From: Komagataeibacter xylinus NBRC 15237 | Lineage (GTDB): Bacteria; Pseudomonadota; Alphaproteobacteria; Acetobacterales; Acetobacteraceae | Assembly: GCF_001571345.1 (NCBI RefSeq) | Contig: NZ_BCTP01000018.1 | Coordinates: forward strand, 1 to 63,226 | Reading direction: 5' to 3' | Length of the DNA stretch: 63,226 nucleotides | In this document: positions 1 to 63,226 of the stretch, in pieces | How the letters are laid out: every line of letters starts with the position of its first letter | How positions within the stretch are numbered: position 1 is the stretch's first letter | Made by a program: the position numbers and the translations under genes | Notes under the pieces: model-generated | What the model saw: the letters and a program-made list of their open reading frames with translations, nothing else | Told to the model about the DNA's origin: nothing | Databases searched by the model: none

Positions 1-1
1 C

Positions 2-934
2 GACACGTCGACACTGGCCGACTGGGTGGGAGCCTGCACCGCGACGCTGGCCCCCCTGACTACGCTGATCCGGGCGCATGTGCTGGCGGCACAACGCCTG
101 CACGCGGATGACACCACCGTGCCGGTTCTGGCGAAAGGCCGGACAGTCACCGGACGATTGTGGAATTACGTGCGTGATGATGGTCCATTTGGTGGGCCAG
201 CACCGCTAGCCGTCTGGTTCCGGTATTCCCGGGACCGCAAGGGCGAACATCCCACGGACCATCTCACCGGCTGGACCGGCATTTTGCAGTCAGACGCCTA
301 TGCGGGTTATAACACTCTGGCGAAACCGGGACGCCAACCCGCGCCGGTTGTCTCCGCCGGATGCTGGGCCCACGGACGCAGAGGGTTGTTCAAAATCGCC
401 GAGAGGGACAAGGCGCCCCTCGCCATAGAGGCAGTAGGCAGGATCGACGCCATATTCCAAGCCGAGCGCACCATCAACGGTACGCCCCCAGAACATCGGC
501 TGGCAGTCCGTCAAACAGACATAGCCCCTCTGGTCGACGATCTGTTCGACTGGATGCGGGAGTGTTGCCGGCGCATGTCGACCAAAAATCCCGTTACCCA
601 CGCCATGAACTATTTTCTCAGACGTGCCGATACATTCACACGATTCCTCACAGATGGCCGTATCTGTCTGACGAACAATGCAGCAGAACGCGCCCTGCGC
701 GGCATCGCCCTGGGCAGGAAAGCCTGGTTGTTCGCCGGGTCCGATCGTGGCGGAGAGCGCGTCGCCGCCATGTATTCCCTGATCGTCACCGCGCGCCTGA
801 ACGATGTCGATCCCCAGGCATGGCTCGCTGATGTCCTGGCACGGATCAATGACATTCCCAATCCACGCCTCCATGAACTCCTGCCCTGGCACTGGAAAGC
901 CCACCAGCAGGTCCACAATACCATCGCCGCCTGA
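2..934 (+). CDS. tnpC: IS66-family transposase (TnpC), 5' end outside window
   Basis: C-terminal part of an IS66-type DDE transposase. The reading frame is open to the left edge, so the start lies outside the window. Visible family signatures are LHADDTTVPVL (first Asp), LQSDAYAGYN (second Asp), CWAHGRRGLFKIAE, and LTNNAAERALRGIALGRKAW with the catalytic Glu, followed by the usual C-terminal helix region ending in LLPWHW. All three acidic residues are present, so the catalytic core looks intact. The companion genes tnpA and tnpB would lie to the left. It directly abuts a broken gene (962-1296), which is consistent with insertion into that gene. Confidence 0.92.
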   Translation, partial: DTSTLADWVGACTATLAPLTTLIRAHVLAAQRLHADDTTVPVLAKGRTVTGRLWNYVRDDGPFGGPAPLAVWFRYSRDRKGEHPTDHLTGWTGILQSDAYAGYNTLAKPGRQPAPVVSAGCWAHGRRGLFKIAERDKAPLAIEAVGRIDAIFQAERTINGTPPEHRLAVRQTDIAPLVDDLFDWMRECCRRMSTKNPVTHAMNYFLRRADTFTRFLTDGRICLTNNAAERALRGIALGRKAWLFAGSDRGGERVAAMYSLIVTARLNDVDPQAWLADVLARINDIPNPRLHELLPWHWKAHQQVHNTIAA

Positions 935-939
935 ATACG

Positions 940-964
940 CCCGCGTCTCTCGCCGGATGATTAC
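940..964. repeat. candidate right-end inverted repeat of the IS66 element
   Basis: After the transposase stop, the sequence ends in CGCCGGATGATTAC at 951-964. Read inward this starts with GTAA, as IS66-family terminal repeats usually do. The frame of the interrupted downstream gene opens at about this point. The left end is outside the window, so the pairing cannot be verified. Confidence 0.35.
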
Positions 965-1296
965 CGAACGAGGCGGAGGCGATCGTCGCGCTAACGGTGG
1001 CGTTCGAGACGCTGCTCACGGAGCAATATGCTCCCGCGATTGCAGAGCGCCTGCGGCGCCGGGTTGGGATCTGCATGAAAAGGGTGCCAGGGGTGGCGAG
1101 CTATCAGGCTAGCGTCCTAGCGATCTACTATGCCCGCAGTGCCATCGTGCATACTGGTGAGCCCGATTACGCGATTGACATTCATCGCGGCCAGGCCGGC
1201 TTCACGCGCTGCTTCTGTGCAATCGCCGAACGGCTTACGGCTTGGACACCGACCTCGAACAACGCCATGGGCGATCTGCTCGGTGATGTTATATGA
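962..1296 (+). pseudogene. C-terminal remnant of a HEPN-like protein cut by the IS66 element
   Basis: The frame is open from the IS66 end to a stop at 1296 and has no good start of its own. The text VALTVAFETLLTEQY, then RRRVG, then a helix with YARSAIVHTGEPDY resembles ApeA/HEPN-type all-alpha domains, in which a long helix is followed by an RSxxVH(T/G)G motif. HEPN proteins often act in defence or RNA cleavage, but no function can be assigned to this stub. The 5' part was presumably displaced or deleted when the element inserted. An alternative start at 997 would give a 99-residue protein, but the similarity extends upstream of it. Confidence 0.5.
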
Positions 1297-1339
1297 GACC
1301 GGCGGCGACGACGCCGCCCTCGATCAAAGCGTCCTCACG

Positions 1340-1600
1340 CTAGACCGAGATCTTTCGATAGCCGCTACCTTGCACGAATCCCTGCTCAAGGCACCATTGA
1401 CGGGTCAGGCTAGCGCCGGTGTCATTCGAGTAGGCGTGCGCGTTCGATCGGAAGCGCAGGAATGAGGGCCAGGTTGAAGGGGCCGGGTGGTTCGTCACAA
1501 CATGGACGAGTACCTTCTCCCCGCTTCGGATATCGGTGGGTTGCCTGACGACGTAATATTCGCCCCAATCGTCGCTCTTTTCGAGCACAGCCTGAGTCAC
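1340..1600 (-). CDS. unrecognised short ORF
   Basis: An 86-codon frame starting with GTG. The frame is actually open upstream to about position 1687 without an obvious start. Its text (for example WGEYYVVRQPTDIRSGEKVLV) reads like real protein rather than noise, but I do not recognise a family. It lies between the truncated HEPN-like gene and gabT and may be another fragment left by rearrangement. Otherwise the 1297-1690 interval shows nothing clear. Confidence 0.22.
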   Translation of the reverse strand: MTQAVLEKSDDWGEYYVVRQPTDIRSGEKVLVHVVTNHPAPSTWPSFLRFRSNAHAYSNDTGASLTRQWCLEQGFVQGSGYRKISV

Positions 1601-1690
1601 CGTTTGTCGGCTGGCAGGCCGCCCGGGTTTACCGGCCTCTACCTGCGACGCGATTGGACCTGAGACGGTTCTGTGCCGGTCGGGACGAGA

Positions 1691-2965
1691 TTATGCCAGA
1701 ACCTGCTCGATGATGCGCATGCCTTCGTCAATGATGGCATCTGATGCCGTCAATGGCACAAGGATGCGAATGGTTGCGCCCTGCGTGCCGCATGAGAGCA
1801 GGATCAGGCCCTTTTCACAGGCTCGCTTGCAGATGGCGGCGGCCGCATTGGCGCGCAGGCCCGGCCTGCCGTGTTCTTGCAGGATATCAAAGGCGATCAT
1901 CGCGCCCAGGCCGCGCGCGCGGCTGACAGGCAGGAGGCTGGTATTGGCATGTAGGCGGTCAATATGGTGGCGCAGCTTCTCACCGATGGCATTGGCGCGC
2001 TCCACCAGTTTTTCTTCGTGGATAATGTCCAGCACGGCCAGCCCCGCCGCACAGGCCAGCGGGGCACCGCCATAGGTGCCGCCAAGGCCACCGGGGTCAA
2101 CCGCGTCCATCAGGTCTGCCCGCCCGATGACGCCTGAAAGCGGCAGGCCGCCGCCCATGGATTTCGCAACCGAGACAAGGTCGGGCTGCACGCCGGAATG
2201 TTCGATGCCAAACATGCGGCCCGTGCGGGCGAAGCCGCACTGCACCTCGTCGGCAACGAGCTTGATGCCGTGTTCGTCACAGATGCGACGCAGGGCCTGC
2301 AGCAGTTCGGTGGGGGCGATACGGAAGCCTCCTTCGCCCTGCACCGGCTCGATGATGATGGCAGCAATGCCTGAAGGCGGCAGGTCGGCTGCAAACAGGA
2401 AGTCCAGCATGCGCAGCGTATCGGCTACGCTGACGTCTTCGCCATCAGGGAAAGGCAGGTGATAGACCTCGCCGGGCAGCGTGCCGAAAGGCGCCTTATA
2501 GGGTTTGACCTTGCCGGTCATGGCCGAGGCCAGAAGCGTGCGGCCATGAAACCCGCCGGTAAAGGCGATGATGCCGTTGCGCCCCGTAGCCGCGCGCGCG
2601 ATCTTGACCGCGTTTTCGGTTGCCTCGCCACCGGTCGAGAAGAAAATGGTCTTGGCCGGACCCTCAAACGGGGCCAGCGCGTTCAGTTTTTCCGCCAGGG
2701 CGATATAGGGCTCGTAGGCCGAGACCTGGAACGCGGTATGCGTAAAGCGGTCAAGCTGCGCGCGCACGGCTTCCAGCACCTTCGGGTGGCGGTGCCCCAC
2801 GTTCAGCACGGCGATACCACCGGCAAAATCAACATAGCGGCGGCCTTCCACGTCCCATAGTTCGGCATTTTCGGCCCGGTCGGCAAAAATGGGGGTGGAG
2901 GTCGCGACCCCGCGAGGCACGGCGTGGGTGCGGCGGGCAAGGAGATCGCTGTTGGTCGGTGTCAT
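1691..2965 (-). CDS. gabT: 4-aminobutyrate/5-aminovalerate aminotransferase, class III
   Basis: PLP-dependent omega-aminotransferase of the GabT/DavT type. It moves the terminal amino group of 4-aminobutyrate or 5-aminovalerate to 2-oxoglutarate, giving succinate or glutarate semialdehyde. The start MTPTNSDLLARRTHAVPRG matches the family N-terminus and gives 424 residues, close to the usual 425. The frame could begin 16 codons earlier, at 3013. The PLP lysine is in VAKSMGGGLPLSG (about residue 268), and LVADEVQCGFARTG carries the cofactor Asp. It lies 3' of a LysR gene on the same strand. Given the lysine genes at 11-15 kb, a 5-aminovalerate role is as plausible as GABA. Sequence alone does not separate the two. 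Confidence 0.85.
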   Translation of the reverse strand: MTPTNSDLLARRTHAVPRGVATSTPIFADRAENAELWDVEGRRYVDFAGGIAVLNVGHRHPKVLEAVRAQLDRFTHTAFQVSAYEPYIALAEKLNALAPFEGPAKTIFFSTGGEATENAVKIARAATGRNGIIAFTGGFHGRTLLASAMTGKVKPYKAPFGTLPGEVYHLPFPDGEDVSVADTLRMLDFLFAADLPPSGIAAIIIEPVQGEGGFRIAPTELLQALRRICDEHGIKLVADEVQCGFARTGRMFGIEHSGVQPDLVSVAKSMGGGLPLSGVIGRADLMDAVDPGGLGGTYGGAPLACAAGLAVLDIIHEEKLVERANAIGEKLRHHIDRLHANTSLLPVSRARGLGAMIAFDILQEHGRPGLRANAAAAICKRACEKGLILLSCGTQGATIRILVPLTASDAIIDEGMRIIEQVLA

Positions 2966-3074
2966 GGCCTGTTTTTCATCCCTGTGGCGTGCGTGGCGGG
3001 AGTGTGACGACAACCGCGCCGGTCATGCCTCCGTAACGGGTTCGTATCGGGATGGGGAGGCGCTTTCTGGGTGA

Positions 3075-4028
3075 TCAGTGGTGACTGGATGTCACCGCCT
3101 CCGCAGAATCGGTGTCGAATTGCGTTTCCAGCCAGGTGCGCAGCATGACCATCGGGCGCGCCTGCCATGCCTGTTTTGTCGCGCGCAGGACATAGGCCCC
3201 CAGCGAGACCTCACGCAACGCGACATCCGTGGCGCTGACCCGCACAAGCCGGCCGGCCAGCAGGTCATCTTCCAGCAGGTAGGCATTGGCCAGCGCGATC
3301 CCTTCGCCCGCCCGCGCGGCCGCGAGCGCCAGGTGCGCCTGCCACAACCGGTTGCAGCCGGTCACATGCGTCACGTTGACTGACTGCGCCCTGAACCACA
3401 GCCGCCATTCCGTATCATTGTCTTCAATCAGCAGCGGGGCATGCAGCAGGTCGGCAGCCTGCCGGAGCGGATGGGCAAGGCGGTGCAGGCAGGCCGGGCT
3501 GGCCACCGGAAAAACAGGCGGCCGCGCCACGGGGCGGGCGCATATGCGCGGGGGCAGGGGGGTATCGGCCTCGTCATGAATGTAGCGGATGTCGGCATGG
3601 AGTACGGTGTCGATCGGGTCAGGATTGAACCGGCAGTCGGAATCAACCGGGCGCAGCATGAGGTCCACCCCGGGGTAAAGCTGCCGGAAACTGGCCAGCC
3701 GCGGCAGCAGCCAGTGATAGGCGATGCCATGCGAACAGGTCAGGGTCAGGTGCGGCCTCTGGCCGCGCATATCCGCCGTGGCGCGGGCCAGTCCGTCAAG
3801 CAGGGGGGCAATGCGGGCATGGTATTCATGGCCTTCAGGTGTCAGGCCACCAATGCTGCGGTCGCGCAATGCAACGCCAAGGGCATTTTCAAGGTCACGC
3901 AGGTGGCGGCTGACTACGGCGTGGTCCACCCCCAGGGCCACGGCGGCACGACGGATGCCCCCCGTGCGCGCATAGGCCACAAAGGCATTGAGGGCCGCAA
4001 GCGGCGGGATGTGGTGGCGCATATCCAT
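3075..4028 (-). CDS. LysR-family transcriptional regulator, GcvA-like
   Basis: DNA-binding regulator with an N-terminal winged helix (ALNAFVAYARTGGIRRAAVALGVDHAVVSRHLRDLE, about residues 11-46) and a C-terminal periplasmic-binding-protein-like effector domain. I chose the start at 4028 (MDMRHHIPPLAALNAF), because the 27 extra residues of the longest frame are not family-like. It lies 61 bp upstream of gabT on the same strand and is the likely local regulator, possibly cotranscribed. The family usually binds small amines or amino acids, but the ligand is unknown here. Confidence 0.85.
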   Translation of the reverse strand: MDMRHHIPPLAALNAFVAYARTGGIRRAAVALGVDHAVVSRHLRDLENALGVALRDRSIGGLTPEGHEYHARIAPLLDGLARATADMRGQRPHLTLTCSHGIAYHWLLPRLASFRQLYPGVDLMLRPVDSDCRFNPDPIDTVLHADIRYIHDEADTPLPPRICARPVARPPVFPVASPACLHRLAHPLRQAADLLHAPLLIEDNDTEWRLWFRAQSVNVTHVTGCNRLWQAHLALAAARAGEGIALANAYLLEDDLLAGRLVRVSATDVALREVSLGAYVLRATKQAWQARPMVMLRTWLETQFDTDSAEAVTSSHH

Positions 4029-4124
4029 AAATACCCGATGCCACCATGAACCGACCGGATCAAGAATACCGTTTGGGGACTGGAAAGCCAGCCCGGACAA
4101 CATCCACAAATCATGAGGACGTTG

Positions 4125-4212
4125 TTGGTGAAGCTTTTTTCAAAAAGCCTCGAAGAACGCCGCCTTTTTGAAAAAAAGGTGGCACCCAAAAACGTTTATC
4201 ATTTTTTATCAA
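4125..4212. repeat. dispersed intergenic repeat, copy 1 (nested hairpins)
   Basis: An AT-rich element with two adjacent palindromic parts (GAAGCTTTTTTCAAAAAGC-like and GCCGCC..GGTGGC-like) and an end TTTATCATTTTTTATCAA. The same element occurs inverted at 19137-19228. It lies between LysR and GntR, where the hairpins with A/T runs could also end transcription. Confidence 0.7.
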
Positions 4213-4255
4213 CGGTTTGTTTTCAAATAGGTTCTAATGGTCCCGTCCGGTTGTA

Positions 4256-4951
4256 TCAGGGCGTAGCCATGCGCGCGCGAATGACCTTTACGGAAATATC
4301 GGCGGCTTCAAGAATATGCTGCTTTGTCAGACGCGCCACTTCTTCCGCATCGTGGCGGCGGCAGGCCTGCATGATGGCCGCGTGTTCGATATCCGTGGCC
4401 TCCTTGCGGCCTGCAATTTCCAGATGGCTGCGGATATAGCGGTTGAGGCGTATATGCAGGTCATCAATCATTTCCAGCAGGCGCGGGCGTTGGGCGGCGG
4501 CATAGATTGCGTTGTGAAAGGCCCGGTTCAGCTCCCCCGAACGGTGCCGACCTGTTGCCTGCGCCGCCCCCTGCACGAAGGCATCATAGGCATCCTCTAT
4601 CCGCGCAAGGTCAACGCGCGACATCCGGCTGACGGCGTGCCGGGCTGCCATTTCTTCCAGCGAGGCCCGGATTTCTGAATATTCGATAATATCGTCTTCC
4701 GTCATGCCCGTAACCATGGCCCCCCGGTTGGGCATGAACGCGACCAGCCCTTCGGCTTCGAGCTGCTTGAGCGCCTCCCGCACGGGGATGATGCTGGTAC
4801 CGAACCCCGCCGCGAGTTCCGACTGGGGCAGGGGCTGGTCTGCGGGTAACACGCCTGACACGATGGCGGTGCGTAGCGCCGTGCTGATCATGACCGAGGC
4901 GATGCCGCGTTTCTGCCCGTTGCCCGCATCGAAAATGGAAGATGGCAACAT
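4256..4951 (-). CDS. GntR-family (FadR/FCD-type) regulator
   Basis: 231-residue regulator with an N-terminal winged helix (LPQSELAAGFGTSIIPVREALKQLEAEGLV, about residues 40-70) and an FCD effector domain with the metal-binding histidines visible in NRAFHNAIY, IEHAAIMQA and TKQHILEA. FCD regulators usually respond to organic or amino acids. The gene lies downstream of putA on the same strand but is separated from it by 310 bp that contain a perfect inverted repeat (5052-5068), suggesting its own promoter and autoregulation. PutA here lacks a DNA-binding domain, so this protein is a candidate regulator of proline catabolism. That last point is inference. Confidence 0.85.
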   Translation of the reverse strand: MLPSSIFDAGNGQKRGIASVMISTALRTAIVSGVLPADQPLPQSELAAGFGTSIIPVREALKQLEAEGLVAFMPNRGAMVTGMTEDDIIEYSEIRASLEEMAARHAVSRMSRVDLARIEDAYDAFVQGAAQATGRHRSGELNRAFHNAIYAAAQRPRLLEMIDDLHIRLNRYIRSHLEIAGRKEATDIEHAAIMQACRRHDAEEVARLTKQHILEAADISVKVIRARMATP

Positions 4952-5261
4952 GGCGTTTCGGTCCTTTTCAGGGGTGAGGCATCAAATCCTGCCTGTTCGG
5001 GCGCAGGCGGTGCGACTTTATCGGGAGTCTATGGGCAGGCATAGACAGTTAGCATATGAAACATATGCCGTGCTGTTCATGTCAGGGTACAATGCCATGA
5101 CTGGAAGGACGCCGTTGCATTGATCTGCCTGCAGTCGCGCGTTCCCGATCCAGCCGTGCTGCGCCGGATGCGGGTTGGATGGCCTATTCACCCGGCAGGG
5201 CATGGTCTGCCTTTCGTCGGCTGTGCCGGCCCGTCATGACACAGACGGACCGGCAATGATG
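4952..5261. other. intergenic region upstream of the GntR gene
   Basis: Between the putA stop and the GntR start. It holds the inverted repeat at 5052-5068. No credible gene was seen; the short frames are shadows. Confidence 0.6.
5052..5068. promoter_or_regulatory. perfect inverted repeat, putative GntR operator
   Basis: GCATATG, three A residues, then CATATGC: a perfect 7-bp dyad with a 3-bp spacer, about 100 bp upstream of the GntR start. The size and position suit autoregulation by the adjacent regulator. No binding evidence exists. Confidence 0.45.
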
Positions 5262-8200
5262 TCAGTTCAGCGTCATCAGGCTGGCATTGCCACCTGCAGC
5301 CGTGGTGTTGATGCTGACGGACTGCTCCTCAAGTACGCATTCGGCACCGGGCAGGCCGCCGCCAGTCAGCCATGCGGAGATGATCGGCTGGTCGCCAACG
5401 GATAGTGCCTGCCGGGCCATGGCAAGGGCCACGTCATCCTTCTCGCTCAGGATAACGGCACAGGGTTCGCTCGTGGCGTTGTCCACCGGCCTGACTTTGG
5501 CCTGCACGACATCGGGCAATGTGGCGTACCATGCATGCGGCACGGCATCGCCCGGCACGAGGGCCGTATTGCCCCCGGCCAGCACAAGCGAGATCTGGTC
5601 ATACAGCGCGGCCTTGCCGGTGGCGATACAGAGCACATTGCCACGGGCGCTCAGCTTATAGAGGTTTTCCTCCCCCACCGGGCCGGGCAGGGCCAGAGCG
5701 CCACCGCTCAGCGGCCTGTCGCGCAGGGCTGTCGCCGTGGCAACCGCGGCCACTTCCCCCTGTCCGCGCAGCCAGTCCGTCCATAGGGTCATGGCCTGCT
5801 GTGCCTGCCCCTGCACGAGTGGCGGCAGCGCAGGGGTCTGTGCCAGCAGCCTGCGCAGGATAAGCGGGCCGCCCGCCTTGGGCCCCGTGCCAGACAGGCC
5901 CCGCCCGCCAAAGGGCTGCACGCCCACGACCGCCCCGATCGTATTGCGGTTGACATACAGGTTGCCTGCCTCCACCCGTGACAGGACATGCTGCACAGTG
6001 GATTCAATGCGGGTATGCAGCCCGAAGGTCAGGCCATATCCGGTTGCATTGATATCAGCCAGTAGCTGATCGAGATTGCGGCGCGAATATCGCAACACAT
6101 GCAGGACCGGGCCAAACACTTCGCTGCCCATTTCCTGCACGTTCAGGATATCGATCAGGGTGGGGGGAACAAAGCTGCCATCAGCACAGCCCTGCGGCAT
6201 GGGCAGGGCAAAGACCGGTGCCTTTTTGTGGCGGAAATCCTCGATATGCCGGGTAATGCCATCCGCCGCCTGTGCCGTAATGACCGGACCGACATCGGTG
6301 GAAAGCAGGGCGGGGTTGCCCATGTTCAGCTCCCGCATGGCGCCACGCAGCATGGTCAGCACATGATCGGCGCAGTCTTCCTGCACGCATAGCAGCCGCA
6401 GGGCGGAGCAGCGCTGCCCCGCGCTGTCAAAGGCCGATGCCACGACATCCGCCACCACCTGTTCCGCCAGGGCGGAGGAATCAACAATCATGGCGTTCTG
6501 GCCGCCCGTTTCCGCAATCAGCGGTACAGGCTGGCCAGTATGCGTGCGCCGTGTTGCAAGCTGGCGATTGATGGCCTGCGCCACGGCAGTGGAGCCCGTG
6601 AACATCACGCCCATGACCCGGTCATCACCCACCAGCGCCGCGCCGATATCGCCTTCACCGGTCAGCAGTTGCACGGCGCCTGCCGGCACGCCTGCTTCAT
6701 GCAGGATTCCTACGGCAAGAGCTGCAACCAGCGGGGTTTCTTCCGCCGGTTTGGCAACAACGACATTGCCTGCGGCAAGGGCTGCGGCGATCTGGCCCAT
6801 AAAGATGGCCAGCGGAAAATTCCATGGGCTGATGCACGCCACCGTGCCAAGGGGCACATGGGTGGCGTTATCAAAATCCCGGCGGATGGTGGCGGCATAA
6901 TAGCGCAGGAAGTCCACGGCCTCGCGCACTTCGGCAATGCCGTTTGGCAGGGATTTACCGGCCTCGCGCGAGAGCAGGGCCAGCAGTTCGTCCTGCCGGG
7001 CCTCAAGCAGGTCGGATGCTTTTTCCAGCATTGCGGCACGGGCTGCGGGCGGTGTGCCTGCCCAGTCGGTGCAGGCGGCCTGAGCTGCCGTTATGGCCTG
7101 TTTTACAATCTCCGGTGTGGCCGGGATGACTGTTCCCACCTGATCCCGGCGGTCGGCCGGGTTGGTAACGGGCAGAGCCGTGCCGTCAGCCTGCACGCCA
7201 ACAACAAGGGGGGCGGCTTTCCAGTTGTTCGGGGCGGCCTGCAATCCGGCCGCAAGGTCTGACAGGACCCGGTCATCGGCCAGATCCAGACCGGCGGAAT
7301 TGCGGCGTTCCGTGCCAAACAGGTCGCAGGGCCTGCGTATTTCAGGGTGGGGCGCACCATAGGGTGTAAAGCCATGGGCCACGGCCAGCGGGTCCTGCAC
7401 CAGTTTCGAGACCGGAATCGTTTCATCGCCGATCTGGTTCACGAAGGAGGAATTCGCCCCATTTTCCAGCAGGCGGCGCACCAGATAGGCCAGCAGGGTT
7501 TCATGCGTGCCAACCGGGGCATAGATACGGGTCGGGCGGTTTAGTCTGGTCGGGCCAACAACCTGCTTGTAAAGCGGCTCGCCCATGCCATGCAGGCACT
7601 GGAATTCATAGGAACCTACTTCAAAGGGTTCACCCGCCAGCGTGTGGATGCTCGCCAGCGTGCGGGCATTATGCGTGGCAAATTGCGGGAAGATGACATC
7701 ACGCGCCGCCAGCAGCCTGCGCGCGCAGGCAACGTAGCTGATGTCGGTATGGCATTTGCGCGTATAGACGGGGAAATCGGGTAGCCCGTCGATCTGTGCT
7801 TTCTTGATCTCGCTATCCCAATAAGCCCCTTTTACAAGCCGGACCATCAGGCGGCGGTTGCTGCGGCGGGCGAGGTCGATGATGTAGTCCAGCACATACG
7901 GGCACCGTTTGCCGTAGGCCTGAACAACAAAGCCGATCCCGTTCCAGCCTTCGAGGCCGGGCGTGTGGCACAGCGCTTCGAGCAGGTCGAGCGACAGGTC
8001 AAGGCGTTCGCTTTCCTCGGCATCGATATTGATCCCGATATCATAACCGCGTGCCAGCAGGGTCAGTTCCTGCACCACGGCCAGCAGTTCGGTCATGACC
8101 CGCTCGCGCTGGGCACGGACATAACGGGGGTGCAGGGCTGAAAGCTTTATGGAAATGCCGGGGCGCTCATACACGCTGGCACCCTGGGCGCTGCGGCCAA

Positions 8201-8897
8201 TGGCATGGATGGCGTTAAGATAATCCTGCCGGTAGCGGTCTGCATCCTGTGCGGTAAAGGCGGCTTCGCCCAGCATGTCATAGGAATAGGAAAAGCCTGC
8301 ATCTTCCAGCCTGGCACTGTTCTCGCGGGCCTGCCCGATGGTCTCGCCAAGCACGAACTGCGCGCCCATGAGCCGCATGGCGGCATCAACCGCCTTGCGG
8401 ATGACCGGCCTGGTGCCACGGGCAACAAGGCCAAGCAGGGCGGTTCTGAGGGTTTTTTCGTCATGCCGGGCCACGACTTCACCCGTAAGCGCCAGCCCCC
8501 AGGCAGCGGCATTGGCAAAAAGCGGCCGGTCACGCGACACATGGGCCAGCCAGTTGCCATCACCGATCTTGTCGGCAATCAGCGCATCCCGCGTGGCCAT
8601 GTCGGGAATGCGCAGCAAGGCTTCGGCCAGACACATCAACGCCACGCCTTCGGCTGAGGAAAGGGCGAATTCCTGCACCAGTGTCTCCACAAGGCCGGGA
8701 TGGCGCTCTGCCCGCAGGCCTTCGGTCAGGCGTGTTGCCAGGGCTTCCGTCTGCGTGCTTTCCGCGGCAGTCAGGGTTGCCGCGGGGGTCAATGCCTCGA
8801 CACATAAGGCTTCGGGTTGGCGGATTGCCTTCACAATGGCCTGGCGCAAGGGGGAACGGGACGAAAACGCAGGGGCGAACGTGTCATGAACTGACAT
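5262..8897 (-). CDS. putA: bifunctional proline dehydrogenase / 1-pyrroline-5-carboxylate dehydrogenase
   Basis: Oxidises L-proline to glutamate in two steps: an FAD-dependent PRODH barrel, then an NAD-dependent aldehyde dehydrogenase, with channelling of the intermediate. 1211 residues. The PRODH part spans about residues 150-480 (RLMVRLVKGAYWDSEIKKAQ is the barrel signature). The P5CDH part spans about 560-1010, with Glu in LIAETGGQNAM and the nucleophile Cys near residue 830 in FDSAGQRCSALR. A C-terminal ALDH-like segment follows and ends with the conserved tail TAAGGNASLMTLN. There is no N-terminal ribbon-helix-helix domain, so unlike E. coli PutA it should not repress its own gene. Promoter candidates lie in the AT-rich stretch at 8965-9016. 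Confidence 0.95.
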   Translation of the reverse strand: MSVHDTFAPAFSSRSPLRQAIVKAIRQPEALCVEALTPAATLTAAESTQTEALATRLTEGLRAERHPGLVETLVQEFALSSAEGVALMCLAEALLRIPDMATRDALIADKIGDGNWLAHVSRDRPLFANAAAWGLALTGEVVARHDEKTLRTALLGLVARGTRPVIRKAVDAAMRLMGAQFVLGETIGQARENSARLEDAGFSYSYDMLGEAAFTAQDADRYRQDYLNAIHAIGRSAQGASVYERPGISIKLSALHPRYVRAQRERVMTELLAVVQELTLLARGYDIGINIDAEESERLDLSLDLLEALCHTPGLEGWNGIGFVVQAYGKRCPYVLDYIIDLARRSNRRLMVRLVKGAYWDSEIKKAQIDGLPDFPVYTRKCHTDISYVACARRLLAARDVIFPQFATHNARTLASIHTLAGEPFEVGSYEFQCLHGMGEPLYKQVVGPTRLNRPTRIYAPVGTHETLLAYLVRRLLENGANSSFVNQIGDETIPVSKLVQDPLAVAHGFTPYGAPHPEIRRPCDLFGTERRNSAGLDLADDRVLSDLAAGLQAAPNNWKAAPLVVGVQADGTALPVTNPADRRDQVGTVIPATPEIVKQAITAAQAACTDWAGTPPAARAAMLEKASDLLEARQDELLALLSREAGKSLPNGIAEVREAVDFLRYYAATIRRDFDNATHVPLGTVACISPWNFPLAIFMGQIAAALAAGNVVVAKPAEETPLVAALAVGILHEAGVPAGAVQLLTGEGDIGAALVGDDRVMGVMFTGSTAVAQAINRQLATRRTHTGQPVPLIAETGGQNAMIVDSSALAEQVVADVVASAFDSAGQRCSALRLLCVQEDCADHVLTMLRGAMRELNMGNPALLSTDVGPVITAQAADGITRHIEDFRHKKAPVFALPMPQGCADGSFVPPTLIDILNVQEMGSEVFGPVLHVLRYSRRNLDQLLADINATGYGLTFGLHTRIESTVQHVLSRVEAGNLYVNRNTIGAVVGVQPFGGRGLSGTGPKAGGPLILRRLLAQTPALPPLVQGQAQQAMTLWTDWLRGQGEVAAVATATALRDRPLSGGALALPGPVGEENLYKLSARGNVLCIATGKAALYDQISLVLAGGNTALVPGDAVPHAWYATLPDVVQAKVRPVDNATSEPCAVILSEKDDVALAMARQALSVGDQPIISAWLTGGGLPGAECVLEEQSVSINTTAAGGNASLMTLN

Positions 8898-9331
8898 GAA
8901 TTTCTGTTCCGGTATGTGAAAGGGTGCCTCTGTGGCGCGCAGCGGAGAAGGGGCTGGCTTCAGAATGATATATCCATCTCACGATCATATACGATTTGCA
9001 ATATAATATATGTTCAGGTCGGTCTCTTTGGGCAGGGTCACGGCGGATGAGGGCCAGAACAAGCTGCACGAAGACCCATTATCCATTTTGCGAATACATA
9101 AGGGTTATTTATAAATAAAAAATGGTGCAATGCCGGAACGGAGACTGACGACCGGACAACATGTTGCATGACAGGAAGTCATCAATGGCATCATGCCTGA
9201 AAAAATTATCGAAGCGAGGGATTATTATTCCTCGCTTCATTGTAAATTGAAAAACGCCATGACCCGGTCAATGTCCCTGAAGGGCAGGCCGGGCCATGAC
9301 GGGCGGCATGATGCCGCATGGAAGAGAACTG
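8898..9331. other. intergenic region upstream of putA
   Basis: Contains an AT-rich stretch at 8965-9016 (GATATATCC, CATATACG, GCAATATAATATATG) that is the likely putA promoter/operator area, an A/T-rich patch at 9095-9125, and a hairpin terminator at 9211-9238. No gene was seen. Confidence 0.5.
9200..9238 (-). terminator. hairpin terminator for the minus strand
   Basis: Stem GAAGCGAGG (9211-9219) pairs with CCTCGCTTC (9230-9238) around a 10-nt loop. On the minus strand it is followed by GATAATTTTTT, as in a rho-independent terminator. It ends the TonB-receptor remnant upstream and insulates putA. Confidence 0.6.
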
Positions 9332-10830
9332 TCAGAAATCCGCCTTGATGGCGCCGAACGCCATGCGGGGCGTGCCGATCAGCATGGATTGGTCAATATA
9401 GGCCGAAGGGGCCGTCATCGGGTTGCCGTTCTCGCCCATGGTGGCGATATAACGGGTATTGGTCAGGTTGAACGACAGGGTCAGCCTACGCAGGAACCGA
9501 CCAAGGCGCGGGCCGTCTGAATCCGTCATGTTATTGTCATAGACAGCATGGTTGTAGCTGATACTGTTGGTGATTGCGAGGTTGCGCAGCGGCGTGACGG
9601 TCAGGGCCGCATAGACGCCGTTCATGGTCACCCCATCCACATTGGCCACGGTGGAAACCGGGTTGACGCCCGGCCCGGATGAAATCTGCTGCAGGCGGTT
9701 ATTGAAGTTGGTCCGGTAGGCGTAAACCGATGCGTTCAGCAGTTTGTCATGGTAACGATAGCCAATGGCGTAGGTCCATGCCGTCTCGGGCCGGATGCTG
9801 TTGCGCGAATTATTGTAGGCATCCTCTGTCACGGCAAAAGGCGAGTTTGAAAGCTTGAAGCCCGATTTAGCATAGGTATGGACGTTCTCTGAAATATCGA
9901 TGAACAGTTCATGATTTTGAAGGAACGTCCAGTCCACGCCGATATGCGGCAGGAAGGGCCTGGCGATTGTCTGGCTTTCGCCGCCGGTGATGTTGCCAAT
10001 ATTGCCATAGTAACTCTGGTTAAGATAACCATCGCCAACCCGTGTCGTATTGAGCACCGATTTGAACCCGAAATACAGGGCCAGGTTACGGATCGGGCGA
10101 TAGGTATCCTGCACGAAGGCCGTAAAGGTGTTGGTGTTGCAGTTCTGGTTGAAGATCTTGGCAGACGGATACTTGAAATGCCCCAGCGGGTTGAGCGGGC
10201 TGCCTGTATCACGCCGTTTATGACATTGGGTTCGGCATACTGATACATGGGAGACTGGTAATCGTTGTTCTCATACCATACGCCGCCGCCAATATGGTTG
10301 TGCGCAACATCATTTGTGACCTGCGAGACCACGCCAAACCGACGGATGGAGGGCTGCTTGACCAGTTCGCTCAGCGGCGAGGCATTGGGGGAGCCGATAT
10401 AGGGTGTGGTGAAAGTTGTCTGCTGTGATTCACCATGACCATATGCCGTCGTGGTCCCGCGCACGCGGTTGGTCAGTGCCAGATCGGCCTTGAGGTAACC
10501 GATGATGTCATTTTCATTGGTGGCGCCTTCATAACAGGAGGCATCGGTCGGGTTGCTCAGCCTGCTGTAGCCAGCAGGGTAGCCGCCGCCCTTCTTCCGG
10601 GTGGCCAGGGCTGCATCGTATGTCGCCAGGTAACCGCTTGAGCGCCCGTTGTAAAAGTCATCGGAGTTGAGGCCAAGATGGTTGATGATATCAGGCGACA
10701 TGTCCTGCATATTCCAGTTCATGCAGGTCGCTCCAGTCAAAATAGGCGGAAACGGAACTGCTCTGCCCGATGGGCTGCACCAGCTTGGCGTTGGAAAGCA
10801 GGCAGGCATTGACCACCCAGCCCGACAGCA
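9332..10830 (-). pseudogene. TonB-dependent receptor, frameshifted and 5'-truncated
   Basis: The beta-barrel part of an outer membrane TonB receptor survives in three frames. The segment reading NAKLVQPIGQSSSVSAYFDWSDLHE (about 10800-10715) switches frame near 10715 to NMQDMSPDIINHLGLNSDDFYNGRSSG. That frame runs to EPNVINGV near 10210, where it switches again to GSPLNPLGHFKYPSAK and then continues as FVQDTYRPIRNLALYFGF to the C-terminal aromatic SMLIGTPRMAFGAIKADF. No plug domain or signal peptide is found upstream. At least two frameshifts plus loss of the N-terminus make it non-functional unless these are assembly errors. Confidence 0.8.
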
Positions 10831-11213
10831 ATGCCGCAATGACCAGTCCACCCGGAGGCGGGGCAGCGCGATATTGGCAACGGGCTACTCAGGCACCGAC
10901 AGGAACACGGCACAGAAAGCCGGAATGGTCTGTGCAGGCAGCAGCGGACGCGGATTTCTTCTGCCGTGGTCGCTCCCGGGTCGTTTCCGGGCTGCATGAC
11001 ATAACGGAATAATAAAGGGACACGCCGGCACGCGAGCGTGCGGGCAAGTTTCTGGACGGACAGGGTATTGGGTCATTCCATTTCATCATGAGTGTATGAT
11101 GCAATAACGTTTTGCCTTTTGCGGAAATCAGGAAACAATTGCCCAGACAAGGCTTGCTCCTTGTGTATTGATGATTCGTGATGGAATGATCACAGGCAAT
11201 CAGGACGCAATAG
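10831..11213. other. degenerate region plus probable amaA promoter
   Basis: 10831-10990 has only broken coding text (on the minus strand a hydrophobic piece GLVIAALLSGWVVNACLLSN leads into the receptor remnant). 11080-11213 is AT-richer and must hold the amaA promoter. I see no confident -35/-10 pair. Confidence 0.35.
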
Positions 11214-12503
11214 ATGGGTGTAACAAACGACCCCCGTAGCCATGGCCTCTGGGCACAAAGCGCTTGTGATGCGCCGGTTACAGGATGCCTGACACAGGAC
11301 ACCACTGCCGATGTCGCCATTATCGGCGCCGGATATACCGGGCTTTCCGCAGCGCTGCACCTTGCGGGTGCGGGCAGGAAAGTCGTTGTGCTGGAAGGCC
11401 AGGAAATCGGTTATGGTGGTTCGGGGCGCAATGTCGGGCTGGTCAATGCCGGGCTGTGGCTCATGCCATCCGATGTGATGCGTACGCTGGGCCAGACCTA
11501 TGGCGAACGCGTGCTTTCCCTGCTCGGGCAGGGGCCGGAAGTCGTTTTCTCGCTGGTCAGGAAATACGGCATCATGTGCGAGGCGGAGCCCACCGGCACG
11601 TTGCACTGCGCGCCGGACCACGCCGGCGTGCGCAACCTGCAGCAGCGCGAGAAGGAATGGCAGCAGCTTGGCGCGCCCGTAACCCTGCTTGGTGAAGGCG
11701 AGACCCGCAGGCTGACGGGAAGCAACGCTTACAGGGCCGCCCTGCTTGATGCCCGCGCGGGCACGATCCAGCCCCTTTCCTATGCGCGCGGACTGGCCGC
11801 CGCCGCCATGGCGGAAGGCGCTGAAATCCATACCGCAAGCCCCGTATCAAGCGTGTACCGCGAGGATGGGGGCTGGCTCGTGCGCACGCCCCGGGGCAGC
11901 GTGAAGGCGCAATGGGTCATTGTTGCGACCAATACCTATACCGACAGCCTATGGCCCGAAATTCGTGAAGAGCAGATCCATCTGCCTTATTTCAATATCG
12001 CAACCCGCCCGCTGCCGCCCGCATGCCTCAACCTCATCCTGCCCAAAAAGCAGGGCGTGTGGGACACGCGCGAGGTCCTGACATCTTTCCGGCTGGACCA
12101 GGCGGGCAGGCTGGTTGTGGGCAGCGTCGGGTCGCTTGGCATGATCGAGCGCAACATCCACCGGCAGTGGGCGCACCGGGCCCTTACCCGCATCTATCCC
12201 ATGCTGCGCGACATCACGTTTGAATCGGAATGGTATGGCCGCATCGGCATGACCGTGGATTCCGTGCCGCGCTACCACCGGCTGGATGAGCAGGTGCTCT
12301 CCATCAGCGGCTTCAACGGGCGTGGCATTTCACCCGGCACCATGTTCGGGCAGATACTGGCGCGGCGCATCTGCGGTGAACTGACGGATGCCGACATGCC
12401 GCTGCCCCTTACGAATATCAGGCAGCCCCCCCTGCGCATCGCGCGCGAAAACATCTATCGTTTCGGCTCAACGGCGGTTCATGCCGTTTTTGATCGCCTG
12501 TAA
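11214..12503 (+). CDS. amaA: FAD-dependent L-pipecolate oxidase-like enzyme (AmaA type)
   Basis: DAO-fold flavoprotein, 429 residues. A Rossmann FAD motif ADVAIIGAGYTGLSAALHLA at about residues 32-51, GGSGRNVGLVNAG just after it, and a C-terminal FAD-binding stretch (VLSISGFNGRGISPGTMFGQ) are visible. In Pseudomonas lysine catabolism AmaA oxidises L-pipecolate to piperideine-6-carboxylate, which opens to aminoadipate semialdehyde. The next gene encodes exactly the dehydrogenase for that product and the third encodes HglS, so context strongly supports the role. The start has AGGAC 8 bp upstream. A generic amine oxidase remains possible on sequence alone. Confidence 0.78.
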   Translation: MGVTNDPRSHGLWAQSACDAPVTGCLTQDTTADVAIIGAGYTGLSAALHLAGAGRKVVVLEGQEIGYGGSGRNVGLVNAGLWLMPSDVMRTLGQTYGERVLSLLGQGPEVVFSLVRKYGIMCEAEPTGTLHCAPDHAGVRNLQQREKEWQQLGAPVTLLGEGETRRLTGSNAYRAALLDARAGTIQPLSYARGLAAAAMAEGAEIHTASPVSSVYREDGGWLVRTPRGSVKAQWVIVATNTYTDSLWPEIREEQIHLPYFNIATRPLPPACLNLILPKKQGVWDTREVLTSFRLDQAGRLVVGSVGSLGMIERNIHRQWAHRALTRIYPMLRDITFESEWYGRIGMTVDSVPRYHRLDEQVLSISGFNGRGISPGTMFGQILARRICGELTDADMPLPLTNIRQPPLRIARENIYRFGSTAVHAVFDRL

Positions 12504-12545
12504 GAACAGCATCCTGTTTTCATTCCGGGAAGGAAAAGAAGCAAT

Positions 12546-14057
<1,512 letters not shown>

Positions 14058-14062
14058 CACGA

Positions 14063-14101
14063 CCCATGCCCCGCCCTTCAGCGTGAAGGGCGGGGCATGG
14101 G
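14063..14101 (+). terminator. perfect 18-bp hairpin between amaB and hglS
   Basis: Left arm 14063-14080 (CCCATGCCCCGCCCTTCA), loop GCG, right arm 14084-14101, all 18 pairs matched. There is no T-run, so it is more likely a partial terminator, an mRNA end-stabiliser or a processing site that sets amaB above hglS than a simple terminator. Confidence 0.6.
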
Positions 14102-14134
14102 TGTCTGGACCCCATATTGCGACGGGAGCAGGGA

Positions 14135-15511
14135 ATGAACCGGTTTGTAACGACAGATTCACTACGCGGCCTGTTTGCCGCTGGCATGTCGGACATGTAC
14201 CGTCAGGAGGTGCCCCTTTACGGCACGCTTCTGGATATCGTGGCGCATGTCAATGCCACGGTCCTGCGCAACGATCCGGCGCTGGACCAGTCCCTTGCCG
14301 ATGCGGGTGAACGCGCGCGCCTTGACCTTGAGCGGCATGGCGCGGTGCGCGTGGGCACGGCGGCCGAGCTTGCCCTGCTTGCCCGCATCTTCGCGGTGCT
14401 GGGCATGTATCCGGTTGGTTATTACGACCTTGCCGCCGCTGGCGTGCCGGTGCATTCGACCGCATTCCGCCCGGTGGATGAGGCGGCACTGCGCGCGTGC
14501 CCGTTTCGTATCTTTACGTCCCTGCTCAGGCTTGAACTGATTGAAGACCCTGCCCTGCGCGCACAGGCGCAAAAGGTTCTTGAGGGGCGCCGGATCATAT
14601 CGGCGCGTGGACTGGCCCTGCTGGAAAATGCCGAGCGTAATGGCGGCGTGGCTGAAAGTGACGCGCCGGAATTCATAGCCGAGGTGCTGGCCATCTTCCG
14701 CTGGCACAGTGAGGCCATTGTCGATATCGAGACCTACCGCAGGATGCATGCGGCCCACCGGCTTGTGGCAGATGTCGCGGCCTTTCAGGGGCCGCATATC
14801 AACCACCTGACCCCGCGCGTGCTCGATATTGATGCAGCACAGGCCGAAATGCTGCGCCGGGGCATTGATGCGAAAGACTACATAGAAGGCCCGCCCCGCC
14901 GCATGGAGGCCATCCTGCTCCGGCAGACCAGTTTCAAGGCGCTGGAGGAGGTCATTTCCTTTCCTGATGGCGCCGCGATGCAGCGCGGCACCCATACGGC
15001 GCGCTTTGGCGAGATCGAACAGCGTGGCATGGCGCTGACGCCTGAAGGCCGCACCCTGTATGATGCCTGCCTGCACAAGGCACGCGCGGGTGAGCACCCC
15101 GCAGGCCACGACCATGACGCGCGCCTGCGGGATGCGTTCCGGGATTTTCCCGATGATCTGCAAGCGCTCCGGCAACAGCGGCTTGCCTATTTCCGCTATG
15201 CCCTGACCCAGAAAGGGAAAGCCGCCCGGCCCTTGGCCGCCGGCACGACACTGCCCGACTGGCTGGCGGCAGGATGGGTGCAGGCCATTCCGATTACGTA
15301 TGAGGACTTTCTGCCCATCAGTGCCGCGGGCATCTTTCGCTCCAATCTTGGCAGCGCGAGCAGCCAGGGCTACGACAGCCAGGGATCGCGCGCCGAACTG
15401 GAGGCAGCGCTGGGCCGCAAGGTGATTGATCCATTCGAACTGTATGAAACCATACAGGAAAAATCCCTTGAAGGGCTTGCCGTGCATTTTGCGGCAATGC
15501 TTGTGCACTGA
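14135..15511 (+). CDS. hglS: 2-oxoadipate dioxygenase/decarboxylase (DUF1338, D-2-hydroxyglutarate synthase)
   Basis: Fe(II)-dependent enzyme that converts 2-oxoadipate and O2 to D-2-hydroxyglutarate and CO2, the step that closes the D-lysine/pipecolate route in Pseudomonas putida. 458 residues, close to the P. putida length. Family text includes the N-terminal RGLFAAGMSDMYRQEVPLYGTLL, then VPVHSTAFRPVD (His about 107, a likely metal ligand), FQGPHINHLTPRVLDID with further His, and a C-terminal YEDFLPISAAGIFRSNL. The ATG at 14135 has GGGAGCAGGGA before it; a TTG at 14117 is less likely. Its position after amaA-amaB makes the assignment firm. Confidence 0.88.
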   Translation: MNRFVTTDSLRGLFAAGMSDMYRQEVPLYGTLLDIVAHVNATVLRNDPALDQSLADAGERARLDLERHGAVRVGTAAELALLARIFAVLGMYPVGYYDLAAAGVPVHSTAFRPVDEAALRACPFRIFTSLLRLELIEDPALRAQAQKVLEGRRIISARGLALLENAERNGGVAESDAPEFIAEVLAIFRWHSEAIVDIETYRRMHAAHRLVADVAAFQGPHINHLTPRVLDIDAAQAEMLRRGIDAKDYIEGPPRRMEAILLRQTSFKALEEVISFPDGAAMQRGTHTARFGEIEQRGMALTPEGRTLYDACLHKARAGEHPAGHDHDARLRDAFRDFPDDLQALRQQRLAYFRYALTQKGKAARPLAAGTTLPDWLAAGWVQAIPITYEDFLPISAAGIFRSNLGSASSQGYDSQGSRAELEAALGRKVIDPFELYETIQEKSLEGLAVHFAAMLVH

Positions 15512-15729
15512 CTGGCCCGCCTGCACCAGACCTGCTTCCTGCGCGCCACCCCTATCACCCCTGCTGCGCCCGTGGTCATTCCGAAATGTTATGACTTCAT
15601 TATGAAACGTTGTTTGCAGGGGGAGCAGGGTATGCAATGTTGCAGTTTGACAACATGATGGTGCCCAGGACACGCTAGGTTTTCCGCCTGGTTGCCATTG
15701 GTCATGATCCTGTAAAGGGAAATGCTGAA

Positions 15730-16329
15730 TTGCAGGGGCCGGTGGCAGTATCATCCAAACTCAAGCTGCGGCATATCTCGATGATCGCTTTGGGCGGCGC
15801 CATAGGCGGCGGCCTGTTTGTGGGGAGCAGTTCCGCCATGGCGGAGGCAGGTCCGGGCGCGCTTCTGGCCTTTGCTGCGACCGGGCTGTTTGTGATGGCG
15901 GTCATGACCATGCTGGGCGCGGAACTCGGCACGGTCGCGGCGGGGGATTCCGCCAGCCCCCAACAGCCGATTGCCCGCGTCACCTATAGTGTCGGCCTGC
16001 GCATCTGTTCCTTTTACCTGTGTTCGCTCCTGCTGATCCTGCTTGTCACGCCGTGGAAGGATGTCATGCCGGGGCATTCCCCCTTCCTGACCACGCTGGC
16101 GCGCATCGGGGTGCCGCATACGGTCATGATCATGCAGTGCGTGGTGCTGGTCATTGCGTTCAGTGCCGTCACGTTCCTTGCCGTGTGCAGCCGGGCGGAC
16201 CAGCGCGCGACCGTGGTGTTCTGTTTCCTCACGGTCCTGTTTTTCCTGGCCATCTACGCCATCCGCAAACAGCCTTCATGCCGCCGTGCAAATGTGTGGC
16301 TACGTGATGAACAAAGGATCGGGTCATGA
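15730..16329 (+). pseudogene. amino acid permease (APC/GabP-like) with internal deletion
   Basis: The N-terminus is typical of an amino acid/GABA permease (HISMIALGGAIGGGLFVGSSSAMAEAGPGALLAF, then MLGAELGTVA). It then jumps from the second membrane segment straight to text normally found around segments 7-8 (SVGLRICSFYLCSLLLILLVTPW and SPFLTTLARIGVPHTVMIMQCVVLVIAFSA). A garbled C-terminus follows, and the frame ends at 199 residues instead of about 450. It starts with TTG. The middle third and the end of the transporter are missing, so it should not work. Its position after the lysine genes suggests a former substrate permease. Confidence 0.75.
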
Positions 16330-17192
16330 CCTTCATACGCCGTTTCCTGCCTTCCATTACTTTCCTGTGCTCGTTCGAGGCATCGGCGCGGCATCTGAGC
16401 TTTACCGCCGCCGCGCGTGAACTGAACCTGACCCAGAGCGCCATCAGCCGCCACATCCGCATGCTCGAGGAACGGCTGGGCTCCCCCCTTTTCGTGCGCG
16501 ACCGCCAGACCGTGAGGCTGACACGCGCGGGCGAATTATATGCTGTCGAGATCCGCAGCGCCCTTGCCCTCATATCGCAGGCAACGCTGGGGTTCCGGGC
16601 CTGCCCGAGCGGGCGCTCCATCAATGTCGGGATTGATGCAACACTCGGCGCACGCTGGCTGCTGCCAGCCCTGAAGGATTTTCATGTCCTGCACCCCGAT
16701 GTGGACATCAACCTCATTTCTGACATGCGACAGGATAATATTGACGTCTCCATCCGCCTGCCAACGGATGACGACCACGAAATGGTGGTGCGTGAAATCC
16801 TGTCCGTGCCCATCATACCCGTATGCGCATCAACCCTGCTGGCCCGGTTCCGGGTAAAACAGGTGGAGGATATGGGGGAGGCGCCGCTGCTCCACTTCAC
16901 GTCCCGACCGGATATGTGGGAACGCTGGTTTGAAAACCAGGGCTTTTACCCCGAAGCAGTCAACGGCACCCTGTTTGACCAGTATATGACCATTATTGGC
17001 GCGGCCATGAGCGGGATCGGGATTGCCCTGCTGCCCAAGGTTCTTGTTCTGGATGAACTTGAGAATGGAAGCCTGTCTGAAATAAAATGCAAGAAAAATA
17101 TAACGGAAAATTATCATATCATTTACAAGGGAAATAGTGAAAAAAATGTTCTTATACGTGAGTTCTCCAGTTACCTTGAAAGTATGAATTAG
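16326..17192 (+). CDS. LysR-family transcriptional regulator, GcvA-like
   Basis: 288 residues with an N-terminal winged helix (LSFTAAARELNLTQSAISRHIRMLEERLG) and an effector domain starting near residue 90 (SINVGIDATLGARWLLPALKDFHVLHPDVDINL). The start overlaps the end of the permease remnant by 4 bp. The C-terminal third (17040-17192) is markedly AT-richer than its surroundings. It is the nearest regulator to amaA-amaB-hglS, but the ligand is unknown. Confidence 0.85.
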   Translation: MTFIRRFLPSITFLCSFEASARHLSFTAAARELNLTQSAISRHIRMLEERLGSPLFVRDRQTVRLTRAGELYAVEIRSALALISQATLGFRACPSGRSINVGIDATLGARWLLPALKDFHVLHPDVDINLISDMRQDNIDVSIRLPTDDDHEMVVREILSVPIIPVCASTLLARFRVKQVEDMGEAPLLHFTSRPDMWERWFENQGFYPEAVNGTLFDQYMTIIGAAMSGIGIALLPKVLVLDELENGSLSEIKCKKNITENYHIIYKGNSEKNVLIREFSSYLESMN

Positions 17193-17259
17193 CGCTCAGA
17201 TGGCAGGAAGAAGCGGGGCGGGGCAATGCTTCTGCCTGCCAGCCCCGTTCTGGCCTTCG

Positions 17260-17604
17260 TTATCCTGCATCCGCCAGCGCAACTTCCAGTGCTGCGCCAC
17301 CGTGTCGTTGAGGATATCCGCCTGCCTCGTGGATCGCGTCAACCGCAGGGGCCAGGAAACCGGCGGGATCAGAAAATATTCCATCGGAGGAGAAGATCGT
17401 ATCCACCACCAGCAGGGCATCCGCATAATCTACAATGGTATCATGCAGGTAGCGTGTATGCGTGTTCAGCCGTTCCGTCTGGGCCACGATGGCGGCCATA
17501 ATACGTGGATGGCAGTGCCCGGCGGGGACTACATTGTTATAGGCATCCAGAAAGCGGCGGCCATGCCCCCTGTCCCGATGCCAGGTGGAGCAGTTCATGG
17601 CCAT
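17260..17604 (-). pseudogene. class III aminotransferase remnant with internal deletion
   Basis: 114 residues in one frame. [26 protein letters not shown] and [16 protein letters not shown] match the N-terminal part of large class III aminotransferases/phospho-lyases. The frame then passes directly to [29 protein letters not shown], which normally lies roughly 100 residues later, and soon stops. The PLP-lysine region is absent. It is a decayed gene; the 17605-17851 stretch beyond it shows only antisense noise and no clear start. Confidence 0.72.
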
Positions 17605-17851
17605 CCTTTCCGGTTACTGCCAGACTATGGCGCTCACGCGGGTGGAACGGGCGTGCCTGCCTGCCATGATGGGCGCGCGGCTGGTCTTGTCGCTGAGCAT
17701 CAGGTCATGGCGGGCCAGCCGCAATCCAGCCGACGGCCCATACATCACGCGCAACCAGTCAATCGCGTGGGCGGGGCTGGCCCGGCGCGACACCGTGCGC
17801 GACAGGATACTGACTTTCGCAGCCGCCAGCGGCACAGGAGCATGAAAAAAG

Positions 17852-19114
17852 ATGAGCCAGATGCACAAGAACGCCAATATCACGATTGATGGCCCCCGCC
17901 TGAACGAGGACATTGCCTTCACGTCCCGTTTTGGCGCAACGCCACGCGGCGGGATTCGCCGGCTGGCCCTTTCGGCCGAGGACCGTCTTGTCCGTGACTG
18001 GCTGGCGGCCCAGGGTGCGGCCCTTGGCTGTTCCCTTACGGTCGACACAATGGGCAATCAGTTCCTGCGCCTGGAGGGGAGTGATCCGACCCTGCCGCCA
18101 CTGATGATGGGTAGCCACCTCGACACCCAGCCCACGGGTGGCCGTTATGATGGCATTTATGGCGTGCTGGGGGGGCTGGCCGTATTGCGTGCCCTCCGGG
18201 CGGCGGGATACGTGCCGCGCCATTCAATCGAACTGGCCAACTGGACCAATGAGGAGGGGGCACGTTTCGCCCCGGCCATGACCGCATCGGGCGTTTTTAG
18301 CGGCGTTTTTACGCTTGAGAAGGCTTATGGCCTTGCCGACCGTGACGGGGTCCGTCTGGGTGATGCCCTGCTCGCGATTGGCTATAAAGGCGATGAACCC
18401 TGTGGCGCGCACCCGCTTGCCGCCTATTTCGAGTTGCATATCGAACAGGGACCGGTGCTGGAAAACGAGGGCAAAACCATTGGCGTCGTGACAGGCGTGC
18501 AGGGCATGCGGTGGTTTGACGTGACCCTGATCGGCCAGGAAGCCCATGCAGGCACCACCCCCATGGAACTGCGCCGCGACGCCCTGCTCGCGGCGGCCCG
18601 CCTGATGGTAATGGCGGCGGAGGTGGCGGCAGCGCACGGGCCGGATGCCAAGACAACCATCGGCATCATTGATGCAAGTCCGGGCAGTCGCAACGTGGTG
18701 CCGGGCGAAGTGCGCATGACGCTGGACCTGCGCCACCCCGATGATGCCGTGATTGACGCAATGGAATCCGATTTCCGCGCGCAGGCGGCCGCCATTGCGG
18801 GCAAGGCGGCCATTGAACTCTCAATCGAGGAGAGCTGGGGCTCGCCTTCCGTGCCGTTTGACCCCGCCTGTGTGAGCATGGTGCGCGATGCAGCCCGGAA
18901 GGCGGGACTGAGCCATCGCGACATCATTTCCGGCGCGGGGCATGATGCAGCCTATATGGCCCGGATATGCCCGACGGCAATGATCTTCATTCCCTGCCGT
19001 GACGGGCTGAGCCACAACGAGGCGGAATATGCCGCGCCTGATGATATCGTGGCGGGAGCAAACGTGCTGATGCGTGCGATCATGGCGGCAGATGAACATT
19101 TTGACGCTGCCTGA
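17852..19114 (+). CDS. Zn-dependent N-carbamoyl-L-amino-acid hydrolase / allantoate amidohydrolase family
   Basis: M20-type amidohydrolase of the HyuC/AllC/beta-ureidopropionase group, 420 residues. It hydrolyses an N-carbamoyl or ureido group to amino acid, CO2 and ammonia. Metal-site text is present: MMGSHLDTQPTGGRYDG (His, Asp), WTNEEGARFAPAM (Glu pair), ELHIEQGPVLE (His), and the C-terminal SGAGHDAAYMAR with SHNEAE. The dimerisation-domain motif GQEAHAGTTPM is present too. With an NCS1 permease, a hydantoin racemase homologue and a hydantoinase at 56 kb, a hydantoin-to-amino-acid role is likely. Allantoate is the alternative. Confidence 0.88.
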   Translation: MSQMHKNANITIDGPRLNEDIAFTSRFGATPRGGIRRLALSAEDRLVRDWLAAQGAALGCSLTVDTMGNQFLRLEGSDPTLPPLMMGSHLDTQPTGGRYDGIYGVLGGLAVLRALRAAGYVPRHSIELANWTNEEGARFAPAMTASGVFSGVFTLEKAYGLADRDGVRLGDALLAIGYKGDEPCGAHPLAAYFELHIEQGPVLENEGKTIGVVTGVQGMRWFDVTLIGQEAHAGTTPMELRRDALLAAARLMVMAAEVAAAHGPDAKTTIGIIDASPGSRNVVPGEVRMTLDLRHPDDAVIDAMESDFRAQAAAIAGKAAIELSIEESWGSPSVPFDPACVSMVRDAARKAGLSHRDIISGAGHDAAYMARICPTAMIFIPCRDGLSHNEAEYAAPDDIVAGANVLMRAIMAADEHFDAA

Positions 19115-19136
19115 GGGACTGCTTGAAAACAACTCA

Positions 19137-19228
19137 TTGATAAAAAACAATAAAAGTTTTTTGGCGCCGCCTTTTTTCAAAAAAGCGGCGTTCTTTGAAG
19201 CTTTAAAAAAGCTTCACCAAAAACTTTC
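19137..19228. repeat. dispersed intergenic repeat, copy 2 (inverted relative to copy 1)
   Basis: Matches 4125-4212 in reverse complement, including the end TTGATAAAAAA, the GGCGCCGCC..GGCGG hairpin and the AAGCTTTAAAAAAGCTT dyad. It sits between two convergent genes, where its hairpins with A/T runs would serve as a bidirectional terminator. Confidence 0.72.
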
Positions 19229-19311
19229 TTATGATTGCTGGATGTTTCCTGAGCTAACTTTTTAAAACAGTCTCCAGGTCAGGGGCGAGATATGTGCAGG
19301 CTGCGCTCCTG

Positions 19312-20796
19312 TCAGGGCGGCGCGGTGCTGGCACGCCCTGATTTCATCAGGGCAAGGTAACACGCCCCTCCCGTCAGGCACCCGATAAACCACGCAAATT
19401 CAGACAGGGCCGAGAACGCAGGCACGAACACGCTCGCGCTCCCCGCCGCCACCGCAACGAGCAGGGCGAGTACAGCCGCCGGGTTGACCCCGTTGCGGTA
19501 CCAGTAACGGCCCTGCACGCTGGTGGTATAGAGTGCCGCGACATCAACCTTGCTGCGGCGCACGATATAGTAGTCACAGACAAGAATGCCAAATAACGGG
19601 CCGATGAACGTTGCCAGCACATCCAGTGTCAGATGCATGACCTGTGGGTTGCCATACAGTTTCCATGGCATGATGACGATGGAGCCAGCCGCCGCAATCA
19701 TGCCGCCCCCGCGCAGGCTGATATGCCGGGGCGAAAGGTTGGAAAAATCAAACGAGGCCGAGACGAAATTGGCCACGATATTGATGCCCGCCGTCGCAAT
19801 GATGAATGTCAGCATACCGAATATGACCGCTGTCAGGCTGTCGATATGCGCGACCGTTTCCACCGGATCGATCATGACATGGCCAAAAGCGGGTGCGGTC
19901 AGGGCAATGGTGCAGATTGTCAGGGCCGAAAACCCGATGAAATTGAACGGCAGCCCCCAGAAATTGCCGCGCCGGATATCCGCCGCACTGCGCCCGTAGC
20001 GGGCAAAATCACCAAAATTGAGCATGGGGCCGGAAAAATAGGACACGACAAGTGCTACGGCATTCACGCTGGCCCATACCAGTGCGCGCCCATGCAACGG
20101 GGCGCCAGCCCCGGTAATCCGCAAGGAAAAATGATGCCACCCCACATGGTGGAGCAGATACAGGTCCAGCGCGATCATGATGGCGTATACGGCAGGGCCT
20201 GCAAGTTCGATAAACCGGCGGATTGTTTCGATACCCCGCCAGAAAATGGCGGCCTGCACCAGCCATAACAGGGCAAATGCGCCCCACCCCACAACGGAAA
20301 GCCCCAGCATGCCGTGCAGCCTGACCTCGGCCCAGGGTGCCAGGCCGGGAGCAAGGCGCAGGGTCAGCACCACCAGCGCGTTTGATGCCAGCCATGTCTG
20401 TATGCCGTACCAGCATACGGCGATCACGCCGCGGATCAGCGCGGGAATATTGGCGCCGAGCACGCCAAAGGACATGCGGCATATAACCGGAAACGGCGTG
20501 CCCGTGCGCTGGCTGGGCACCGCTACAAGGTTGCACAGGGCATTTACAATCAGTACGCCCGCCAGCAGGGCGGCAAAAACCAGCCCCGAAGGCAGGCCGA
20601 GTGTAAAGAGGTTGCCAGCCGTGACATAGCCGCCAACGCTATGCACATCCGACATCCAGAAAGACAGGTAGTCGTACCAGTTCCAGTCCTGCTTTGCCGC
20701 AGGGAGCAGGTCGCTATTGCGCAACCTGTCATCCTGCGTGCCGGGCTGCGTGGCTGGAGAAGATGGAACCGCTTCCGGTCGTGCCTGCATGTTCAT
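19312..20796 (-). CDS. NCS1-family permease (hydantoin/allantoin/nucleobase type)
   Basis: Sodium- or proton-coupled transporter of the Mhp1/PucI/CodB family, 494 residues, about 12 membrane segments. The N-terminus NSDLLPAAKQDWNWYDYLSFWMSDVHSVGGY is the characteristic opening of the family, with Trp/Gln substrate-site residues in that region. GTPFPVICRMSFGVLGANIPALIRG and the conserved DYYIVRR near the C-terminus are also visible. NCS1 members take up allantoin, hydantoins, uracil, cytosine or thiamine. The convergent N-carbamoyl hydrolase and the upstream racemase homologue favour a 5-substituted hydantoin or allantoin. It lies 88 bp after the TonB receptor and may be cotranscribed with it. 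Confidence 0.85.
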   Translation of the reverse strand: MNMQARPEAVPSSPATQPGTQDDRLRNSDLLPAAKQDWNWYDYLSFWMSDVHSVGGYVTAGNLFTLGLPSGLVFAALLAGVLIVNALCNLVAVPSQRTGTPFPVICRMSFGVLGANIPALIRGVIAVCWYGIQTWLASNALVVLTLRLAPGLAPWAEVRLHGMLGLSVVGWGAFALLWLVQAAIFWRGIETIRRFIELAGPAVYAIMIALDLYLLHHVGWHHFSLRITGAGAPLHGRALVWASVNAVALVVSYFSGPMLNFGDFARYGRSAADIRRGNFWGLPFNFIGFSALTICTIALTAPAFGHVMIDPVETVAHIDSLTAVIFGMLTFIIATAGINIVANFVSASFDFSNLSPRHISLRGGGMIAAAGSIVIMPWKLYGNPQVMHLTLDVLATFIGPLFGILVCDYYIVRRSKVDVAALYTTSVQGRYWYRNGVNPAAVLALLVAVAAGSASVFVPAFSALSEFAWFIGCLTGGACYLALMKSGRASTAPP

Positions 20797-20884
20797 ACAC
20801 CGCTCTCCCGCAGGCCACTATGCCCGGGTGTCGGGGGCGTGTGAAGGTCAAGCCCGCTTACGTATTCCATTGCATGATGCCCGC

Positions 20885-23368
20885 TCAGAAACCGGCCCGG
20901 AAGGTGACCACGGCGGAGAAACGCCCCAGTGTATTGTAGGTGGGCGCCGTGCCCTGGATCTTGCCGATGGTGGTATTGGTCAGGCTGACGCTGTTGATGG
21001 CGGAATAGGCATGGGTATCGATCATGTTGTTGACCCACAGCATGACTTCCGGGCTTTTGAGAAAGCTCAGCCCGCGACCCACCAGACTGTTGCGCGGCAG
21101 GCGCGCGCCCACTGTTGCATTCATGGTGTACAGCGACGGCAGTGCTTCCTGGTTCATGAAGGTTGAATACTGTTTGGAGAAGTAGTTCAGACCATAATTC
21201 CAGAAGAAGATGCCGTTATCCCAGTCCAGGCCAAGCGAAGCCGCCCATGTGGGCGTATCAACGGCCATCTTGCCCTTGGTGGCCAGCCCCTGGATATTGT
21301 TGTCGATGGTTGAGTGCAGGTATTGCATGGATGCGTAGGGGCGGAAATGATGGATGGGGCGCGTGCCGATTTCCGCGTCAAACCCGTTGGTCGTCTGGTT
21401 GCCCGCGTCAATCACCTGCCCGATGGCCTCGTTGCCGAGGAACATGGAGGTGGAAACCTGATGATGCGACAGGTTGTAATGGAAGTAGGTAAAGGAGCCG
21501 ATGATGTATTTGCCGGTGTAGCGCATACCGACTTCTTCGGTAATATTATATTCATCATGGATGTGGGTCTGGCCCTGATTGGCGATCTGCCCGGTATTGG
21601 GGTTGATGGTGGTGATCATGGCGCTGTCAGGCGGTGCCTTGGCGCCGGTCGAGACCCCGCCGAATATCTGCACGTATTTGTTGAGCTGAAAATGCCCGCC
21701 AAGCGTGGGTAGCGGCATGAACTCGTTGGCGCTGACCTTGCGCTGCAGGCCGGGAATGTTGTCGGTGCCGTCACGGTGGATCATGGTCACGCGCATGCCG
21801 CCATCAAGCACCAGCCGCCCGTTGAGCAACGTGACCGTATCGCCTGCATAGATGCCATTGACGGTGGAAATGTCGCTGTAGTTCTGGGAATAGAAAACCT
21901 GCCCGTTGCCCAGTCGCAGCGAGTTGCGCGCCCGCCCCCATGATGTTGCCGGGTCGCCCCCGCTGCTTACTCCGGTATAGCCGACGAGATTGGTCGAATT
22001 GTCATAATCGAACCAGTAGCCCAGATAGATATGGTGATTGCCGACCTTGTAGCTCAGCTTGGCGTTCACGCCGCCACGCATTTCATTGAGGCTGCTGTAC
22101 TGCTCGGCTACGGCAGAGGATTGGCCCGCCTGCTGGCCGGGAATGACAATGGATTGCGGGCTGCCGCCATAGCCATTGTACACCTGGTCGTTGAGTTCAA
22201 AGCCGGAGCCATAAACCTTCTGGTTGGCCGCGACATAAGGCGTAACATCCAGCCCGAGCCGCCCGAAGTTGAAGTGCGATGGGGCGGCGATGTTGAAGGT
22301 CTTGGAATGAAGCCAGTTCAGCTTCCAGTAATCGGTGCCGCCAGCGGCATCATTGAGGTTGTAGGAACCGGCGAGTTCGTTCTTCAGCCCCTTCTGCTTC
22401 CAGCTGGCCATGGTCATGTCCCAGTAGGGCTCGTTGCCGATAATGCCGCGTGTAAAGCCACCGACCAGCGACACGCGGTTGCCATCGCCCCATTCCTTGA
22501 GGATCTTGAAGTCGATATGCTTGAAGTCTTCCTGGCCGGGGCCGTGATAGAACGTGTCATGCTGGTTGGAGAACGAGATGTAGGAGCGGATGCCCGTCTT
22601 GCCCCATTCGCCCGTATCCACGCGCAGGAACTGGCGGGTATAGTCGCGGTTGCCCACGCCCACATCGCCCAGCCCGCCGAATTTCTTTGAGGGATCGCGG
22701 GTCTTGAACTCGAACATGCCGCCCGAGCCGTTGATGGCGGGCGTATCGAGGTTGGATGAGCCGGGCTGCACGGAAACGCTGCCGATATTCTCGCTATCGG
22801 TCACCCATGCCACGTCAAGGTTGTAGCCACCGATACTGCTCAGCGGCATGCCTTCCCATACATTGGCAATCTGGTCCTGCGTCAGGCCACGCATGCTCAG
22901 GGCGGATTTTTCGTGGCCGGCAGGGTCGGTATTGGCAACCACGATGCCCGGCAGCAGCTTGACGGCGTTATAGGCGTTCTGCGCGGGTGACTGCTTCATG
23001 ATGTAGTCGGGGGTGACGGTGCTGCGGGCCTTGGGCGCGGTCTGTTTCTGGATCAGGCCGCCACCGGGGGCGCGCCCGGTCACGCCATCGGCTGAATGGA
23101 CAACACTGGCCCCCACCCGGATCTGCTCGGCCCCGCCCGTGGCCTTTACACCCTGTGGCTGCACGGTGGCGCGATGGGCGTCGTGCGCATGCGCGTCGTG
23201 GGCCGGGACCGTGCGGGCCAGGGCCGCCCCGCGCGGCGCACCGAGCACCAGCGCGGTTGTCAGCACCAGAAAAAACCGGTGACCCGGTGCCTGAACAGAA
23301 AAACGGAGCAGCGGCACGGCTTGCCTGGGGGGATACGATCCGGTCGGGCTTTTTCCGTCAAGGTACAT
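20885..23368 (-). CDS. TonB-dependent outer membrane receptor
   Basis: 827 residues. A basic, hydrophobic N-terminus (HRFFLVLTTALVLGAPRGAALA) gives a signal peptide, then a His/Ala-rich linker, a plug domain (AYNAVKLLPGIVV, SMRGLTQDQIANVWEGMPLSSIGG) and a 22-strand type barrel ending in the aromatic RFSAVVTFRAGF. It brings a scarce substrate across the outer membrane using TonB. It precedes an NCS1 permease and is followed upstream by the racemase homologue, suggesting that the imported compound is a cyclic amide rather than a siderophore. That is inference from context. Confidence 0.9.
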   Translation of the reverse strand: MYLDGKSPTGSYPPRQAVPLLRFSVQAPGHRFFLVLTTALVLGAPRGAALARTVPAHDAHAHDAHRATVQPQGVKATGGAEQIRVGASVVHSADGVTGRAPGGGLIQKQTAPKARSTVTPDYIMKQSPAQNAYNAVKLLPGIVVANTDPAGHEKSALSMRGLTQDQIANVWEGMPLSSIGGYNLDVAWVTDSENIGSVSVQPGSSNLDTPAINGSGGMFEFKTRDPSKKFGGLGDVGVGNRDYTRQFLRVDTGEWGKTGIRSYISFSNQHDTFYHGPGQEDFKHIDFKILKEWGDGNRVSLVGGFTRGIIGNEPYWDMTMASWKQKGLKNELAGSYNLNDAAGGTDYWKLNWLHSKTFNIAAPSHFNFGRLGLDVTPYVAANQKVYGSGFELNDQVYNGYGGSPQSIVIPGQQAGQSSAVAEQYSSLNEMRGGVNAKLSYKVGNHHIYLGYWFDYDNSTNLVGYTGVSSGGDPATSWGRARNSLRLGNGQVFYSQNYSDISTVNGIYAGDTVTLLNGRLVLDGGMRVTMIHRDGTDNIPGLQRKVSANEFMPLPTLGGHFQLNKYVQIFGGVSTGAKAPPDSAMITTINPNTGQIANQGQTHIHDEYNITEEVGMRYTGKYIIGSFTYFHYNLSHHQVSTSMFLGNEAIGQVIDAGNQTTNGFDAEIGTRPIHHFRPYASMQYLHSTIDNNIQGLATKGKMAVDTPTWAASLGLDWDNGIFFWNYGLNYFSKQYSTFMNQEALPSLYTMNATVGARLPRNSLVGRGLSFLKSPEVMLWVNNMIDTHAYSAINSVSLTNTTIGKIQGTAPTYNTLGRFSAVVTFRAGF

Positions 23369-23492
23369 TGCCGGTGTCCTTATTCTTTATCCCGCCCGGC
23401 AGGCCAGGATCACGACATGGAATGATACTTGAGAGAAACATCTCTCATTACGGTTATAGGATAATATCGGTTTAAAATATGTGTCAACGCAT

Positions 23493-23503
23493 ATTGTTTA
23501 CAA
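23493..23503. promoter_or_regulatory. ATTGTTTACAA box, copy 1
   Basis: An 11-bp string also present at 24355-24365, with TTGT and ACAA half-sites. It lies in the 144-bp gap between the racemase homologue and the TonB receptor, in the receptor's promoter region. It is a likely target of the GntR protein encoded at 24444. Confidence 0.45.
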
Positions 23504-23512
23504 AAATGGATT

Positions 23513-24286
23513 TCAATCCTGGCAGGCACGTACGGCCGCGCCAGAGGCCAGATAACGGCGCAGTTCGGCGGACAGGCCCACCGTTTCCATGCTCTGCCAC
23601 GGGTGTTGCGGCAGCACGGGCTGCCGCAGCAGGTTAAGGACTTCGTGCAGGCTTTCGTGCAGGGAACACAGGACCGGGGCGGTTACGTCTGGCGCAATCC
23701 GCGCGGCAAAGCCTGCCAGCCCCGCACCGCCGAGCACCACGCGGGCAGCACCATCCTCCTGCACCGCGTCATTGCACGCACGCGTAATTTCGCGGCAGGC
23801 GGCAGCCCCGCCCTGCGCCAGCACATTGCCCGCCGCGGGCAGGATGCGGATGGATGCCAGCCGCGCGCTCAGCCCCATGGCCTGCACCAGATTGACGAGC
23901 ATGGGCTTCCATTCCGGGCCGCCGGTCACGATGGAGAAGCGCCCCGGCAGCCGTGCCGCCCGTATGAGGGAAGCCTGCGCCATGCCGGTGACCGGCACCG
24001 GGCAAAGGCTGGCCAGCGCCTCGCGCCCCGGGTCGCCAAAACAGGCCACGAGTACTGCGTCAAACGGGCCGCGCGCGCAGGCCAGCGCATCGAGCGCCGC
24101 ATGGCCTGCAATGGTTACGGAAACGCGGTTGGTCAGGTAGCGCGCCCCGAACCGGGCCGTGACCGCCTCAATCGCGACAGCACCGGCAAACTGGGCTTCG
24201 GCATAGGTCACCATGCGTTGCGTCATGTCGGTATCGGTATTGGGATTGATAAGCAGCAGGCGCGACACGGGCAGGCATCCAATCAT
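23513..24286 (-). CDS. Asp/Glu/hydantoin racemase-family protein lacking the second Cys
   Basis: 257 residues of the hydantoin racemase (HyuE)/Asp-Glu racemase fold: LLLINPNTDTDMTQRMV, then AVLVACFGDPGREAL with the first active-site Cys. Members that racemise use two cysteines. The usual VLGCAG of the second half reads VVLGGAGLAGFA here, so the second Cys is Gly. The protein may therefore be a one-base catalyst (an isomerase or decarboxylase-like member) or inactive. It is divergent from the GntR gene and upstream of the TonB receptor and NCS1 genes, with which it probably forms one functional group for hydantoin-like substrates. Confidence 0.78.
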   Translation of the reverse strand: MIGCLPVSRLLLINPNTDTDMTQRMVTYAEAQFAGAVAIEAVTARFGARYLTNRVSVTIAGHAALDALACARGPFDAVLVACFGDPGREALASLCPVPVTGMAQASLIRAARLPGRFSIVTGGPEWKPMLVNLVQAMGLSARLASIRILPAAGNVLAQGGAAACREITRACNDAVQEDGAARVVLGGAGLAGFAARIAPDVTAPVLCSLHESLHEVLNLLRQPVLPQHPWQSMETVGLSAELRRYLASGAAVRACQD

Positions 24287-24354
24287 GATTCAAGGGGGCC
24301 ATGGCAGTGGCCTCTGTCAGTCAGTATGATTTGGGAACGTATTTCGTCAACCAT

Positions 24355-24366
24355 TATTGTTTACAA
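24355..24366. promoter_or_regulatory. ATTGTTTACAAT box, copy 2
   Basis: TTGT/ACAA half-sites extended by AT on both sides, in the divergent promoter region between the racemase homologue (start 24286) and the GntR gene (start 24444). It shares 11 bp exactly with 23493-23503. The position suits autoregulation and control of the racemase gene. Confidence 0.5.
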
Positions 24367-24443
24367 TATCAAGCCCCTTGACGGAAACGCCAGACTGCCC
24401 CAACAGAAATGCGTTTCAGCAAAAGGGGAGGGGAAGCACGGCC

Positions 24444-25130
24444 ATGGGATCATCTGCCAAGGAAGAAGCGCGCATCGCTGATGCCTTGTGCAAGGCGGTC
24501 CTCGAACGCAAGCTGGCACCGGGTAGCAAGCTGCCCGAGGAAGAGCTTGCCCAGATATTTCGCTCCAACCGCGCCAAGATCCGCCGGGTGCTGCTGCTGC
24601 TGTCGCGCTCGCACATCGTCACGCTGGAACCGGGGCGCGGGGCCTTTGTCAGCCGCCCCTCCCCGCAGGAAGCGCGTGACGTGCTGGCCAGCCGCCGGCT
24701 GATCGAGGTCAGCCTGCTCGCACGTCCCTACCGCCAGCTTTCCGCGCAGGGGGCGGAGCGACTGCGCCGGATCATGATGCAGGAAGCCCAGGCACATGCG
24801 GCGCATGACGCGATTGCCATGATCTATCTTTCCGGCCAGTTTCACCTGACCCTGATCGAGGAACTTGGTAACAAAGTGCTGAAAAGCATTACCGGCGAAC
24901 TGATCCTGCGCATGTCGCTCATCATCACCATGTATGAGCGACAGAACACGACATGCTGCCTGTCTTCCGATCATCACGATCTGCTGGAGTTGCTTGGGGC
25001 ACATGATTATGCCGAAGCCTCCGCCCTTATGGCGCGGCATCTGGAAGGGATTGAAAGCTGCCTCGATTTCCACCGCGAGCCAGCCACCACGACCATACTG
25101 AGCCAGATCCTCCAGCCCCTGAAGGATTGA
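24444..25130 (+). CDS. GntR-family (FCD-type) regulator
   Basis: 228 residues from the ATG at 24444, which is preceded by GGGAGGGGAAG. The longer frame from 24357 would run into the operator box. Winged helix: LPEEELAQIFRSNRAKIRRVLLLLSRSHIVTLEPGRGAFVSRP. An FCD domain follows, with FHLTLIEELGN, SDHHDLLELLG and MARHLEGIE supplying the metal-site histidines. It is divergent from the racemase homologue and is the likely controller of the adjacent hydantoin-type transport and metabolism genes through the two ATTGTTTACAA boxes. Confidence 0.87.
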   Translation: MGSSAKEEARIADALCKAVLERKLAPGSKLPEEELAQIFRSNRAKIRRVLLLLSRSHIVTLEPGRGAFVSRPSPQEARDVLASRRLIEVSLLARPYRQLSAQGAERLRRIMMQEAQAHAAHDAIAMIYLSGQFHLTLIEELGNKVLKSITGELILRMSLIITMYERQNTTCCLSSDHHDLLELLGAHDYAEASALMARHLEGIESCLDFHREPATTTILSQILQPLKD

Positions 25131-25284
25131 GCATCGGTTTCATATAAATAAACCGATGATATATTCATTTATTGATTAAATATCGTTACGCAGCTCGTAT
25201 TGCCATAAGGTTGTTCAATCCTGTAATGGTTTTGGCCTAAGGTATTTCCCCGTGGCAGACCATATGCAAAGCATGGAATGAATA

Positions 25285-25821
25285 ATGTCGGAGCAATCAA
25301 CACTTGCTGACCCGTGGGCTGAGTATGCCGATGGCACGACAAGGCCGGTGGGCAGGATGCAACTGCGTGTCTGGCTCCGAATGCTTTCATGCACCCATCT
25401 GATCGAACGATGTGTCCGCAAGCTGTTACGTCGGAAATTCGATACGACCCTGCCCCGCTTTGATGTCCTGGCCCAGCTTGATGCCAGCAACGGCATGCTG
25501 TCCATGGGGGACCTGTCCAAGCGGTTGATGGTCACGACCGGAAATGTGACCGGGCTGATCGACCTTATGGAGCAGGAAGAGCTTGTCGAGCGTCTGCCTC
25601 ATCCTTCTGACCGTCGTATCACGCTTGTCCAGATAACCGCGCGGGGCGAGCAGCTCTGTGCCGCGGCATTGCCTGCGCATCAGGAATGGATACAGACCTT
25701 TTTGCAGGACCTGACGGAAGAGGAGCTACGGCAATTGTATGGCCTGCTGAGCAAGGCAAAGGTCGCGATCTCCACCCGTGAGGCGCAACTCGCCAAAACC
25801 CGGGCGAAGAGCCGCCGATGA
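25285..25821 (+). CDS. MarR-family transcriptional regulator
   Basis: 178 residues. The winged-helix core FDVLAQLDASNGMLSMGDLSKRLMVTTGNVTGLIDLMEQEELVERLPHPSDRRITLVQIT is classic MarR. MarR proteins commonly respond to aromatic acids or their CoA esters. The stop overlaps the start of the thioesterase gene by 4 bp (ATGA), so the two are translationally coupled. Its nearness to the aromatic CoA-ester genes at 30-39 kb makes an aromatic acyl-CoA ligand plausible, but nothing in the sequence proves it. Confidence 0.88.
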   Translation: MSEQSTLADPWAEYADGTTRPVGRMQLRVWLRMLSCTHLIERCVRKLLRRKFDTTLPRFDVLAQLDASNGMLSMGDLSKRLMVTTGNVTGLIDLMEQEELVERLPHPSDRRITLVQITARGEQLCAAALPAHQEWIQTFLQDLTEEELRQLYGLLSKAKVAISTREAQLAKTRAKSRR

Positions 25822-26222
25822 CCAGGCACGACGCCCCCGCAGATGCCATACCACAGGGCACGCTGGCATTGCGCACCCTTAGCATGCCGGCAGACCTCAA
25901 TGGCGCGGGCACGATCTTTGGCGGCTGGCTCATGGGCTGCCTTGACCAGGCCGCGGGGCTTGCCGCCGCAACGCGTTCCGGTGGCAATGTCGCGACGGTT
26001 GCCGTCAAGGAGCTGCTGTTCCTCCATCCACTCCATGCGCATCAGGATGTCAGGATTTACGCCGACCTGCTGAAAACAGGACGCACCTCGATGCATTTCC
26101 GCCTCGAGGTCTGGGCTGGTGATCTGGGTGCGACGCCGCAGGTTCTGGCTGCCCATGCCACCTTTGTCATGGTGGCGCTTGATGCGGAGGGCAGGCCGCG
26201 CCCTCTGGCCATAACGGCCTGA
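25818..26222 (+). CDS. YciA-like acyl-CoA thioesterase (hotdog fold)
   Basis: 134 residues. The opening LNGAGTIFGGWLMGCLDQAAGLAAA is the YciA/BACH-type hotdog motif with the conserved Asp on the central helix. VATVAVKELLFLHPLHAHQDV and the VLAAHATFVMVALD strands complete the fold. It should hydrolyse an acyl-CoA to acid and CoA. Coupling to a MarR gene and the CoA-ester pathway nearby suggest relief of CoA trapped as a dead-end aromatic or alicyclic thioester. Confidence 0.82.
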   Translation: MTRHDAPADAIPQGTLALRTLSMPADLNGAGTIFGGWLMGCLDQAAGLAAATRSGGNVATVAVKELLFLHPLHAHQDVRIYADLLKTGRTSMHFRLEVWAGDLGATPQVLAAHATFVMVALDAEGRPRPLAITA

Positions 26223-26236
26223 GGGCGGCTGGCATG

Positions 26237-26710
26237 TCATTCAAGGCCGAGTTTGTTCAGGTTATCGATGATCTGCCGCAATGTAAGGACGAATTGCTGA
26301 AGCTGTTCCTGGCCCAGCCCGGCCATGGCGCGTGCGGTCTGGCGCGAAACCACGGGAGTAAGCCGGTCCAGCAGGGCGCGGCCTGCGGGAGTCAGGGCCA
26401 CAACGGTCACGCGATTGTCTTCGTGTAAAAGCGTTGTGGTTACAAGGTGCATCTGGGCCATGCGTTCAACCAGGCGGCTGACCGTATTGCGTTTTATCAA
26501 CGCCTGCTGCGCCAGCCATGAAATGCTGGCCTCTTCGCGCTCGCGCAGTACTGTCAGCAGGCGATAGATGTTTTTACTGACCCCGTTCTTGACAAGAACA
26601 GCCTCGACATCTTCGTGATATTGAAAGTCCGCATGCGCAATCAGGTAAAAAGGCGAGTTGAACAGATTGAAATCATGCGCGGCGGGATCGAGTATGACAT
26701 GTTTGCTCAC
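26237..26710 (-). CDS. MarR-family transcriptional regulator
   Basis: 157 residues, convergent with the thioesterase gene (14 bp apart). Winged helix: ISWLAQQALIKRNTVSRLVERMAQMHLVTTTLLHEDNRVTVVALTPAGRALLDRL. Phe/Tyr/His-rich N-terminal text (FNLFNSPFYLIAHADFQYHEDVEAVL) could line an aromatic pocket. It stands just upstream of the 26794 aminotransferase gene's 3' end and has its own promoter space. MarR regulators are the usual controllers of auxin and other aromatic catabolic loci, which fits the neighbourhood. Confidence 0.85.
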   Translation of the reverse strand: MSKHVILDPAAHDFNLFNSPFYLIAHADFQYHEDVEAVLVKNGVSKNIYRLLTVLREREEASISWLAQQALIKRNTVSRLVERMAQMHLVTTTLLHEDNRVTVVALTPAGRALLDRLTPVVSRQTARAMAGLGQEQLQQFVLTLRQIIDNLNKLGLE

Positions 26711-26793
26711 GGTTTGCCCTGTGTTCGGTTCATGAAGCCCGGTCGAGCATATCGGTTAAACGGCATGGCGTCACGCTGACGCCACGCATTGCA

Positions 26794-27978
26794 TCAGGGC
26801 TGGAGGGTGTTGAAAAAATGCTGCATGCGCGTGAGCGCGACTTCAAGGCGTTCCGCGCTTTCCGCCCCAAAGCAGATGCGCAGGTGCCCTTCTCCGGCCG
26901 CGCCATAAAAGCTGCCTGCCTCAACCACCACGCCTTCGCGTTCAAGCAGGGCATCGGCAAGGGCCTGGGCGGTCTGCCCGGTGCCTGAAATGTCGGGGAA
27001 CGCGTATATGGCCCCCTGGGGCAGGGCGCATGTTACGCCGGGGCACTGGTTGAGCACCGCGACAACCCTGTCGCGGCGGCGCCTGTCTTCCGCGAGCATG
27101 GAGCGCAGTGGCCCCTCATCGCCCGTTACCGCCGCAAGGCCACCATACTGGATGAAAGTGTTCACATGGGTCACTTCATTGGCCGTGACGGTCATCATGC
27201 CCGCGATGAGGTCCGCTGGTGCGCAGGCATAACCGAGGCGCCATCCATCCATTGCATACGCCTTGGTGAAGGCGGACAGGGTGATCGTGCGCCCGGCCAT
27301 GCCGGGAAGGGAGGCAATGCTGATATGCTGCGCATCATCAAAGATGATGTGCTCGTAGACTTCATCGGAAATGACCAGCAGGTCATGGCGGATCGCCAGC
27401 ATGGAAAGGGCGGAGAGTTCCGCATGGCTGTAGACCCGCCCGGTCGGGTTGCAGGGATTGACCACAATGATCGCCCTGGTGCGCGGCGTAATGTGGGGTT
27501 CGATCAGCGTTGGGTTGAGGGCATAGCCCGCAGCGCGATCAAGCGGCGCGCGCACCACCACGCCGCCCGCGAGTTCGATCTTGCCGATATGCTGGGGGTA
27601 GAAAGGCTCGAGCAGGATGACTTCGTCGCCCGGATTGATGGTTGCGAACAGCGCCGCGAAGGAAGCCTGCGTGAGGCCGTTCGTGATCAGGATCTGCTCG
27701 GGCGTGGTCGGGATGTTGTTTTGCGTGCGCAGTTTGTCGGCCAGTGCCGTGCGCAGTTCGGCATTGCCGCGCAGGTCACTGTAATGGACATGCCCCGCCC
27801 GTAGTGCCGCCACCACGGCTTCCTTGATGTGGGTGGGGGTGTCATGCACCGGCTGGCCCAGTTCCAGATGGATCAGGTCACGATCGCCCCCGCATGCAAG
27901 GGCTTTGGCAAACATGCCATAGTTTTTGGGAGAGGATTCGGTGATGCGTCTGGCCAGTCGGCTCATGATCGGTTCCAT
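26794..27978 (-). CDS. class I/II PLP aminotransferase
   Basis: 394 residues, fold type I. FELGQP-like HLELGQPVHDTP, HYSDLRGNAELRTALADKL, VVNPCNPTGRVYS, ISDEVYEHIIFDD and the PLP lysine in SAFTKAYAMDGWRLGYAC are all present, followed by the substrate-carboxylate Arg in HLRICFG. Family members use aspartate, aromatic amino acids, alanine or aminoadipate. It is the last gene of a minus-strand operon with the FAD oxidase and the DUF3830-like gene. It could serve as the missing aminoadipate aminotransferase of the amaAB-hglS route or act on a tryptophan-related amine. The specificity is open. Confidence 0.85.
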   Translation of the reverse strand: MEPIMSRLARRITESSPKNYGMFAKALACGGDRDLIHLELGQPVHDTPTHIKEAVVAALRAGHVHYSDLRGNAELRTALADKLRTQNNIPTTPEQILITNGLTQASFAALFATINPGDEVILLEPFYPQHIGKIELAGGVVVRAPLDRAAGYALNPTLIEPHITPRTRAIIVVNPCNPTGRVYSHAELSALSMLAIRHDLLVISDEVYEHIIFDDAQHISIASLPGMAGRTITLSAFTKAYAMDGWRLGYACAPADLIAGMMTVTANEVTHVNTFIQYGGLAAVTGDEGPLRSMLAEDRRRRDRVVAVLNQCPGVTCALPQGAIYAFPDISGTGQTAQALADALLEREGVVVEAGSFYGAAGEGHLRICFGAESAERLEVALTRMQHFFNTLQP

Positions 27979-28015
27979 CAGGTCGGGGGAGGGGAAGGCA
28001 GGGACAGTGGCGCGC

Positions 28016-29323
28016 TCAGGCGCTTTTTGCCCCGGTCATCTGTTTCAGCCGGGCCGTCAGCCGGGCGGCCCCCATTATGAGGCGGGGAATGTGCCGCGCC
28101 AGTGCAAAGCCGGGAATGGCGGGCGGCCGCCCGGTGGGCAGGCGGGGCCGGTCGCGCCCCCCGCTCAGGATCCACGCCGCCGCGTCATGCCCGGCAAGCG
28201 TGTTGATGGCGAGCCCCCGTCCGTTACAGGCCTGGATGGCCAGCAGGCCTTCATCAAGGATGGGCATGCGCGCAATACAGTCGCTGCGCAGCCAGGCCGT
28301 GCCGGTCCAGGCAGAGGCCAGCGGCGTGTATTCCCAGCCCGGAATGGCCTTTTCCAGGCGCGTATTGATCGTGCGCTCGATCTGTGACCAGTCAAGGTGA
28401 TCGGGGGCGGGGGCTGCGGTAATCAGGTGGCCATGCGTATCAAACCTTATGGAAAAAACATCCGTGGCAAGGTCGGTCAGGGCATGGCGCTGTGGCAGGA
28501 TGTGCTGCTGCAGGTGTGCCGCGAGGGGGGCGGTTGCGACCTCCAGCACGGGCAGCGGCAGCACGGAATGGCGCAGGGCGCGGTGCAGCATCGGGTTGCC
28601 GCCATTCGCGGCCAGGATGACATTGCGGGCCCGGGCCCGGGCCATGCCGCTGGCAAAACTTACCTGCCACCGGAGCGCGCCTTGCCCCTCCTGGCGCGTG
28701 ACGGCGGTGACCTGTGTGCCGTTATGGATGCGGCCGCCATGCTTGATGATGCGTCGCGCCAGTTCATCGGCATAGGCGGCGGGGTCAAGCGCGCCGCCGC
28801 TGGCATCGAGAACGGCCCCCGCATAGCCGCTGCACCCTGAAAGAAATGCGGTTTGCGCTTTATCGAGCAGCGAAACATCCTGCCGCCACGGGCGCCAGCT
28901 TTCCACCACGGCGCGTTCACGCTGCCCGGTGCCAAAAAAGGGCGCAAGGAAGCCATTGGGCATGAGGTCACAGCGCAGTTCCTCATCCTGGATCAGCGCG
29001 CGCGTTTCGCGGGCGGAGGCGGCAATGGCGCCGATCAGGCGCTGGCCTTCTTCGCGGCCAAGGCGTTTGATCAGGCTGTCGGGCGTGTTGCGCACCGGCT
29101 GGCCTGCAATGATGCCGGCGCTTGCGCGGGTGGCCAGCCCCATGGCTGTCCCGGCATTGAGCACGATGACATCCTGCCCGCTGCGGGCCAGATGGAGCGC
29201 GGTGGAAAGCCCGGCGATACCGCCGCCGACCACCACGGTCTCGGCCTCATGCATGCCGGCTGCCGGGGGCAGGTCGGGCAGGGGCCTGCCCTGCCACAGG
29301 GGCCTTTGCGCTGAAGGCTGCAT
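28016..29323 (-). CDS. FAD-dependent amine/amino acid oxidase (DAO family, PuuB-like)
   Basis: 435 residues. N-terminal Rossmann motif ETVVVGGGIAGLSTALHLARSG, then ATRASAGIIAGQPVRNTP, and a C-terminal ILDEGLLAIQACNGRGLAINTLAGHDAAAW typical of glutamylputrescine-oxidase-like DAO enzymes. Such enzymes oxidise secondary or primary amines, releasing H2O2 or passing electrons on. It overlaps the upstream DUF3830-like gene by 1 bp (TGATG) and lies 37 bp from the aminotransferase. The substrate is unknown. It is distantly similar in type to AmaA at 11 kb. Confidence 0.83.
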   Translation of the reverse strand: MQPSAQRPLWQGRPLPDLPPAAGMHEAETVVVGGGIAGLSTALHLARSGQDVIVLNAGTAMGLATRASAGIIAGQPVRNTPDSLIKRLGREEGQRLIGAIAASARETRALIQDEELRCDLMPNGFLAPFFGTGQRERAVVESWRPWRQDVSLLDKAQTAFLSGCSGYAGAVLDASGGALDPAAYADELARRIIKHGGRIHNGTQVTAVTRQEGQGALRWQVSFASGMARARARNVILAANGGNPMLHRALRHSVLPLPVLEVATAPLAAHLQQHILPQRHALTDLATDVFSIRFDTHGHLITAAPAPDHLDWSQIERTINTRLEKAIPGWEYTPLASAWTGTAWLRSDCIARMPILDEGLLAIQACNGRGLAINTLAGHDAAAWILSGGRDRPRLPTGRPPAIPGFALARHIPRLIMGAARLTARLKQMTGAKSA

Positions 29324-29823
29324 CAGGGCTGGCTCATTGCTTCAAATGTAAGGCTGCAACTGCCATTTTTGCGAATCGTGGCGCATCCGGCCTGAAGGGC
29401 GGCCAGATCTTCGGGCACGACATGGGCGCAGACCGATCCCTGTATCCAGCCCATCGGCATGAGCATGCGGCTGCCCGCGCCATAAAAAATGCCGATATCA
29501 AAGAAATCGGCCGGGGGCATGCCTTTCCATGTGCCTTTCGGGGCGAAGACGGTGGCGATCTCTCCCATTGCGGGGAAGCTGGTGGCATTTTCCAGGGGCA
29601 GGTCGCGTGCCGTTGCACCGGGCAGGGCATCTCCTACAACAAGGCAGGAAATTTCCGGCCCGGTCCACATGGCATGAATGGCGTTATGCCTGTCTCCCTG
29701 TCGGGCGATCTGCCACAGCATGTCCGCGTGGCGCGGGGCCTCATGGTCAAGCAGCGCAAAGCGCGCGGCCAGCCCGGACTGTTCTTCACGGATCATGATG
29801 AAACGGGTCATGCAGATATTCAT
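29323..29823 (-). CDS. DUF3830-like protein (cyclophilin-like fold)
   Basis: 166 residues from the ATG at 29823, preceded by GAAGGG. The pattern FALLDHEAPRHADMLWQIA, HAMWTGPEISCLV, then a Gly/Pro-rich centre with GDLA-like strands (FFDIGIFYGAGSRMLMPMGWIQGSVCAHV), matches small DUF3830 proteins that accompany hydantoin, amine or pyrimidine catabolic genes. No catalytic residues are established for that family. As first gene of the operon it is divergent from the 2-oxoacid oxidoreductase across 366 bp. Confidence 0.55.
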   Translation of the reverse strand: MNICMTRFIMIREEQSGLAARFALLDHEAPRHADMLWQIARQGDRHNAIHAMWTGPEISCLVVGDALPGATARDLPLENATSFPAMGEIATVFAPKGTWKGMPPADFFDIGIFYGAGSRMLMPMGWIQGSVCAHVVPEDLAALQAGCATIRKNGSCSLTFEAMSQP

Positions 29824-30189
29824 CCCTTCAATCTGGCCTGGATAAATTATAACCATAATCACGTGATGTCGATCCCATATGAATCATTTCATGATGGAAT
29901 GGCCGCAAGGTAGCCCACGTTGGATCATTTTTTCCTTTTTTATAAATAATTAGGCGCATGATGCGGAGCGGAAAAAATATTCTTCCGTTTTTACTCTTGC
30001 GGACGGGCGGATAACATGTCGTTAATTGCATGCGAAGTAGACGGGGAAGCGGGCAGGGCAGTCGCCTTGGCCATGCCCGGTTCATGTATCATTAAGAACA
30101 AGAAACGATTTGCGCGGCAGATGCGCCCATGGTGGCGCGCGACAGGCTGACAGCCGTCATGTGGCGGATGAAAAACGGGAGCACGATGC
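29824..30189. promoter_or_regulatory. divergent promoter region
   Basis: 366 bp between the leftward oxidase operon and the rightward oxidoreductase operon, AT-rich at 29835-29990. A small dyad ATCAT-TTC-ATGAT lies at 29883-29895, and CACGTG at 29861-29866. It could coordinate both operons. No gene was seen, and I cannot place -10/-35 boxes confidently. Confidence 0.4.
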
Positions 30190-32352
30190 ATGGCGGAGCG
30201 ATCATTTGCGCATGAGGTGAAGCAACTGCGCATTGGTGCGGGGGAAGTCTTCCGCGGGGAGGGTATCCTTGCCATTACCAAGGCGCTGTTGCAGTCGGGC
30301 GTGGGGTATGTGGCAGGGTATCAGGGCGCGCCCATTTCGCACCTGATGGATGTACTGGCCGATGCCCAGGACCTGCTTGCCGAACTCGACGTGCATTTCG
30401 AATCAAGTGCAAGCGAGGCGAGCGCGGCGGCCACGCTTGCGGCTTCGGTCATGTACCCCATCCGCGGCGCGGTGACATGGAAATCAACCGCGGGCACCAA
30501 TGTCGCCTCCGATGCGCTTGCCAATCTGTCATCTGGTGGTGTCAAGGGCGGCGCGCTCATCATCATCGGTGAGGATTATGGCGAAGGTTCCTCCATCATG
30601 CAGGAGCGTTCGCATGCCTTTGCCATGAAGTCGCAGATGTGGCTTCTTGATCCGCGCCCCTCACTGCCCTGTATCGTGGACATGGTTGAAAAGGGCTTCC
30701 AGCTTTCCGAGGCATCGAACACGCCCGTGATGTTGCAGGTCCGGATCAGGAGCTGCCACATGCATGGCAGTTTCGTGGCCCGGGAAAACCGCCGTCCCGC
30801 CATGACACTGAACGAGGCGAGCCTTGCGCCCCGGCGCGATCCCGCGCGTATTGTCCTGCCACCCGCCGCCTACCGGCAGGAGCACGAAAAGCTTGAGCAG
30901 CGCTGGCCTGCCGCCGTGGCCTATGTCAAGGCCGCCGGACTCAATGAATTCCTCGGGGCGACGGAGGGCGATGTCGGGCTGATCGTGCTGGGGGGGCTGT
31001 ACAATAATACCCTGCGGGCCTTGATGCGCCTTGGTCTGGCCGACCTTTATGGGGAGAGCGTCCTGCCCCTGTATGTCATGAATGTCGCCTATCCGGTAAT
31101 CGATGATGAGGTGCTGGAGTTCTGCCGTGACAAGAAAAGCGTGCTGGTGATCGAGGAAGGTCAGCCGGATTATATTGAACAGGCGATTGGCAGGCTGCTG
31201 CACAGGCACGTGCCCGGATGCATGCTGCATGGCAAGGACATGCTGCCCAAAGGCGGGGAATACACGGTCGAGACCCTGACCGAAGGGTTGCGTGGCCTGA
31301 TCGCATGCGCGGCGCCCGACCTGATCGACAATGCCGCGCGGGCCCCCAACGAGATGGCGATTACGGACGAGCCGAAGATAGCGGCCCTGGCCAGAACCGT
31401 GCCAGCGCGCCCCGCCGGGTTTTGCACCGGCTGCCCGGAGCGGCCCATTTTTGCTGCCATGAAACTCGTGGAGGGGGAACTCGGGCCGCATCACATCGCA
31501 TCGGATATCGGCTGCCACCTCTTTTCCATCCTGCCCCCGTTCAATCTTGGCGCGACCACGATGGGCTATGGGCTGGCACCTGCTTCGGCCTCGGCCTTCA
31601 ACGGCTTGGGCAGCGGCAAGCCCCGCAAGCGAACGATTGCGGTCATGGGCGATGGCGGGTTCTGGCATAACGGGCTGACAAGCGGCATCGGCAATGCCGT
31701 GTTCAACAAAAGTGATGATGTCATCGTTATCGTAGACAATTATTACTCTGCCGCCACGGGTGGGCAGGATATTCCCTCATCACGTTCCTCTCCCCCCACG
31801 CGCTCGACCCATCATCCCATCTCCCGCGCCATTGAAGGGGTTGGCGTGGAATGGGTGCGTGAGGTGGACCATACCTATGATGTCACGCGCATGCGCGACG
31901 TGCTGCGTGAGGCGCTGACCACCCGCAAGGCGGGGCCGAAGGTGATTGTCGCCTCATCGGAATGCATGCTCAACCGGCAGCGGCGCGAGAAACCCCTGCG
32001 GCGCAAGGCGCTCGGCGCGGGCCAGCGTGTGGTCAACCAGCGCTTCGGGGTGGATGAGGAGATCTGCACGGGAGATCATGAATGCATCCGCCTTTCCGGC
32101 TGCCCGTCGCTTTCGGTCAGGCCATCAGCCGATCCGCTGAAGGAAGACCCGGTGGCCAGCATCGACCAGAGTTGCGTGGCCTGCGGCAATTGCGGCGAGG
32201 TGGCGGATGCAGCCGTGCTGTGCCCTTCCTTCTACCGCGCCGATACGGTGGTCAATGCGGGCTGGCGGGAGCGGTGGCGTCAACGCCTGCGCACCCGCGC
32301 CGTGGGCGTGCTGCAACGCTGGCGCGAAAGTCGGCGGCCGGTCCTGGGCTGA
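30190..32352 (+). CDS. 2-oxoacid:ferredoxin oxidoreductase, IorA-like alpha subunit
   Basis: 720 residues. It is annotated by type as indolepyruvate ferredoxin oxidoreductase, which decarboxylates a 2-oxo acid onto CoA with reduction of an iron-sulfur carrier. The N-terminal half is the pyruvate-oxidoreductase-like domain (YVAGYQGAPISHLMDVL, FESSASEASAAATLAAS). The thiamine diphosphate site is GDGGFWHNGLTSGIGNAVF ending in VDNYYSAATG (about residues 487-515). Two C-terminal cysteine groups follow: CTGDHECIRLSGCPS and CVACGNCGEVADAAVLCPS. The subunit gene partner follows 59 bp later. Next to an isatin-hydrolase-like gene and an anthraniloyl-CoA monooxygenase homologue, isatinate (2-aminophenylglyoxylate) is a more fitting substrate than indolepyruvate. 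Confidence 0.85.
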   Translation: MAERSFAHEVKQLRIGAGEVFRGEGILAITKALLQSGVGYVAGYQGAPISHLMDVLADAQDLLAELDVHFESSASEASAAATLAASVMYPIRGAVTWKSTAGTNVASDALANLSSGGVKGGALIIIGEDYGEGSSIMQERSHAFAMKSQMWLLDPRPSLPCIVDMVEKGFQLSEASNTPVMLQVRIRSCHMHGSFVARENRRPAMTLNEASLAPRRDPARIVLPPAAYRQEHEKLEQRWPAAVAYVKAAGLNEFLGATEGDVGLIVLGGLYNNTLRALMRLGLADLYGESVLPLYVMNVAYPVIDDEVLEFCRDKKSVLVIEEGQPDYIEQAIGRLLHRHVPGCMLHGKDMLPKGGEYTVETLTEGLRGLIACAAPDLIDNAARAPNEMAITDEPKIAALARTVPARPAGFCTGCPERPIFAAMKLVEGELGPHHIASDIGCHLFSILPPFNLGATTMGYGLAPASASAFNGLGSGKPRKRTIAVMGDGGFWHNGLTSGIGNAVFNKSDDVIVIVDNYYSAATGGQDIPSSRSSPPTRSTHHPISRAIEGVGVEWVREVDHTYDVTRMRDVLREALTTRKAGPKVIVASSECMLNRQRREKPLRRKALGAGQRVVNQRFGVDEEICTGDHECIRLSGCPSLSVRPSADPLKEDPVASIDQSCVACGNCGEVADAAVLCPSFYRADTVVNAGWRERWRQRLRTRAVGVLQRWRESRRPVLG

Positions 32353-32411
32353 AGGTCTGAAGGCAGTCCTTTCGCTATATTTTTCATGTCTTTCCGGGCC
32401 AGAAGAAACTG

Positions 32412-33938
32412 ATGAAACCTGAAAAGAAACCAATTTCAATAGCCGTCTGCGCCATGGGGGGGCAGGGTGGCGGGGTGCTGGTCAGTTGGATCGTGACCCT
32501 GGCGGAACAGTGTGGCTGGGTCGTGCAGTCCACCTCGGTGCCCGGCGTGGCGCAAAGAACCGGCGCCACCATCTATTACATCGAGATGGTGCCGCCCGAT
32601 CCTGCCGGTCGCACCCCTATCCTGGCACTCATGCCCACGCCGGGCGAGGTTGATATCGTCATCGGCGCGGAACTGATGGAAGGTGGCCGCGCCATGCTGC
32701 GTGGGCTGGTTACGCCCGAGCGCACCACGCTGATTGTTTCAACCCACCGCAGCTATGCGGTGGAGGAGCGGATCAGCCCCGGTGACGGGCGGATTGATCC
32801 GGCCGCCGTGCATGAGGCGGCGGCCATCGCCGCCCGCTCTGTCATTGCCTTTGACATGGAGGCCGTGGCGCAGCAGGCCAAGAGTGTCATTTCAGCCGTC
32901 ATGTTTGGGGCGTTGGCCGCAAGTGCTGCCCTGCCATTTCCCCTTTCCGCCTTTCATGATGCCATCCGGCGCGGCGGCATCGGCGTAAAGGCCAGCATCA
33001 GGGCGTTTGATCTGGGTGCCGCCCGCGCCACGCAACCCGTGGCGCAACAGCCGGTCCCTGCTTCGCCCTCTCCTGTGCCGGGCCTGCAACAGCTTACGGG
33101 TCATACGGGTTTTGATGCGCTCCTGAGCCGTGCGGCGGCCCTGCCTGGCGCGGCGCACGGCATGGTGGATGCGGGGCTGCGTCGGGTCGCGGATTTTCAG
33201 GACCTGGCGTATGCGGAGGTCTATCTCGCGCTGGTGGAGGAATTTGCCGCTACGGGGCACGAGGCGCTGAGCATCGAGGCGGCGCGCCATATCGCCAACG
33301 CCATGGCTTATGATGACATCATCAAGGTGGCGGACCTCAAGATACGGCGCACCCGTTTCGCACGTATCGCGGGCGAGATGGGGGCGCGGGGCGGCCAGCC
33401 GCTTGCCATTACCGAATTCATGCACCCGCGTGCGGAGGAAGTGCAGGCCATCCTGCCTTATGGCCTCGGCCTGTTTTTGGAAAAAACCGGGCTGGGCAGG
33501 CGCCTGCTGGCACCTTTTGTCAAAACCGGCTGGCGGGTGCGCACGGACCGCCTGCGCTGGTTCATGCTCCTGTTCCTCACGGCTGAACTCTACCGTCTTC
33601 GCCCTGGTTCGCTGCGCCACAGGCGCGAGATGCGCCATCGGGATGAATGGCTTGCCCTCGTGCGCGCGGCATGGCGGCTGGATGCGAATTTTGCCGTCGA
33701 GGTATTACGCTGCCGACGGCTGGTAAAGGGCTATAGCGATACGCATGCCCGCGGCCTGTCGAAATTCGATCAGGTGATGAAAGCCGTGCGCAAACTGCTC
33801 GGGCACGGGGTCAGTGGTGCAAAAGCAGCGACATGGACCCGTTTCCTCAGGGATGCGGCGCTGGAGGATGCGCAGGGCAAGGCATTGGAACAGGCCCTGG
33901 CCCGCTTTGAACGCGGTGCCATGGTGGAAGGGAACTGA
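32412..33938 (+). CDS. 2-oxoacid:ferredoxin oxidoreductase, IorB-like beta subunit
   Basis: 508 residues. The N-terminal 190 residues are the gamma-type domain (VCAMGGQGGGVLVSWIVTLAE, TSVPGVAQRTGATIYYIEMV, AELMEGGRAMLRGLV), which binds CoA or pairs with the alpha subunit. The remainder is the long DUF6537-like extension found in aerobic IorB homologues (HGMVDAGLRRVADFQDLAYAEVYL, RIAGEMGARGGQPLAITEFMHPRAEEV). Works only with the preceding gene product. It is followed after one base by the cyclase-family gene, so all three form an operon. Confidence 0.85.
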   Translation: MKPEKKPISIAVCAMGGQGGGVLVSWIVTLAEQCGWVVQSTSVPGVAQRTGATIYYIEMVPPDPAGRTPILALMPTPGEVDIVIGAELMEGGRAMLRGLVTPERTTLIVSTHRSYAVEERISPGDGRIDPAAVHEAAAIAARSVIAFDMEAVAQQAKSVISAVMFGALAASAALPFPLSAFHDAIRRGGIGVKASIRAFDLGAARATQPVAQQPVPASPSPVPGLQQLTGHTGFDALLSRAAALPGAAHGMVDAGLRRVADFQDLAYAEVYLALVEEFAATGHEALSIEAARHIANAMAYDDIIKVADLKIRRTRFARIAGEMGARGGQPLAITEFMHPRAEEVQAILPYGLGLFLEKTGLGRRLLAPFVKTGWRVRTDRLRWFMLLFLTAELYRLRPGSLRHRREMRHRDEWLALVRAAWRLDANFAVEVLRCRRLVKGYSDTHARGLSKFDQVMKAVRKLLGHGVSGAKAATWTRFLRDAALEDAQGKALEQALARFERGAMVEGN

Positions 33939-33939
33939 G

Positions 33940-34713
33940 ATGTCACTGTTAACGGAACTGGTACGGGGCCTGCTGGACGGCGAGGTTGCGGTCGTGGATC
34001 TGACCCATACGCTGAGTGAGGATTTTCCCACCCTGGTGCTGCCCGAGCCTTTTGGTCAGACGGCGGCGTTTTCGAGCGAAGTCATCTCGCGCTATGATGA
34101 AAAAGGCGTGGCCTGGTACTGGCGCAACTTTACCGTAGGCGAACATACCGGCACGCATTTTGATGCGCCAGCCCACTGGATCAGCGGCAGGGACGTGCCT
34201 GACAACACGGTTGATACCATGCCCCCGCGCGATTTTATTGCGCCAGTCTGCGTTATTGACTGCGTTGCTCCTGCCGCGGCTGATCCCGATTTTCTTCTCA
34301 CGCCGCACCATATCGAACAGTGGGAAAGCGCGCATGGCTGCATTCCGCCGCGCAGTTGGGTCTTCATGCGTACCGACTGGGGGCTGCGCAGCCGCGATGA
34401 TTACACGAACCGGCGCGCGGATGGGGCCCATACGCCCGGTCCTTCGGCCGAGGCCGTGCGTTTCCTGATCGAGGAGCGGGATATTTTTGGCTTTGGTACC
34501 GAAACCATCGGCACGGATTGCGGCCAGGCCCATCTGCTCGAGCCGGCCTATCCTGCCCATACGCTGCTGCATGGCGCGGGCCGGTATGGCCTGCAATGCC
34601 TGACGGGCCTCAATCAGTTGCCTGCGACCGGTGCGCTGGTGATCGCCGCTCCGCTCAAGCTCATGGACGGTTCGGGCAGTCCGCTGCGCGTGCTCGCCCT
34701 CGTGCCGCGCTAG
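33940..34713 (+). CDS. cyclase-family metal amidohydrolase (isatin hydrolase / kynurenine formamidase-like)
   Basis: 257 residues from the ATG at 33940, with GGAAGGGAAC upstream; a longer frame from 33814 only reads back through iorB. The family metal site HTGTHFDAPAHW is intact, and a further ligand region lies at DCGQAHLLEPAYPAHTLLHG. Cyclase-family enzymes include kynurenine formamidase and isatin hydrolase, which open an amide. Between a 2-oxoacid oxidoreductase and an anthraniloyl-CoA monooxygenase homologue, opening isatin to isatinate fits best. Formylkynurenine hydrolysis is the main alternative, but no tryptophan dioxygenase or kynureninase is in the window. Confidence 0.82.
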   Translation: MSLLTELVRGLLDGEVAVVDLTHTLSEDFPTLVLPEPFGQTAAFSSEVISRYDEKGVAWYWRNFTVGEHTGTHFDAPAHWISGRDVPDNTVDTMPPRDFIAPVCVIDCVAPAAADPDFLLTPHHIEQWESAHGCIPPRSWVFMRTDWGLRSRDDYTNRRADGAHTPGPSAEAVRFLIEERDIFGFGTETIGTDCGQAHLLEPAYPAHTLLHGAGRYGLQCLTGLNQLPATGALVIAAPLKLMDGSGSPLRVLALVPR

Positions 34714-34759
34714 AGCAGATCCCGTTTGAATGGACACATTCGAACGGGTGAAGATGCTC
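34713..34759. repeat. nested hairpin / cruciform after the cyclase gene
   Basis: Inner stem CCCGTTTGAATG (34721-34732) with CATTCGAACGGG (34737-34748), 12 pairs including one G-T, loop GACA. Outer stem GAGCA (34713-34717) with TGCTC (34755-34759). It directly follows the cyclase stop and can act as a terminator or mRNA 3'-end element. It has the look of a dispersed intergenic repeat. Confidence 0.55.
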
Positions 34760-34895
34760 GATAAACAATGAGTTAGAAAAATTATACTGAGCCAGAGTTC
34801 AGTGGAATTGCCCTGGGCGCGCGGGCATCCATCATACCAGCCCCGACCTGCGCAGGCCCGCCGGGGGGCACAACATCAAATAAAGGAGTGTCCGG

Positions 34896-37205
34896 GTGGA
34901 CATTGTTTCAATAGGCGGTGGGCCAGCGGGACTGTACGCGGCCATTCTGCTCAAGCGTGACTTGCCCGATGCGCGCGTGCGCGTGTTCGAGCAGAACGCA
35001 CCAGCCGACACATTCGGCTTTGGCGTTGTGTTCAGTGACCAGACGCTGGATGTGTTCGCGGGAGCCGACCAGATCTCGTACGATATGATTCGCGCTGCGT
35101 TTTCCTATTGGGATGATCTGGATATCGCGGTGCGCAATCATGTCTTTCGCGTGCCGGGCAATGGTTTTTGTGGCTGTTCACGCCGCACGCTGTTGCAGGT
35201 CCTCTATCACCGGGCGGAAGCGCTGGGGGTTGAACTCCATTTCGGGGCGGCGGTCATGCCTGCGCAGTTTCCCGATGCCGACCTGATCCTTGCTGCCGAT
35301 GGCATCAACAGCCGCGTGCGGCAGCACGATGCCGCGCATTTTGCCCCTGCGATCGACCTGCGTTCAAACCGTTTTGTCTGGCTTGGCAGCACGCGTGCGC
35401 TCGATGCGTTCACCTTCTTTTTCCGCGAATGCGAAGAGGGGCTGTTTATTGCGCATTGCTACCAGTATGAGACCGAACGCAGTACCTGGGTCATTGAAAT
35501 CGACGAAGAGACATTTGCCCGCTGTGGTTTCGAGGCCATGGCAGAGGCGGATTACGTGGCTTATCTGGAGCGTGTCTTCAGCGAGGAACTGGCCGGGCAT
35601 CCGCTTATTGCCAATCGCTCGATATGGCGCAGGTTCCCTGCCATCCGCTGCGCGAAGTGGCATAAGGACAATGTGGTCCTGCTTGGTGATGCCAAGTCGA
35701 CCGCGCATTTTTCCATCGGGTCAGGCACCAAGCTGGCCATGGAGGATGCGATTGCCCTGCATGGTGCCATTATGTCCACCGACAGCATATCCGCGGCTCT
35801 CGCGCTGTACGAAACGCAACGGCGCGGCGAAGTGGAGCGCCTGCAGCACGCGGCGGAAGTTTCGCTGACATGGTTCGAGCACCTCCACCGCTACTGGCCG
35901 ATGAGTGAAACCCGCTTTGCGTTCTCGCTCATGACACGCTCGAAAGCCATCACATGGGATGACCTGACCCTGCGCGCGCCCGCTTTCATCGCGCAGGTGC
36001 AGCAGGATTTCGAGCGCGACTGCGCCCGCAGGGGCGATGCGGTGCGGCCCGGAGTAGTGCCTGCCTTCCAGCCTTTCCGGTTGCGTGACATGACACTGGC
36101 AAACCGGGTGGTCGTCTCGCCCATGTCCACCTACCGAGCACGGGAGGGTGTGCCGTCCGAGTGGCATCTGGTGCATTATGGCGCCATGGCCCGAGGGGGG
36201 GCTGGCCTGATCTATACCGAGATGACCGATGTCAGTGACGATGGCCGCATTACGCCCGGCTGTGCGGGCCTGTATACGGATGAGCAGGTGCATGCCTGGC
36301 GCCGCATCGTTGATTTCGTGCATGCGGAAGGGGAAAGCCGCGTGTGCCTGCAACTTGGTCACGCAGGGCGCAAGGGCGCCACGCGCGTGATGTGGGAAGG
36401 CATGGACGAACCCCTTGCGGAAGGGGGGTGGGAACTCCTCGCGGCCTCGGCGCTGCCCTATCACCCTCACAGCACGGTGCCCCGCGCCATGACGCGTGAT
36501 GATATGGACCGGGTGAAAGCGGATTTCGTGGCGGCGACCCGGCGGGCGGTCGGGTGCGGGTTCGACATGATCGAACTGCATTGCGCCCACGGCTACCTGC
36601 TGGCCAGTTTTCTTTCGCCACTGACCAACACACGCATGGATGACTATGGCGGCAATGTTGAAAACCGCCTGCGCTACCCGCTTGAAGTCTTCCGGGCCAT
36701 GCGGGCCGTCTGGCCTGCTGATCGTCCCATGGCGGTGCGTCTTTCCGCGACCGACTGGCAGGAAGGTGGCATCACGATGGAGGAGGTCGTGTATATCGCC
36801 CGCGCCTTTGGCCAGGCGGGGTGCGATCTGATCGATGTTTCAACCGGGCAGACAACACCATCTGCCAGACCTGTATTCGGCCGGATGTTCCAGGTACCGT
36901 TTGCCGAGCAGATCCGCGCCGAGACCGGGCTTGCGGTCATGTGTGTGGGCAATATTTCAAGCGTGGACCAGGCCAATACCATTCTGGCCGCAGGCCGTGC
37001 CGATCTGGTGGCTTTCGGGCGCCCCATGCTGGTTGATCCCGCGCTGATCCTGCGGGCAGCAGCGCGCTACGGCGCTCCCATGCCGGCGTTGCCGCCTGGT
37101 GCCCGGCCGGGACTGAATGCAATGACCCGCACCGAAAACCGCCGGTTTGCCGATGAGCAGGCCCTGCGTGTCAAGGCCCGCCCCCGCAGGCATGCCATGG
37201 AGTGA
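34896..37205 (+). CDS. bifunctional FAD monooxygenase / Old Yellow Enzyme reductase, 2-aminobenzoyl-CoA monooxygenase/reductase type
   Basis: 769 residues. It starts with GTG at 34896, with AAAGGAG 8 bp before. Residues 1-380 form a single-component flavin monooxygenase (VSIGGGPAGLYAAILLKRD; LLGDAKSTAHFSIGSGTKLAMEDAI). Residues from about 387 form an NADH:flavin oxidoreductase barrel (PFRLRDMTLANRVVVSPMSTY, LQLGHAGRKGAT, ELHCAHGYLLASFLSPLTN, VGNISSVDQANTIL, VAFGRPMLVDP). This fusion is known from the aerobic anthraniloyl-CoA route, where it hydroxylates and then reduces the ring of 2-aminobenzoyl-CoA. Salicylyl-CoA 5-hydroxylases share only the first half closely. The neighbours, which could make anthraniloyl-CoA, support the first reading. 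Confidence 0.85.
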   Translation: MDIVSIGGGPAGLYAAILLKRDLPDARVRVFEQNAPADTFGFGVVFSDQTLDVFAGADQISYDMIRAAFSYWDDLDIAVRNHVFRVPGNGFCGCSRRTLLQVLYHRAEALGVELHFGAAVMPAQFPDADLILAADGINSRVRQHDAAHFAPAIDLRSNRFVWLGSTRALDAFTFFFRECEEGLFIAHCYQYETERSTWVIEIDEETFARCGFEAMAEADYVAYLERVFSEELAGHPLIANRSIWRRFPAIRCAKWHKDNVVLLGDAKSTAHFSIGSGTKLAMEDAIALHGAIMSTDSISAALALYETQRRGEVERLQHAAEVSLTWFEHLHRYWPMSETRFAFSLMTRSKAITWDDLTLRAPAFIAQVQQDFERDCARRGDAVRPGVVPAFQPFRLRDMTLANRVVVSPMSTYRAREGVPSEWHLVHYGAMARGGAGLIYTEMTDVSDDGRITPGCAGLYTDEQVHAWRRIVDFVHAEGESRVCLQLGHAGRKGATRVMWEGMDEPLAEGGWELLAASALPYHPHSTVPRAMTRDDMDRVKADFVAATRRAVGCGFDMIELHCAHGYLLASFLSPLTNTRMDDYGGNVENRLRYPLEVFRAMRAVWPADRPMAVRLSATDWQEGGITMEEVVYIARAFGQAGCDLIDVSTGQTTPSARPVFGRMFQVPFAEQIRAETGLAVMCVGNISSVDQANTILAAGRADLVAFGRPMLVDPALILRAAARYGAPMPALPPGARPGLNAMTRTENRRFADEQALRVKARPRRHAME

Positions 37206-37232
37206 ATGACACGCCCCAGGCGGGAAAAGCGG

Positions 37233-37276
37233 TTGCAACAAGCCTGTGCGCCATTATATCTTATGCATAAGATATA
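37233..37276 (+). promoter_or_regulatory. promoter region with perfect 22-bp palindrome
   Basis: A perfect dyad at 37255-37276 (half-site TATATCTTATG) lies 41 bp before the SDR start, downstream of a possible -35 (TTGCAA, 37233-37238). The same 22-bp element with two mismatches occurs at 57760-57781. It is probably the binding site of a FCD-type GntR regulator, the nearest being encoded at 39554-40273. Confidence 0.62.
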
Positions 37277-37317
37277 TGCTGGCGTGCTTCATAAGAAACA
37301 ATAAGGATAAGCTTTTG

Positions 37318-38073
37318 ATGCGTACACGGCATGTTCTGGTTAGCGGTGGATCGCGTGGCATAGGCCGCGCCGTTGCCCGGCACATGATACGGACCGGCGA
37401 GACCGTGACCGTTACGGGACGTGATGCCGCAACACTGCAGGAAGTCGTACAGGCGGGTGACGCCCATCATTACGTGGTGTGCGATGTCACGGATGATCAC
37501 GCGGTCGTAACAGCCTGTAAAAAGGCAGTCAGCCAGGCAGGTCCTGTTGATGTGCTTGTCAATAATGCGGGCGGTTCCTCAAGCGGGCGTTTTGGCACAA
37601 TGGCGGTTCGTGATTTTGTCGATGCGTTTCAACTGAATGTGCTCGGGGCGGTCCGGTTGTGCCAGTCTGTGCTGCCGGGCATGGTTGAGCGTGGGAAAGG
37701 GCGTATTGTCAACGTCGCCTCCACCGCTGCCCTGCGGGGCTATGAATATGTGGCGCCTTATGTCACGGCCAAGCATGCGCTGCTTGGATTGACGCGCTCG
37801 CTCGCGCTGGAATATGCCCGCTCGGGCATAACGGTCAACGCGGTATGCCCGGGCTTTACCGATAGTGACCTCGTCAGCGCCAGCATTGCCCGTGCCGCAG
37901 GTAAAAGCGGGCGCCCTGCTGAGGATATCCGTGCAGAATTCGCCCGCTTCAACCCGCGCGGATGCCTCAATACCACGGAGGAAGTGGCAATTGCGGTGGC
38001 TTTCCTGTGTAGTATCGGCGCGAGTGCGGTCAATGGCGTAGCGCTGCCGGTTGCGGGTGGCGAGGTGGGATAG
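37318..38073 (+). CDS. short-chain dehydrogenase/reductase
   Basis: 251 residues from the ATG at 37318 (AAGGA upstream); the longer frame would include the operator. NAD(P) motif VSGGSRGIGRAVARH, NNAGGSS, catalytic Ser in NVASTAALRG, Tyr and Lys in YVTAKHALLG, and PGFTDSDL after the sixth strand. It is related to 3-hydroxyacyl-CoA/3-oxoacyl reductases and cyclic alcohol dehydrogenases. In the proposed pathway it could oxidise or reduce the alicyclic CoA ester made by the preceding fusion enzyme. It has its own operator, so it may start a second transcription unit. Confidence 0.85.
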   Translation: MRTRHVLVSGGSRGIGRAVARHMIRTGETVTVTGRDAATLQEVVQAGDAHHYVVCDVTDDHAVVTACKKAVSQAGPVDVLVNNAGGSSSGRFGTMAVRDFVDAFQLNVLGAVRLCQSVLPGMVERGKGRIVNVASTAALRGYEYVAPYVTAKHALLGLTRSLALEYARSGITVNAVCPGFTDSDLVSASIARAAGKSGRPAEDIRAEFARFNPRGCLNTTEEVAIAVAFLCSIGASAVNGVALPVAGGEVG

Positions 38074-38152
38074 GCCCTTGATGCGCAGGACGAGGCCCCT
38101 GCCTTTATTGTACAAATAGTGTCATTGACTGAATATTAGGATGGATTCCCGT

Positions 38153-38557
38153 ATGTCAGGTTCTGTTTTCCATCAGGTCGTGCAGCCAGAAGGCTGGCCC
38201 GCGCCCCGGGGTTATGCAAATGCCATTGTGGCCACGGGCCGCCTGCTGAGCATCGGGGGGCAGATTGGCATGACCCCGGCAGGCGAGATGCAGGAAGGGT
38301 TTGTCACGCAGTGCCAGCAGGCGCTGCGCAATATCGAGGCCTTGCTCAAAGCGGCCGATGCGCTGCCCGAGCATGTCGTGCGCATGACATGGTACGTGAC
38401 CGACATCGCGACCTACACGGCTCAGCTCCGCCCGCTTGGGCAGGTCTATCGAACGGTCATGGGGCGGCATTACCCTGCAATGAGCCTTGTGCAGGTGGTC
38501 AGGCTGGTCGAACCGGCCGCGTTGGTGGAAATCGAGGCCACGGCGGTCATTCCATGA
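38153..38557 (+). CDS. Rid/YjgF-family protein lacking the catalytic Arg
   Basis: 134 residues from the ATG at 38153; the ATG at 38141 overlaps the ribosome-binding site. Rid fold text: GYANAIVATGRLLSIGGQIGMTP, CQQALRNIEALLKAADALPEHVVRMTWYVTDI, and the C-terminal VEIEATAVIP. Archetypal RidA enamine/imine deaminases have an Arg in the motif PARS; here it reads YPAMSLVQVVRL, so the Arg is Met. That places it in the Rid subfamilies that do not hydrolyse 2-aminoacrylate and that often sit in aromatic or amine degradation operons. It could hydrolyse the enamine formed from 2-aminobenzoyl-CoA ring reduction. Confidence 0.82.
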   Translation: MSGSVFHQVVQPEGWPAPRGYANAIVATGRLLSIGGQIGMTPAGEMQEGFVTQCQQALRNIEALLKAADALPEHVVRMTWYVTDIATYTAQLRPLGQVYRTVMGRHYPAMSLVQVVRLVEPAALVEIEATAVIP

Positions 38558-38653
38558 GGGCCGGGCACGGCATGGCGGCCTGAATCGTGTCCGTTTTACC
38601 GTGCCGTTTCCTGATTGCACGCGACTTTCCGGCCAGAAGTAAAGTCTTTGCCC

Positions 38654-39496
38654 ATGCTTGATACGATCCTGTTCTGGTCCCTGTGGTGCATCATGTTCTG
38701 CATAGGCAGCAGTCTTCGTCCTGCTGATTTCCTGAGTGTCATACACGGGCATCGTTCGCTGCTTATCGGTATGGTCAGCCTGATCGTGATCGTGCCGTTG
38801 CTGGATATCGGCATTGCGTGCCTCTACCATCCTCCGCCGGCCATTCTGTTCGGGCTGGTTCTTCTGGCCACGACGCCAGGGGGCGTGCTGTCCAATGTAT
38901 TGACCGATCTTGCCAAGGGCAATGTCGCGCTTTCTGTTTCCCTGAGTATCGGGGTGAGCGCGCTTTATGTGGTCATCGTGCCCTTTATCGTAACACTGGC
39001 GCAGACGATTATTTTCAGCCAGGCCATGCCCGTTTCAGTTTCTTCGCTCGGGTTGCTGGGTGATATCGTGCTGATTACCGTCCTGCCGGTTTCCTGCGGC
39101 ATGCTGGTCGGCGGGTATCTGCCTGCCTCGTGCAAGCGCCTGCTCAATCCAGTCAAACTGGCCTGCACCGCAACATTACTGGTGCTTTATGCCGTGCTTC
39201 TGTATCACCAGCGTGCGGCCCTTCAGGCAGGTATCCGGCAGATCGCGTGGGCGGTGCTGGGCATGAACTGCGTCAACCCCCTCTGGGGGTGGCTGGTCTG
39301 CCGTCTTGGAAGGGTCTCGCATCGCGATACGGTGCCCATCGTCTTTGAGCATCTGATCCGTCAGGAGGGCACCGCGATATTCATTGCCGTGGCCCTGCTG
39401 CACCGCGAGGAATCCGCACTGCCCCTGATCATGAACAGCCTGTTCAGCATCATCATCGGTTCCGGCATCATGCGCTATTTCCGCAGCCGTGGATGA
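38654..39496 (+). CDS. BASS-family (bile acid:sodium symporter-like) transporter
   Basis: 280 residues from the ATG at 38654, about nine to ten hydrophobic segments. GLVLLATTPGGVLSNVLTDLAKGNVALSVSLS is the characteristic crossover motif of the BASS superfamily, and a second discontinuous-helix region is seen at VFEHLIRQEGTAIFIAVALLH. Relatives carry organic acids such as bile acids, pantoate or pyruvate with sodium. As last gene after the SDR and Rid genes it probably imports the aromatic or carboxylic substrate of this cluster, or exports an intermediate. Confidence 0.78.
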   Translation: MLDTILFWSLWCIMFCIGSSLRPADFLSVIHGHRSLLIGMVSLIVIVPLLDIGIACLYHPPPAILFGLVLLATTPGGVLSNVLTDLAKGNVALSVSLSIGVSALYVVIVPFIVTLAQTIIFSQAMPVSVSSLGLLGDIVLITVLPVSCGMLVGGYLPASCKRLLNPVKLACTATLLVLYAVLLYHQRAALQAGIRQIAWAVLGMNCVNPLWGWLVCRLGRVSHRDTVPIVFEHLIRQEGTAIFIAVALLHREESALPLIMNSLFSIIIGSGIMRYFRSRG

Positions 39497-39553
39497 AGGG
39501 AGACCGGGGTGGTGCCCCCCAAAGCGCTTCTGGTGTCAGGGGCAGCGTCGTGC

Positions 39554-40273
39554 TTACTGCATGTGGGTGCGGGTCACGAAACTGTCCAGCACCGTTTTGC
39601 GTGCGGTCCGCAGGTGCCGTGTCATGGCTTTTGAGGCCAGCGCCCCGTCACGTGTCTCGAGCGCTGAAAGAATGCTTTCATGTTCGGCCCAGCCCGGCGC
39701 ATTGCGTTCAGCCAGGCTCTGGCGCTCAAACATCTTGGTAAAGCGGCGCATGCCCTGAATGGTTTTGGCAATCAGGCCGTTCTCGCAATATTCCCCAATC
39801 GCGCCATGCAGGTTGTCATCAAAGACCCAGTGCTGCGCGGGCGAGAAGGTGTGCGACGGATCAATGCTCCGCAGTGAGCGCCGCAGTTCGGCCAGCCTCT
39901 CGGTGGGGATGTGCTCCGCCGCGATGTTGGCGGCGTAAGGTTCGACCAGCAGGCGGACCTCAAGGCTCTGGAGGTATTCATCAAGTGAGACATGCCGCAC
40001 GGCCAGAAGGCGGGCATTATGCCGCACGACCAGGCCTTCGCCCTCCAGTCGGCCGATGGCTTCGCGCATGGGGGTGCGCGATACGCCCAGATCCTCCGCC
40101 ATCCTGCGTTCCTGTATGATCGTGCCGCCGGGCAGTTTGCGGCTCAGGATCAGATCCAGCATGTGCTCGTAGGTTTCTTCGGTCAGGTTTCGGGGCTCGC
40201 CCCACGCCGTCACCGATTTCTCGGTGGAAGAGGGGGCTTTTTCCTCCTCGCCCTTCTTTACTGCTGTGCTCAT
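39554..40273 (-). CDS. GntR-family (FCD-type) regulator
   Basis: 239 residues from the ATG at 40273. Winged helix: LPGGTIIQERRMAEDLGVSRTPMREAIGRLEGEGLVVRHNARLLAVRHVS. FCD domain with metal histidines in DNLHGAIGEYCENGLI, WAEHESILSAL and MTRHLRTARKT. It sits between the rightward aromatic cluster, with which it is convergent, and the leftward lhp-like operon, at whose 3' end it lies. It is the best local candidate to bind the 22-bp palindrome at 37255 and its copy at 57760. Confidence 0.87.
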   Translation of the reverse strand: MSTAVKKGEEEKAPSSTEKSVTAWGEPRNLTEETYEHMLDLILSRKLPGGTIIQERRMAEDLGVSRTPMREAIGRLEGEGLVVRHNARLLAVRHVSLDEYLQSLEVRLLVEPYAANIAAEHIPTERLAELRRSLRSIDPSHTFSPAQHWVFDDNLHGAIGEYCENGLIAKTIQGMRRFTKMFERQSLAERNAPGWAEHESILSALETRDGALASKAMTRHLRTARKTVLDSFVTRTHMQ

Positions 40274-40331
40274 GACTGGCCCCCATTTTACCTTGCGTGT
40301 TGCGCTCTTTGACAGGAATACCAAGACTTTT

Positions 40332-41633
40332 TTACGCGCACCATCCGCTTATTATGCCGGCCACTACATCAATGCAACGCAGGTAGTCCGCCAGGTCCAC
40401 CCATTCATCCGTTTTCCCGTTCTGCGACAGGTCGCCGCATAGCGGGCCAAGGCCAATGGTTGGAATGCCATGCTGGACATTGGGCACCCGTATATCGCTC
40501 GATGTGTGCAGCACGTTGGCAAAGGCACGCTCTCCCGTCACGTTATGGATGACGGTATTGGCAATTTCAAACAGCGGGTCATCGGTGCGCACTTCCGCCG
40601 GGCTTACGCCTGATATCCAGGCAATCCGGGGGGGATGGGCCGCGAGGAACGCATCGGCAGCAGCGGCCTGGCTGATGCAGGCTTCCACTTCAGCCTGTAC
40701 GCTTTCCAGCGTTTCGCCGGGCGGGAAGGACAGCGCGCAGCCAATCTCGCAGCTCTGGGCCACCCGATTGAAACGCTGCTGGTGGCTGGTGGCAATGGTG
40801 GAAACAAGCAGGTTGCTGGCCCGGCCGATGGCCGTGTCGAGGGCCGCGTGATGGACCCTCTCAGCCCGCTCCGCATCAAGCGCCTGCAACGCCGTGCACA
40901 CAGACATGGCCTTTTCGATCGGGTTGACCGCCAGATGCGCGAAGGCGGTATGGCCCGGTTCCGTTGTGGGGGGCTGTTCGCCATCCACCGTGATGGTGAA
41001 GAGCAGTTGCCCCCCCGCGAAACTCTTGATCTCGCGCATGCCCGCACCGGATTCAGCAGGGTGCAGGTAAAGGGCGGCATCGCTCAGGCCGCCGTTCTGC
41101 ATGACCGCGATCATGCCACGCGCATGGCGCTTGCTGGGCGTACTGGCCACGATCACGTCACCGTGGAGCGTAACCCCGCTTTTGACAATGCTGCGCACGC
41201 TTTCAACCATGGTTGCTACGCCAGCCAGGTCATCGGCTACCCCCCAGCCATAAACGCGCCCGGCCTCCACGCTGCCGGCAAAGGGATCGTGCCGCCAGCC
41301 GGTTGTATCGGTGCTGGGTTCGCTGTCGGGGTGGGCGAACATCATCAGGCTGCGGCCGCCGCCGGTCCCGGGCAGGCGGGCAATGATGGCGGTGCGCTCC
41401 TCATCGTGCAGGTTGGGGTATGCTGCGAATTCATCGCGCAGCGTGAGGTCGCGCGGCTGGTAGGTGACATGCTGCACGATACAGCCAAGGCGCTCGAGTT
41501 CCTGTGCCACATGTTGCTGCACAGCCTGTTCGCCTTCCTTGCCCAGGCGGATCAGCGCCTGCAGGAAAGCCAGCCGTTCATTGGCCTCCGGTGCAAGGGA
41601 GGGAGAAGAAGGATTTGACGTTGCTTGGATCAT
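40332..41633 (-). CDS. M20-family hydrolase homologue lacking the catalytic Glu pair
   Basis: 433 residues of the ArgE/DapE/aminoacylase fold. The first metal motif is recognisable (MMFAHPDSEP, His and Asp) and the bridging Asp is present (YGWGVADDLAGVA). The usual Glu-Glu motif reads VASTPSKRHARG, and the final His position reads QNGKTDEWV, so several ligands and the general base are missing. Its start overlaps the stop of the preceding M20 gene by 4 bp. Either it is a regulatory partner of that enzyme, a pseudo-enzyme, or an enzyme with a different chemistry. Confidence 0.75.
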   Translation of the reverse strand: MIQATSNPSSPSLAPEANERLAFLQALIRLGKEGEQAVQQHVAQELERLGCIVQHVTYQPRDLTLRDEFAAYPNLHDEERTAIIARLPGTGGGRSLMMFAHPDSEPSTDTTGWRHDPFAGSVEAGRVYGWGVADDLAGVATMVESVRSIVKSGVTLHGDVIVASTPSKRHARGMIAVMQNGGLSDAALYLHPAESGAGMREIKSFAGGQLLFTITVDGEQPPTTEPGHTAFAHLAVNPIEKAMSVCTALQALDAERAERVHHAALDTAIGRASNLLVSTIATSHQQRFNRVAQSCEIGCALSFPPGETLESVQAEVEACISQAAAADAFLAAHPPRIAWISGVSPAEVRTDDPLFEIANTVIHNVTGERAFANVLHTSSDIRVPNVQHGIPTIGLGPLCGDLSQNGKTDEWVDLADYLRCIDVVAGIISGWCA

Positions 41634-42916
41634 GCATGCACCAGTAGGTTGGAAAGGGCGAGCGCAACGACGCAGGTCGCCTTGCGCAGGTCTTCGAGTT
41701 GAACATGTTCATTCGCGCGGTGGCCGTTTGCGTCCTGCAATATGCGGGGCCCCGCGCCGTACAGTACGGTCGCGCAACCCGCGGCGCTGTACAGCCGTGC
41801 ATCGGTAAACAGGGGCATGCCCAGGGCGGGTACGCGCTCGCCAAGCACCTCGGCCGTGGCATCCTGTATCGCGGCGACAAGCGGGGCCTGGCCAGGGCCG
41901 GGCCTGAGCGGTTCGGCCAGCAGGCAGCGCTCGACACGGCAGGTGACATGAGGCGAGCGGGCCGCAGCCTGCGCAATGATCTCGCGCAGGCGCGTTTCAA
42001 CCGCCACCGGGTCTTCATCAGGCAGGATGCGGCGCTCAAGGCGGAAAGTGACATCTTCCGGCACCACATTGGCGGCAACACCGCCGCTGATCGTGCCGAT
42101 GACAAGCGTTGGCGCATCAATGCCTTCAATGGCGCAAGGCTGCGTGGCCAGGCTGTCGCGCCAGTCATACAGCGCGTTCATGACCAGGCTTGCGGCATGC
42201 AGGGCATCGTGGCCGGTATGGGGCCAGGCGGAATGGGCGGCCTTGCCGGTCAGGGTTACGTCCAGTTGCAGGCTGCCATTATGGGCAATCATGACCGTGT
42301 AGGTAAAACCGGCACTGATGACGTATTCCGGCTTTGTCAGGCCGGTTTCAAGCAGCCATCCCGGCCCGAGATGGCCACCGCTTTCCTCATCATAGGTGAA
42401 GTGCAGTTCCACCTGTCCGTTCAGCGCCGCGCCACTTTCGATCAGGGCGCGCAGTGCAAAGGCATAGGTGGCGAAGTCCGCCTTTGATACTGCCGCCCCC
42501 CGTCCGTACAGCGCGCCATCGACAATATCAGCGCCGTATGGCGGGTGTTTCCATCCCGCACCGGGCGGCACGACGTCGCCATGGGCGTTCAGGGCTATGG
42601 TGGGGCCGGTGCCATCGCCAAAACGGTGGCGTATGATCAGGTTGGTAACGCTGAGCATGCCGTGGTCGCGGACCAGTTCAGCCGGTACGGGGTGGCGCTC
42701 AACCGTAAAGCCCAGGTCTTCAAGCAGGCGGGCGGCAACGGTTGCATGCGGCGCACAGTCACCGGGCGGATTGTCGGAGGGCACGCGCACCAGTTCCTGC
42801 AGGAAAGGGATCTGCAACGGCACATGGTCGCGTGCCACCAGCTTTTCCACCGTGGCGGCCAGGGCGGCGGCGGGCGTGCCGCCACCTTCTGCGCGGGGTG
42901 TCATATCAGTTGACAT
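41630..42916 (-). CDS. M20-family deacylase/peptidase (ArgE/DapE/aminoacylase type)
   Basis: 428 residues. ALNAHGDVVPPG (His, Asp), FTYDEESGGHLG (catalytic Glu pair), the lid-domain GKAAHSAWPHTGHDAL and the C-terminal ANGHRANEHV (His) are all present. The bridging Asp normally in GRGxxDxK is replaced: the sequence is GRGAAVSKADFATY, a variant I recall from one M20 branch. It probably removes an acyl or amino acid group from an N-acylated substrate. It lies 96 bp after the ABC ATPase gene and is coupled to the second M20 gene. Confidence 0.82.
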   Translation of the reverse strand: MSTDMTPRAEGGGTPAAALAATVEKLVARDHVPLQIPFLQELVRVPSDNPPGDCAPHATVAARLLEDLGFTVERHPVPAELVRDHGMLSVTNLIIRHRFGDGTGPTIALNAHGDVVPPGAGWKHPPYGADIVDGALYGRGAAVSKADFATYAFALRALIESGAALNGQVELHFTYDEESGGHLGPGWLLETGLTKPEYVISAGFTYTVMIAHNGSLQLDVTLTGKAAHSAWPHTGHDALHAASLVMNALYDWRDSLATQPCAIEGIDAPTLVIGTISGGVAANVVPEDVTFRLERRILPDEDPVAVETRLREIIAQAAARSPHVTCRVERCLLAEPLRPGPGQAPLVAAIQDATAEVLGERVPALGMPLFTDARLYSAAGCATVLYGAGPRILQDANGHRANEHVQLEDLRKATCVVALALSNLLVHA

Positions 42917-43012
42917 GGTCTGCTCCTGCCGGTGCCGCCTGTGCGATGACGGGCAACACGGGAAAATACATCAGGGTCATCGGGCACGCCCGAGGCCGTT
43001 ATTCGAACGTCA

Positions 43013-43741
43013 TCAATGTGACAGGATGCGCTTGAGAAAAGTGCCTGCGCGATCGCTGCAGCGTCCATCAAAAAAGTCGGCTGCGGGGAGATCATCAACG
43101 AATTCGCCCCTGTCCATGAAGATCACGCGGTTGGCAACCTGGCGCGCAAAACCCATTTCATGGGTCACGCACATCATGGTCATGCCTGCCTGTGCGAGTT
43201 CGGTCATGACGGCCAGCACCTCGGCCACCATCTCCGGGTCGAGGGCGGAGGTCGGTTCATCGAACAGGATCGCCACCGGGTCGATCGCAAGCGCGCGGGC
43301 AATGGCCACGCGCTGCTGTTGCCCGCCTGACAGGGCGACCGGGTATTTCGCGGCATGATCGGCCAGCCCTACGCGTTGCAGCAGCAGCATGGCGCGTTCG
43401 TGTGCTTCTGCCTTGTTGCGGTGCAGAACCACGCGCTGCGCGATCATCACGTTCTGGAGCACCGTCAGGTGCTGGAACAGTTCAAAGCCCTGAAACACCA
43501 TGCCAATGCGGCGGCGTAGGTCAGGCAGGTGGGTGGCGGGGTCGTGCAGCCGGGTGCCGTCAACGGTGATCTGGCCGGAATCAAAGGTTTCCAGGCCGTT
43601 TACGCATTTGATCAGCGTTGACTTGCCCGAACCCGACGGGCCGCAGATCACCACGATCTCGCCTTTGTTGATTGTGGCGGAGCAGTTGTTGAGAACCTGA
43701 AATGTTCCATAATGCTTGCATACTGAGTCAAAAACGATCAT
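43013..43741 (-). CDS. polar amino acid ABC transporter ATP-binding protein
   Basis: 242 residues, GlnQ/HisP type. Walker A GPSGSGKSTL, Q-loop FQGFELFQHLTVLQNV, signature LSGGQQQRVAIARAL, Walker B VAILFDEPTSALD and the H-loop VTHEMGFARQV. It powers import of an amino acid with the single permease (46615) and binding protein (47374) of the same operon. The start overlaps the fusion dehydrogenase stop by 4 bp. Placing the ATPase after the catabolic enzyme rather than beside its permease is unusual. Confidence 0.93.
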   Translation of the reverse strand: MIVFDSVCKHYGTFQVLNNCSATINKGEIVVICGPSGSGKSTLIKCVNGLETFDSGQITVDGTRLHDPATHLPDLRRRIGMVFQGFELFQHLTVLQNVMIAQRVVLHRNKAEAHERAMLLLQRVGLADHAAKYPVALSGGQQQRVAIARALAIDPVAILFDEPTSALDPEMVAEVLAVMTELAQAGMTMMCVTHEMGFARQVANRVIFMDRGEFVDDLPAADFFDGRCSDRAGTFLKRILSH

Positions 43742-46608
43742 GGCGGGCTCTTCCGGAAACGGGCGACCGAGAACGTGTCGATTTCATGGTGAACGGGGGC
43801 GCCAAGGATCAGATCGGCGGTGATCTGCCCCATGATGGGCCCCAATGTGAAGCCGTTGGAGGTAACCGCGTTGAAAAAACCGGGACAGGCGGCATCAGCT
43901 CCCAGAATGGGCGCGCCATCTATATCGATATTCATTGCGGCCCAACTGCGCACGATATGTACCCCGCGCAGCGCGGGAATGACATGCTGGGCAATCCATG
44001 TATTGCCTTCCAGGCTTTCGCGCAGGGGGCGTGGGCGGTGATGGACCGGGTCAAGCCCGGCGCTCCAGCCGCCGCCAATCAGCACGGAGCCGTTGGCGGC
44101 CTGTTTGAGTGTAAGGTGCCGTCCGGCATGGGCGACAAGACAGCGCACCAGCGGCGCCACCGGCTCGGTCACGATCATCTGTAGTGGTGCGCCATGCACC
44201 GGCAGGTCCAGCCCCACCATGGCCGCCACGCGGGTGGCAAAGGCACCGGCGGCGTTGACAACCACGGGCGCCGACCAGGTTCCTGCCTGGCTGCTGAGCG
44301 TAAAGCCGCCACCGGCCTGGCGCGTGATGGCGCTGACGGCCGCATGGGGCACGATCTGCGCGCCAGCCCTGCGGGCGGCGACAAGCAGGGCCTGCGTGGC
44401 CGCAAGGGGGTTGATCTTGCCTTCCTGCGGGCACCATGCCCCCCCAAGGAAACCGGGCGCGATGGCCGGTTCATGCGCGCGGATGGCGGCTTCATCCAGG
44501 ATCTCGCAGGTAATGCCCTGCGCGCGCTCGATGGCAACCTTGCCGCGCAGGCGCTCGAGTTCGTGCTCGGTTTCCGCTAGCATGATGCCACCGGTCACCT
44601 TCATCTCGATGTCCCGGTCAAGTTCCTCCTGCAGGCGGCCCCACAGGTCGATGGATGCGCGTTGTAGCGGCAGGGTTCGCGCAGCAGGCGAGAGGCCCTG
44701 TTCGTTTGAGCGGTAATCAAATGACAGGAGCTGGGCATGCAGGCTGCCTGCATTGCCGCCCGAGGCCCCTGCACCGGGCTGCCCGCGTTCAAGCACCGTG
44801 ACCTTGCGGCCAGCGCGGGCAAGGAACAGCGCCGTCGCCGCGCCGACAACCCCGCCACCGATCACCACCACATCCGCGCTCCGGGTGTTGCCGCATTGGC
44901 GGGCAGGCGGTGCGGCAGGCGGCAGGACGGAGCGTTTGTGGCCGTGCCATTCATGTTTTTCCCGCGCCAGGGCGGCCAGCGGTATGGGGCGTAGCGGCAT
45001 CTGCGGGGCGGGGAAGTCGGCTTCGCTGGCCAGATGCCCGAGCAGGTGCCCGACGGCTGCGCCACAGAACCGGCCCTGGCATCTGCCCATGCCGGCCCGG
45101 GTCACACGCTTCAGGGTGGGGATGTCGGTGATCCCGTCCTCACGCGCACGTTTGCGCAGCATGCCCAGGCTGAGTGCCTCGCAGCGGCAGATGATCGTCT
45201 CATCGCTCACGCTGGCATCAGGCAGCCGGTCGGCATGGAGGGCATAGAGCGTCCACAGGGCCGACTGGAATGCGCGCGCGTCCTGTAGCTGGCGCCGGGC
45301 CGCGCGCGCGGGGCGCGTGGGGTAGCCCAGCAGGCCAAGAATGGCCTGGGCGGCCAGCGCGCCCTGCGCCTGCGCCACCATTGCCCCGCCAAAGCCGCCC
45401 GCTTCCCCCACCACGAACACATCCGCAAGGCTGGTGCGGCCCACATCGTCCCGTTCCACTTCCAGATGGGGCACGGGGGTTGCGACATAACGGTGGGCGC
45501 AGCCAAGCAGGCGCGCCAGTTCATTGGCAGGCACAAAACCATCGCCAATGCAGATGGTATCGGCCTCGATACGGCGTTCCCGGCCGCTGGAGTCGGCTAC
45601 GACGGCGGCTTTTACCCGCTGGTCGCCTTCCACCCGCACCAGGCGGCTGTTCCACAGCATGGGCACGCGGTGGCGGCGCAGCGTGGCAATCTGGCGCAGG
45701 CCACTCAGGGCAAGGCCAGGTTCAGCCATGCCCAGCCTGCCCGATGCCGCAAGGCTCCGCCACGGCGGGGCTGCCCCTTCCACCAGCGCAGCCGGGGGGC
45801 TGCCTCCGCGCAGCAGTTCACGCGCGACCTGCAGGTTAAGCGGGCCGTTGCCCGTTACCACCACCCGCTTGCCCGGCATGCTGCCATAGGCCCGCAGCAG
45901 GGTCTGGCATGCGCCTGTCGTCATGACGCCGGGCAGGTTCCAGCCGGGCACGGGCAGGGGTGATTCCTGCGCACCCGTGGCCACGAGGAGCACGCGCGGC
46001 CTGACGTAAAGAGCCGTGCCATTGTGCACCAGCCCGACCACAAGGCTGTTTTCACTTTCGCGAAAGGCTCCCCAGACCAGCGTGTCGTGCAACAGGCGCG
46101 CGCCCGCTTCCCGCGCCGCAGCAATCGCCCGCGCACCGCGACGGGCCTGCTGGTCGGCTGTAACTCCGCTGGTGGCGGGCTGCTTGAAAAACTGCCCCCC
46201 CGGCAGGTGCCGCTCGTCGGTTACGATAACGGAGGCCCCCGCAAGGGCAAGGTCGCGTGCGGCAACAAGCCCGGCCGGGCCCGCGCCCACGATCAGCACG
46301 GCGCAGCGGATTTCTTCAATCGTATCGGGCGGGGTGGCGAGGGGGCTGCATGCCTGCGGATTGGCCAGAAGGGGCTGACGGCTGATGGCCATTCCCTCCG
46401 TCGCCGCAGTCATGCAGCCGCGCTGGGCGGTGCGGCCATCAATGTGCAGCAGGCAGTCATGGCAGGCGCCAATGCCGCATAGCGGGCCACGCGGGGAGCC
46501 ATCGCGCGCCGTATTGTGGATGATCTGCCCCGCGGCAATCAGGGCCGCAGTCACGCTCTGGCCGGGGCGGGCCGTAATGGCGCGGCCTTCAAAGGTAAAG
46601 TGGATCAT
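43738..46608 (-). CDS. fused three-component FAD dehydrogenase (HcnA-HcnB-HcnC / LhpFEB-like)
   Basis: 956 residues joining three proteins that are normally separate. Residues 1-90 form a [2Fe-2S] plant-ferredoxin-like domain with Cys44, 49, 52 and 65. Residues 100-540 form an NAD(P)/FAD oxidoreductase (VLIVGAGPAGLVAARDL) with a C-terminal cysteine cluster at 474, 476, 510 and 515 (CRC, then GMGRCQGRFC). From about 578 there is a DAO-type flavoprotein (VVVIGGGVVGAATALFLARAG; LTLKQAANGSVLIGGGW). Separate homologues form cyanide synthase, opine oxidases and D-hydroxyproline dehydrogenase. The DapA-like and ABC genes in the operon point to a D-hydroxyproline-like imino acid. Unfused counterparts lie at 52219-55057. 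Confidence 0.87.
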   Translation of the reverse strand: MIHFTFEGRAITARPGQSVTAALIAAGQIIHNTARDGSPRGPLCGIGACHDCLLHIDGRTAQRGCMTAATEGMAISRQPLLANPQACSPLATPPDTIEEIRCAVLIVGAGPAGLVAARDLALAGASVIVTDERHLPGGQFFKQPATSGVTADQQARRGARAIAAAREAGARLLHDTLVWGAFRESENSLVVGLVHNGTALYVRPRVLLVATGAQESPLPVPGWNLPGVMTTGACQTLLRAYGSMPGKRVVVTGNGPLNLQVARELLRGGSPPAALVEGAAPPWRSLAASGRLGMAEPGLALSGLRQIATLRRHRVPMLWNSRLVRVEGDQRVKAAVVADSSGRERRIEADTICIGDGFVPANELARLLGCAHRYVATPVPHLEVERDDVGRTSLADVFVVGEAGGFGGAMVAQAQGALAAQAILGLLGYPTRPARAARRQLQDARAFQSALWTLYALHADRLPDASVSDETIICRCEALSLGMLRKRAREDGITDIPTLKRVTRAGMGRCQGRFCGAAVGHLLGHLASEADFPAPQMPLRPIPLAALAREKHEWHGHKRSVLPPAAPPARQCGNTRSADVVVIGGGVVGAATALFLARAGRKVTVLERGQPGAGASGGNAGSLHAQLLSFDYRSNEQGLSPAARTLPLQRASIDLWGRLQEELDRDIEMKVTGGIMLAETEHELERLRGKVAIERAQGITCEILDEAAIRAHEPAIAPGFLGGAWCPQEGKINPLAATQALLVAARRAGAQIVPHAAVSAITRQAGGGFTLSSQAGTWSAPVVVNAAGAFATRVAAMVGLDLPVHGAPLQMIVTEPVAPLVRCLVAHAGRHLTLKQAANGSVLIGGGWSAGLDPVHHRPRPLRESLEGNTWIAQHVIPALRGVHIVRSWAAMNIDIDGAPILGADAACPGFFNAVTSNGFTLGPIMGQITADLILGAPVHHEIDTFSVARFRKSPP

Positions 46609-46614
46609 GGCGTG

Positions 46615-47355
46615 TTACCGCGCATCCTGCCCGATATCGGGCAGGGCCTGCGCATTTGCGGGTGCGTTGGCGCGGCTGCTGGTCGGGCGGGCATAGGGTT
46701 TGTTGACATAGTGCTCAAGACGGCGCTGCACCATATCCCATGCCGAGGTCATGGCCAGGTAATACAGGGCGGAGACAGAAAATAGTTCCAGTACCATGAA
46801 GTGCTCCTGCACCAGAAGCTGGGTCCGGCGCAGCAGTTCTTCCATCGAGATGACGGAGGTGACGGATGTTGTCTTGAGCAGTCCGTTGACCGAGTTGCCC
46901 AGTGGCGGCACGATGATGCGCATGGCCTGCGGGAATGTGATGCGCCAGGCGATCTGGCGTTCCTCGAAACCCAGCGCGCGTGCGGCGGCAATCTGCCCCG
47001 GCGGCACGGCGTTCAGCCCCGCGCGAATGATTTCAGCAAGATAGGCGGCCTCGTTCAGGCTCAGCCCGATCAGCGAACAGGTGACGACATCGAGCCGGAT
47101 GCCGAATTTGGGCAGGCCGGTATAGATGACGATCAGTTGCACCAGAAGCGGCGTGCCCCGAAAGAACCAGACATAGAACCGTGCCGGAAGGGACACGATT
47201 TGATGTCGCGAACGCTTCATCAGCGCAAGCGCGCCACCAAGGACGAAGCCCGCGCATATGGAAAAAGCCGTGAGCCAGAGGGTGGTGACCGCACCTTCGA
47301 AGATGTACCGGTTGGTCAGGTAGATGAAAAAACCGTGCCAGTTCCAAATCTGCAT
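46615..47355 (-). CDS. polar amino acid ABC transporter permease
   Basis: 246 residues, HisM/GlnP type. Hydrophobic segments and the cytoplasmic EAA loop LNAVPPGQIAAARALGFEERQIAWRITFPQA are clear, and NSVNGLLKTTSVTSVISMEELLRR follows as usual. It is the only permease of this operon, so it may form a homodimer. It starts 18 bp after the binding-protein gene and ends 6 bp before the fusion dehydrogenase. Confidence 0.9.
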   Translation of the reverse strand: MQIWNWHGFFIYLTNRYIFEGAVTTLWLTAFSICAGFVLGGALALMKRSRHQIVSLPARFYVWFFRGTPLLVQLIVIYTGLPKFGIRLDVVTCSLIGLSLNEAAYLAEIIRAGLNAVPPGQIAAARALGFEERQIAWRITFPQAMRIIVPPLGNSVNGLLKTTSVTSVISMEELLRRTQLLVQEHFMVLELFSVSALYYLAMTSAWDMVQRRLEHYVNKPYARPTSSRANAPANAQALPDIGQDAR

Positions 47356-47373
47356 GTTCTGTTTTCCGTGCGG

Positions 47374-48231
47374 TCAGGGATTGGCGTCGCCCGTTTCTGG
47401 ACCATAAACGGTTATGGGCCCCGGTAGCGCGATAACGTCGTGGGCCTGGAAAAGGCGGTTCAGGCTGCCATCTTCGCGCATGTCGTTCATGACCTGCGCA
47501 ATGCGCAGGGCCAGTTGCCGGTCGCGTACCGCCAGGGCAACCGGCGTGGGGAAAAGATGCATGAGGCCGATGCGCAGCGTGGCGTCATCAGCAAAGCGAT
47601 GGGCCACGACGTCAATCGAAACCACGGCATCGACCTGTCCCGCGCGGAGTGCCACAAAGGCAATGGCGAAATTGTCAAAGGCATGGATCTGCAGCCCGGC
47701 CAGCCCCCTGGCGTGCAGCGTGCGGTCTATCTGGCGCGCGCGCTGCTCTTCAAAGCCGCCCATTTCCACGCCCACCGACATGCCCGCGAGGTCCTCGATC
47801 GCATGCACGGGTTTGTCCATGTTGGCGCGCAGGGTAATGCTGATGGCCTGCTGCTCGTACGGGATGAGTTCCATCATCTGGCTGCGCTCATGGGTGTAGA
47901 ACATGCCCGTATCGATCATGTCCCAGCGCTGTTCCATCAACCCCAGGATCAGGGCCGCGAAGGATGATGGAATGATATGCGCCTTCAGGCATAGCCTGCT
48001 GGCAATCTCATGCCCGAGTTCAATGCGCATGCCATGCAGTTTGCCATCCACGCTGACATATTGCAGCGGAGGCAGGGACGGATTGGTCGCCATTGTAAGG
48101 GTGCCCGGCGTGGACAGGTTGGCGATGGGCACGCAGGGGGTAGCGGCCCGGGGCGCACGCGCACCCCAGGCCATGCCCATCACCGCCACGCAGGCGCAGA
48201 GCAGGAAACGGCTGCCAGCGTGTCTGGTCAT
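47374..48231 (-). CDS. ABC transporter periplasmic amino acid-binding protein
   Basis: 285 residues with a cleavable signal peptide (FLLCACVAVMGMAWGARAPRAA). Type II binding-protein fold of family 3: TLTMATNPSLPPLQYVSVDGKLHGMRIELGHEIASRL, RWDMIDTGMFYTHERSQMMELIPY, DLAGMSVGVEMGGFEEQRAR. It captures the substrate for the permease and ATPase of the operon. The start overlaps the DapA-like stop by 4 bp (ATGA). Confidence 0.9.
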   Translation of the reverse strand: MTRHAGSRFLLCACVAVMGMAWGARAPRAATPCVPIANLSTPGTLTMATNPSLPPLQYVSVDGKLHGMRIELGHEIASRLCLKAHIIPSSFAALILGLMEQRWDMIDTGMFYTHERSQMMELIPYEQQAISITLRANMDKPVHAIEDLAGMSVGVEMGGFEEQRARQIDRTLHARGLAGLQIHAFDNFAIAFVALRAGQVDAVVSIDVVAHRFADDATLRIGLMHLFPTPVALAVRDRQLALRIAQVMNDMREDGSLNRLFQAHDVIALPGPITVYGPETGDANP

Positions 48232-49115
48232 GCCGGGCTGTAGGACAGCGACAGTTCGGCCACCAGTCGAGCGGCAAGGCGCTCATCTGCGGGGGGCAGC
48301 GGCAGGCGCGGGGGGCGGGGGCCGCCAACGTCAAGGCCCATGTGCCGCAGCAGCGCCTTGCTGCCGGCCACATAGCCGCCTCCACCAACAAAGCGGATGA
48401 TCGGCACGAACTGGTTATAGATCTCACGCGCCTTGCCAACATCGCGGAAGTTCTCGCACAGATCATAGATCTGGCTCATTTCACGCGGCACGACATTGGA
48501 GGCCACGGCCACCCAGCCCACGGCCCCTTCGAGGAAGCTTTCAAACCCCATGATCCCGCCGAACACGTCCAGCCGGTCGCCACACAGGCGGATGATGTCG
48601 CGCACGCGCGTTACATCCATCGTGGATTCCTTGATCATGGTGCAGTTGTCGATTTCCGACAGGCGCGCCACGAGGGGAGGCAGCATGTCCACGTTCGCGG
48701 TGGCAGGGTTATTGTAAAGCATGATCGGGATGTTGATCGATTCCGCCACGCGGCGATAATGCATGAACAGTTCATCATCGGTCGGGGTGGAATAGAAGGG
48801 GGGGATAATCATCACGCCATCTGCCCCCATGGCTTCCGCCTCGCGGCTGTAGCGGATGACGTCGAGCGTATTTTCCGCACCCGTGCCGATCAGCACCGGC
48901 ACGCGCCCGGCAGCCTGCTCCACCACGGTACGGGCGACGAGATGGCGTTCCTCGTCGGTCAGGGACAGGAACTCGCCGGTGGAACCCAGCGGAACAAGGC
49001 CGCGAATGCCGTTTTCGATCTGCCAGTCCACAAAGCGCCGCAGGGTGGGGAGGTCTATCTGCTGGTCCTGATCAAACGGCGTGATCATGACGGTGTAGGT
49101 TCCACGGAAAGACAT
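48228..49115 (-). CDS. DapA-family lyase/deaminase (LhpC/HypD-like candidate)
   Basis: 295 residues from the ATG at 49115; the longer frame runs through the operator. TIM barrel of the dihydrodipicolinate synthase family: YTVMITPFDQDQQIDLPTLRRFVDWQI, LVPLGSTGEFLSLTDEER, the Tyr in IPIMLYNNPATANVDM and the Schiff-base Lys in NCTMIKESTMDV. Family members are aldolases or, in hydroxyproline catabolism, pyrroline-hydroxycarboxylate deaminases that make 2-oxoglutarate semialdehyde. First gene of the operon with an ABC importer and the fused dehydrogenase, which supports the deaminase role. Confidence 0.87.
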   Translation of the reverse strand: MSFRGTYTVMITPFDQDQQIDLPTLRRFVDWQIENGIRGLVPLGSTGEFLSLTDEERHLVARTVVEQAAGRVPVLIGTGAENTLDVIRYSREAEAMGADGVMIIPPFYSTPTDDELFMHYRRVAESINIPIMLYNNPATANVDMLPPLVARLSEIDNCTMIKESTMDVTRVRDIIRLCGDRLDVFGGIMGFESFLEGAVGWVAVASNVVPREMSQIYDLCENFRDVGKAREIYNQFVPIIRFVGGGGYVAGSKALLRHMGLDVGGPRPPRLPLPPADERLAARLVAELSLSYSPA

Positions 49116-49149
49116 AGTGTCGTGTGTCCTGAATATATTAATATTCCAT

Positions 49150-49159
49150 TGGTATACCA
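49150..49159. promoter_or_regulatory. palindrome TGGTATACCA, putative operator
   Basis: A perfect 10-bp dyad 35 bp upstream of the DapA-like start, within the promoter region of the leftward operon. Its core GTATAC recurs at 52144-52149 upstream of the second module. Confidence 0.45.
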
Positions 49160-49209
49160 CTGCCATGTGGATTTTGAAAAGCCCTATTCGCTGCAGGGTC
49201 GAAACAATA

Positions 49210-49941
49210 TCACGCCTTGACGTCATGCCGCATGAAGCGTGTCACGGCCTCGTTGGCATCGGCCGCGTGCGGGCCACAGGCCATGGCCGCAACGCGTCCG
49301 GCTTCCATCAGCACGATTCGGTCCGATACGGCGGCCACCGCCTCCATGTTGTGGGAGACCTGAATGATGGTCGTGCCCCGTGCAGCCAGATGGCGGTACA
49401 GGTCCAGCACGATGCCAAGTCGGCCCGGGTCGAGCGCGGAGGTCGGTTCATCAAGCAGCAGGGTGCGTGGGCGGAGCATGAGGGCGCGGGCAATGGCGAC
49501 GCGCTGCTTCTGTCCGCCTGAAAGGCGGGTGGGGCGCCTGTCTCCGATTCCCTCAAGGTCGAGCGTCCTGAGCAGCGAGAGGGCCTCGTCGCGGGCTTCC
49601 ATGCGGTTGCGGCCCTGCGCTTTTACGGGTGCAAGCATGAGGTTGGCCAGCACGCTCATGTGGTCAAACAGGCCGAAATGCTGAAAGACCATGGCCATGC
49701 CCGCGCGTATGCGCCGCAGGCTTTCGGGGTCGTTCGCGTCGAGTGCGTGGCCTTCTACGGTGATGCGGCCGGAGGAGACCGGCATCAGCCCGATCGCCGC
49801 CCGCAGCGTGGTGCTTTTGCCCGAGCCGGAGGGGCCGATCAGGCTGACGATCTCGCCACGCTCGATCGACAGGCTTGTGCCGCGCAGGATGTCTGTCCCG
49901 CCATGGCTTGCGACAACATGTTCAAGTTGCAGATGCGGCAA
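49210..49941 (-). CDS. polar amino acid ABC transporter ATP-binding protein
   Basis: 243 residues, starting with TTG inside the end of the permease gene (20-bp overlap). Walker A GPSGSGKSTT, Q-loop FQHFGLFDHMSVLANL, signature LSGGQKQRVAIARAL, Walker B TLLLDEPTSALD, H-loop VSHNMEAV. ATPase of the second importer, with two different permeases and a binding protein just upstream. The rare start and deep overlap suggest translational coupling. The same arrangement is seen in the third importer at the right edge. Confidence 0.92.
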   Translation of the reverse strand: MPHLQLEHVVASHGGTDILRGTSLSIERGEIVSLIGPSGSGKSTTLRAAIGLMPVSSGRITVEGHALDANDPESLRRIRAGMAMVFQHFGLFDHMSVLANLMLAPVKAQGRNRMEARDEALSLLRTLDLEGIGDRRPTRLSGGQKQRVAIARALMLRPRTLLLDEPTSALDPGRLGIVLDLYRHLAARGTTIIQVSHNMEAVAAVSDRIVLMEAGRVAAMACGPHAADANEAVTRFMRHDVKA

Positions 49942-50578
49942 GTTTCTTCTCCATTTTGCGGCTCAGCGTGGTGAGGGGAAAGGAGACGAGGAAATACAGG
50001 CATAGTACCAGCACGAAGATGCGATAGGTGGGCAGGCCCCGATTGGTTAGGATGATGCCGGCCTGATTGAGTTCGATGACGCCGATCTGCGATGCCAGCG
50101 CCGTATCCTTGACGAACAGGACCAGATACCCCAGCACCGGTGGCACGATGCCGGGCAGGGCGGCAGGCAGGATCACATGCCTCAATATGGTGCCGCGGCG
50201 CAGGTTTGTGGTCTCGGCGGCCTCGATCTGCGTGGTATCCACGTTGCACAGCCCATTATAGACGATCTGCGAAATGTAGGCCCCGCCGATCAGGCTGATC
50301 GCAGCCAGGGCGACAAGCGGGGGCGAGATGTCGATTCCCGCCATGCCTGTTGCAAAAAATACGCCATAAAGCACGATAAGGAAGGGAATGCGCCGCACCA
50401 GCCCCACATAAAGCATGACCAGCAGCCGCAGGGGGCGCAGCAGGGCATGCGTGGAAAAGCGCAGCAGGGCCAGCGCGGTGCCGATCGCAGTGCCCGTTAC
50501 CGCCCCTGCGACAGACAGGGTTATCGTCATGGCCAGTGCCCGCAGGATGAGTGTAGCGTCGTAATGGCTGAAGGACAT
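49922..50578 (-). CDS. polar amino acid ABC transporter permease
   Basis: 218 residues from the ATG at 50578 (AGGGAG 6 bp before); the longest frame adds 41 residues of non-family text. EAA-loop text TQIEAAETTNLRRGTILRHVILPAALPG, then VKDTALASQIGVIELNQAG. One of the two membrane subunits of the second importer. Confidence 0.9.
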   Translation of the reverse strand: MSFSHYDATLILRALAMTITLSVAGAVTGTAIGTALALLRFSTHALLRPLRLLVMLYVGLVRRIPFLIVLYGVFFATGMAGIDISPPLVALAAISLIGGAYISQIVYNGLCNVDTTQIEAAETTNLRRGTILRHVILPAALPGIVPPVLGYLVLFVKDTALASQIGVIELNQAGIILTNRGLPTYRIFVLVLCLYFLVSFPLTTLSRKMEKKLAASAT

Positions 50579-50591
50579 TCCCATTCTCCCT

Positions 50592-51239
50592 TCAGGCCAG
50601 TCGCCACAGGCGCGCAAATACGACAGCCGCCACGAGCGAGAGCACGACATACAGGACCGCCACGACCGAAATGACCTCGATGGAGCGGAAAGTGAGGGCA
50701 ATGATGTTGTAGGCCCGTCCGGTCAGTTCCTCCACGCCGAAGATCGACGCCATGGAACTGCCCAGCAGCATGAGCAGAAAATGGTTTTCCAGCCCCCGCG
50801 TGGCGCGCGTGAGTGCGCGCGGCAGGATGATGTGGCGGTAGGTATGTCGCCACCCCAGCCCCAGCGTCGCGGCGGCTTCATGGTACAGGACGGGGGTTGA
50901 GGCGATCTCTGTCCCCACGATGTCAGCCATGTAGGCCCCGGCGTTGAGTGTCATGCCCAGAAGCACCGATAGGAAAGGCGAGAAGGTGAGGCCCAGCAGG
51001 GGCAGGCAGTAGAAGATGGCGAAGATCTGCGAAAGCTGCGGCGTATTGGTAAAAAATATCACATAACCTGCAGCAGCTTTCCGCAGCGGGTTGGCGGCCT
51101 CGCGCCGGGCGATGGCAATGGCGATTGCCAGCGCCAGGCCGCCTGCAAACGCCATGACCGTGAGCATGACCGTCTCGGCGGCGCCGCCGAGCAGGTAGGG
51201 CAACTGCCGCCATACAGGCTGGTAGTGAAGCCCCGTCAT
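50592..51239 (-). CDS. polar amino acid ABC transporter permease
   Basis: 215 residues from the ATG at 51239, whose ATGA overlaps the binding-protein stop. EAA loop PVLYHEAAATLGLGWRHTYRHIILPRAL and MLLGSSMASIFGVEELTGRAYN. Very like the first permease of the third importer (61571), which carries the same IFGVEELTGRAYN string, so the two importers are paralogous. Confidence 0.9.
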   Translation of the reverse strand: MTGLHYQPVWRQLPYLLGGAAETVMLTVMAFAGGLALAIAIAIARREAANPLRKAAAGYVIFFTNTPQLSQIFAIFYCLPLLGLTFSPFLSVLLGMTLNAGAYMADIVGTEIASTPVLYHEAAATLGLGWRHTYRHIILPRALTRATRGLENHFLLMLLGSSMASIFGVEELTGRAYNIIALTFRSIEVISVVAVLYVVLSLVAAVVFARLWRLA

Positions 51240-52078
51240 GGTGCGCTCCCGGCAGGCAGGGGCGCCATGGGTGTGCCGAACCACTTCTCGTAAGTATTTT
51301 CCATGGCGTGGGTGCGGTGCATCGTTGCGATGGCCTGGTTCAGGCGCGCGAGCAGCGGCGCGTTATCCTGCGCCAGTCCCACGCAGTCATAATCCACCGG
51401 CACGCCCGCCAGATGGGTCACGTGCCAGTGGGTGGCGGGGTAGGCCGCGAGGTAATGCGTGACATATTCACTGACATCGATCATCGCATCCGCCCGCCCC
51501 TGCGCGAGCGCGCGGATGACATCGGGGTAGCCATCAAGCAGCAGCGCCTGTGGGGCATGGGTTGCGACGAAGGGCACGGCCGATGAGCCGCGCGCTTCCA
51601 CCAGTCGCATGTCAGGCCGGTCAAGGGCCGCGAGGCTGTCAGGGTGGCCCGTGCCGGGGGTGAGGATGCTGAAGGCCTCGGTATAGAGCGGGGCGGAGAA
51701 GGCAATGACGCGTGCGCGCTCGGGGCTGCGCGTCATGCCGCCCAGAATGATGTCGACCTTGTTGGCCATGAGGTAGGGGATGCGCCCGGCGGACGTGACC
51801 GGCACCAGATTGGCCCGCACGCCCAGCGCGCCGGCCAGTTGGGTGGCAATGTCGATGTCAAAGCCTTCGAGCGCGTTGGTGCGCCCGTACTGGCCGAGCG
51901 GGGGCAGGCCGGGATTGATCCCGACGTTGAGGGTGCCCGAAGCGATGATGCGCCCGAGGTCGCGCGCGCCAGCCTGCGTGCTGGTGGCGCAGGCCGCTGC
52001 CAGCCACGCTGCCATAACCATGAGGCCTGCGCCCTGCGTGATGAATCTGCCTCTCACGATATGGATTCTCCCCCTCAT
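51236..52078 (-). CDS. ABC transporter periplasmic amino acid-binding protein
   Basis: 280 residues from the ATG at 52078. The signal peptide includes GAGLMVMAAWLAAACATSTQAGA, with a Cys that might be a lipidation site. Family 3 fold: LNVGINPGLPPLGQYGRTNALEGFDIDIATQLAGALG, KVDIILGGMTRSPERARVIAFS. Closely similar in order and wording to the binding protein at 60736. It is divergent from the dehydrogenase operon beginning at 52219, and both are presumably induced together. Confidence 0.9.
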   Translation of the reverse strand: MRGRIHIVRGRFITQGAGLMVMAAWLAAACATSTQAGARDLGRIIASGTLNVGINPGLPPLGQYGRTNALEGFDIDIATQLAGALGVRANLVPVTSAGRIPYLMANKVDIILGGMTRSPERARVIAFSAPLYTEAFSILTPGTGHPDSLAALDRPDMRLVEARGSSAVPFVATHAPQALLLDGYPDVIRALAQGRADAMIDVSEYVTHYLAAYPATHWHVTHLAGVPVDYDCVGLAQDNAPLLARLNQAIATMHRTHAMENTYEKWFGTPMAPLPAGSAP

Positions 52079-52133
52079 CTGCCCTGCGCGCCAATTTTTT
52101 GTTGTCACGGTTAATGTTGGGATCGTAAAACGA

Positions 52134-52172
52134 TATACAGAAGGTATACAACCGTTCACTCATGGGAATACA
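52134..52172. promoter_or_regulatory. phased TATACA repeats in divergent promoter
   Basis: TATACA at 52134 and 52145 and AATACA at 52167, spaced 11 and 22 bp, so all face the same side of the helix. The second and third copies continue identically as ACC. They lie between the divergent binding-protein and [2Fe-2S] genes, a fitting site for a cooperative regulator. Confidence 0.42.
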
Positions 52173-52218
52173 ACCTTCCCATGCCGGTCGGGGCTTTGAG
52201 GCGGAGAATGGGAAAATC

Positions 52219-52485
52219 TTGACGCAGACAGTAATCTTTACGTTCAACAGCAGGCCCTTCACGGGGTATCGGGGCGAGATCCTGGCCGCCGCGCTGAGAC
52301 GTGGCGGTATTGTCGCGCTGGGTGTCTCGGCTGTTGATGGCACCCCGCGCGGGGCTTTCTGCCTCATGGGGTCGTGCCAGGAATGTCTCGTGCTGGTGGG
52401 GGGCGTGCCGCGCAATGCCTGCCGTGCGGTGGTGGATGACGGGCTGTGTGTCACGTCCATTGCGCCGCTTGGGGGTGGCTCATGA
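52219..52485 (+). CDS. [2Fe-2S] subunit of FAD dehydrogenase (HcnA/LhpF-like)
   Basis: 88 residues from a TTG at 52219 (GGAGAATGGG upstream); a longer frame from 52162 overlaps the repeats. Cys48, 53, 56 and 68 form the pattern FCLMGSCQEC..NAC of the small plant-ferredoxin-like subunit. It relays electrons between the two flavoprotein subunits that follow. It corresponds to residues 1-90 of the fused protein at 43738. The stop overlaps the next start by 4 bp. Confidence 0.83.
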   Translation: MTQTVIFTFNSRPFTGYRGEILAAALRRGGIVALGVSAVDGTPRGAFCLMGSCQECLVLVGGVPRNACRAVVDDGLCVTSIAPLGGGS

Positions 52486-53906
52486 CCCGCAGGCCCGATG
52501 TGGTCGTGGCGGGTGGCGGCGTGGCGGGCGTCATGGCCGCCATTACGGCGCGACGGCATGGGCTGGCGGTAACGCTGGTGGATGACAATGCCACGCCCGG
52601 TGGGCAGGTCTTCCGTGAGCCTTCGGCCTTTGCCCGCACCGTTACGCCGCCCGATCATGAGCGGCGCGAGGGTGACAGGCTGCGTGAACTGCTGCGGCGC
52701 TCGGGTGTGAGGGTCCTTTCGGGCTGGGGCATCTGGTCGGTGCAACCGGGATACCGGCTTGACCTGAGCAATGATTTTGCCGTGCAGGTGCTCGAGGCGG
52801 GATCTCTCGTGGCCGCGACTGGTGCGGTTGAGCGGTTCTTCCCTTTCGCGGGGTGGACGGATCCGGCGGTGATGGGCCTGGCCGGTGCCAGCCTGCTGAT
52901 GCGTGCCGGTGGCGTGCTGCCGGGCCGGCGCACCCTTGTGGCGGGCGCGGGGCCGCTTCTGTTTTCCGTTGCGCATCAGGTGCTTGATGCAGGTGGCGAA
53001 GTCGTGGCCATTGTCGATACCGCCACGCGCACGCAGTGGGCGGCGCGTGCGGCCACCCTCGCCCTTGATCCTGCCCGGCTGAAAACGGGCGTGGCGTGGA
53101 TGGCACGGCTGGCGCGGGCGGGCATTCCCGTTCTTGGCGGCGCGGTCATCCGGCAGGCCCGGCGGGGGGAGGATGATCTGGATGTTACCATCGGCTCCGT
53201 CCGCGGGGGGGCTCCGGTGCGTTCGGTCAGGTGTGATGCCATTGCATGCGGTTACGGGCTCAAGCCTTCCCTGGGCCTTACGCGCATGCTCAAGGCGCGG
53301 CATGTCTTTGATGAAGCGGCAGGCTACTGGCATCCGCATGCCGACCCGTTCGGGCGCACGGACGTGGCGGGGCTGTATGTAACGGGCGATGGCGCTGGCG
53401 TGCGCGGCGCACAGATGGCCCGCCTGCGCGGTATCCTGACGGGGCACGGGCTGGCCTTTGACCATGGCCGCATCGATGCCGCCACGCTGGCGCATCTGGC
53501 CCGGCCGCTCCTGCGGGCCATGCGCCGCCTGGAGGTCGTCTCGCGCGCCATGACCAGCCTCATGAATCCCAGGCCCGCCATCATGAAGGAGGCCGAGATG
53601 CATGCCCCGGATACGCTGATGTGCCGTTGTGAGCGCGTCAGTATCGCCGCCGGAGGGCAGGCGATACGCGATGGCGCGGGCGACATGAACCAGTTCAAGG
53701 CCTGGACACGCTGCGGCATGGGGCCGTGCCAAGGGCGCATGTGTGAGGATTCGGCCCGCCAGCTTCTGGCCCGGCACACGGCGCGGGCACCGACCGAGGT
53801 GGGGGCCTTCACGCAGCGCCTGCCCCTGCGACCCGTGCCCGTAAGGGCGCTGAGCGGAAACTTCGCCTATGCGGACATCGTGCTGCCGCAGGCGGCGCCG
53901 CCATGA
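52482..53906 (+). CDS. NAD(P)/FAD oxidoreductase subunit (HcnB/LhpE-like)
   Basis: 474 residues from the ATG at 52482 (GGGGGTGG upstream; overlaps the [2Fe-2S] stop by ATGA). Rossmann motif VVVAGGGVAGVMAAITARRHG, second nucleotide motif LVAGAGPLLFSVAHQVLDAGG, GLYVTGDGAGVRGA. The C-terminal cysteines in LMCRCERVS and TRCGMGPCQGRMC bind an iron-sulfur cluster. Counterpart of residues 100-540 of the fused protein. Accepts electrons from the catalytic DAO subunit. Confidence 0.87.
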   Translation: MTRRPDVVVAGGGVAGVMAAITARRHGLAVTLVDDNATPGGQVFREPSAFARTVTPPDHERREGDRLRELLRRSGVRVLSGWGIWSVQPGYRLDLSNDFAVQVLEAGSLVAATGAVERFFPFAGWTDPAVMGLAGASLLMRAGGVLPGRRTLVAGAGPLLFSVAHQVLDAGGEVVAIVDTATRTQWAARAATLALDPARLKTGVAWMARLARAGIPVLGGAVIRQARRGEDDLDVTIGSVRGGAPVRSVRCDAIACGYGLKPSLGLTRMLKARHVFDEAAGYWHPHADPFGRTDVAGLYVTGDGAGVRGAQMARLRGILTGHGLAFDHGRIDAATLAHLARPLLRAMRRLEVVSRAMTSLMNPRPAIMKEAEMHAPDTLMCRCERVSIAAGGQAIRDGAGDMNQFKAWTRCGMGPCQGRMCEDSARQLLARHTARAPTEVGAFTQRLPLRPVPVRALSGNFAYADIVLPQAAPP

Positions 53907-55057
53907 GCGCCGTGATGTCGCGCCCGGCGGTAATGGATGTCGCGGTCCTTGGGGCTGGTGTCATGGGGAGCACCGCGGCACTGTTCCTTGCCCGACAGGG
54001 GCGCAGGGTGGCGCTGATCGACCGCAAGGCCATCTTCCGCGAGGCTTCGGGGGTCAATGCTGGCACCCTGACCCTCAATATGACGCGCGCCGCCCTTGTG
54101 CCGCATGCCCTGAAGGGGCGTGAAATGTGGCTGGAGGCGCGCAGCTGGCTTGGGCGCGACGTGGGCGCGGTGGCGACGCCGGGCCTCTCGCTGGCCTTTA
54201 CCGAGGCGGAATGCGCCCTGCTGGAGGAGCGTGCGGCGGCGCGGCGTGAAATGGGTGCCCCCATTTCCGTGGTGGGAGCCGCGCGTGCGCTTGAGGTCGA
54301 GCCCGGCCTGAACACGACGGTGCGGGCTGCTGCCTACTGCCCGCTTGATGGCTTCATCCCGGCTTATGGCGTGGGGCGGGGCTATTGTCTTGCATTGTGC
54401 GAAGCCGGTGTCGAGATCATGGAGAACAGCGCGGTTGATGGCATCGCGCGCGCCGGTGGACATTATGAAATCGTGTCGGCAGGGCAGGTGATTGCACGGG
54501 CGCGTTCCATCGTGCTGGCGGGCGGGGCCTGGCTCGAGCGCATGATGGCATGGCTGGGCCTGCGCATGCGGGTGAAATGCCTCGTCAACCAGCTGGTGGT
54601 GACCGAACGCCTGCCGCCGGTCATGGGCAGTGTCGTCAGCATTGCCAATGGCCTGCTGTCGCTCAAGCAGTTCGTGAACGGCACGGTGGTGATGGGCGGC
54701 GGCTGGCAGGGGCGGGGTCATGTCGATACCGGGGAAACCAGCGTCATTCCCGCCAACCTGGTGGGAAATGTCCGGCTGGCCAGTTTTACCATTCCCCGGC
54801 TGTCGGAGGCGCGTATTGCCCGCATATGGCTGGGTTTTGAATCGGAAACCGATGATGCCATGCCCGCCATAGGCCCCATTCCGGGCTGGGAGAACGCGTT
54901 TGTCATCGGCTGTGTCCATTCCGGTTTCACCAGCGGGCCTTACATGGGGCGCCTCCTGGCACAGGCCATGGATGGGCAGGCCGTTGACCTCAAGGCGTTC
55001 GACCCGGCGCGGCTGCTTCTTTCCCTCCCTTCGGCACATAAGGGCTTTTGTTCATGA
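53903..55057 (+). CDS. DAO-family catalytic subunit of FAD dehydrogenase (HcnC/LhpB-like)
   Basis: 384 residues. FAD motif DVAVLGAGVMGSTAALFLARQG, then FREASGVNAGTLTLNM, and a C-terminal NAFVIGCVHSGFTSGPYMGRLLAQ typical of D-amino acid/sarcosine/hydroxyproline dehydrogenases. It oxidises the C-N bond of the substrate. Overlaps both neighbours by 4 bp (ATGA), so translation of the three subunits and the following DapA-like gene is coupled. Counterpart of the last third of the fused protein. Confidence 0.87.
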   Translation: MSAVMSRPAVMDVAVLGAGVMGSTAALFLARQGRRVALIDRKAIFREASGVNAGTLTLNMTRAALVPHALKGREMWLEARSWLGRDVGAVATPGLSLAFTEAECALLEERAAARREMGAPISVVGAARALEVEPGLNTTVRAAAYCPLDGFIPAYGVGRGYCLALCEAGVEIMENSAVDGIARAGGHYEIVSAGQVIARARSIVLAGGAWLERMMAWLGLRMRVKCLVNQLVVTERLPPVMGSVVSIANGLLSLKQFVNGTVVMGGGWQGRGHVDTGETSVIPANLVGNVRLASFTIPRLSEARIARIWLGFESETDDAMPAIGPIPGWENAFVIGCVHSGFTSGPYMGRLLAQAMDGQAVDLKAFDPARLLLSLPSAHKGFCS

Positions 55058-55989
55058 TACCGGTTGGCTCGCATCCTTTTCGTGGCGTCTATGCTGCCAC
55101 CCTGCTCCCGTTTACGGCGGAGGGCGCGATTGATCGCCCGTTGCTGGCCCGGCATTTTGCCGATTGCGCCGGGGTGCCGGGTATCGTGGGCGTATTGTGC
55201 AACGGGCATGCTGGCGAGAATTTTCGCCTCAGCCGTGTCGAGAAGCGGGAGGTGGTGGCGACAGCGGCCGAAACCATTGGCGCAACCAGCCTGATTGTCA
55301 GTGGCATCGTGGCGGAAACGGTAAACGAGGCGGTGGAGCAGGCGCAGGATGCCCGCGATGCGGGGGCGGATGCGCTGCTGGTCTTTCCCGCCTTTTCATG
55401 GGCGGGCACGCAGGATGCCGATGTGATCGTGGCCCTGCACGCGGCCATAGCCGCCGCGACGGATATGCCGATCATGCTGTATCTGGCCCCCGTGGCAGGG
55501 GGGCTCGCCTATGCGCCCGACCTGCTGGCGCGGCTGTTGCAGGTAAGAGGGGTGGTTGGCATCAAGGAAGGCAGTTGGGAGACCAATGCCTATGACCGCA
55601 ACCGCAGGCTTGTCGCACGCCTTGCGCCGCAGGTGGAGGTCATGGCCTCAGGTGATGAACATCTGCTGCCATGTTTTGCCATAGGCTCCACCGGCAGTCT
55701 GGTCAGCCTCGCCGCCATCATTCCGCGCGCGATCGTTGCGCTGAAGGCCGCCGTAGACTGCGGCGACCTGGTGCAGGCCCGTACGCTGCACGACGACATC
55801 CAGCCACTGGCAAACCTGATTTATGGTAACGTGCCTGCCAGCCGTGCTACCGCGCGCCTCAAGGCCTGCATGGTGGCGCTGGGGCACTGGCCCTCGGCGG
55901 TGACCCGCGTGGCGGCGGAAGCCTTGTCCCCGGCGGAGACGCAGGTCCTGATACAGGCGTTGGGTCCGGCGGCCCGACTGGATAGCTGA
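55054..55989 (+). CDS. DapA-family lyase/deaminase, second copy
   Basis: 311 residues from the ATG at 55054. TIM barrel: FRGVYAATLLPFTAEGAIDRPLLARHF, the loop GVLCNGHAGENFRLSRVE (the usual GxTGE reads GHAGE), Tyr in MPIMLYLAPVAGG and Schiff-base Lys in GVVGIKEGSWE. As in the first module it accompanies the HcnABC-like dehydrogenase, but it belongs to a different branch from the copy at 48228, so the substrates of the two modules probably differ. Confidence 0.85.
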   Translation: MIPVGSHPFRGVYAATLLPFTAEGAIDRPLLARHFADCAGVPGIVGVLCNGHAGENFRLSRVEKREVVATAAETIGATSLIVSGIVAETVNEAVEQAQDARDAGADALLVFPAFSWAGTQDADVIVALHAAIAAATDMPIMLYLAPVAGGLAYAPDLLARLLQVRGVVGIKEGSWETNAYDRNRRLVARLAPQVEVMASGDEHLLPCFAIGSTGSLVSLAAIIPRAIVALKAAVDCGDLVQARTLHDDIQPLANLIYGNVPASRATARLKACMVALGHWPSAVTRVAAEALSPAETQVLIQALGPAARLDS

Positions 55990-56039
55990 ACGACAAGACC
56001 GGCACATCAATCGGTTCATAAACTCAAGGCAGGCAAGAC

Positions 56040-57425
56040 ATGACATACGACATTGTAATCCGGGGCGGCACGATTGTTACGGCAACTGACACGGTTGTGG
56101 GAGATGTCGGCATCAACGGACGACATGTTGCCGCCATTGGCCAGAAGCTGGAGGGCAGGCAGGTCATTGATGCCGCCGGCCTTCTGGTCATGCCGGGCGG
56201 GGTGGATGGTCATTGCCATATCGAACAGGACGAAGCCGACGGCACGGTGCATGAGGACACGTTCGATACCGCAAGCGCTTCGGCGCTGGCAGGGGGCACC
56301 ACCAGTGTCGTGTGTTTTTCCAACCAGTTGCCCGGCAGGCCGCTCGTGGAGCAGTTCGAATATTATCAGGCGAAGGGGCGCCGCTCGCGTATTGACTATG
56401 CCATCCATCAGATCGTGACCCGCGCTGATGAGGAAACCCTTGAAACCGGCATTCCCCGCGTGGTTGAACTGGGCGCCGCCGGATTGAAGATATTTATGAC
56501 CTATGATGATTTTCATCTGGGTGATGGCGATATTCTCAAGGTCCTGAGTGCGGCGAAGCGGGCGAATACGCTGGTTTCGGTGCATTGCGAAAATTATGAA
56601 GCGATTGCCTTCCTTATCAGGCAGTACCTGGAACGGGGCGAGACCGCGCCCTATTTCCACGCGCTGTCGCGCCCGCCCGTGGTCGAGCGCGAGGCCACCT
56701 ATCGCGCGACCTGCCTTGCTGAACTGATACAGCAGAAGTTGCAGGTCTTTCATGTTTCGTGCCCGGAGGTGGCGCATGAAATCGCACGTGGCAAGGCGCG
56801 TGGCGTGCCGGTCATGGCGGAAACCTGCCCGCAGTATTTTGTTCTCAAGAGCGAGGACATGAACCGCGAAGGCTTTGAGGGCGCACGCTACATGTGCAGC
56901 CCGCCCCCGCGCACGCCCGCCGATTCACTGGGGTTGTGGGAATGCGTGCGCCAGGGGGTGATTGACGTTATTTCATCCGATCACTGTGGGTACAGTTATG
57001 ACGGACCGCGCGGCAAGTCGCGGCATGGGCGTGATGCGCCTTTCTCGGTCGTGCCCAATGGCATACCCGGCCTCGCAACGCGCCTGCCCCTGATTTATGA
57101 TGAAGGCGTGAACAAGGGGCAGATCACCCTCAACCAGTTTGTCGCGCTGGTTGCGACCAATCCGGCCCGCCGGTATGGGCTGTATCCGCGCAAGGGGTCG
57201 ATCGCGCCCGGTTTCGACGCGGATATCGTATTGTGGGATCCGCGCAGGTCCGTAACGATTACAAACAGCATGCTGCATCATGCCATTGACTATACCCCCT
57301 ATGAGGGACGGAGCGTGACAGGCTGGCCGGTCATGACTCTTTCAAAAGGGAAAGTTCTGATGCAGGACAACGTTATTATGGACGGTGCGCCGGAAGGCGA
57401 ATTTCTTAACCCCAGGGCACTCTGA
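56040..57425 (+). CDS. hydA: D-hydantoinase / dihydropyrimidinase
   Basis: 461 residues, a binuclear-metal cyclic amidohydrolase that opens dihydropyrimidines or 5-substituted hydantoins to N-carbamoyl amino acids. Metal motif MPGGVDGHCHIEQ (two His), bridging carbamylated Lys in GAAGLKIFMTYDDF, His in VSVHCENYEA and FHVSCPEVAHEIA, Asp in VISSDHCGYSYDG, and NPARRYGLYPRKGSIAPGFDADIV. It is 50 bp after the DapA-like gene and probably in its operon. The matching N-carbamoyl hydrolase is the one at 17852. Confidence 0.9.
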   Translation: MTYDIVIRGGTIVTATDTVVGDVGINGRHVAAIGQKLEGRQVIDAAGLLVMPGGVDGHCHIEQDEADGTVHEDTFDTASASALAGGTTSVVCFSNQLPGRPLVEQFEYYQAKGRRSRIDYAIHQIVTRADEETLETGIPRVVELGAAGLKIFMTYDDFHLGDGDILKVLSAAKRANTLVSVHCENYEAIAFLIRQYLERGETAPYFHALSRPPVVEREATYRATCLAELIQQKLQVFHVSCPEVAHEIARGKARGVPVMAETCPQYFVLKSEDMNREGFEGARYMCSPPPRTPADSLGLWECVRQGVIDVISSDHCGYSYDGPRGKSRHGRDAPFSVVPNGIPGLATRLPLIYDEGVNKGQITLNQFVALVATNPARRYGLYPRKGSIAPGFDADIVLWDPRRSVTITNSMLHHAIDYTPYEGRSVTGWPVMTLSKGKVLMQDNVIMDGAPEGEFLNPRAL

Positions 57426-57443
57426 GCGTGCCGGGAAGCCTGA

Positions 57444-57467
57444 TCATGGGCCGTTCGCGGCTCATGA
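57444..57467 (+). terminator. UUCG-loop hairpin after hydA
   Basis: TCATGGGCCG (57444-57453), loop TTCG, CGGCTCATGA (57458-57467): 10 pairs including one G-T, closed by the very stable UUCG tetraloop. No clean T-run follows, but the position 19 bp past the stop suits transcription end or 3'-end protection. Confidence 0.55.
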
Positions 57468-57751
57468 CGTCAGGATCCTGTTATTTGTGACCTGTTTGTC
57501 ATTATTGATATTCTGGATGGAAGGGTTTTGAAATAACAACAGATGGCCATGTTTCCGGTTGATGCATATTGATGTGGCGCGGGGCTGGGGAAGGGTCGCT
57601 GGCAGCCTGTGCAAAGATGCAACAGACATAAACATTCATATTGAATCAACTATATTCTTGTTGGACAAAAAAACTATTATAAAAAAGCGTTTTGTAGTTG
57701 TTGCATTTTTGACATAGTGCCTAAGACAGATAAAAAATCGTTTTTTGTTTG

Positions 57752-57781
57752 TTGACAGTTATATCTTATGCCTAATATATA
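57752..57781 (+). promoter_or_regulatory. promoter with near-copy of the 22-bp palindrome
   Basis: TTGACA at 57752-57757 with TATATA at 57776-57781 (18-bp spacer) or TAATAT at 57773-57778. The 22 bp at 57760-57781 match the perfect palindrome at 37255-37276 in 20 positions and fill the spacer to the -10, so a bound regulator would block RNA polymerase. It drives the TonB receptor gene. Confidence 0.65.
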
Positions 57782-58005
57782 AAAGTGCCTCTCAAAAACA
57801 GGCGCCAGGCAACAAATGTATCGGATTTCGCGATAGACTCTCTGTCATGCAGTTTGTTTCGAACTCGAAACAGATGTCTCGGGCTGGTCCGGTTTTGGCA
57901 TTGCATCGTTTCAGAATCTTCGCGGGGTCCGGTTTTTCTGAAAAGGTGGTGTTTCATGCCAAGTAATATGTCCCATTCCCAGGTGGTAAGGAGCATAGTA
58001 AATCA

Positions 58006-60570
58006 ATGCCAATAAAGCGAGCTCTTCTGACTGTTACTATTCTGGCAACGTCTTTTGGCGGTGAGCAGGCCTATGCTCAGGTGGCGGCTGATGCTTCTGC
58101 TCCCGGAGTAGAAAAACGGCATGCAGCCACGACTGCGCGGGCCCCGGTTGCCACGCGGGGGTCTTCGGCCCACGCCACGCTCAACGCGCACGCTGATGCG
58201 CATCCGGCTGGCGTCAATGCTTCGTCTGATTCGGCAGAAGCCATGATCGTTACCGGCACCCATGCGTTCAACCGGCGCGCGCGGGATTCGACGGCGCCCA
58301 TTTCAATCGTTTCGTCCGCGCAGCTTCGCCGCACGGGCCAGATGAACCTTGCCGATGCGATTACGCGCATGGATCCCTCCATCACCATGCAGGCTGTTGG
58401 TGGTGACGCGGGCGCGCTGACATCGTCCATTCGCATGCGTGGCCTCAACCCGAACGAAGTGCTGGTCCTTGTTGATGGCAAGCGCCGCCACACCACGGCC
58501 AACATCTATGCCGATACCGGGCCTCAGCAGGGTGCAACACCTGTTGACCTGAACATGATCCCGGCCAACGCCATCGATCATATCGAAATCCTGCGTGATG
58601 GCGCAGCGGCCATGTATGGCTCGGACGCAATCGCGGGCGTGGTCAACATCATCCTCAAAAAGACTGATCACGGCCTTAACCTGAGCGGTCAGACCGGGGC
58701 GAATGCCTATAATGGCGATGGCTGGGGCTACCAGTTCAATGCGGATGGCGGCCTCAAAATCGGTCAGGATGGCTATCTGCACATCAGCGGGCAGATGTAC
58801 CATACCGATCATATGGTGCCCAAGTCGGTGGATTTCCGTTCGCAGCCGGGCATGCTTGGGTATACGGCAGGGGTGAATTTCCCCTCTGATTCCAACAAGA
58901 TCATCAGCACGCCGGAAGAAACGCGTGAAAACCTGAGCCTTGAGTTTGGTGGCACACTGGCCAAGGGCATCAAGGGCTACGGGCTGATCACCTATGCGCA
59001 CCGTCATTCGGAGTCCTATGAGAACTACCGTCTGCCCACCGTGCTGCCCCAGCTTGCGCCAAACGGTTTCTCGCCGCTCGAGACCATGAACGAGAATGAC
59101 TTCTCGGCCATGCTGGGCCTGAAGGGGGATAATTTCTTCGGCTTCAACTGGGATCTGAGCACGACTTACGGCGAAGACATGGACCAGATCTATAACAAGA
59201 ACACGGTCAATGTTAACCTGTATAACGCAACCGGTTATACGCCGCAGACCGTCCGGGCTGAATCCTATACCATGGCCCAGTGGACGAATAACGCCGATTT
59301 CAGGCGTCGTTTCAAAATTGCGGATGTCGTGCCGATGACGCTCGCCTTCGGCGCCGAGCATCGTCTTGAAATGTATCATCTGCAGGCAGGTGAGCCGGCC
59401 TCGTACGTGCAGGGTGGCACGCAGGCATTCGCAGGCATGATCCCGCAGAGTGCGGGCACATGGGATCGTGATATCTGGGCGGGCTACGTGGATGGCGACT
59501 TCCATATCCTGCCCAAGTGGGACCTCGATTTCGCGGGCCGTTTCGAGCATTATACCGATACCGGCAATACTGAAAACGGCAAGGTATCAACGCGGTATGA
59601 CTTTACCAGGCGTGTGGCGATCCGTGGCACGATCAGCAACGGGTTCCGTGCGCCGACCCTGGCGGAAGAACACTACAGCCAGGTCAACGTAGGCCCCACC
59701 AGCGCTGCAGGGCTTCTGGCTTCCTCCAGCTCGGCAGCGCAGGCTCTTGGTGCAAACCGCCTCAAGCCGGAGCGTTCGACCAGTGCTGAAGCCGGTATCC
59801 TTCTTGAGCCGGTTGACGGGTTCCACCTGAGCGCGGATGTCTACCAGATCAATATCCGTGACCGCATTGCAGGCGGTGGCACGGTCAATGGCCAGGAAGC
59901 GCACGACGCCATTCTTGCCACGGGTGCCACGATTGCGCCGGGTGTGTTGCTGGACAATACCACGGCGTATTACTTTGCCAACGTGGGTTCGACCCGTACG
60001 CAGGGTGTCGATCTGTCAGGTGACTATACGTTCCATACCCACCGTTATGGTAATCTTGCCCTTACGGCTGCGATCAACCTCAATCGCACCCGCATGAATC
60101 ATATCAATACCAATGCGCTTGGCCTGCCCGATCTGAACCAGCAGACAGCCAGCTACCTGACGAACGGTTCACCGCGCAGCAAGATCATCCTGAACGCCTA
60201 CTGGACCTACAAGAACTGGGACGTCAATATTCGCGAAACGCGTTATGGTGAAGTCGTATCGATGATGAGCTACGAGGACCAGACGCCCGGCAGTTCCATC
60301 TGCGCGGCTGACGGCAAGGCACTGCGGTATTCCGTATCGTGCTTCAGCCAGTTCAAGAACCCGCCCATGTGGCTGACGGACATCGAGATCGGCTATCGCG
60401 TGACCCCGCACCTGCATGTGGCGGTGGGCGCCAATAACGTCTTCAACGAACGGCCCCGCAAGCTGCCTGCCGACCTGAGCTACGTCGGTGCGAACATGTA
60501 TGACATCCGTGCGGCGACCATCCCCATCATGGGTGGCTATTACTATGGCCGCGTCAACATGAACTTCTGA
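58006..60570 (+). CDS. TonB-dependent outer membrane receptor
   Basis: 854 residues with a signal peptide (LLTVTILATSFGGEQAYA), an Ala/His-rich linker, a TonB box-like region (AEAMIVTGTHAFNRR), a plug (PISIVSSAQLRRTGQMNLADAITRM, SIRMRGLNPNEVLVLVDGKRRH, IEILRDGAAAMYGSDAIAGVVNIILKK) and a barrel ending MGGYYYGRVNMNF. Type: iron- or nutrient-receptor of the CirA/BtuB sort. It precedes an amino acid ABC importer, so it may bring the same compound through the outer membrane. The shared operator links it to the aromatic cluster at 30-39 kb. Substrate unknown. Confidence 0.92.
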   Translation: MPIKRALLTVTILATSFGGEQAYAQVAADASAPGVEKRHAATTARAPVATRGSSAHATLNAHADAHPAGVNASSDSAEAMIVTGTHAFNRRARDSTAPISIVSSAQLRRTGQMNLADAITRMDPSITMQAVGGDAGALTSSIRMRGLNPNEVLVLVDGKRRHTTANIYADTGPQQGATPVDLNMIPANAIDHIEILRDGAAAMYGSDAIAGVVNIILKKTDHGLNLSGQTGANAYNGDGWGYQFNADGGLKIGQDGYLHISGQMYHTDHMVPKSVDFRSQPGMLGYTAGVNFPSDSNKIISTPEETRENLSLEFGGTLAKGIKGYGLITYAHRHSESYENYRLPTVLPQLAPNGFSPLETMNENDFSAMLGLKGDNFFGFNWDLSTTYGEDMDQIYNKNTVNVNLYNATGYTPQTVRAESYTMAQWTNNADFRRRFKIADVVPMTLAFGAEHRLEMYHLQAGEPASYVQGGTQAFAGMIPQSAGTWDRDIWAGYVDGDFHILPKWDLDFAGRFEHYTDTGNTENGKVSTRYDFTRRVAIRGTISNGFRAPTLAEEHYSQVNVGPTSAAGLLASSSSAAQALGANRLKPERSTSAEAGILLEPVDGFHLSADVYQINIRDRIAGGGTVNGQEAHDAILATGATIAPGVLLDNTTAYYFANVGSTRTQGVDLSGDYTFHTHRYGNLALTAAINLNRTRMNHINTNALGLPDLNQQTASYLTNGSPRSKIILNAYWTYKNWDVNIRETRYGEVVSMMSYEDQTPGSSICAADGKALRYSVSCFSQFKNPPMWLTDIEIGYRVTPHLHVAVGANNVFNERPRKLPADLSYVGANMYDIRAATIPIMGGYYYGRVNMNF

Positions 60571-60601
60571 TACCTTTCGTAGCAGGTATCCCTTCTGCTC
60601 C

Positions 60602-60637
60602 CCCTCCTGGTGTGATGTTTCCATTGCGCCGGGAGGG
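60602..60637 (+). terminator. hairpin between the receptor and the binding-protein gene
   Basis: CCCTCCTGGTG (60602-60612) pairs with CGCCGGGAGGG (60627-60637), 11 pairs with two G-T, around a 14-nt loop. No T-run. It may reduce rather than stop read-through into the ABC genes. Confidence 0.38.
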
Positions 60638-60735
60638 CTGTAAACGGAACTGAAATACTTCCCCGGCAGGACCGTGCATTTATAATTGGCCTGTCCGGGC
60701 GTGCCCTGTTCTTTCCCGGCGTAAGGATGATATTG

Positions 60736-61551
60736 ATGCTTGGCATTATGGTGCGGCTGGCCTGTCTTGTCGGTATCATGTTTGTGGCGCTGCCTGCCGG
60801 CCCTGCCTGGGCGCGCTCGCTTGACGAGATTCTGCACGCTGGCACGATCCGCGTTGGCATCAACCCCACCCTGCCACCGCTGGCCCTGTTTGATGAAAAG
60901 AATGAACTGGTTGGCTTTGATGTGGACCTGGCACAGGAAGTGGCCAGTAAACTGGGCGTAAAACTGGAGATCGTGCAGGTCAGCGCACCTGATCGGGTAC
61001 CTTTTGTGGCCTCGGGCCGGGTGGATGTGGTGCTGGGGGGCATGACGCGCGATACATTGCGCGCCAAGGTGATTGATTTCAGCGTCCCGATCAATTCAGA
61101 AAACTATGGTATTATTACGAGGGAAGATAAGTCTTTCTCAAAACTGTCTGACCTTGATAATGATAATATAACGCTTGTGCAGGTTCGGGGCGGGGCGGTT
61201 ATTTCGTTCATACAAAAAAATCTGCCTAAGGCGCATCTTATACTTCTTGATAATTATAATGATCGCGATCGGGCCCTGGCGCAGGGGCGGGGGGATGCAT
61301 CCTTTGATCGTATCGATTCCATGGAATATCGGCTGAAGATATTTCCGGCCATCAAATGGAAGATCATTCCATCGCCGGAATTCGGCGTTACATATTCAGG
61401 GTTTGGCATGGAAAAAGGTAACTATTCCCTGCGTGACTGGCTGAATATCGCTCTTTATGAACTCCACACCTCGGGCATGATCGAGACATTGTGGGAAAAG
61501 TGGTTCCTCAGACCCATGGATACCAAAGTGCCTGTTACGCCGTATTTCTAA
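60736..61551 (+). CDS. ABC transporter periplasmic amino acid-binding protein
   Basis: 271 residues from the ATG at 60736 (AAGGA 8 bp upstream; the ATG at 60727 overlaps that site). Signal peptide LACLVGIMFVALPAGPAWA. Family 3 fold: IRVGINPTLPPLALFDEKNELVGFDVDLAQEVASKLG, RVDVVLGGMTRDTLRAKVIDFSV. It is a close relative of the binding protein at 51236. From about 61100 the DNA becomes AT-richer than neighbouring genes. Confidence 0.9.
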   Translation: MLGIMVRLACLVGIMFVALPAGPAWARSLDEILHAGTIRVGINPTLPPLALFDEKNELVGFDVDLAQEVASKLGVKLEIVQVSAPDRVPFVASGRVDVVLGGMTRDTLRAKVIDFSVPINSENYGIITREDKSFSKLSDLDNDNITLVQVRGGAVISFIQKNLPKAHLILLDNYNDRDRALAQGRGDASFDRIDSMEYRLKIFPAIKWKIIPSPEFGVTYSGFGMEKGNYSLRDWLNIALYELHTSGMIETLWEKWFLRPMDTKVPVTPYF

Positions 61552-61570
61552 AGCACAGGAGCGTCTGGTC

Positions 61571-62245
61571 ATGTCCTATACGGTGCAGTTTTCGCAGGTT
61601 ACCCCCTATATGGGCTATCTTGCTGGCGGGGCCTGCCTGAGTCTGCAGATGGCCGCCATCTCTTTTTTTGCAGGGGGCACGGTGGGCCTTGCCTGCGCCT
61701 CGGTGCTCGAATACGGGCCTGCATGGGCCCGTTGGCCTGTAAAGGCTTATGTTGTATTTTTTCTCAATACACCGCTTCTGGTGCAGATATTCTTTTTTTA
61801 TTTTGCCTTGCCTGATGTCGGTATCATGCTTGGCTCGGAACAGGCGGTCCTCGTCGGCATGTCCCTTAACGCGGGATCTTACTTGACCGAAATCATGCGG
61901 ACCGGTTTCAGGGTGCTCCGCCGGTCCGAACTTGAAGCTGCCGAAACTCTGGGTTTTACCCGCCTGCAAACAATCCGCCATGTCATCTGGCCGCATATCT
62001 GCAAGGTGCTGTTCCTGCCTTTGTCCAATCAGTATATTATCCTGACATTAACAACATCGATAGCAGCTATATTTGGCGTGGAAGAATTGACGGGTCGCGC
62101 CTATAACGTGAATTCCCAGACGTTTCGCTCTCTGGAAGTATTTTTAATCGCGGCTTTATATTATGTCGGTCTGACCTTTGTGGCCAGCATAATGCTTCAT
62201 ATGGTTGGCTATCATGTTTTCGGCATCAGGCGGAAGGTATTCTGA
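61571..62245 (+). CDS. polar amino acid ABC transporter permease
   Basis: 224 residues, CAGGAG 9 bp before the start. EAA loop RRSELEAAETLGFTRLQTIRHVIWP, then TTSIAAIFGVEELTGRAYNVNSQTFRSLEVF, shared with the permease at 50592. The stop overlaps the next start by 1 bp. Confidence 0.9.
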   Translation: MSYTVQFSQVTPYMGYLAGGACLSLQMAAISFFAGGTVGLACASVLEYGPAWARWPVKAYVVFFLNTPLLVQIFFFYFALPDVGIMLGSEQAVLVGMSLNAGSYLTEIMRTGFRVLRRSELEAAETLGFTRLQTIRHVIWPHICKVLFLPLSNQYIILTLTTSIAAIFGVEELTGRAYNVNSQTFRSLEVFLIAALYYVGLTFVASIMLHMVGYHVFGIRRKVF

Positions 62246-62931
62246 TGCGTGAATTCATGGATGAAGTATCAAGGTTTCTGAGCTATTATGATCTGATTTT
62301 CATAGGGCGCGCATTCCTTTATACCGCGCTGCTTTCTCTTGTCGGGTCATGTTGCGGTTTTGTGGTGGGGTGCGGGCTGGCCATCGTGCGTATCCGCCGC
62401 CTTGTTCCCTTTGCCCCCCTGCGCTGGCTAGCTACGGCCTATGTCGAGATATTCCGGCGTATTCCGTTTCTTGTGAAGCTGATGCTGGTGCTTTTTACTT
62501 TCCAGTTCATGGGGGTGGATGTGCCGATGTTTGTCATCGCGGCCATTACGGTTGCATTGGCCGCATCCGCCTTTTGTGCCGAAAACATTCGGGCCGGGCT
62601 GGAATCGATCCACGTCACCCAGTGGGAAGCAGCCGAGGCCCTGAATATGGGTGGCTTTTCAATCCTGTGGCGGGTTGTCCTGCCGCAGGCGTGGCGGGTG
62701 ATCATTCCCCCTTCCATGACCTATTCCGTCGGGCTGGTCAAAAGCACGGCCATTGCATCGCAACTGGGCGTTCCGGAACTGACTTATGCCGCCAAAGTGC
62801 TGAATCAACGCGGTTTTTCGGTCGTCCTGTGTTTTGGCACGATCCTTGTTCTTTATTTCATCCTGTGCTGGCCCCTTACCCTGCTCGCCGCATATCTGGA
62901 GAAAAGACTTGCCCCACCTGGCCATAGATAA
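62245..62931 (+). CDS. polar amino acid ABC transporter permease
   Basis: 228 residues. EAA loop VTQWEAAEALNMGGFSILWRVVLPQAW, then VGLVKSTAIASQLGVPELTYAA. Second membrane subunit of the third importer; corresponds to the permease at 49922. Its end overlaps the ATPase gene by 23 bp. Confidence 0.9.
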   Translation: MREFMDEVSRFLSYYDLIFIGRAFLYTALLSLVGSCCGFVVGCGLAIVRIRRLVPFAPLRWLATAYVEIFRRIPFLVKLMLVLFTFQFMGVDVPMFVIAAITVALAASAFCAENIRAGLESIHVTQWEAAEALNMGGFSILWRVVLPQAWRVIIPPSMTYSVGLVKSTAIASQLGVPELTYAAKVLNQRGFSVVLCFGTILVLYFILCWPLTLLAAYLEKRLAPPGHR

Positions 62932-63226
62932 TCTGAGCGCTGATTATGGTTCAGCCCAGGTGCTGAAAGATGTCTCGCTCAGTGTGGAGCGTGGCGAGAT
63001 CCTGTCCATCATCGGGCCATCAGGTTCGGGCAAGAGTACCCTGCTGCGGGTTCTGATCGGGCTGCTCAGGCCAAAAGCCGGCCAGGTCGCGGTGGCGGGG
63101 CAAGGGGTTGATTACGGGTCATCTGCCGCGCTGCGCCGGTTACGTGAGCGTTTTGCCATTGTCTTTCAGCAATATAACCTGTTCCAGAATATGACAGTGC
63201 TGAAGAATGTCACGATCGTGCCTGTT
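62909..63226 (+). CDS. polar amino acid ABC transporter ATP-binding protein, 3' end outside window
   Basis: First 106 codons, starting with TTG inside the permease gene. MPHLAIDNLSADYG, Walker A GPSGSGKSTL and Q-loop FQQYNLFQNMTVLKN are present; the signature and Walker B lie beyond the edge. The TTG start, the wording MPHL and the overlap copy the arrangement of the second importer (49210-49941). Confidence 0.88.
   Translation, partial: MPHLAIDNLSADYGSAQVLKDVSLSVERGEILSIIGPSGSGKSTLLRVLIGLLRPKAGQVAVAGQGVDYGSSAALRRLRERFAIVFQQYNLFQNMTVLKNVTIVPV

Follow-up and report, generated by a model that had tools for sequence, protein, structure and literature searches.

A predicted isatin catabolic operon joining isatin hydrolase, IorAB and ABM homologues in Komagataeibacter xylinus

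Gene content and conservation of the locus

The window analysed in this study is a stretch of 63,226 nucleotides from Komagataeibacter xylinus NBRC 15237 (contig NZ_BCTP01000018.1). It contains a run of six genes, iorA-iorB-hydrolase-ABM-SDR-RidA, on the plus strand between 30190 and 38557, with the largest gap not exceeding 182 bases. The first gene (30190–32352) is iorA/iadA-like and encodes the alpha subunit of a TPP-dependent 2-oxoacid oxidoreductase with a TPP_enzyme_C domain and C-terminal cysteines of the Fe-S type. The second (32412–33938) is iorB/iadB-like, and its product carries the 2-oxoacid oxidoreductase gamma domain together with DUF6537 (Pfam POR and DUF6537). The third, a Pfam Cyclase member spanning 33940–34713, was assigned as an isatin hydrolase from its PDB matches and signature motifs; its ORF opens mechanically at 33814, inside iorB, and homology starts only from the ATG at 33940. 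It is followed by a homologue of 2-aminobenzoyl-CoA monooxygenase/reductase (ABM) at 34896–37205, in which an FAD monooxygenase is fused to an OYE-type reductase (FAD_binding_3 and Oxidored_FMN), and by genes for an SDR (37246–38073) and a RidA family protein of the enamine/imine deaminase fold (38141–38557), both assigned from domain matches. An SBF-family transporter, recognised by a domain match at 38615–39496 on the same strand, possibly belongs to the system. An IorA/IorB-like pair, a cyclase-family hydrolase and an ABM-type fusion in one direction had been described in the original prediction, and all of them were found at these positions with Pfam and NCBIfam in agreement.

The conserved block is wider than the plus-strand run. 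Divergent from iorA, the minus strand between 26237 and 29862 encodes a DUF3830 protein (29323–29862) and a DAO-type FAD oxidoreductase (28016–29323), both recognised by domain matches, a class I/II aminotransferase (26794–27978; Pfam and NCBIfam) and a MarR-like regulator (26237–26710), for which the solved MarRs of auxin loci were the best PDB matches. Beyond these, domain matches on the plus strand (25285–26222) identified a MarR regulator of the type known from ABM operons (25285–25821) and a 4HBT thioesterase-superfamily protein (25818–26222), the latter being kept in three sister loci.

The six genes were found in identical order in three other Komagataeibacter genomes with 68–84% identity, which indicates that the operon is more than a chance arrangement. 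The block except for the SBF gene is present in G011, G013 and G017 (identities of 62–85%), and the SBF transporter had no match at the three sister loci. ABM is 81% identical in the operon of a sister species, and so is the hydrolase at the Komagataeibacter diospyri MSKU 9 locus (L100). Since the hydrolase was detected in only 3 of the 18 other genomes of the genus searched, the locus is an accessory trait.

Identity of the hydrolase, IorAB and ABM homologues

When the cyclase was compared with all the PDB sequences, the best match was to isatin hydrolase A (5nnb, E = 4.1e-108 at 364 bits; 5nna, E about 4e-108); 5nmp, also an isatin hydrolase, gave 334 bits, and isatin hydrolase B (4j0n) gave 250 bits. 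We take these structures to be those of the Labrenzia aggregata and Ralstonia solanacearum enzymes. The kynurenine formamidases matched at just 23–26 bits (E = 8e-5). The metal motif HxG[T/A]HxDxPxH occurs as HTGTHFDAPAH at residue 68 (counted from the 33943 reading), the aromatic pocket WxW/FxW as WYW, and the GLQC/GLAS signature as GLQC. Among 111 hydrolase homologues from the fetched stretches, the metal motif pattern was present in 109, GLQC in 97 and GLAS in 12, three of the latter holding both. GLQC/GLAS was described as a signature of isatin hydrolase activity, and the metal motif and aromatic pocket were defined alongside, in a report that names L. aggregata and R. solanacearum as sources of the solved enzymes (PMC6117287). 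The window protein is like the solved enzymes (5nna, 5nnb, 5nmp and 4j0n) in sequence, metal site, aromatic pocket and GLQC, and differs from them in genomic setting. Its earlier assignment is thus borne out by sequence and motif, and the cyclase at 33940–34713 is a predicted isatin hydrolase.

The IorAB pair has the features of 2-oxoacid:ferredoxin oxidoreductases (OFOR), namely the TPP domain, the gamma domain and Fe-S type cysteines. Seven C-terminal cysteines of IorA (residues 626–678) were invariant across eight aligned sequences including that of the window. IorA stayed below the equivalog model of indolepyruvate:ferredoxin oxidoreductase (TIGR03336, IOR_alpha), scoring 290.9 bits against a cut-off of 650.9.

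The fourth protein has an FAD monooxygenase domain fused to an OYE reductase domain, which we take to be the defining trait of ABM. It scored 1053 bits with PRK08255/NF006101, just under the cut-off of 1078, and the Deinococcus homologue scored 1288; that model is named bifunctional salicylyl-CoA 5-hydroxylase/oxidoreductase. ABM requires 2-aminobenzoyl-CoA as substrate, and its known product is an enamine ketone, a plausible substrate of RidA. The aerobic 2-aminobenzoyl-CoA pathway comes from Azoarcus evansii. In this pathway, a 2-aminobenzoate-CoA ligase works together with ABM (PMC6221969). The window resembles it in the FAD and OYE fusion and in the SDR, RidA and MarR neighbours seen in ABM operons, and differs in having no ligase, ECH or ACAD, the CoA ester presumably coming from IorAB instead. 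ABM neighbours in other genomes include RidA, SDR, ECH, ACAD and ligase. The ABM operons of G336 and G370 have the order ABM-SDR-MarR-ECH-ACAD-CoA ligase with a thioesterase and RidA nearby. Of 33 ABM stretches (31 distinct, as two pairs overlap), 22 had a RidA match no further than 12 kb from ABM; with the same distance limit, MarR matches were found in 26 stretches and SDR matches in 21. Among the three SDR references with which the window SDR was compared, the ABM-linked one from Azospirillum was nearest (46.5%).

The original prediction had also noted that an anthranilate-CoA ligase and a Rieske dioxygenase are absent from the window. Both points were confirmed by tblastn at 1e-4, which gave no window match for the ligase or for the Rieske oxygenase, reductase, AMP ligase and thiolase. 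The ligase absence extends to the whole genome at E 1e-20, where a search with the ligase of the Deinococcus ABM operon gave no match and a very divergent ligase is possible; at this threshold none was found in the sister genomes G013 and G017, and G011 has one distant match of 30%. The own genome gave no TIGR01814 match for kynureninase and no close Rieske auxin oxygenase (best alpha match at E = 5.9e-9). With no close homologue of the ligase, kynureninase or Rieske auxin oxygenase, IorAB is the sole visible supply of the ABM substrate. The own genome also has no close homologue of ECH and ACAD (best E of 4.5e-9 and 7.2e-5, respectively); both are present in L002, L051, L188, L229 and L230, and the sister genome G017 has an ACAD at 37%. 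Because of this, Komagataeibacter may use isatin only for its nitrogen, or detoxify it, with the carbon being exported.

Association of isatin hydrolase with IorAB in other bacteria

The hydrolase loci of the best 80 of 586 relatives were fetched from genome contigs with up to 10 kb on either side. IorA or IorB was present in the stretch at 43 of these 80 loci, and ABM at 17. Of these best 80, 64 were well flanked, by 8 kb or more to either side, and auxin-type genes (thiolase or Rieske) were found at 44 of the 64. IorAB was present in 18 of these 44 auxin-type loci and absent from the stretch in the other 26. Within the same best 80, the well-flanked loci without thiolase or Rieske genes had IorAB in 17 out of 20, and 11 of these 17 also had ABM; in 14 of the 17, IorAB and the hydrolase share a strand and are 2–49 bases apart. 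Thus, the hydrolase-IorAB pair stands without auxin genes. The combination reaches the Actinomycetota, as the hydrolase, IorAB and ABM lie within one stretch in Tsukamurella. IorAB and a ligase homologue occur together in the stretches of Tsukamurella (L183) and Alloyangia (L181).

The locus of Deinococcus psychrotolerans (L188) has the order ABM-SDR-MarR-ECH-ACAD-CoA ligase-isatin hydrolase-TPP enzyme-RidA. It shares isatin hydrolase, ABM, SDR, MarR and RidA with the window, whereas a TPP enzyme and a CoA ligase are found instead of IorAB, which had no match in this stretch. The best curated model for its ligase was benzoate-CoA ligase, with 345 bits and below the cut-off of 375. A TPP enzyme was also found beside or near the hydrolase on Rhodococcus and Agrobacterium plasmids, and none of these three TPP-enzyme stretches gave an IorAB match. 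The Deinococcus arrangement may serve as a natural control, in which a TPP enzyme and a CoA ligase would bridge the hydrolase and ABM where IorAB would otherwise stand.

An IorB tree of 96 rows, midpoint rooted for drawing and with many rows from hydrolase-anchored searches, gave two well supported sides of 72 and 24 rows. The hydrolase was in the fetched stretch for 62 of the 72 rows on one side and for none of the 24 on the other. The association was also examined in 337 genomes of the host's class, own genome included, at thresholds of E 1e-60 for hydrolase and IorB and E 1e-150 for ABM. In this class sample, the hydrolase was found in 12 genomes, IorB in 51 and ABM in 61. The linked kind of IorB was present in 7 of the 12 hydrolase genomes against 6 of the 325 others (Fisher p = 1.4e-8, ancestry ignored), and in 6 of 11 when the own genome was excluded (p = 2e-7, ancestry likewise ignored). 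ABM was present in 11 of the 12 hydrolase genomes and in 50 of the 325 others, shared ancestry again being ignored in the Fisher tests. In five of the 12 hydrolase genomes (G220, G314, G100, G222 and G316), every IorB is of the other kind. The linked kind occurs in 13 class genomes, of which 6 have no hydrolase at E 1e-60. Because of these exceptions, the linked IorB kind is tied to the hydrolase but not exclusively. Outside the class sample, G032 has a hydrolase match with an internal stop and no IorB, and G022 has a hydrolase match and just a short IorB match.

Proposed pathway and its relation to auxin degradation

These results together point to a module for isatin catabolism, a reading we consider likely. 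Isatin hydrolase would convert isatin, which arises when plant hormones and indoles are broken down, to isatinate (2-aminophenylglyoxylate), and IorAB, with its TPP and Fe-S centres, would carry out an oxidative decarboxylation of isatinate with CoA to give 2-aminobenzoyl-CoA, CO2 and a reduced carrier, the electron acceptor being putative. ABM would then monooxygenate and reduce the 2-aminobenzoyl-CoA ring, yielding a non-aromatic enamine-ketone CoA ester, on which SDR and RidA would act, RidA probably freeing the amino nitrogen. The route from isatin to anthraniloyl-CoA foreseen in the original prediction stands as the best explanation of the locus, with the IorAB step on isatinate as its conjectural part. 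The action of IorAB on isatinate is a new claim, and among open-licence papers we found none connecting isatinate with a 2-oxoacid oxidoreductase.

Alternatively, IorAB could be a general aryl 2-oxoacid oxidoreductase (for indolepyruvate, phenylpyruvate or phenylglyoxylate) that shares a regulon with the hydrolase through indole or tryptophan breakdown, while isatinate goes elsewhere. The annotation of the family as indolepyruvate oxidoreductase and the six class genomes in which the linked kind of IorB occurs without a hydrolase at E 1e-60 agree with this, as does the company of IorB elsewhere: a TRAP binding protein (L195 and L198) or hydantoinases (L197) lie near the linked kind, and the other kind is found a few kb from kynureninase and ABM in L223 and L228. 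We nevertheless consider it unlikely, as IorA falls far under the indolepyruvate equivalog cut-off, IorAB sits beside the hydrolase in 17 of the 20 well-flanked non-auxin loci from the best 80 of 586 relatives, and ABM would be left here with no visible substrate supply.

A decarboxylation in which the acyl group of isatinate does not pass to CoA, so that 2-aminobenzaldehyde and, as end product, free anthranilate are formed and ABM serves otherwise, appears more doubtful still. It would agree with the C7H7NO and anthranilate found in Variovorax (PMC12633357) and with the TPP enzyme beside or near the hydrolase in Deinococcus, Rhodococcus and Agrobacterium. Yet no ligase to reactivate anthranilate was detected in the K. 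xylinus genome at E 1e-20 while ABM is well kept in the sister operon, and the lack of an IorAB match in the three TPP-enzyme stretches is what would be expected of a replacement. A kynurenine formamidase function for the cyclase, in an operon that processes kynurenine-derived anthranilate, is highly improbable. Isatin hydrolases and kynurenine formamidases belong to one superfamily, and the arylformamidase model gave 25 bits against its cut-off of 223; however, isatin hydrolases lead by about 339 bits among the solved relatives, GLQC stands in place of the KynB motif, and the own genome has no kynureninase match.

The original prediction had proposed a search for the module genes beside Rieske auxin oxygenases, and this search was positive. 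Isatin hydrolase and IorAB lie together with a Rieske oxygenase, thiolase and SDRs at seven Achromobacter loci, at L046, and at L041 (of the host's own family) and L051, the last two of which additionally have ABM and RidA. All seven Achromobacter loci have the order IorA-IorB-reductase-Rieske alpha-beta-AMP ligase-thiolase-SDR-isatin hydrolase-SDR. Because this matches the published iadA–iadJ order, iadA and iadB would correspond to IorA and IorB, and iadI to isatin hydrolase. The iad loci (Achromobacter, Variovorax and Bradyrhizobium) thus share IorA/IorB, the hydrolase in the iadI place and a relative of the auxin-type MarR with the window. They differ in having the Rieske oxygenase, reductase, AMP ligase and thiolase, all four of which the window lacks, whereas the window operon includes ABM, SDR and RidA and the published iad endpoint is anthranilate (PMC9613470; PMC12633357). 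The iad letters have also been applied to a different cluster (PMC8383072).

In the literature, iorB/iadB and 'iotA'/iadA serve as markers of iad-like operons (PMC9613470), and the sources consulted here give the pair no role. The part of PMC12633357 drawn on here assigns the steps up to anthranilate to iadC–K2, with iadA and iadB unmentioned, and terms IadI a possible broad-specificity amidase. In Variovorax, strong build-up of C8H7NO3, by its formula isatinate, and of C7H7NO was reported only in the locus deletion overexpressing iadC–K2 (PMC12633357). The deletion takes in gene 72, which is iadA, and isatinic acid was detectable in wild-type cultures too (PMC9613470). The build-up in a strain without iadA fits IadAB as the isatinate-removing enzyme, and overexpression alone may also cause it. 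Anthranilate was completely restored in this strain (PMC12633357), so IorAB is dispensable for anthranilate formation in Variovorax, where free anthranilate could be a side product. On balance we slightly favour the view that IadAB is a CoA-acylating isatinate:acceptor oxidoreductase, that iad ends at 2-aminobenzoyl-CoA and not at anthranilate, and that acetic acid bacteria and sphingomonads use the same core of three enzymes as a stand-alone isatin pathway, supplied by a different source of isatin that involves no Rieske enzyme. If true, IadA and IadB, which mark one of two loci described for aerobic auxin degradation in plant-associated bacteria, would acquire a concrete role, and the endpoint drawn for the auxin pathway would change to a CoA ester that does not leave the cell and goes on to reduction of the ring. 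Free anthranilate, unlike the CoA ester, may leak or enter tryptophan synthesis, and the ATP spent by a CoA ligase would be saved.

In acetic acid bacteria and in sphingomonads, isatin modules that lack Rieske genes would point to a further source of isatin, and the divergent genes bear on this. DUF3830 and DAO are linked in the three sister loci, in sphingomonads L103, L107 and L111 and in Caballeronia L005. Homologues of DAO, DUF3830 and SBF with 35–51% identity (35–37% for SBF) lie beside hydrolase-IorAB in the same three sphingomonads, and aminotransferase homologues of 55–62% were found in the hydrolase stretches L112, L174 and L054. These homologues beside the sphingomonad and Caballeronia hydrolase loci suggest that isatin may be supplied by a Rieske-free route here. 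The MarR-like protein (26237–26710) gave no Pfam match at 1e-5 and is 54–56% identical to the MarR of sphingomonad hydrolase stretches; among the solved chains, 7kua was nearest (E = 7e-18), followed by 7l19 and 7kym. These are MarRs of auxin-degradation loci, IacR of Pseudomonas putida first (PMC9613470), and their being nearest hints that the MarR-like protein may bind an indolic ligand. DUF885 proteins were also observed at the sphingomonad loci L103, L107 and L111.

Second kind of IorAB and the helical domain of IorB

The second kind of IorAB, a branch of 24 rows in the IorB tree that has no isatin hydrolase in any of its stretches, was found within a few kb of kynureninase in two fetched genome stretches (L223 and L228). 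The genes for ABM, ACAD, ECH, SDR and RidA were also located within a few kb of this pair in both stretches, together with tryptophan 2,3-dioxygenase in L228, and isatin hydrolase was absent near these IorAB and ABM genes. Thus, part of the co-occurrence of IorAB with ABM has another cause. In the IorB of the window (32412-33938), residues from about 230 to 508 form DUF6537, a nearly all-helical domain of these IorB proteins for which an informative structural relative was sought and none was found.

Genomic surroundings of the operon

The operon is surrounded by amine, amino acid and hydantoin-type genes (17852-24286 and 40332-57425), which include M20 hydrolases, a cytosine/purine permease, an Asp/Glu racemase, two DHDPS-family proteins, an amidohydrolase, a large Fer2/FAD/DAO fusion and ABC transporters identified by eye. 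An IS66 transposase at the left edge of the window (26-934) may mark the border of an acquired region.

Other settings of isatin hydrolase

Homologues of cupin, FAH-type and C-N hydrolase proteins accompany isatin hydrolase, IorAB and ABM in the first halves of L104, L105 and L109 and in Caballeronia (L005:13633-20508), the latter containing a thioesterase and an Asp/Glu racemase in addition. From these genes we infer a gentisate-like route from 5-hydroxyanthranilate through maleamylpyruvate, maleamate and maleate to fumarate. In Azospirillum thermophilum (L187:3699-9762), isatin hydrolase lies next to an indole/styrene monooxygenase, a flavin reductase, an SDR and an FAD oxidoreductase, possibly an indole-to-isatinate cluster. 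The Rhodobacterales plasmids (L189:7327-15543, L181:3902-12050, L233 and L235), where NAD(P)/FAD-dependent oxidoreductases, MarR, IorAB and an ABC transporter adjoin isatin hydrolase, are a further setting of this enzyme without Rieske auxin oxygenase genes. In Deinococcus (L188:8992-11405) and on Rhodococcus and Agrobacterium plasmids (L192:5315-7773 and L191:4935-11650), a TPP enzyme instead of IorAB adjoins or lies close to isatin hydrolase and is a candidate isatinate decarboxylase.
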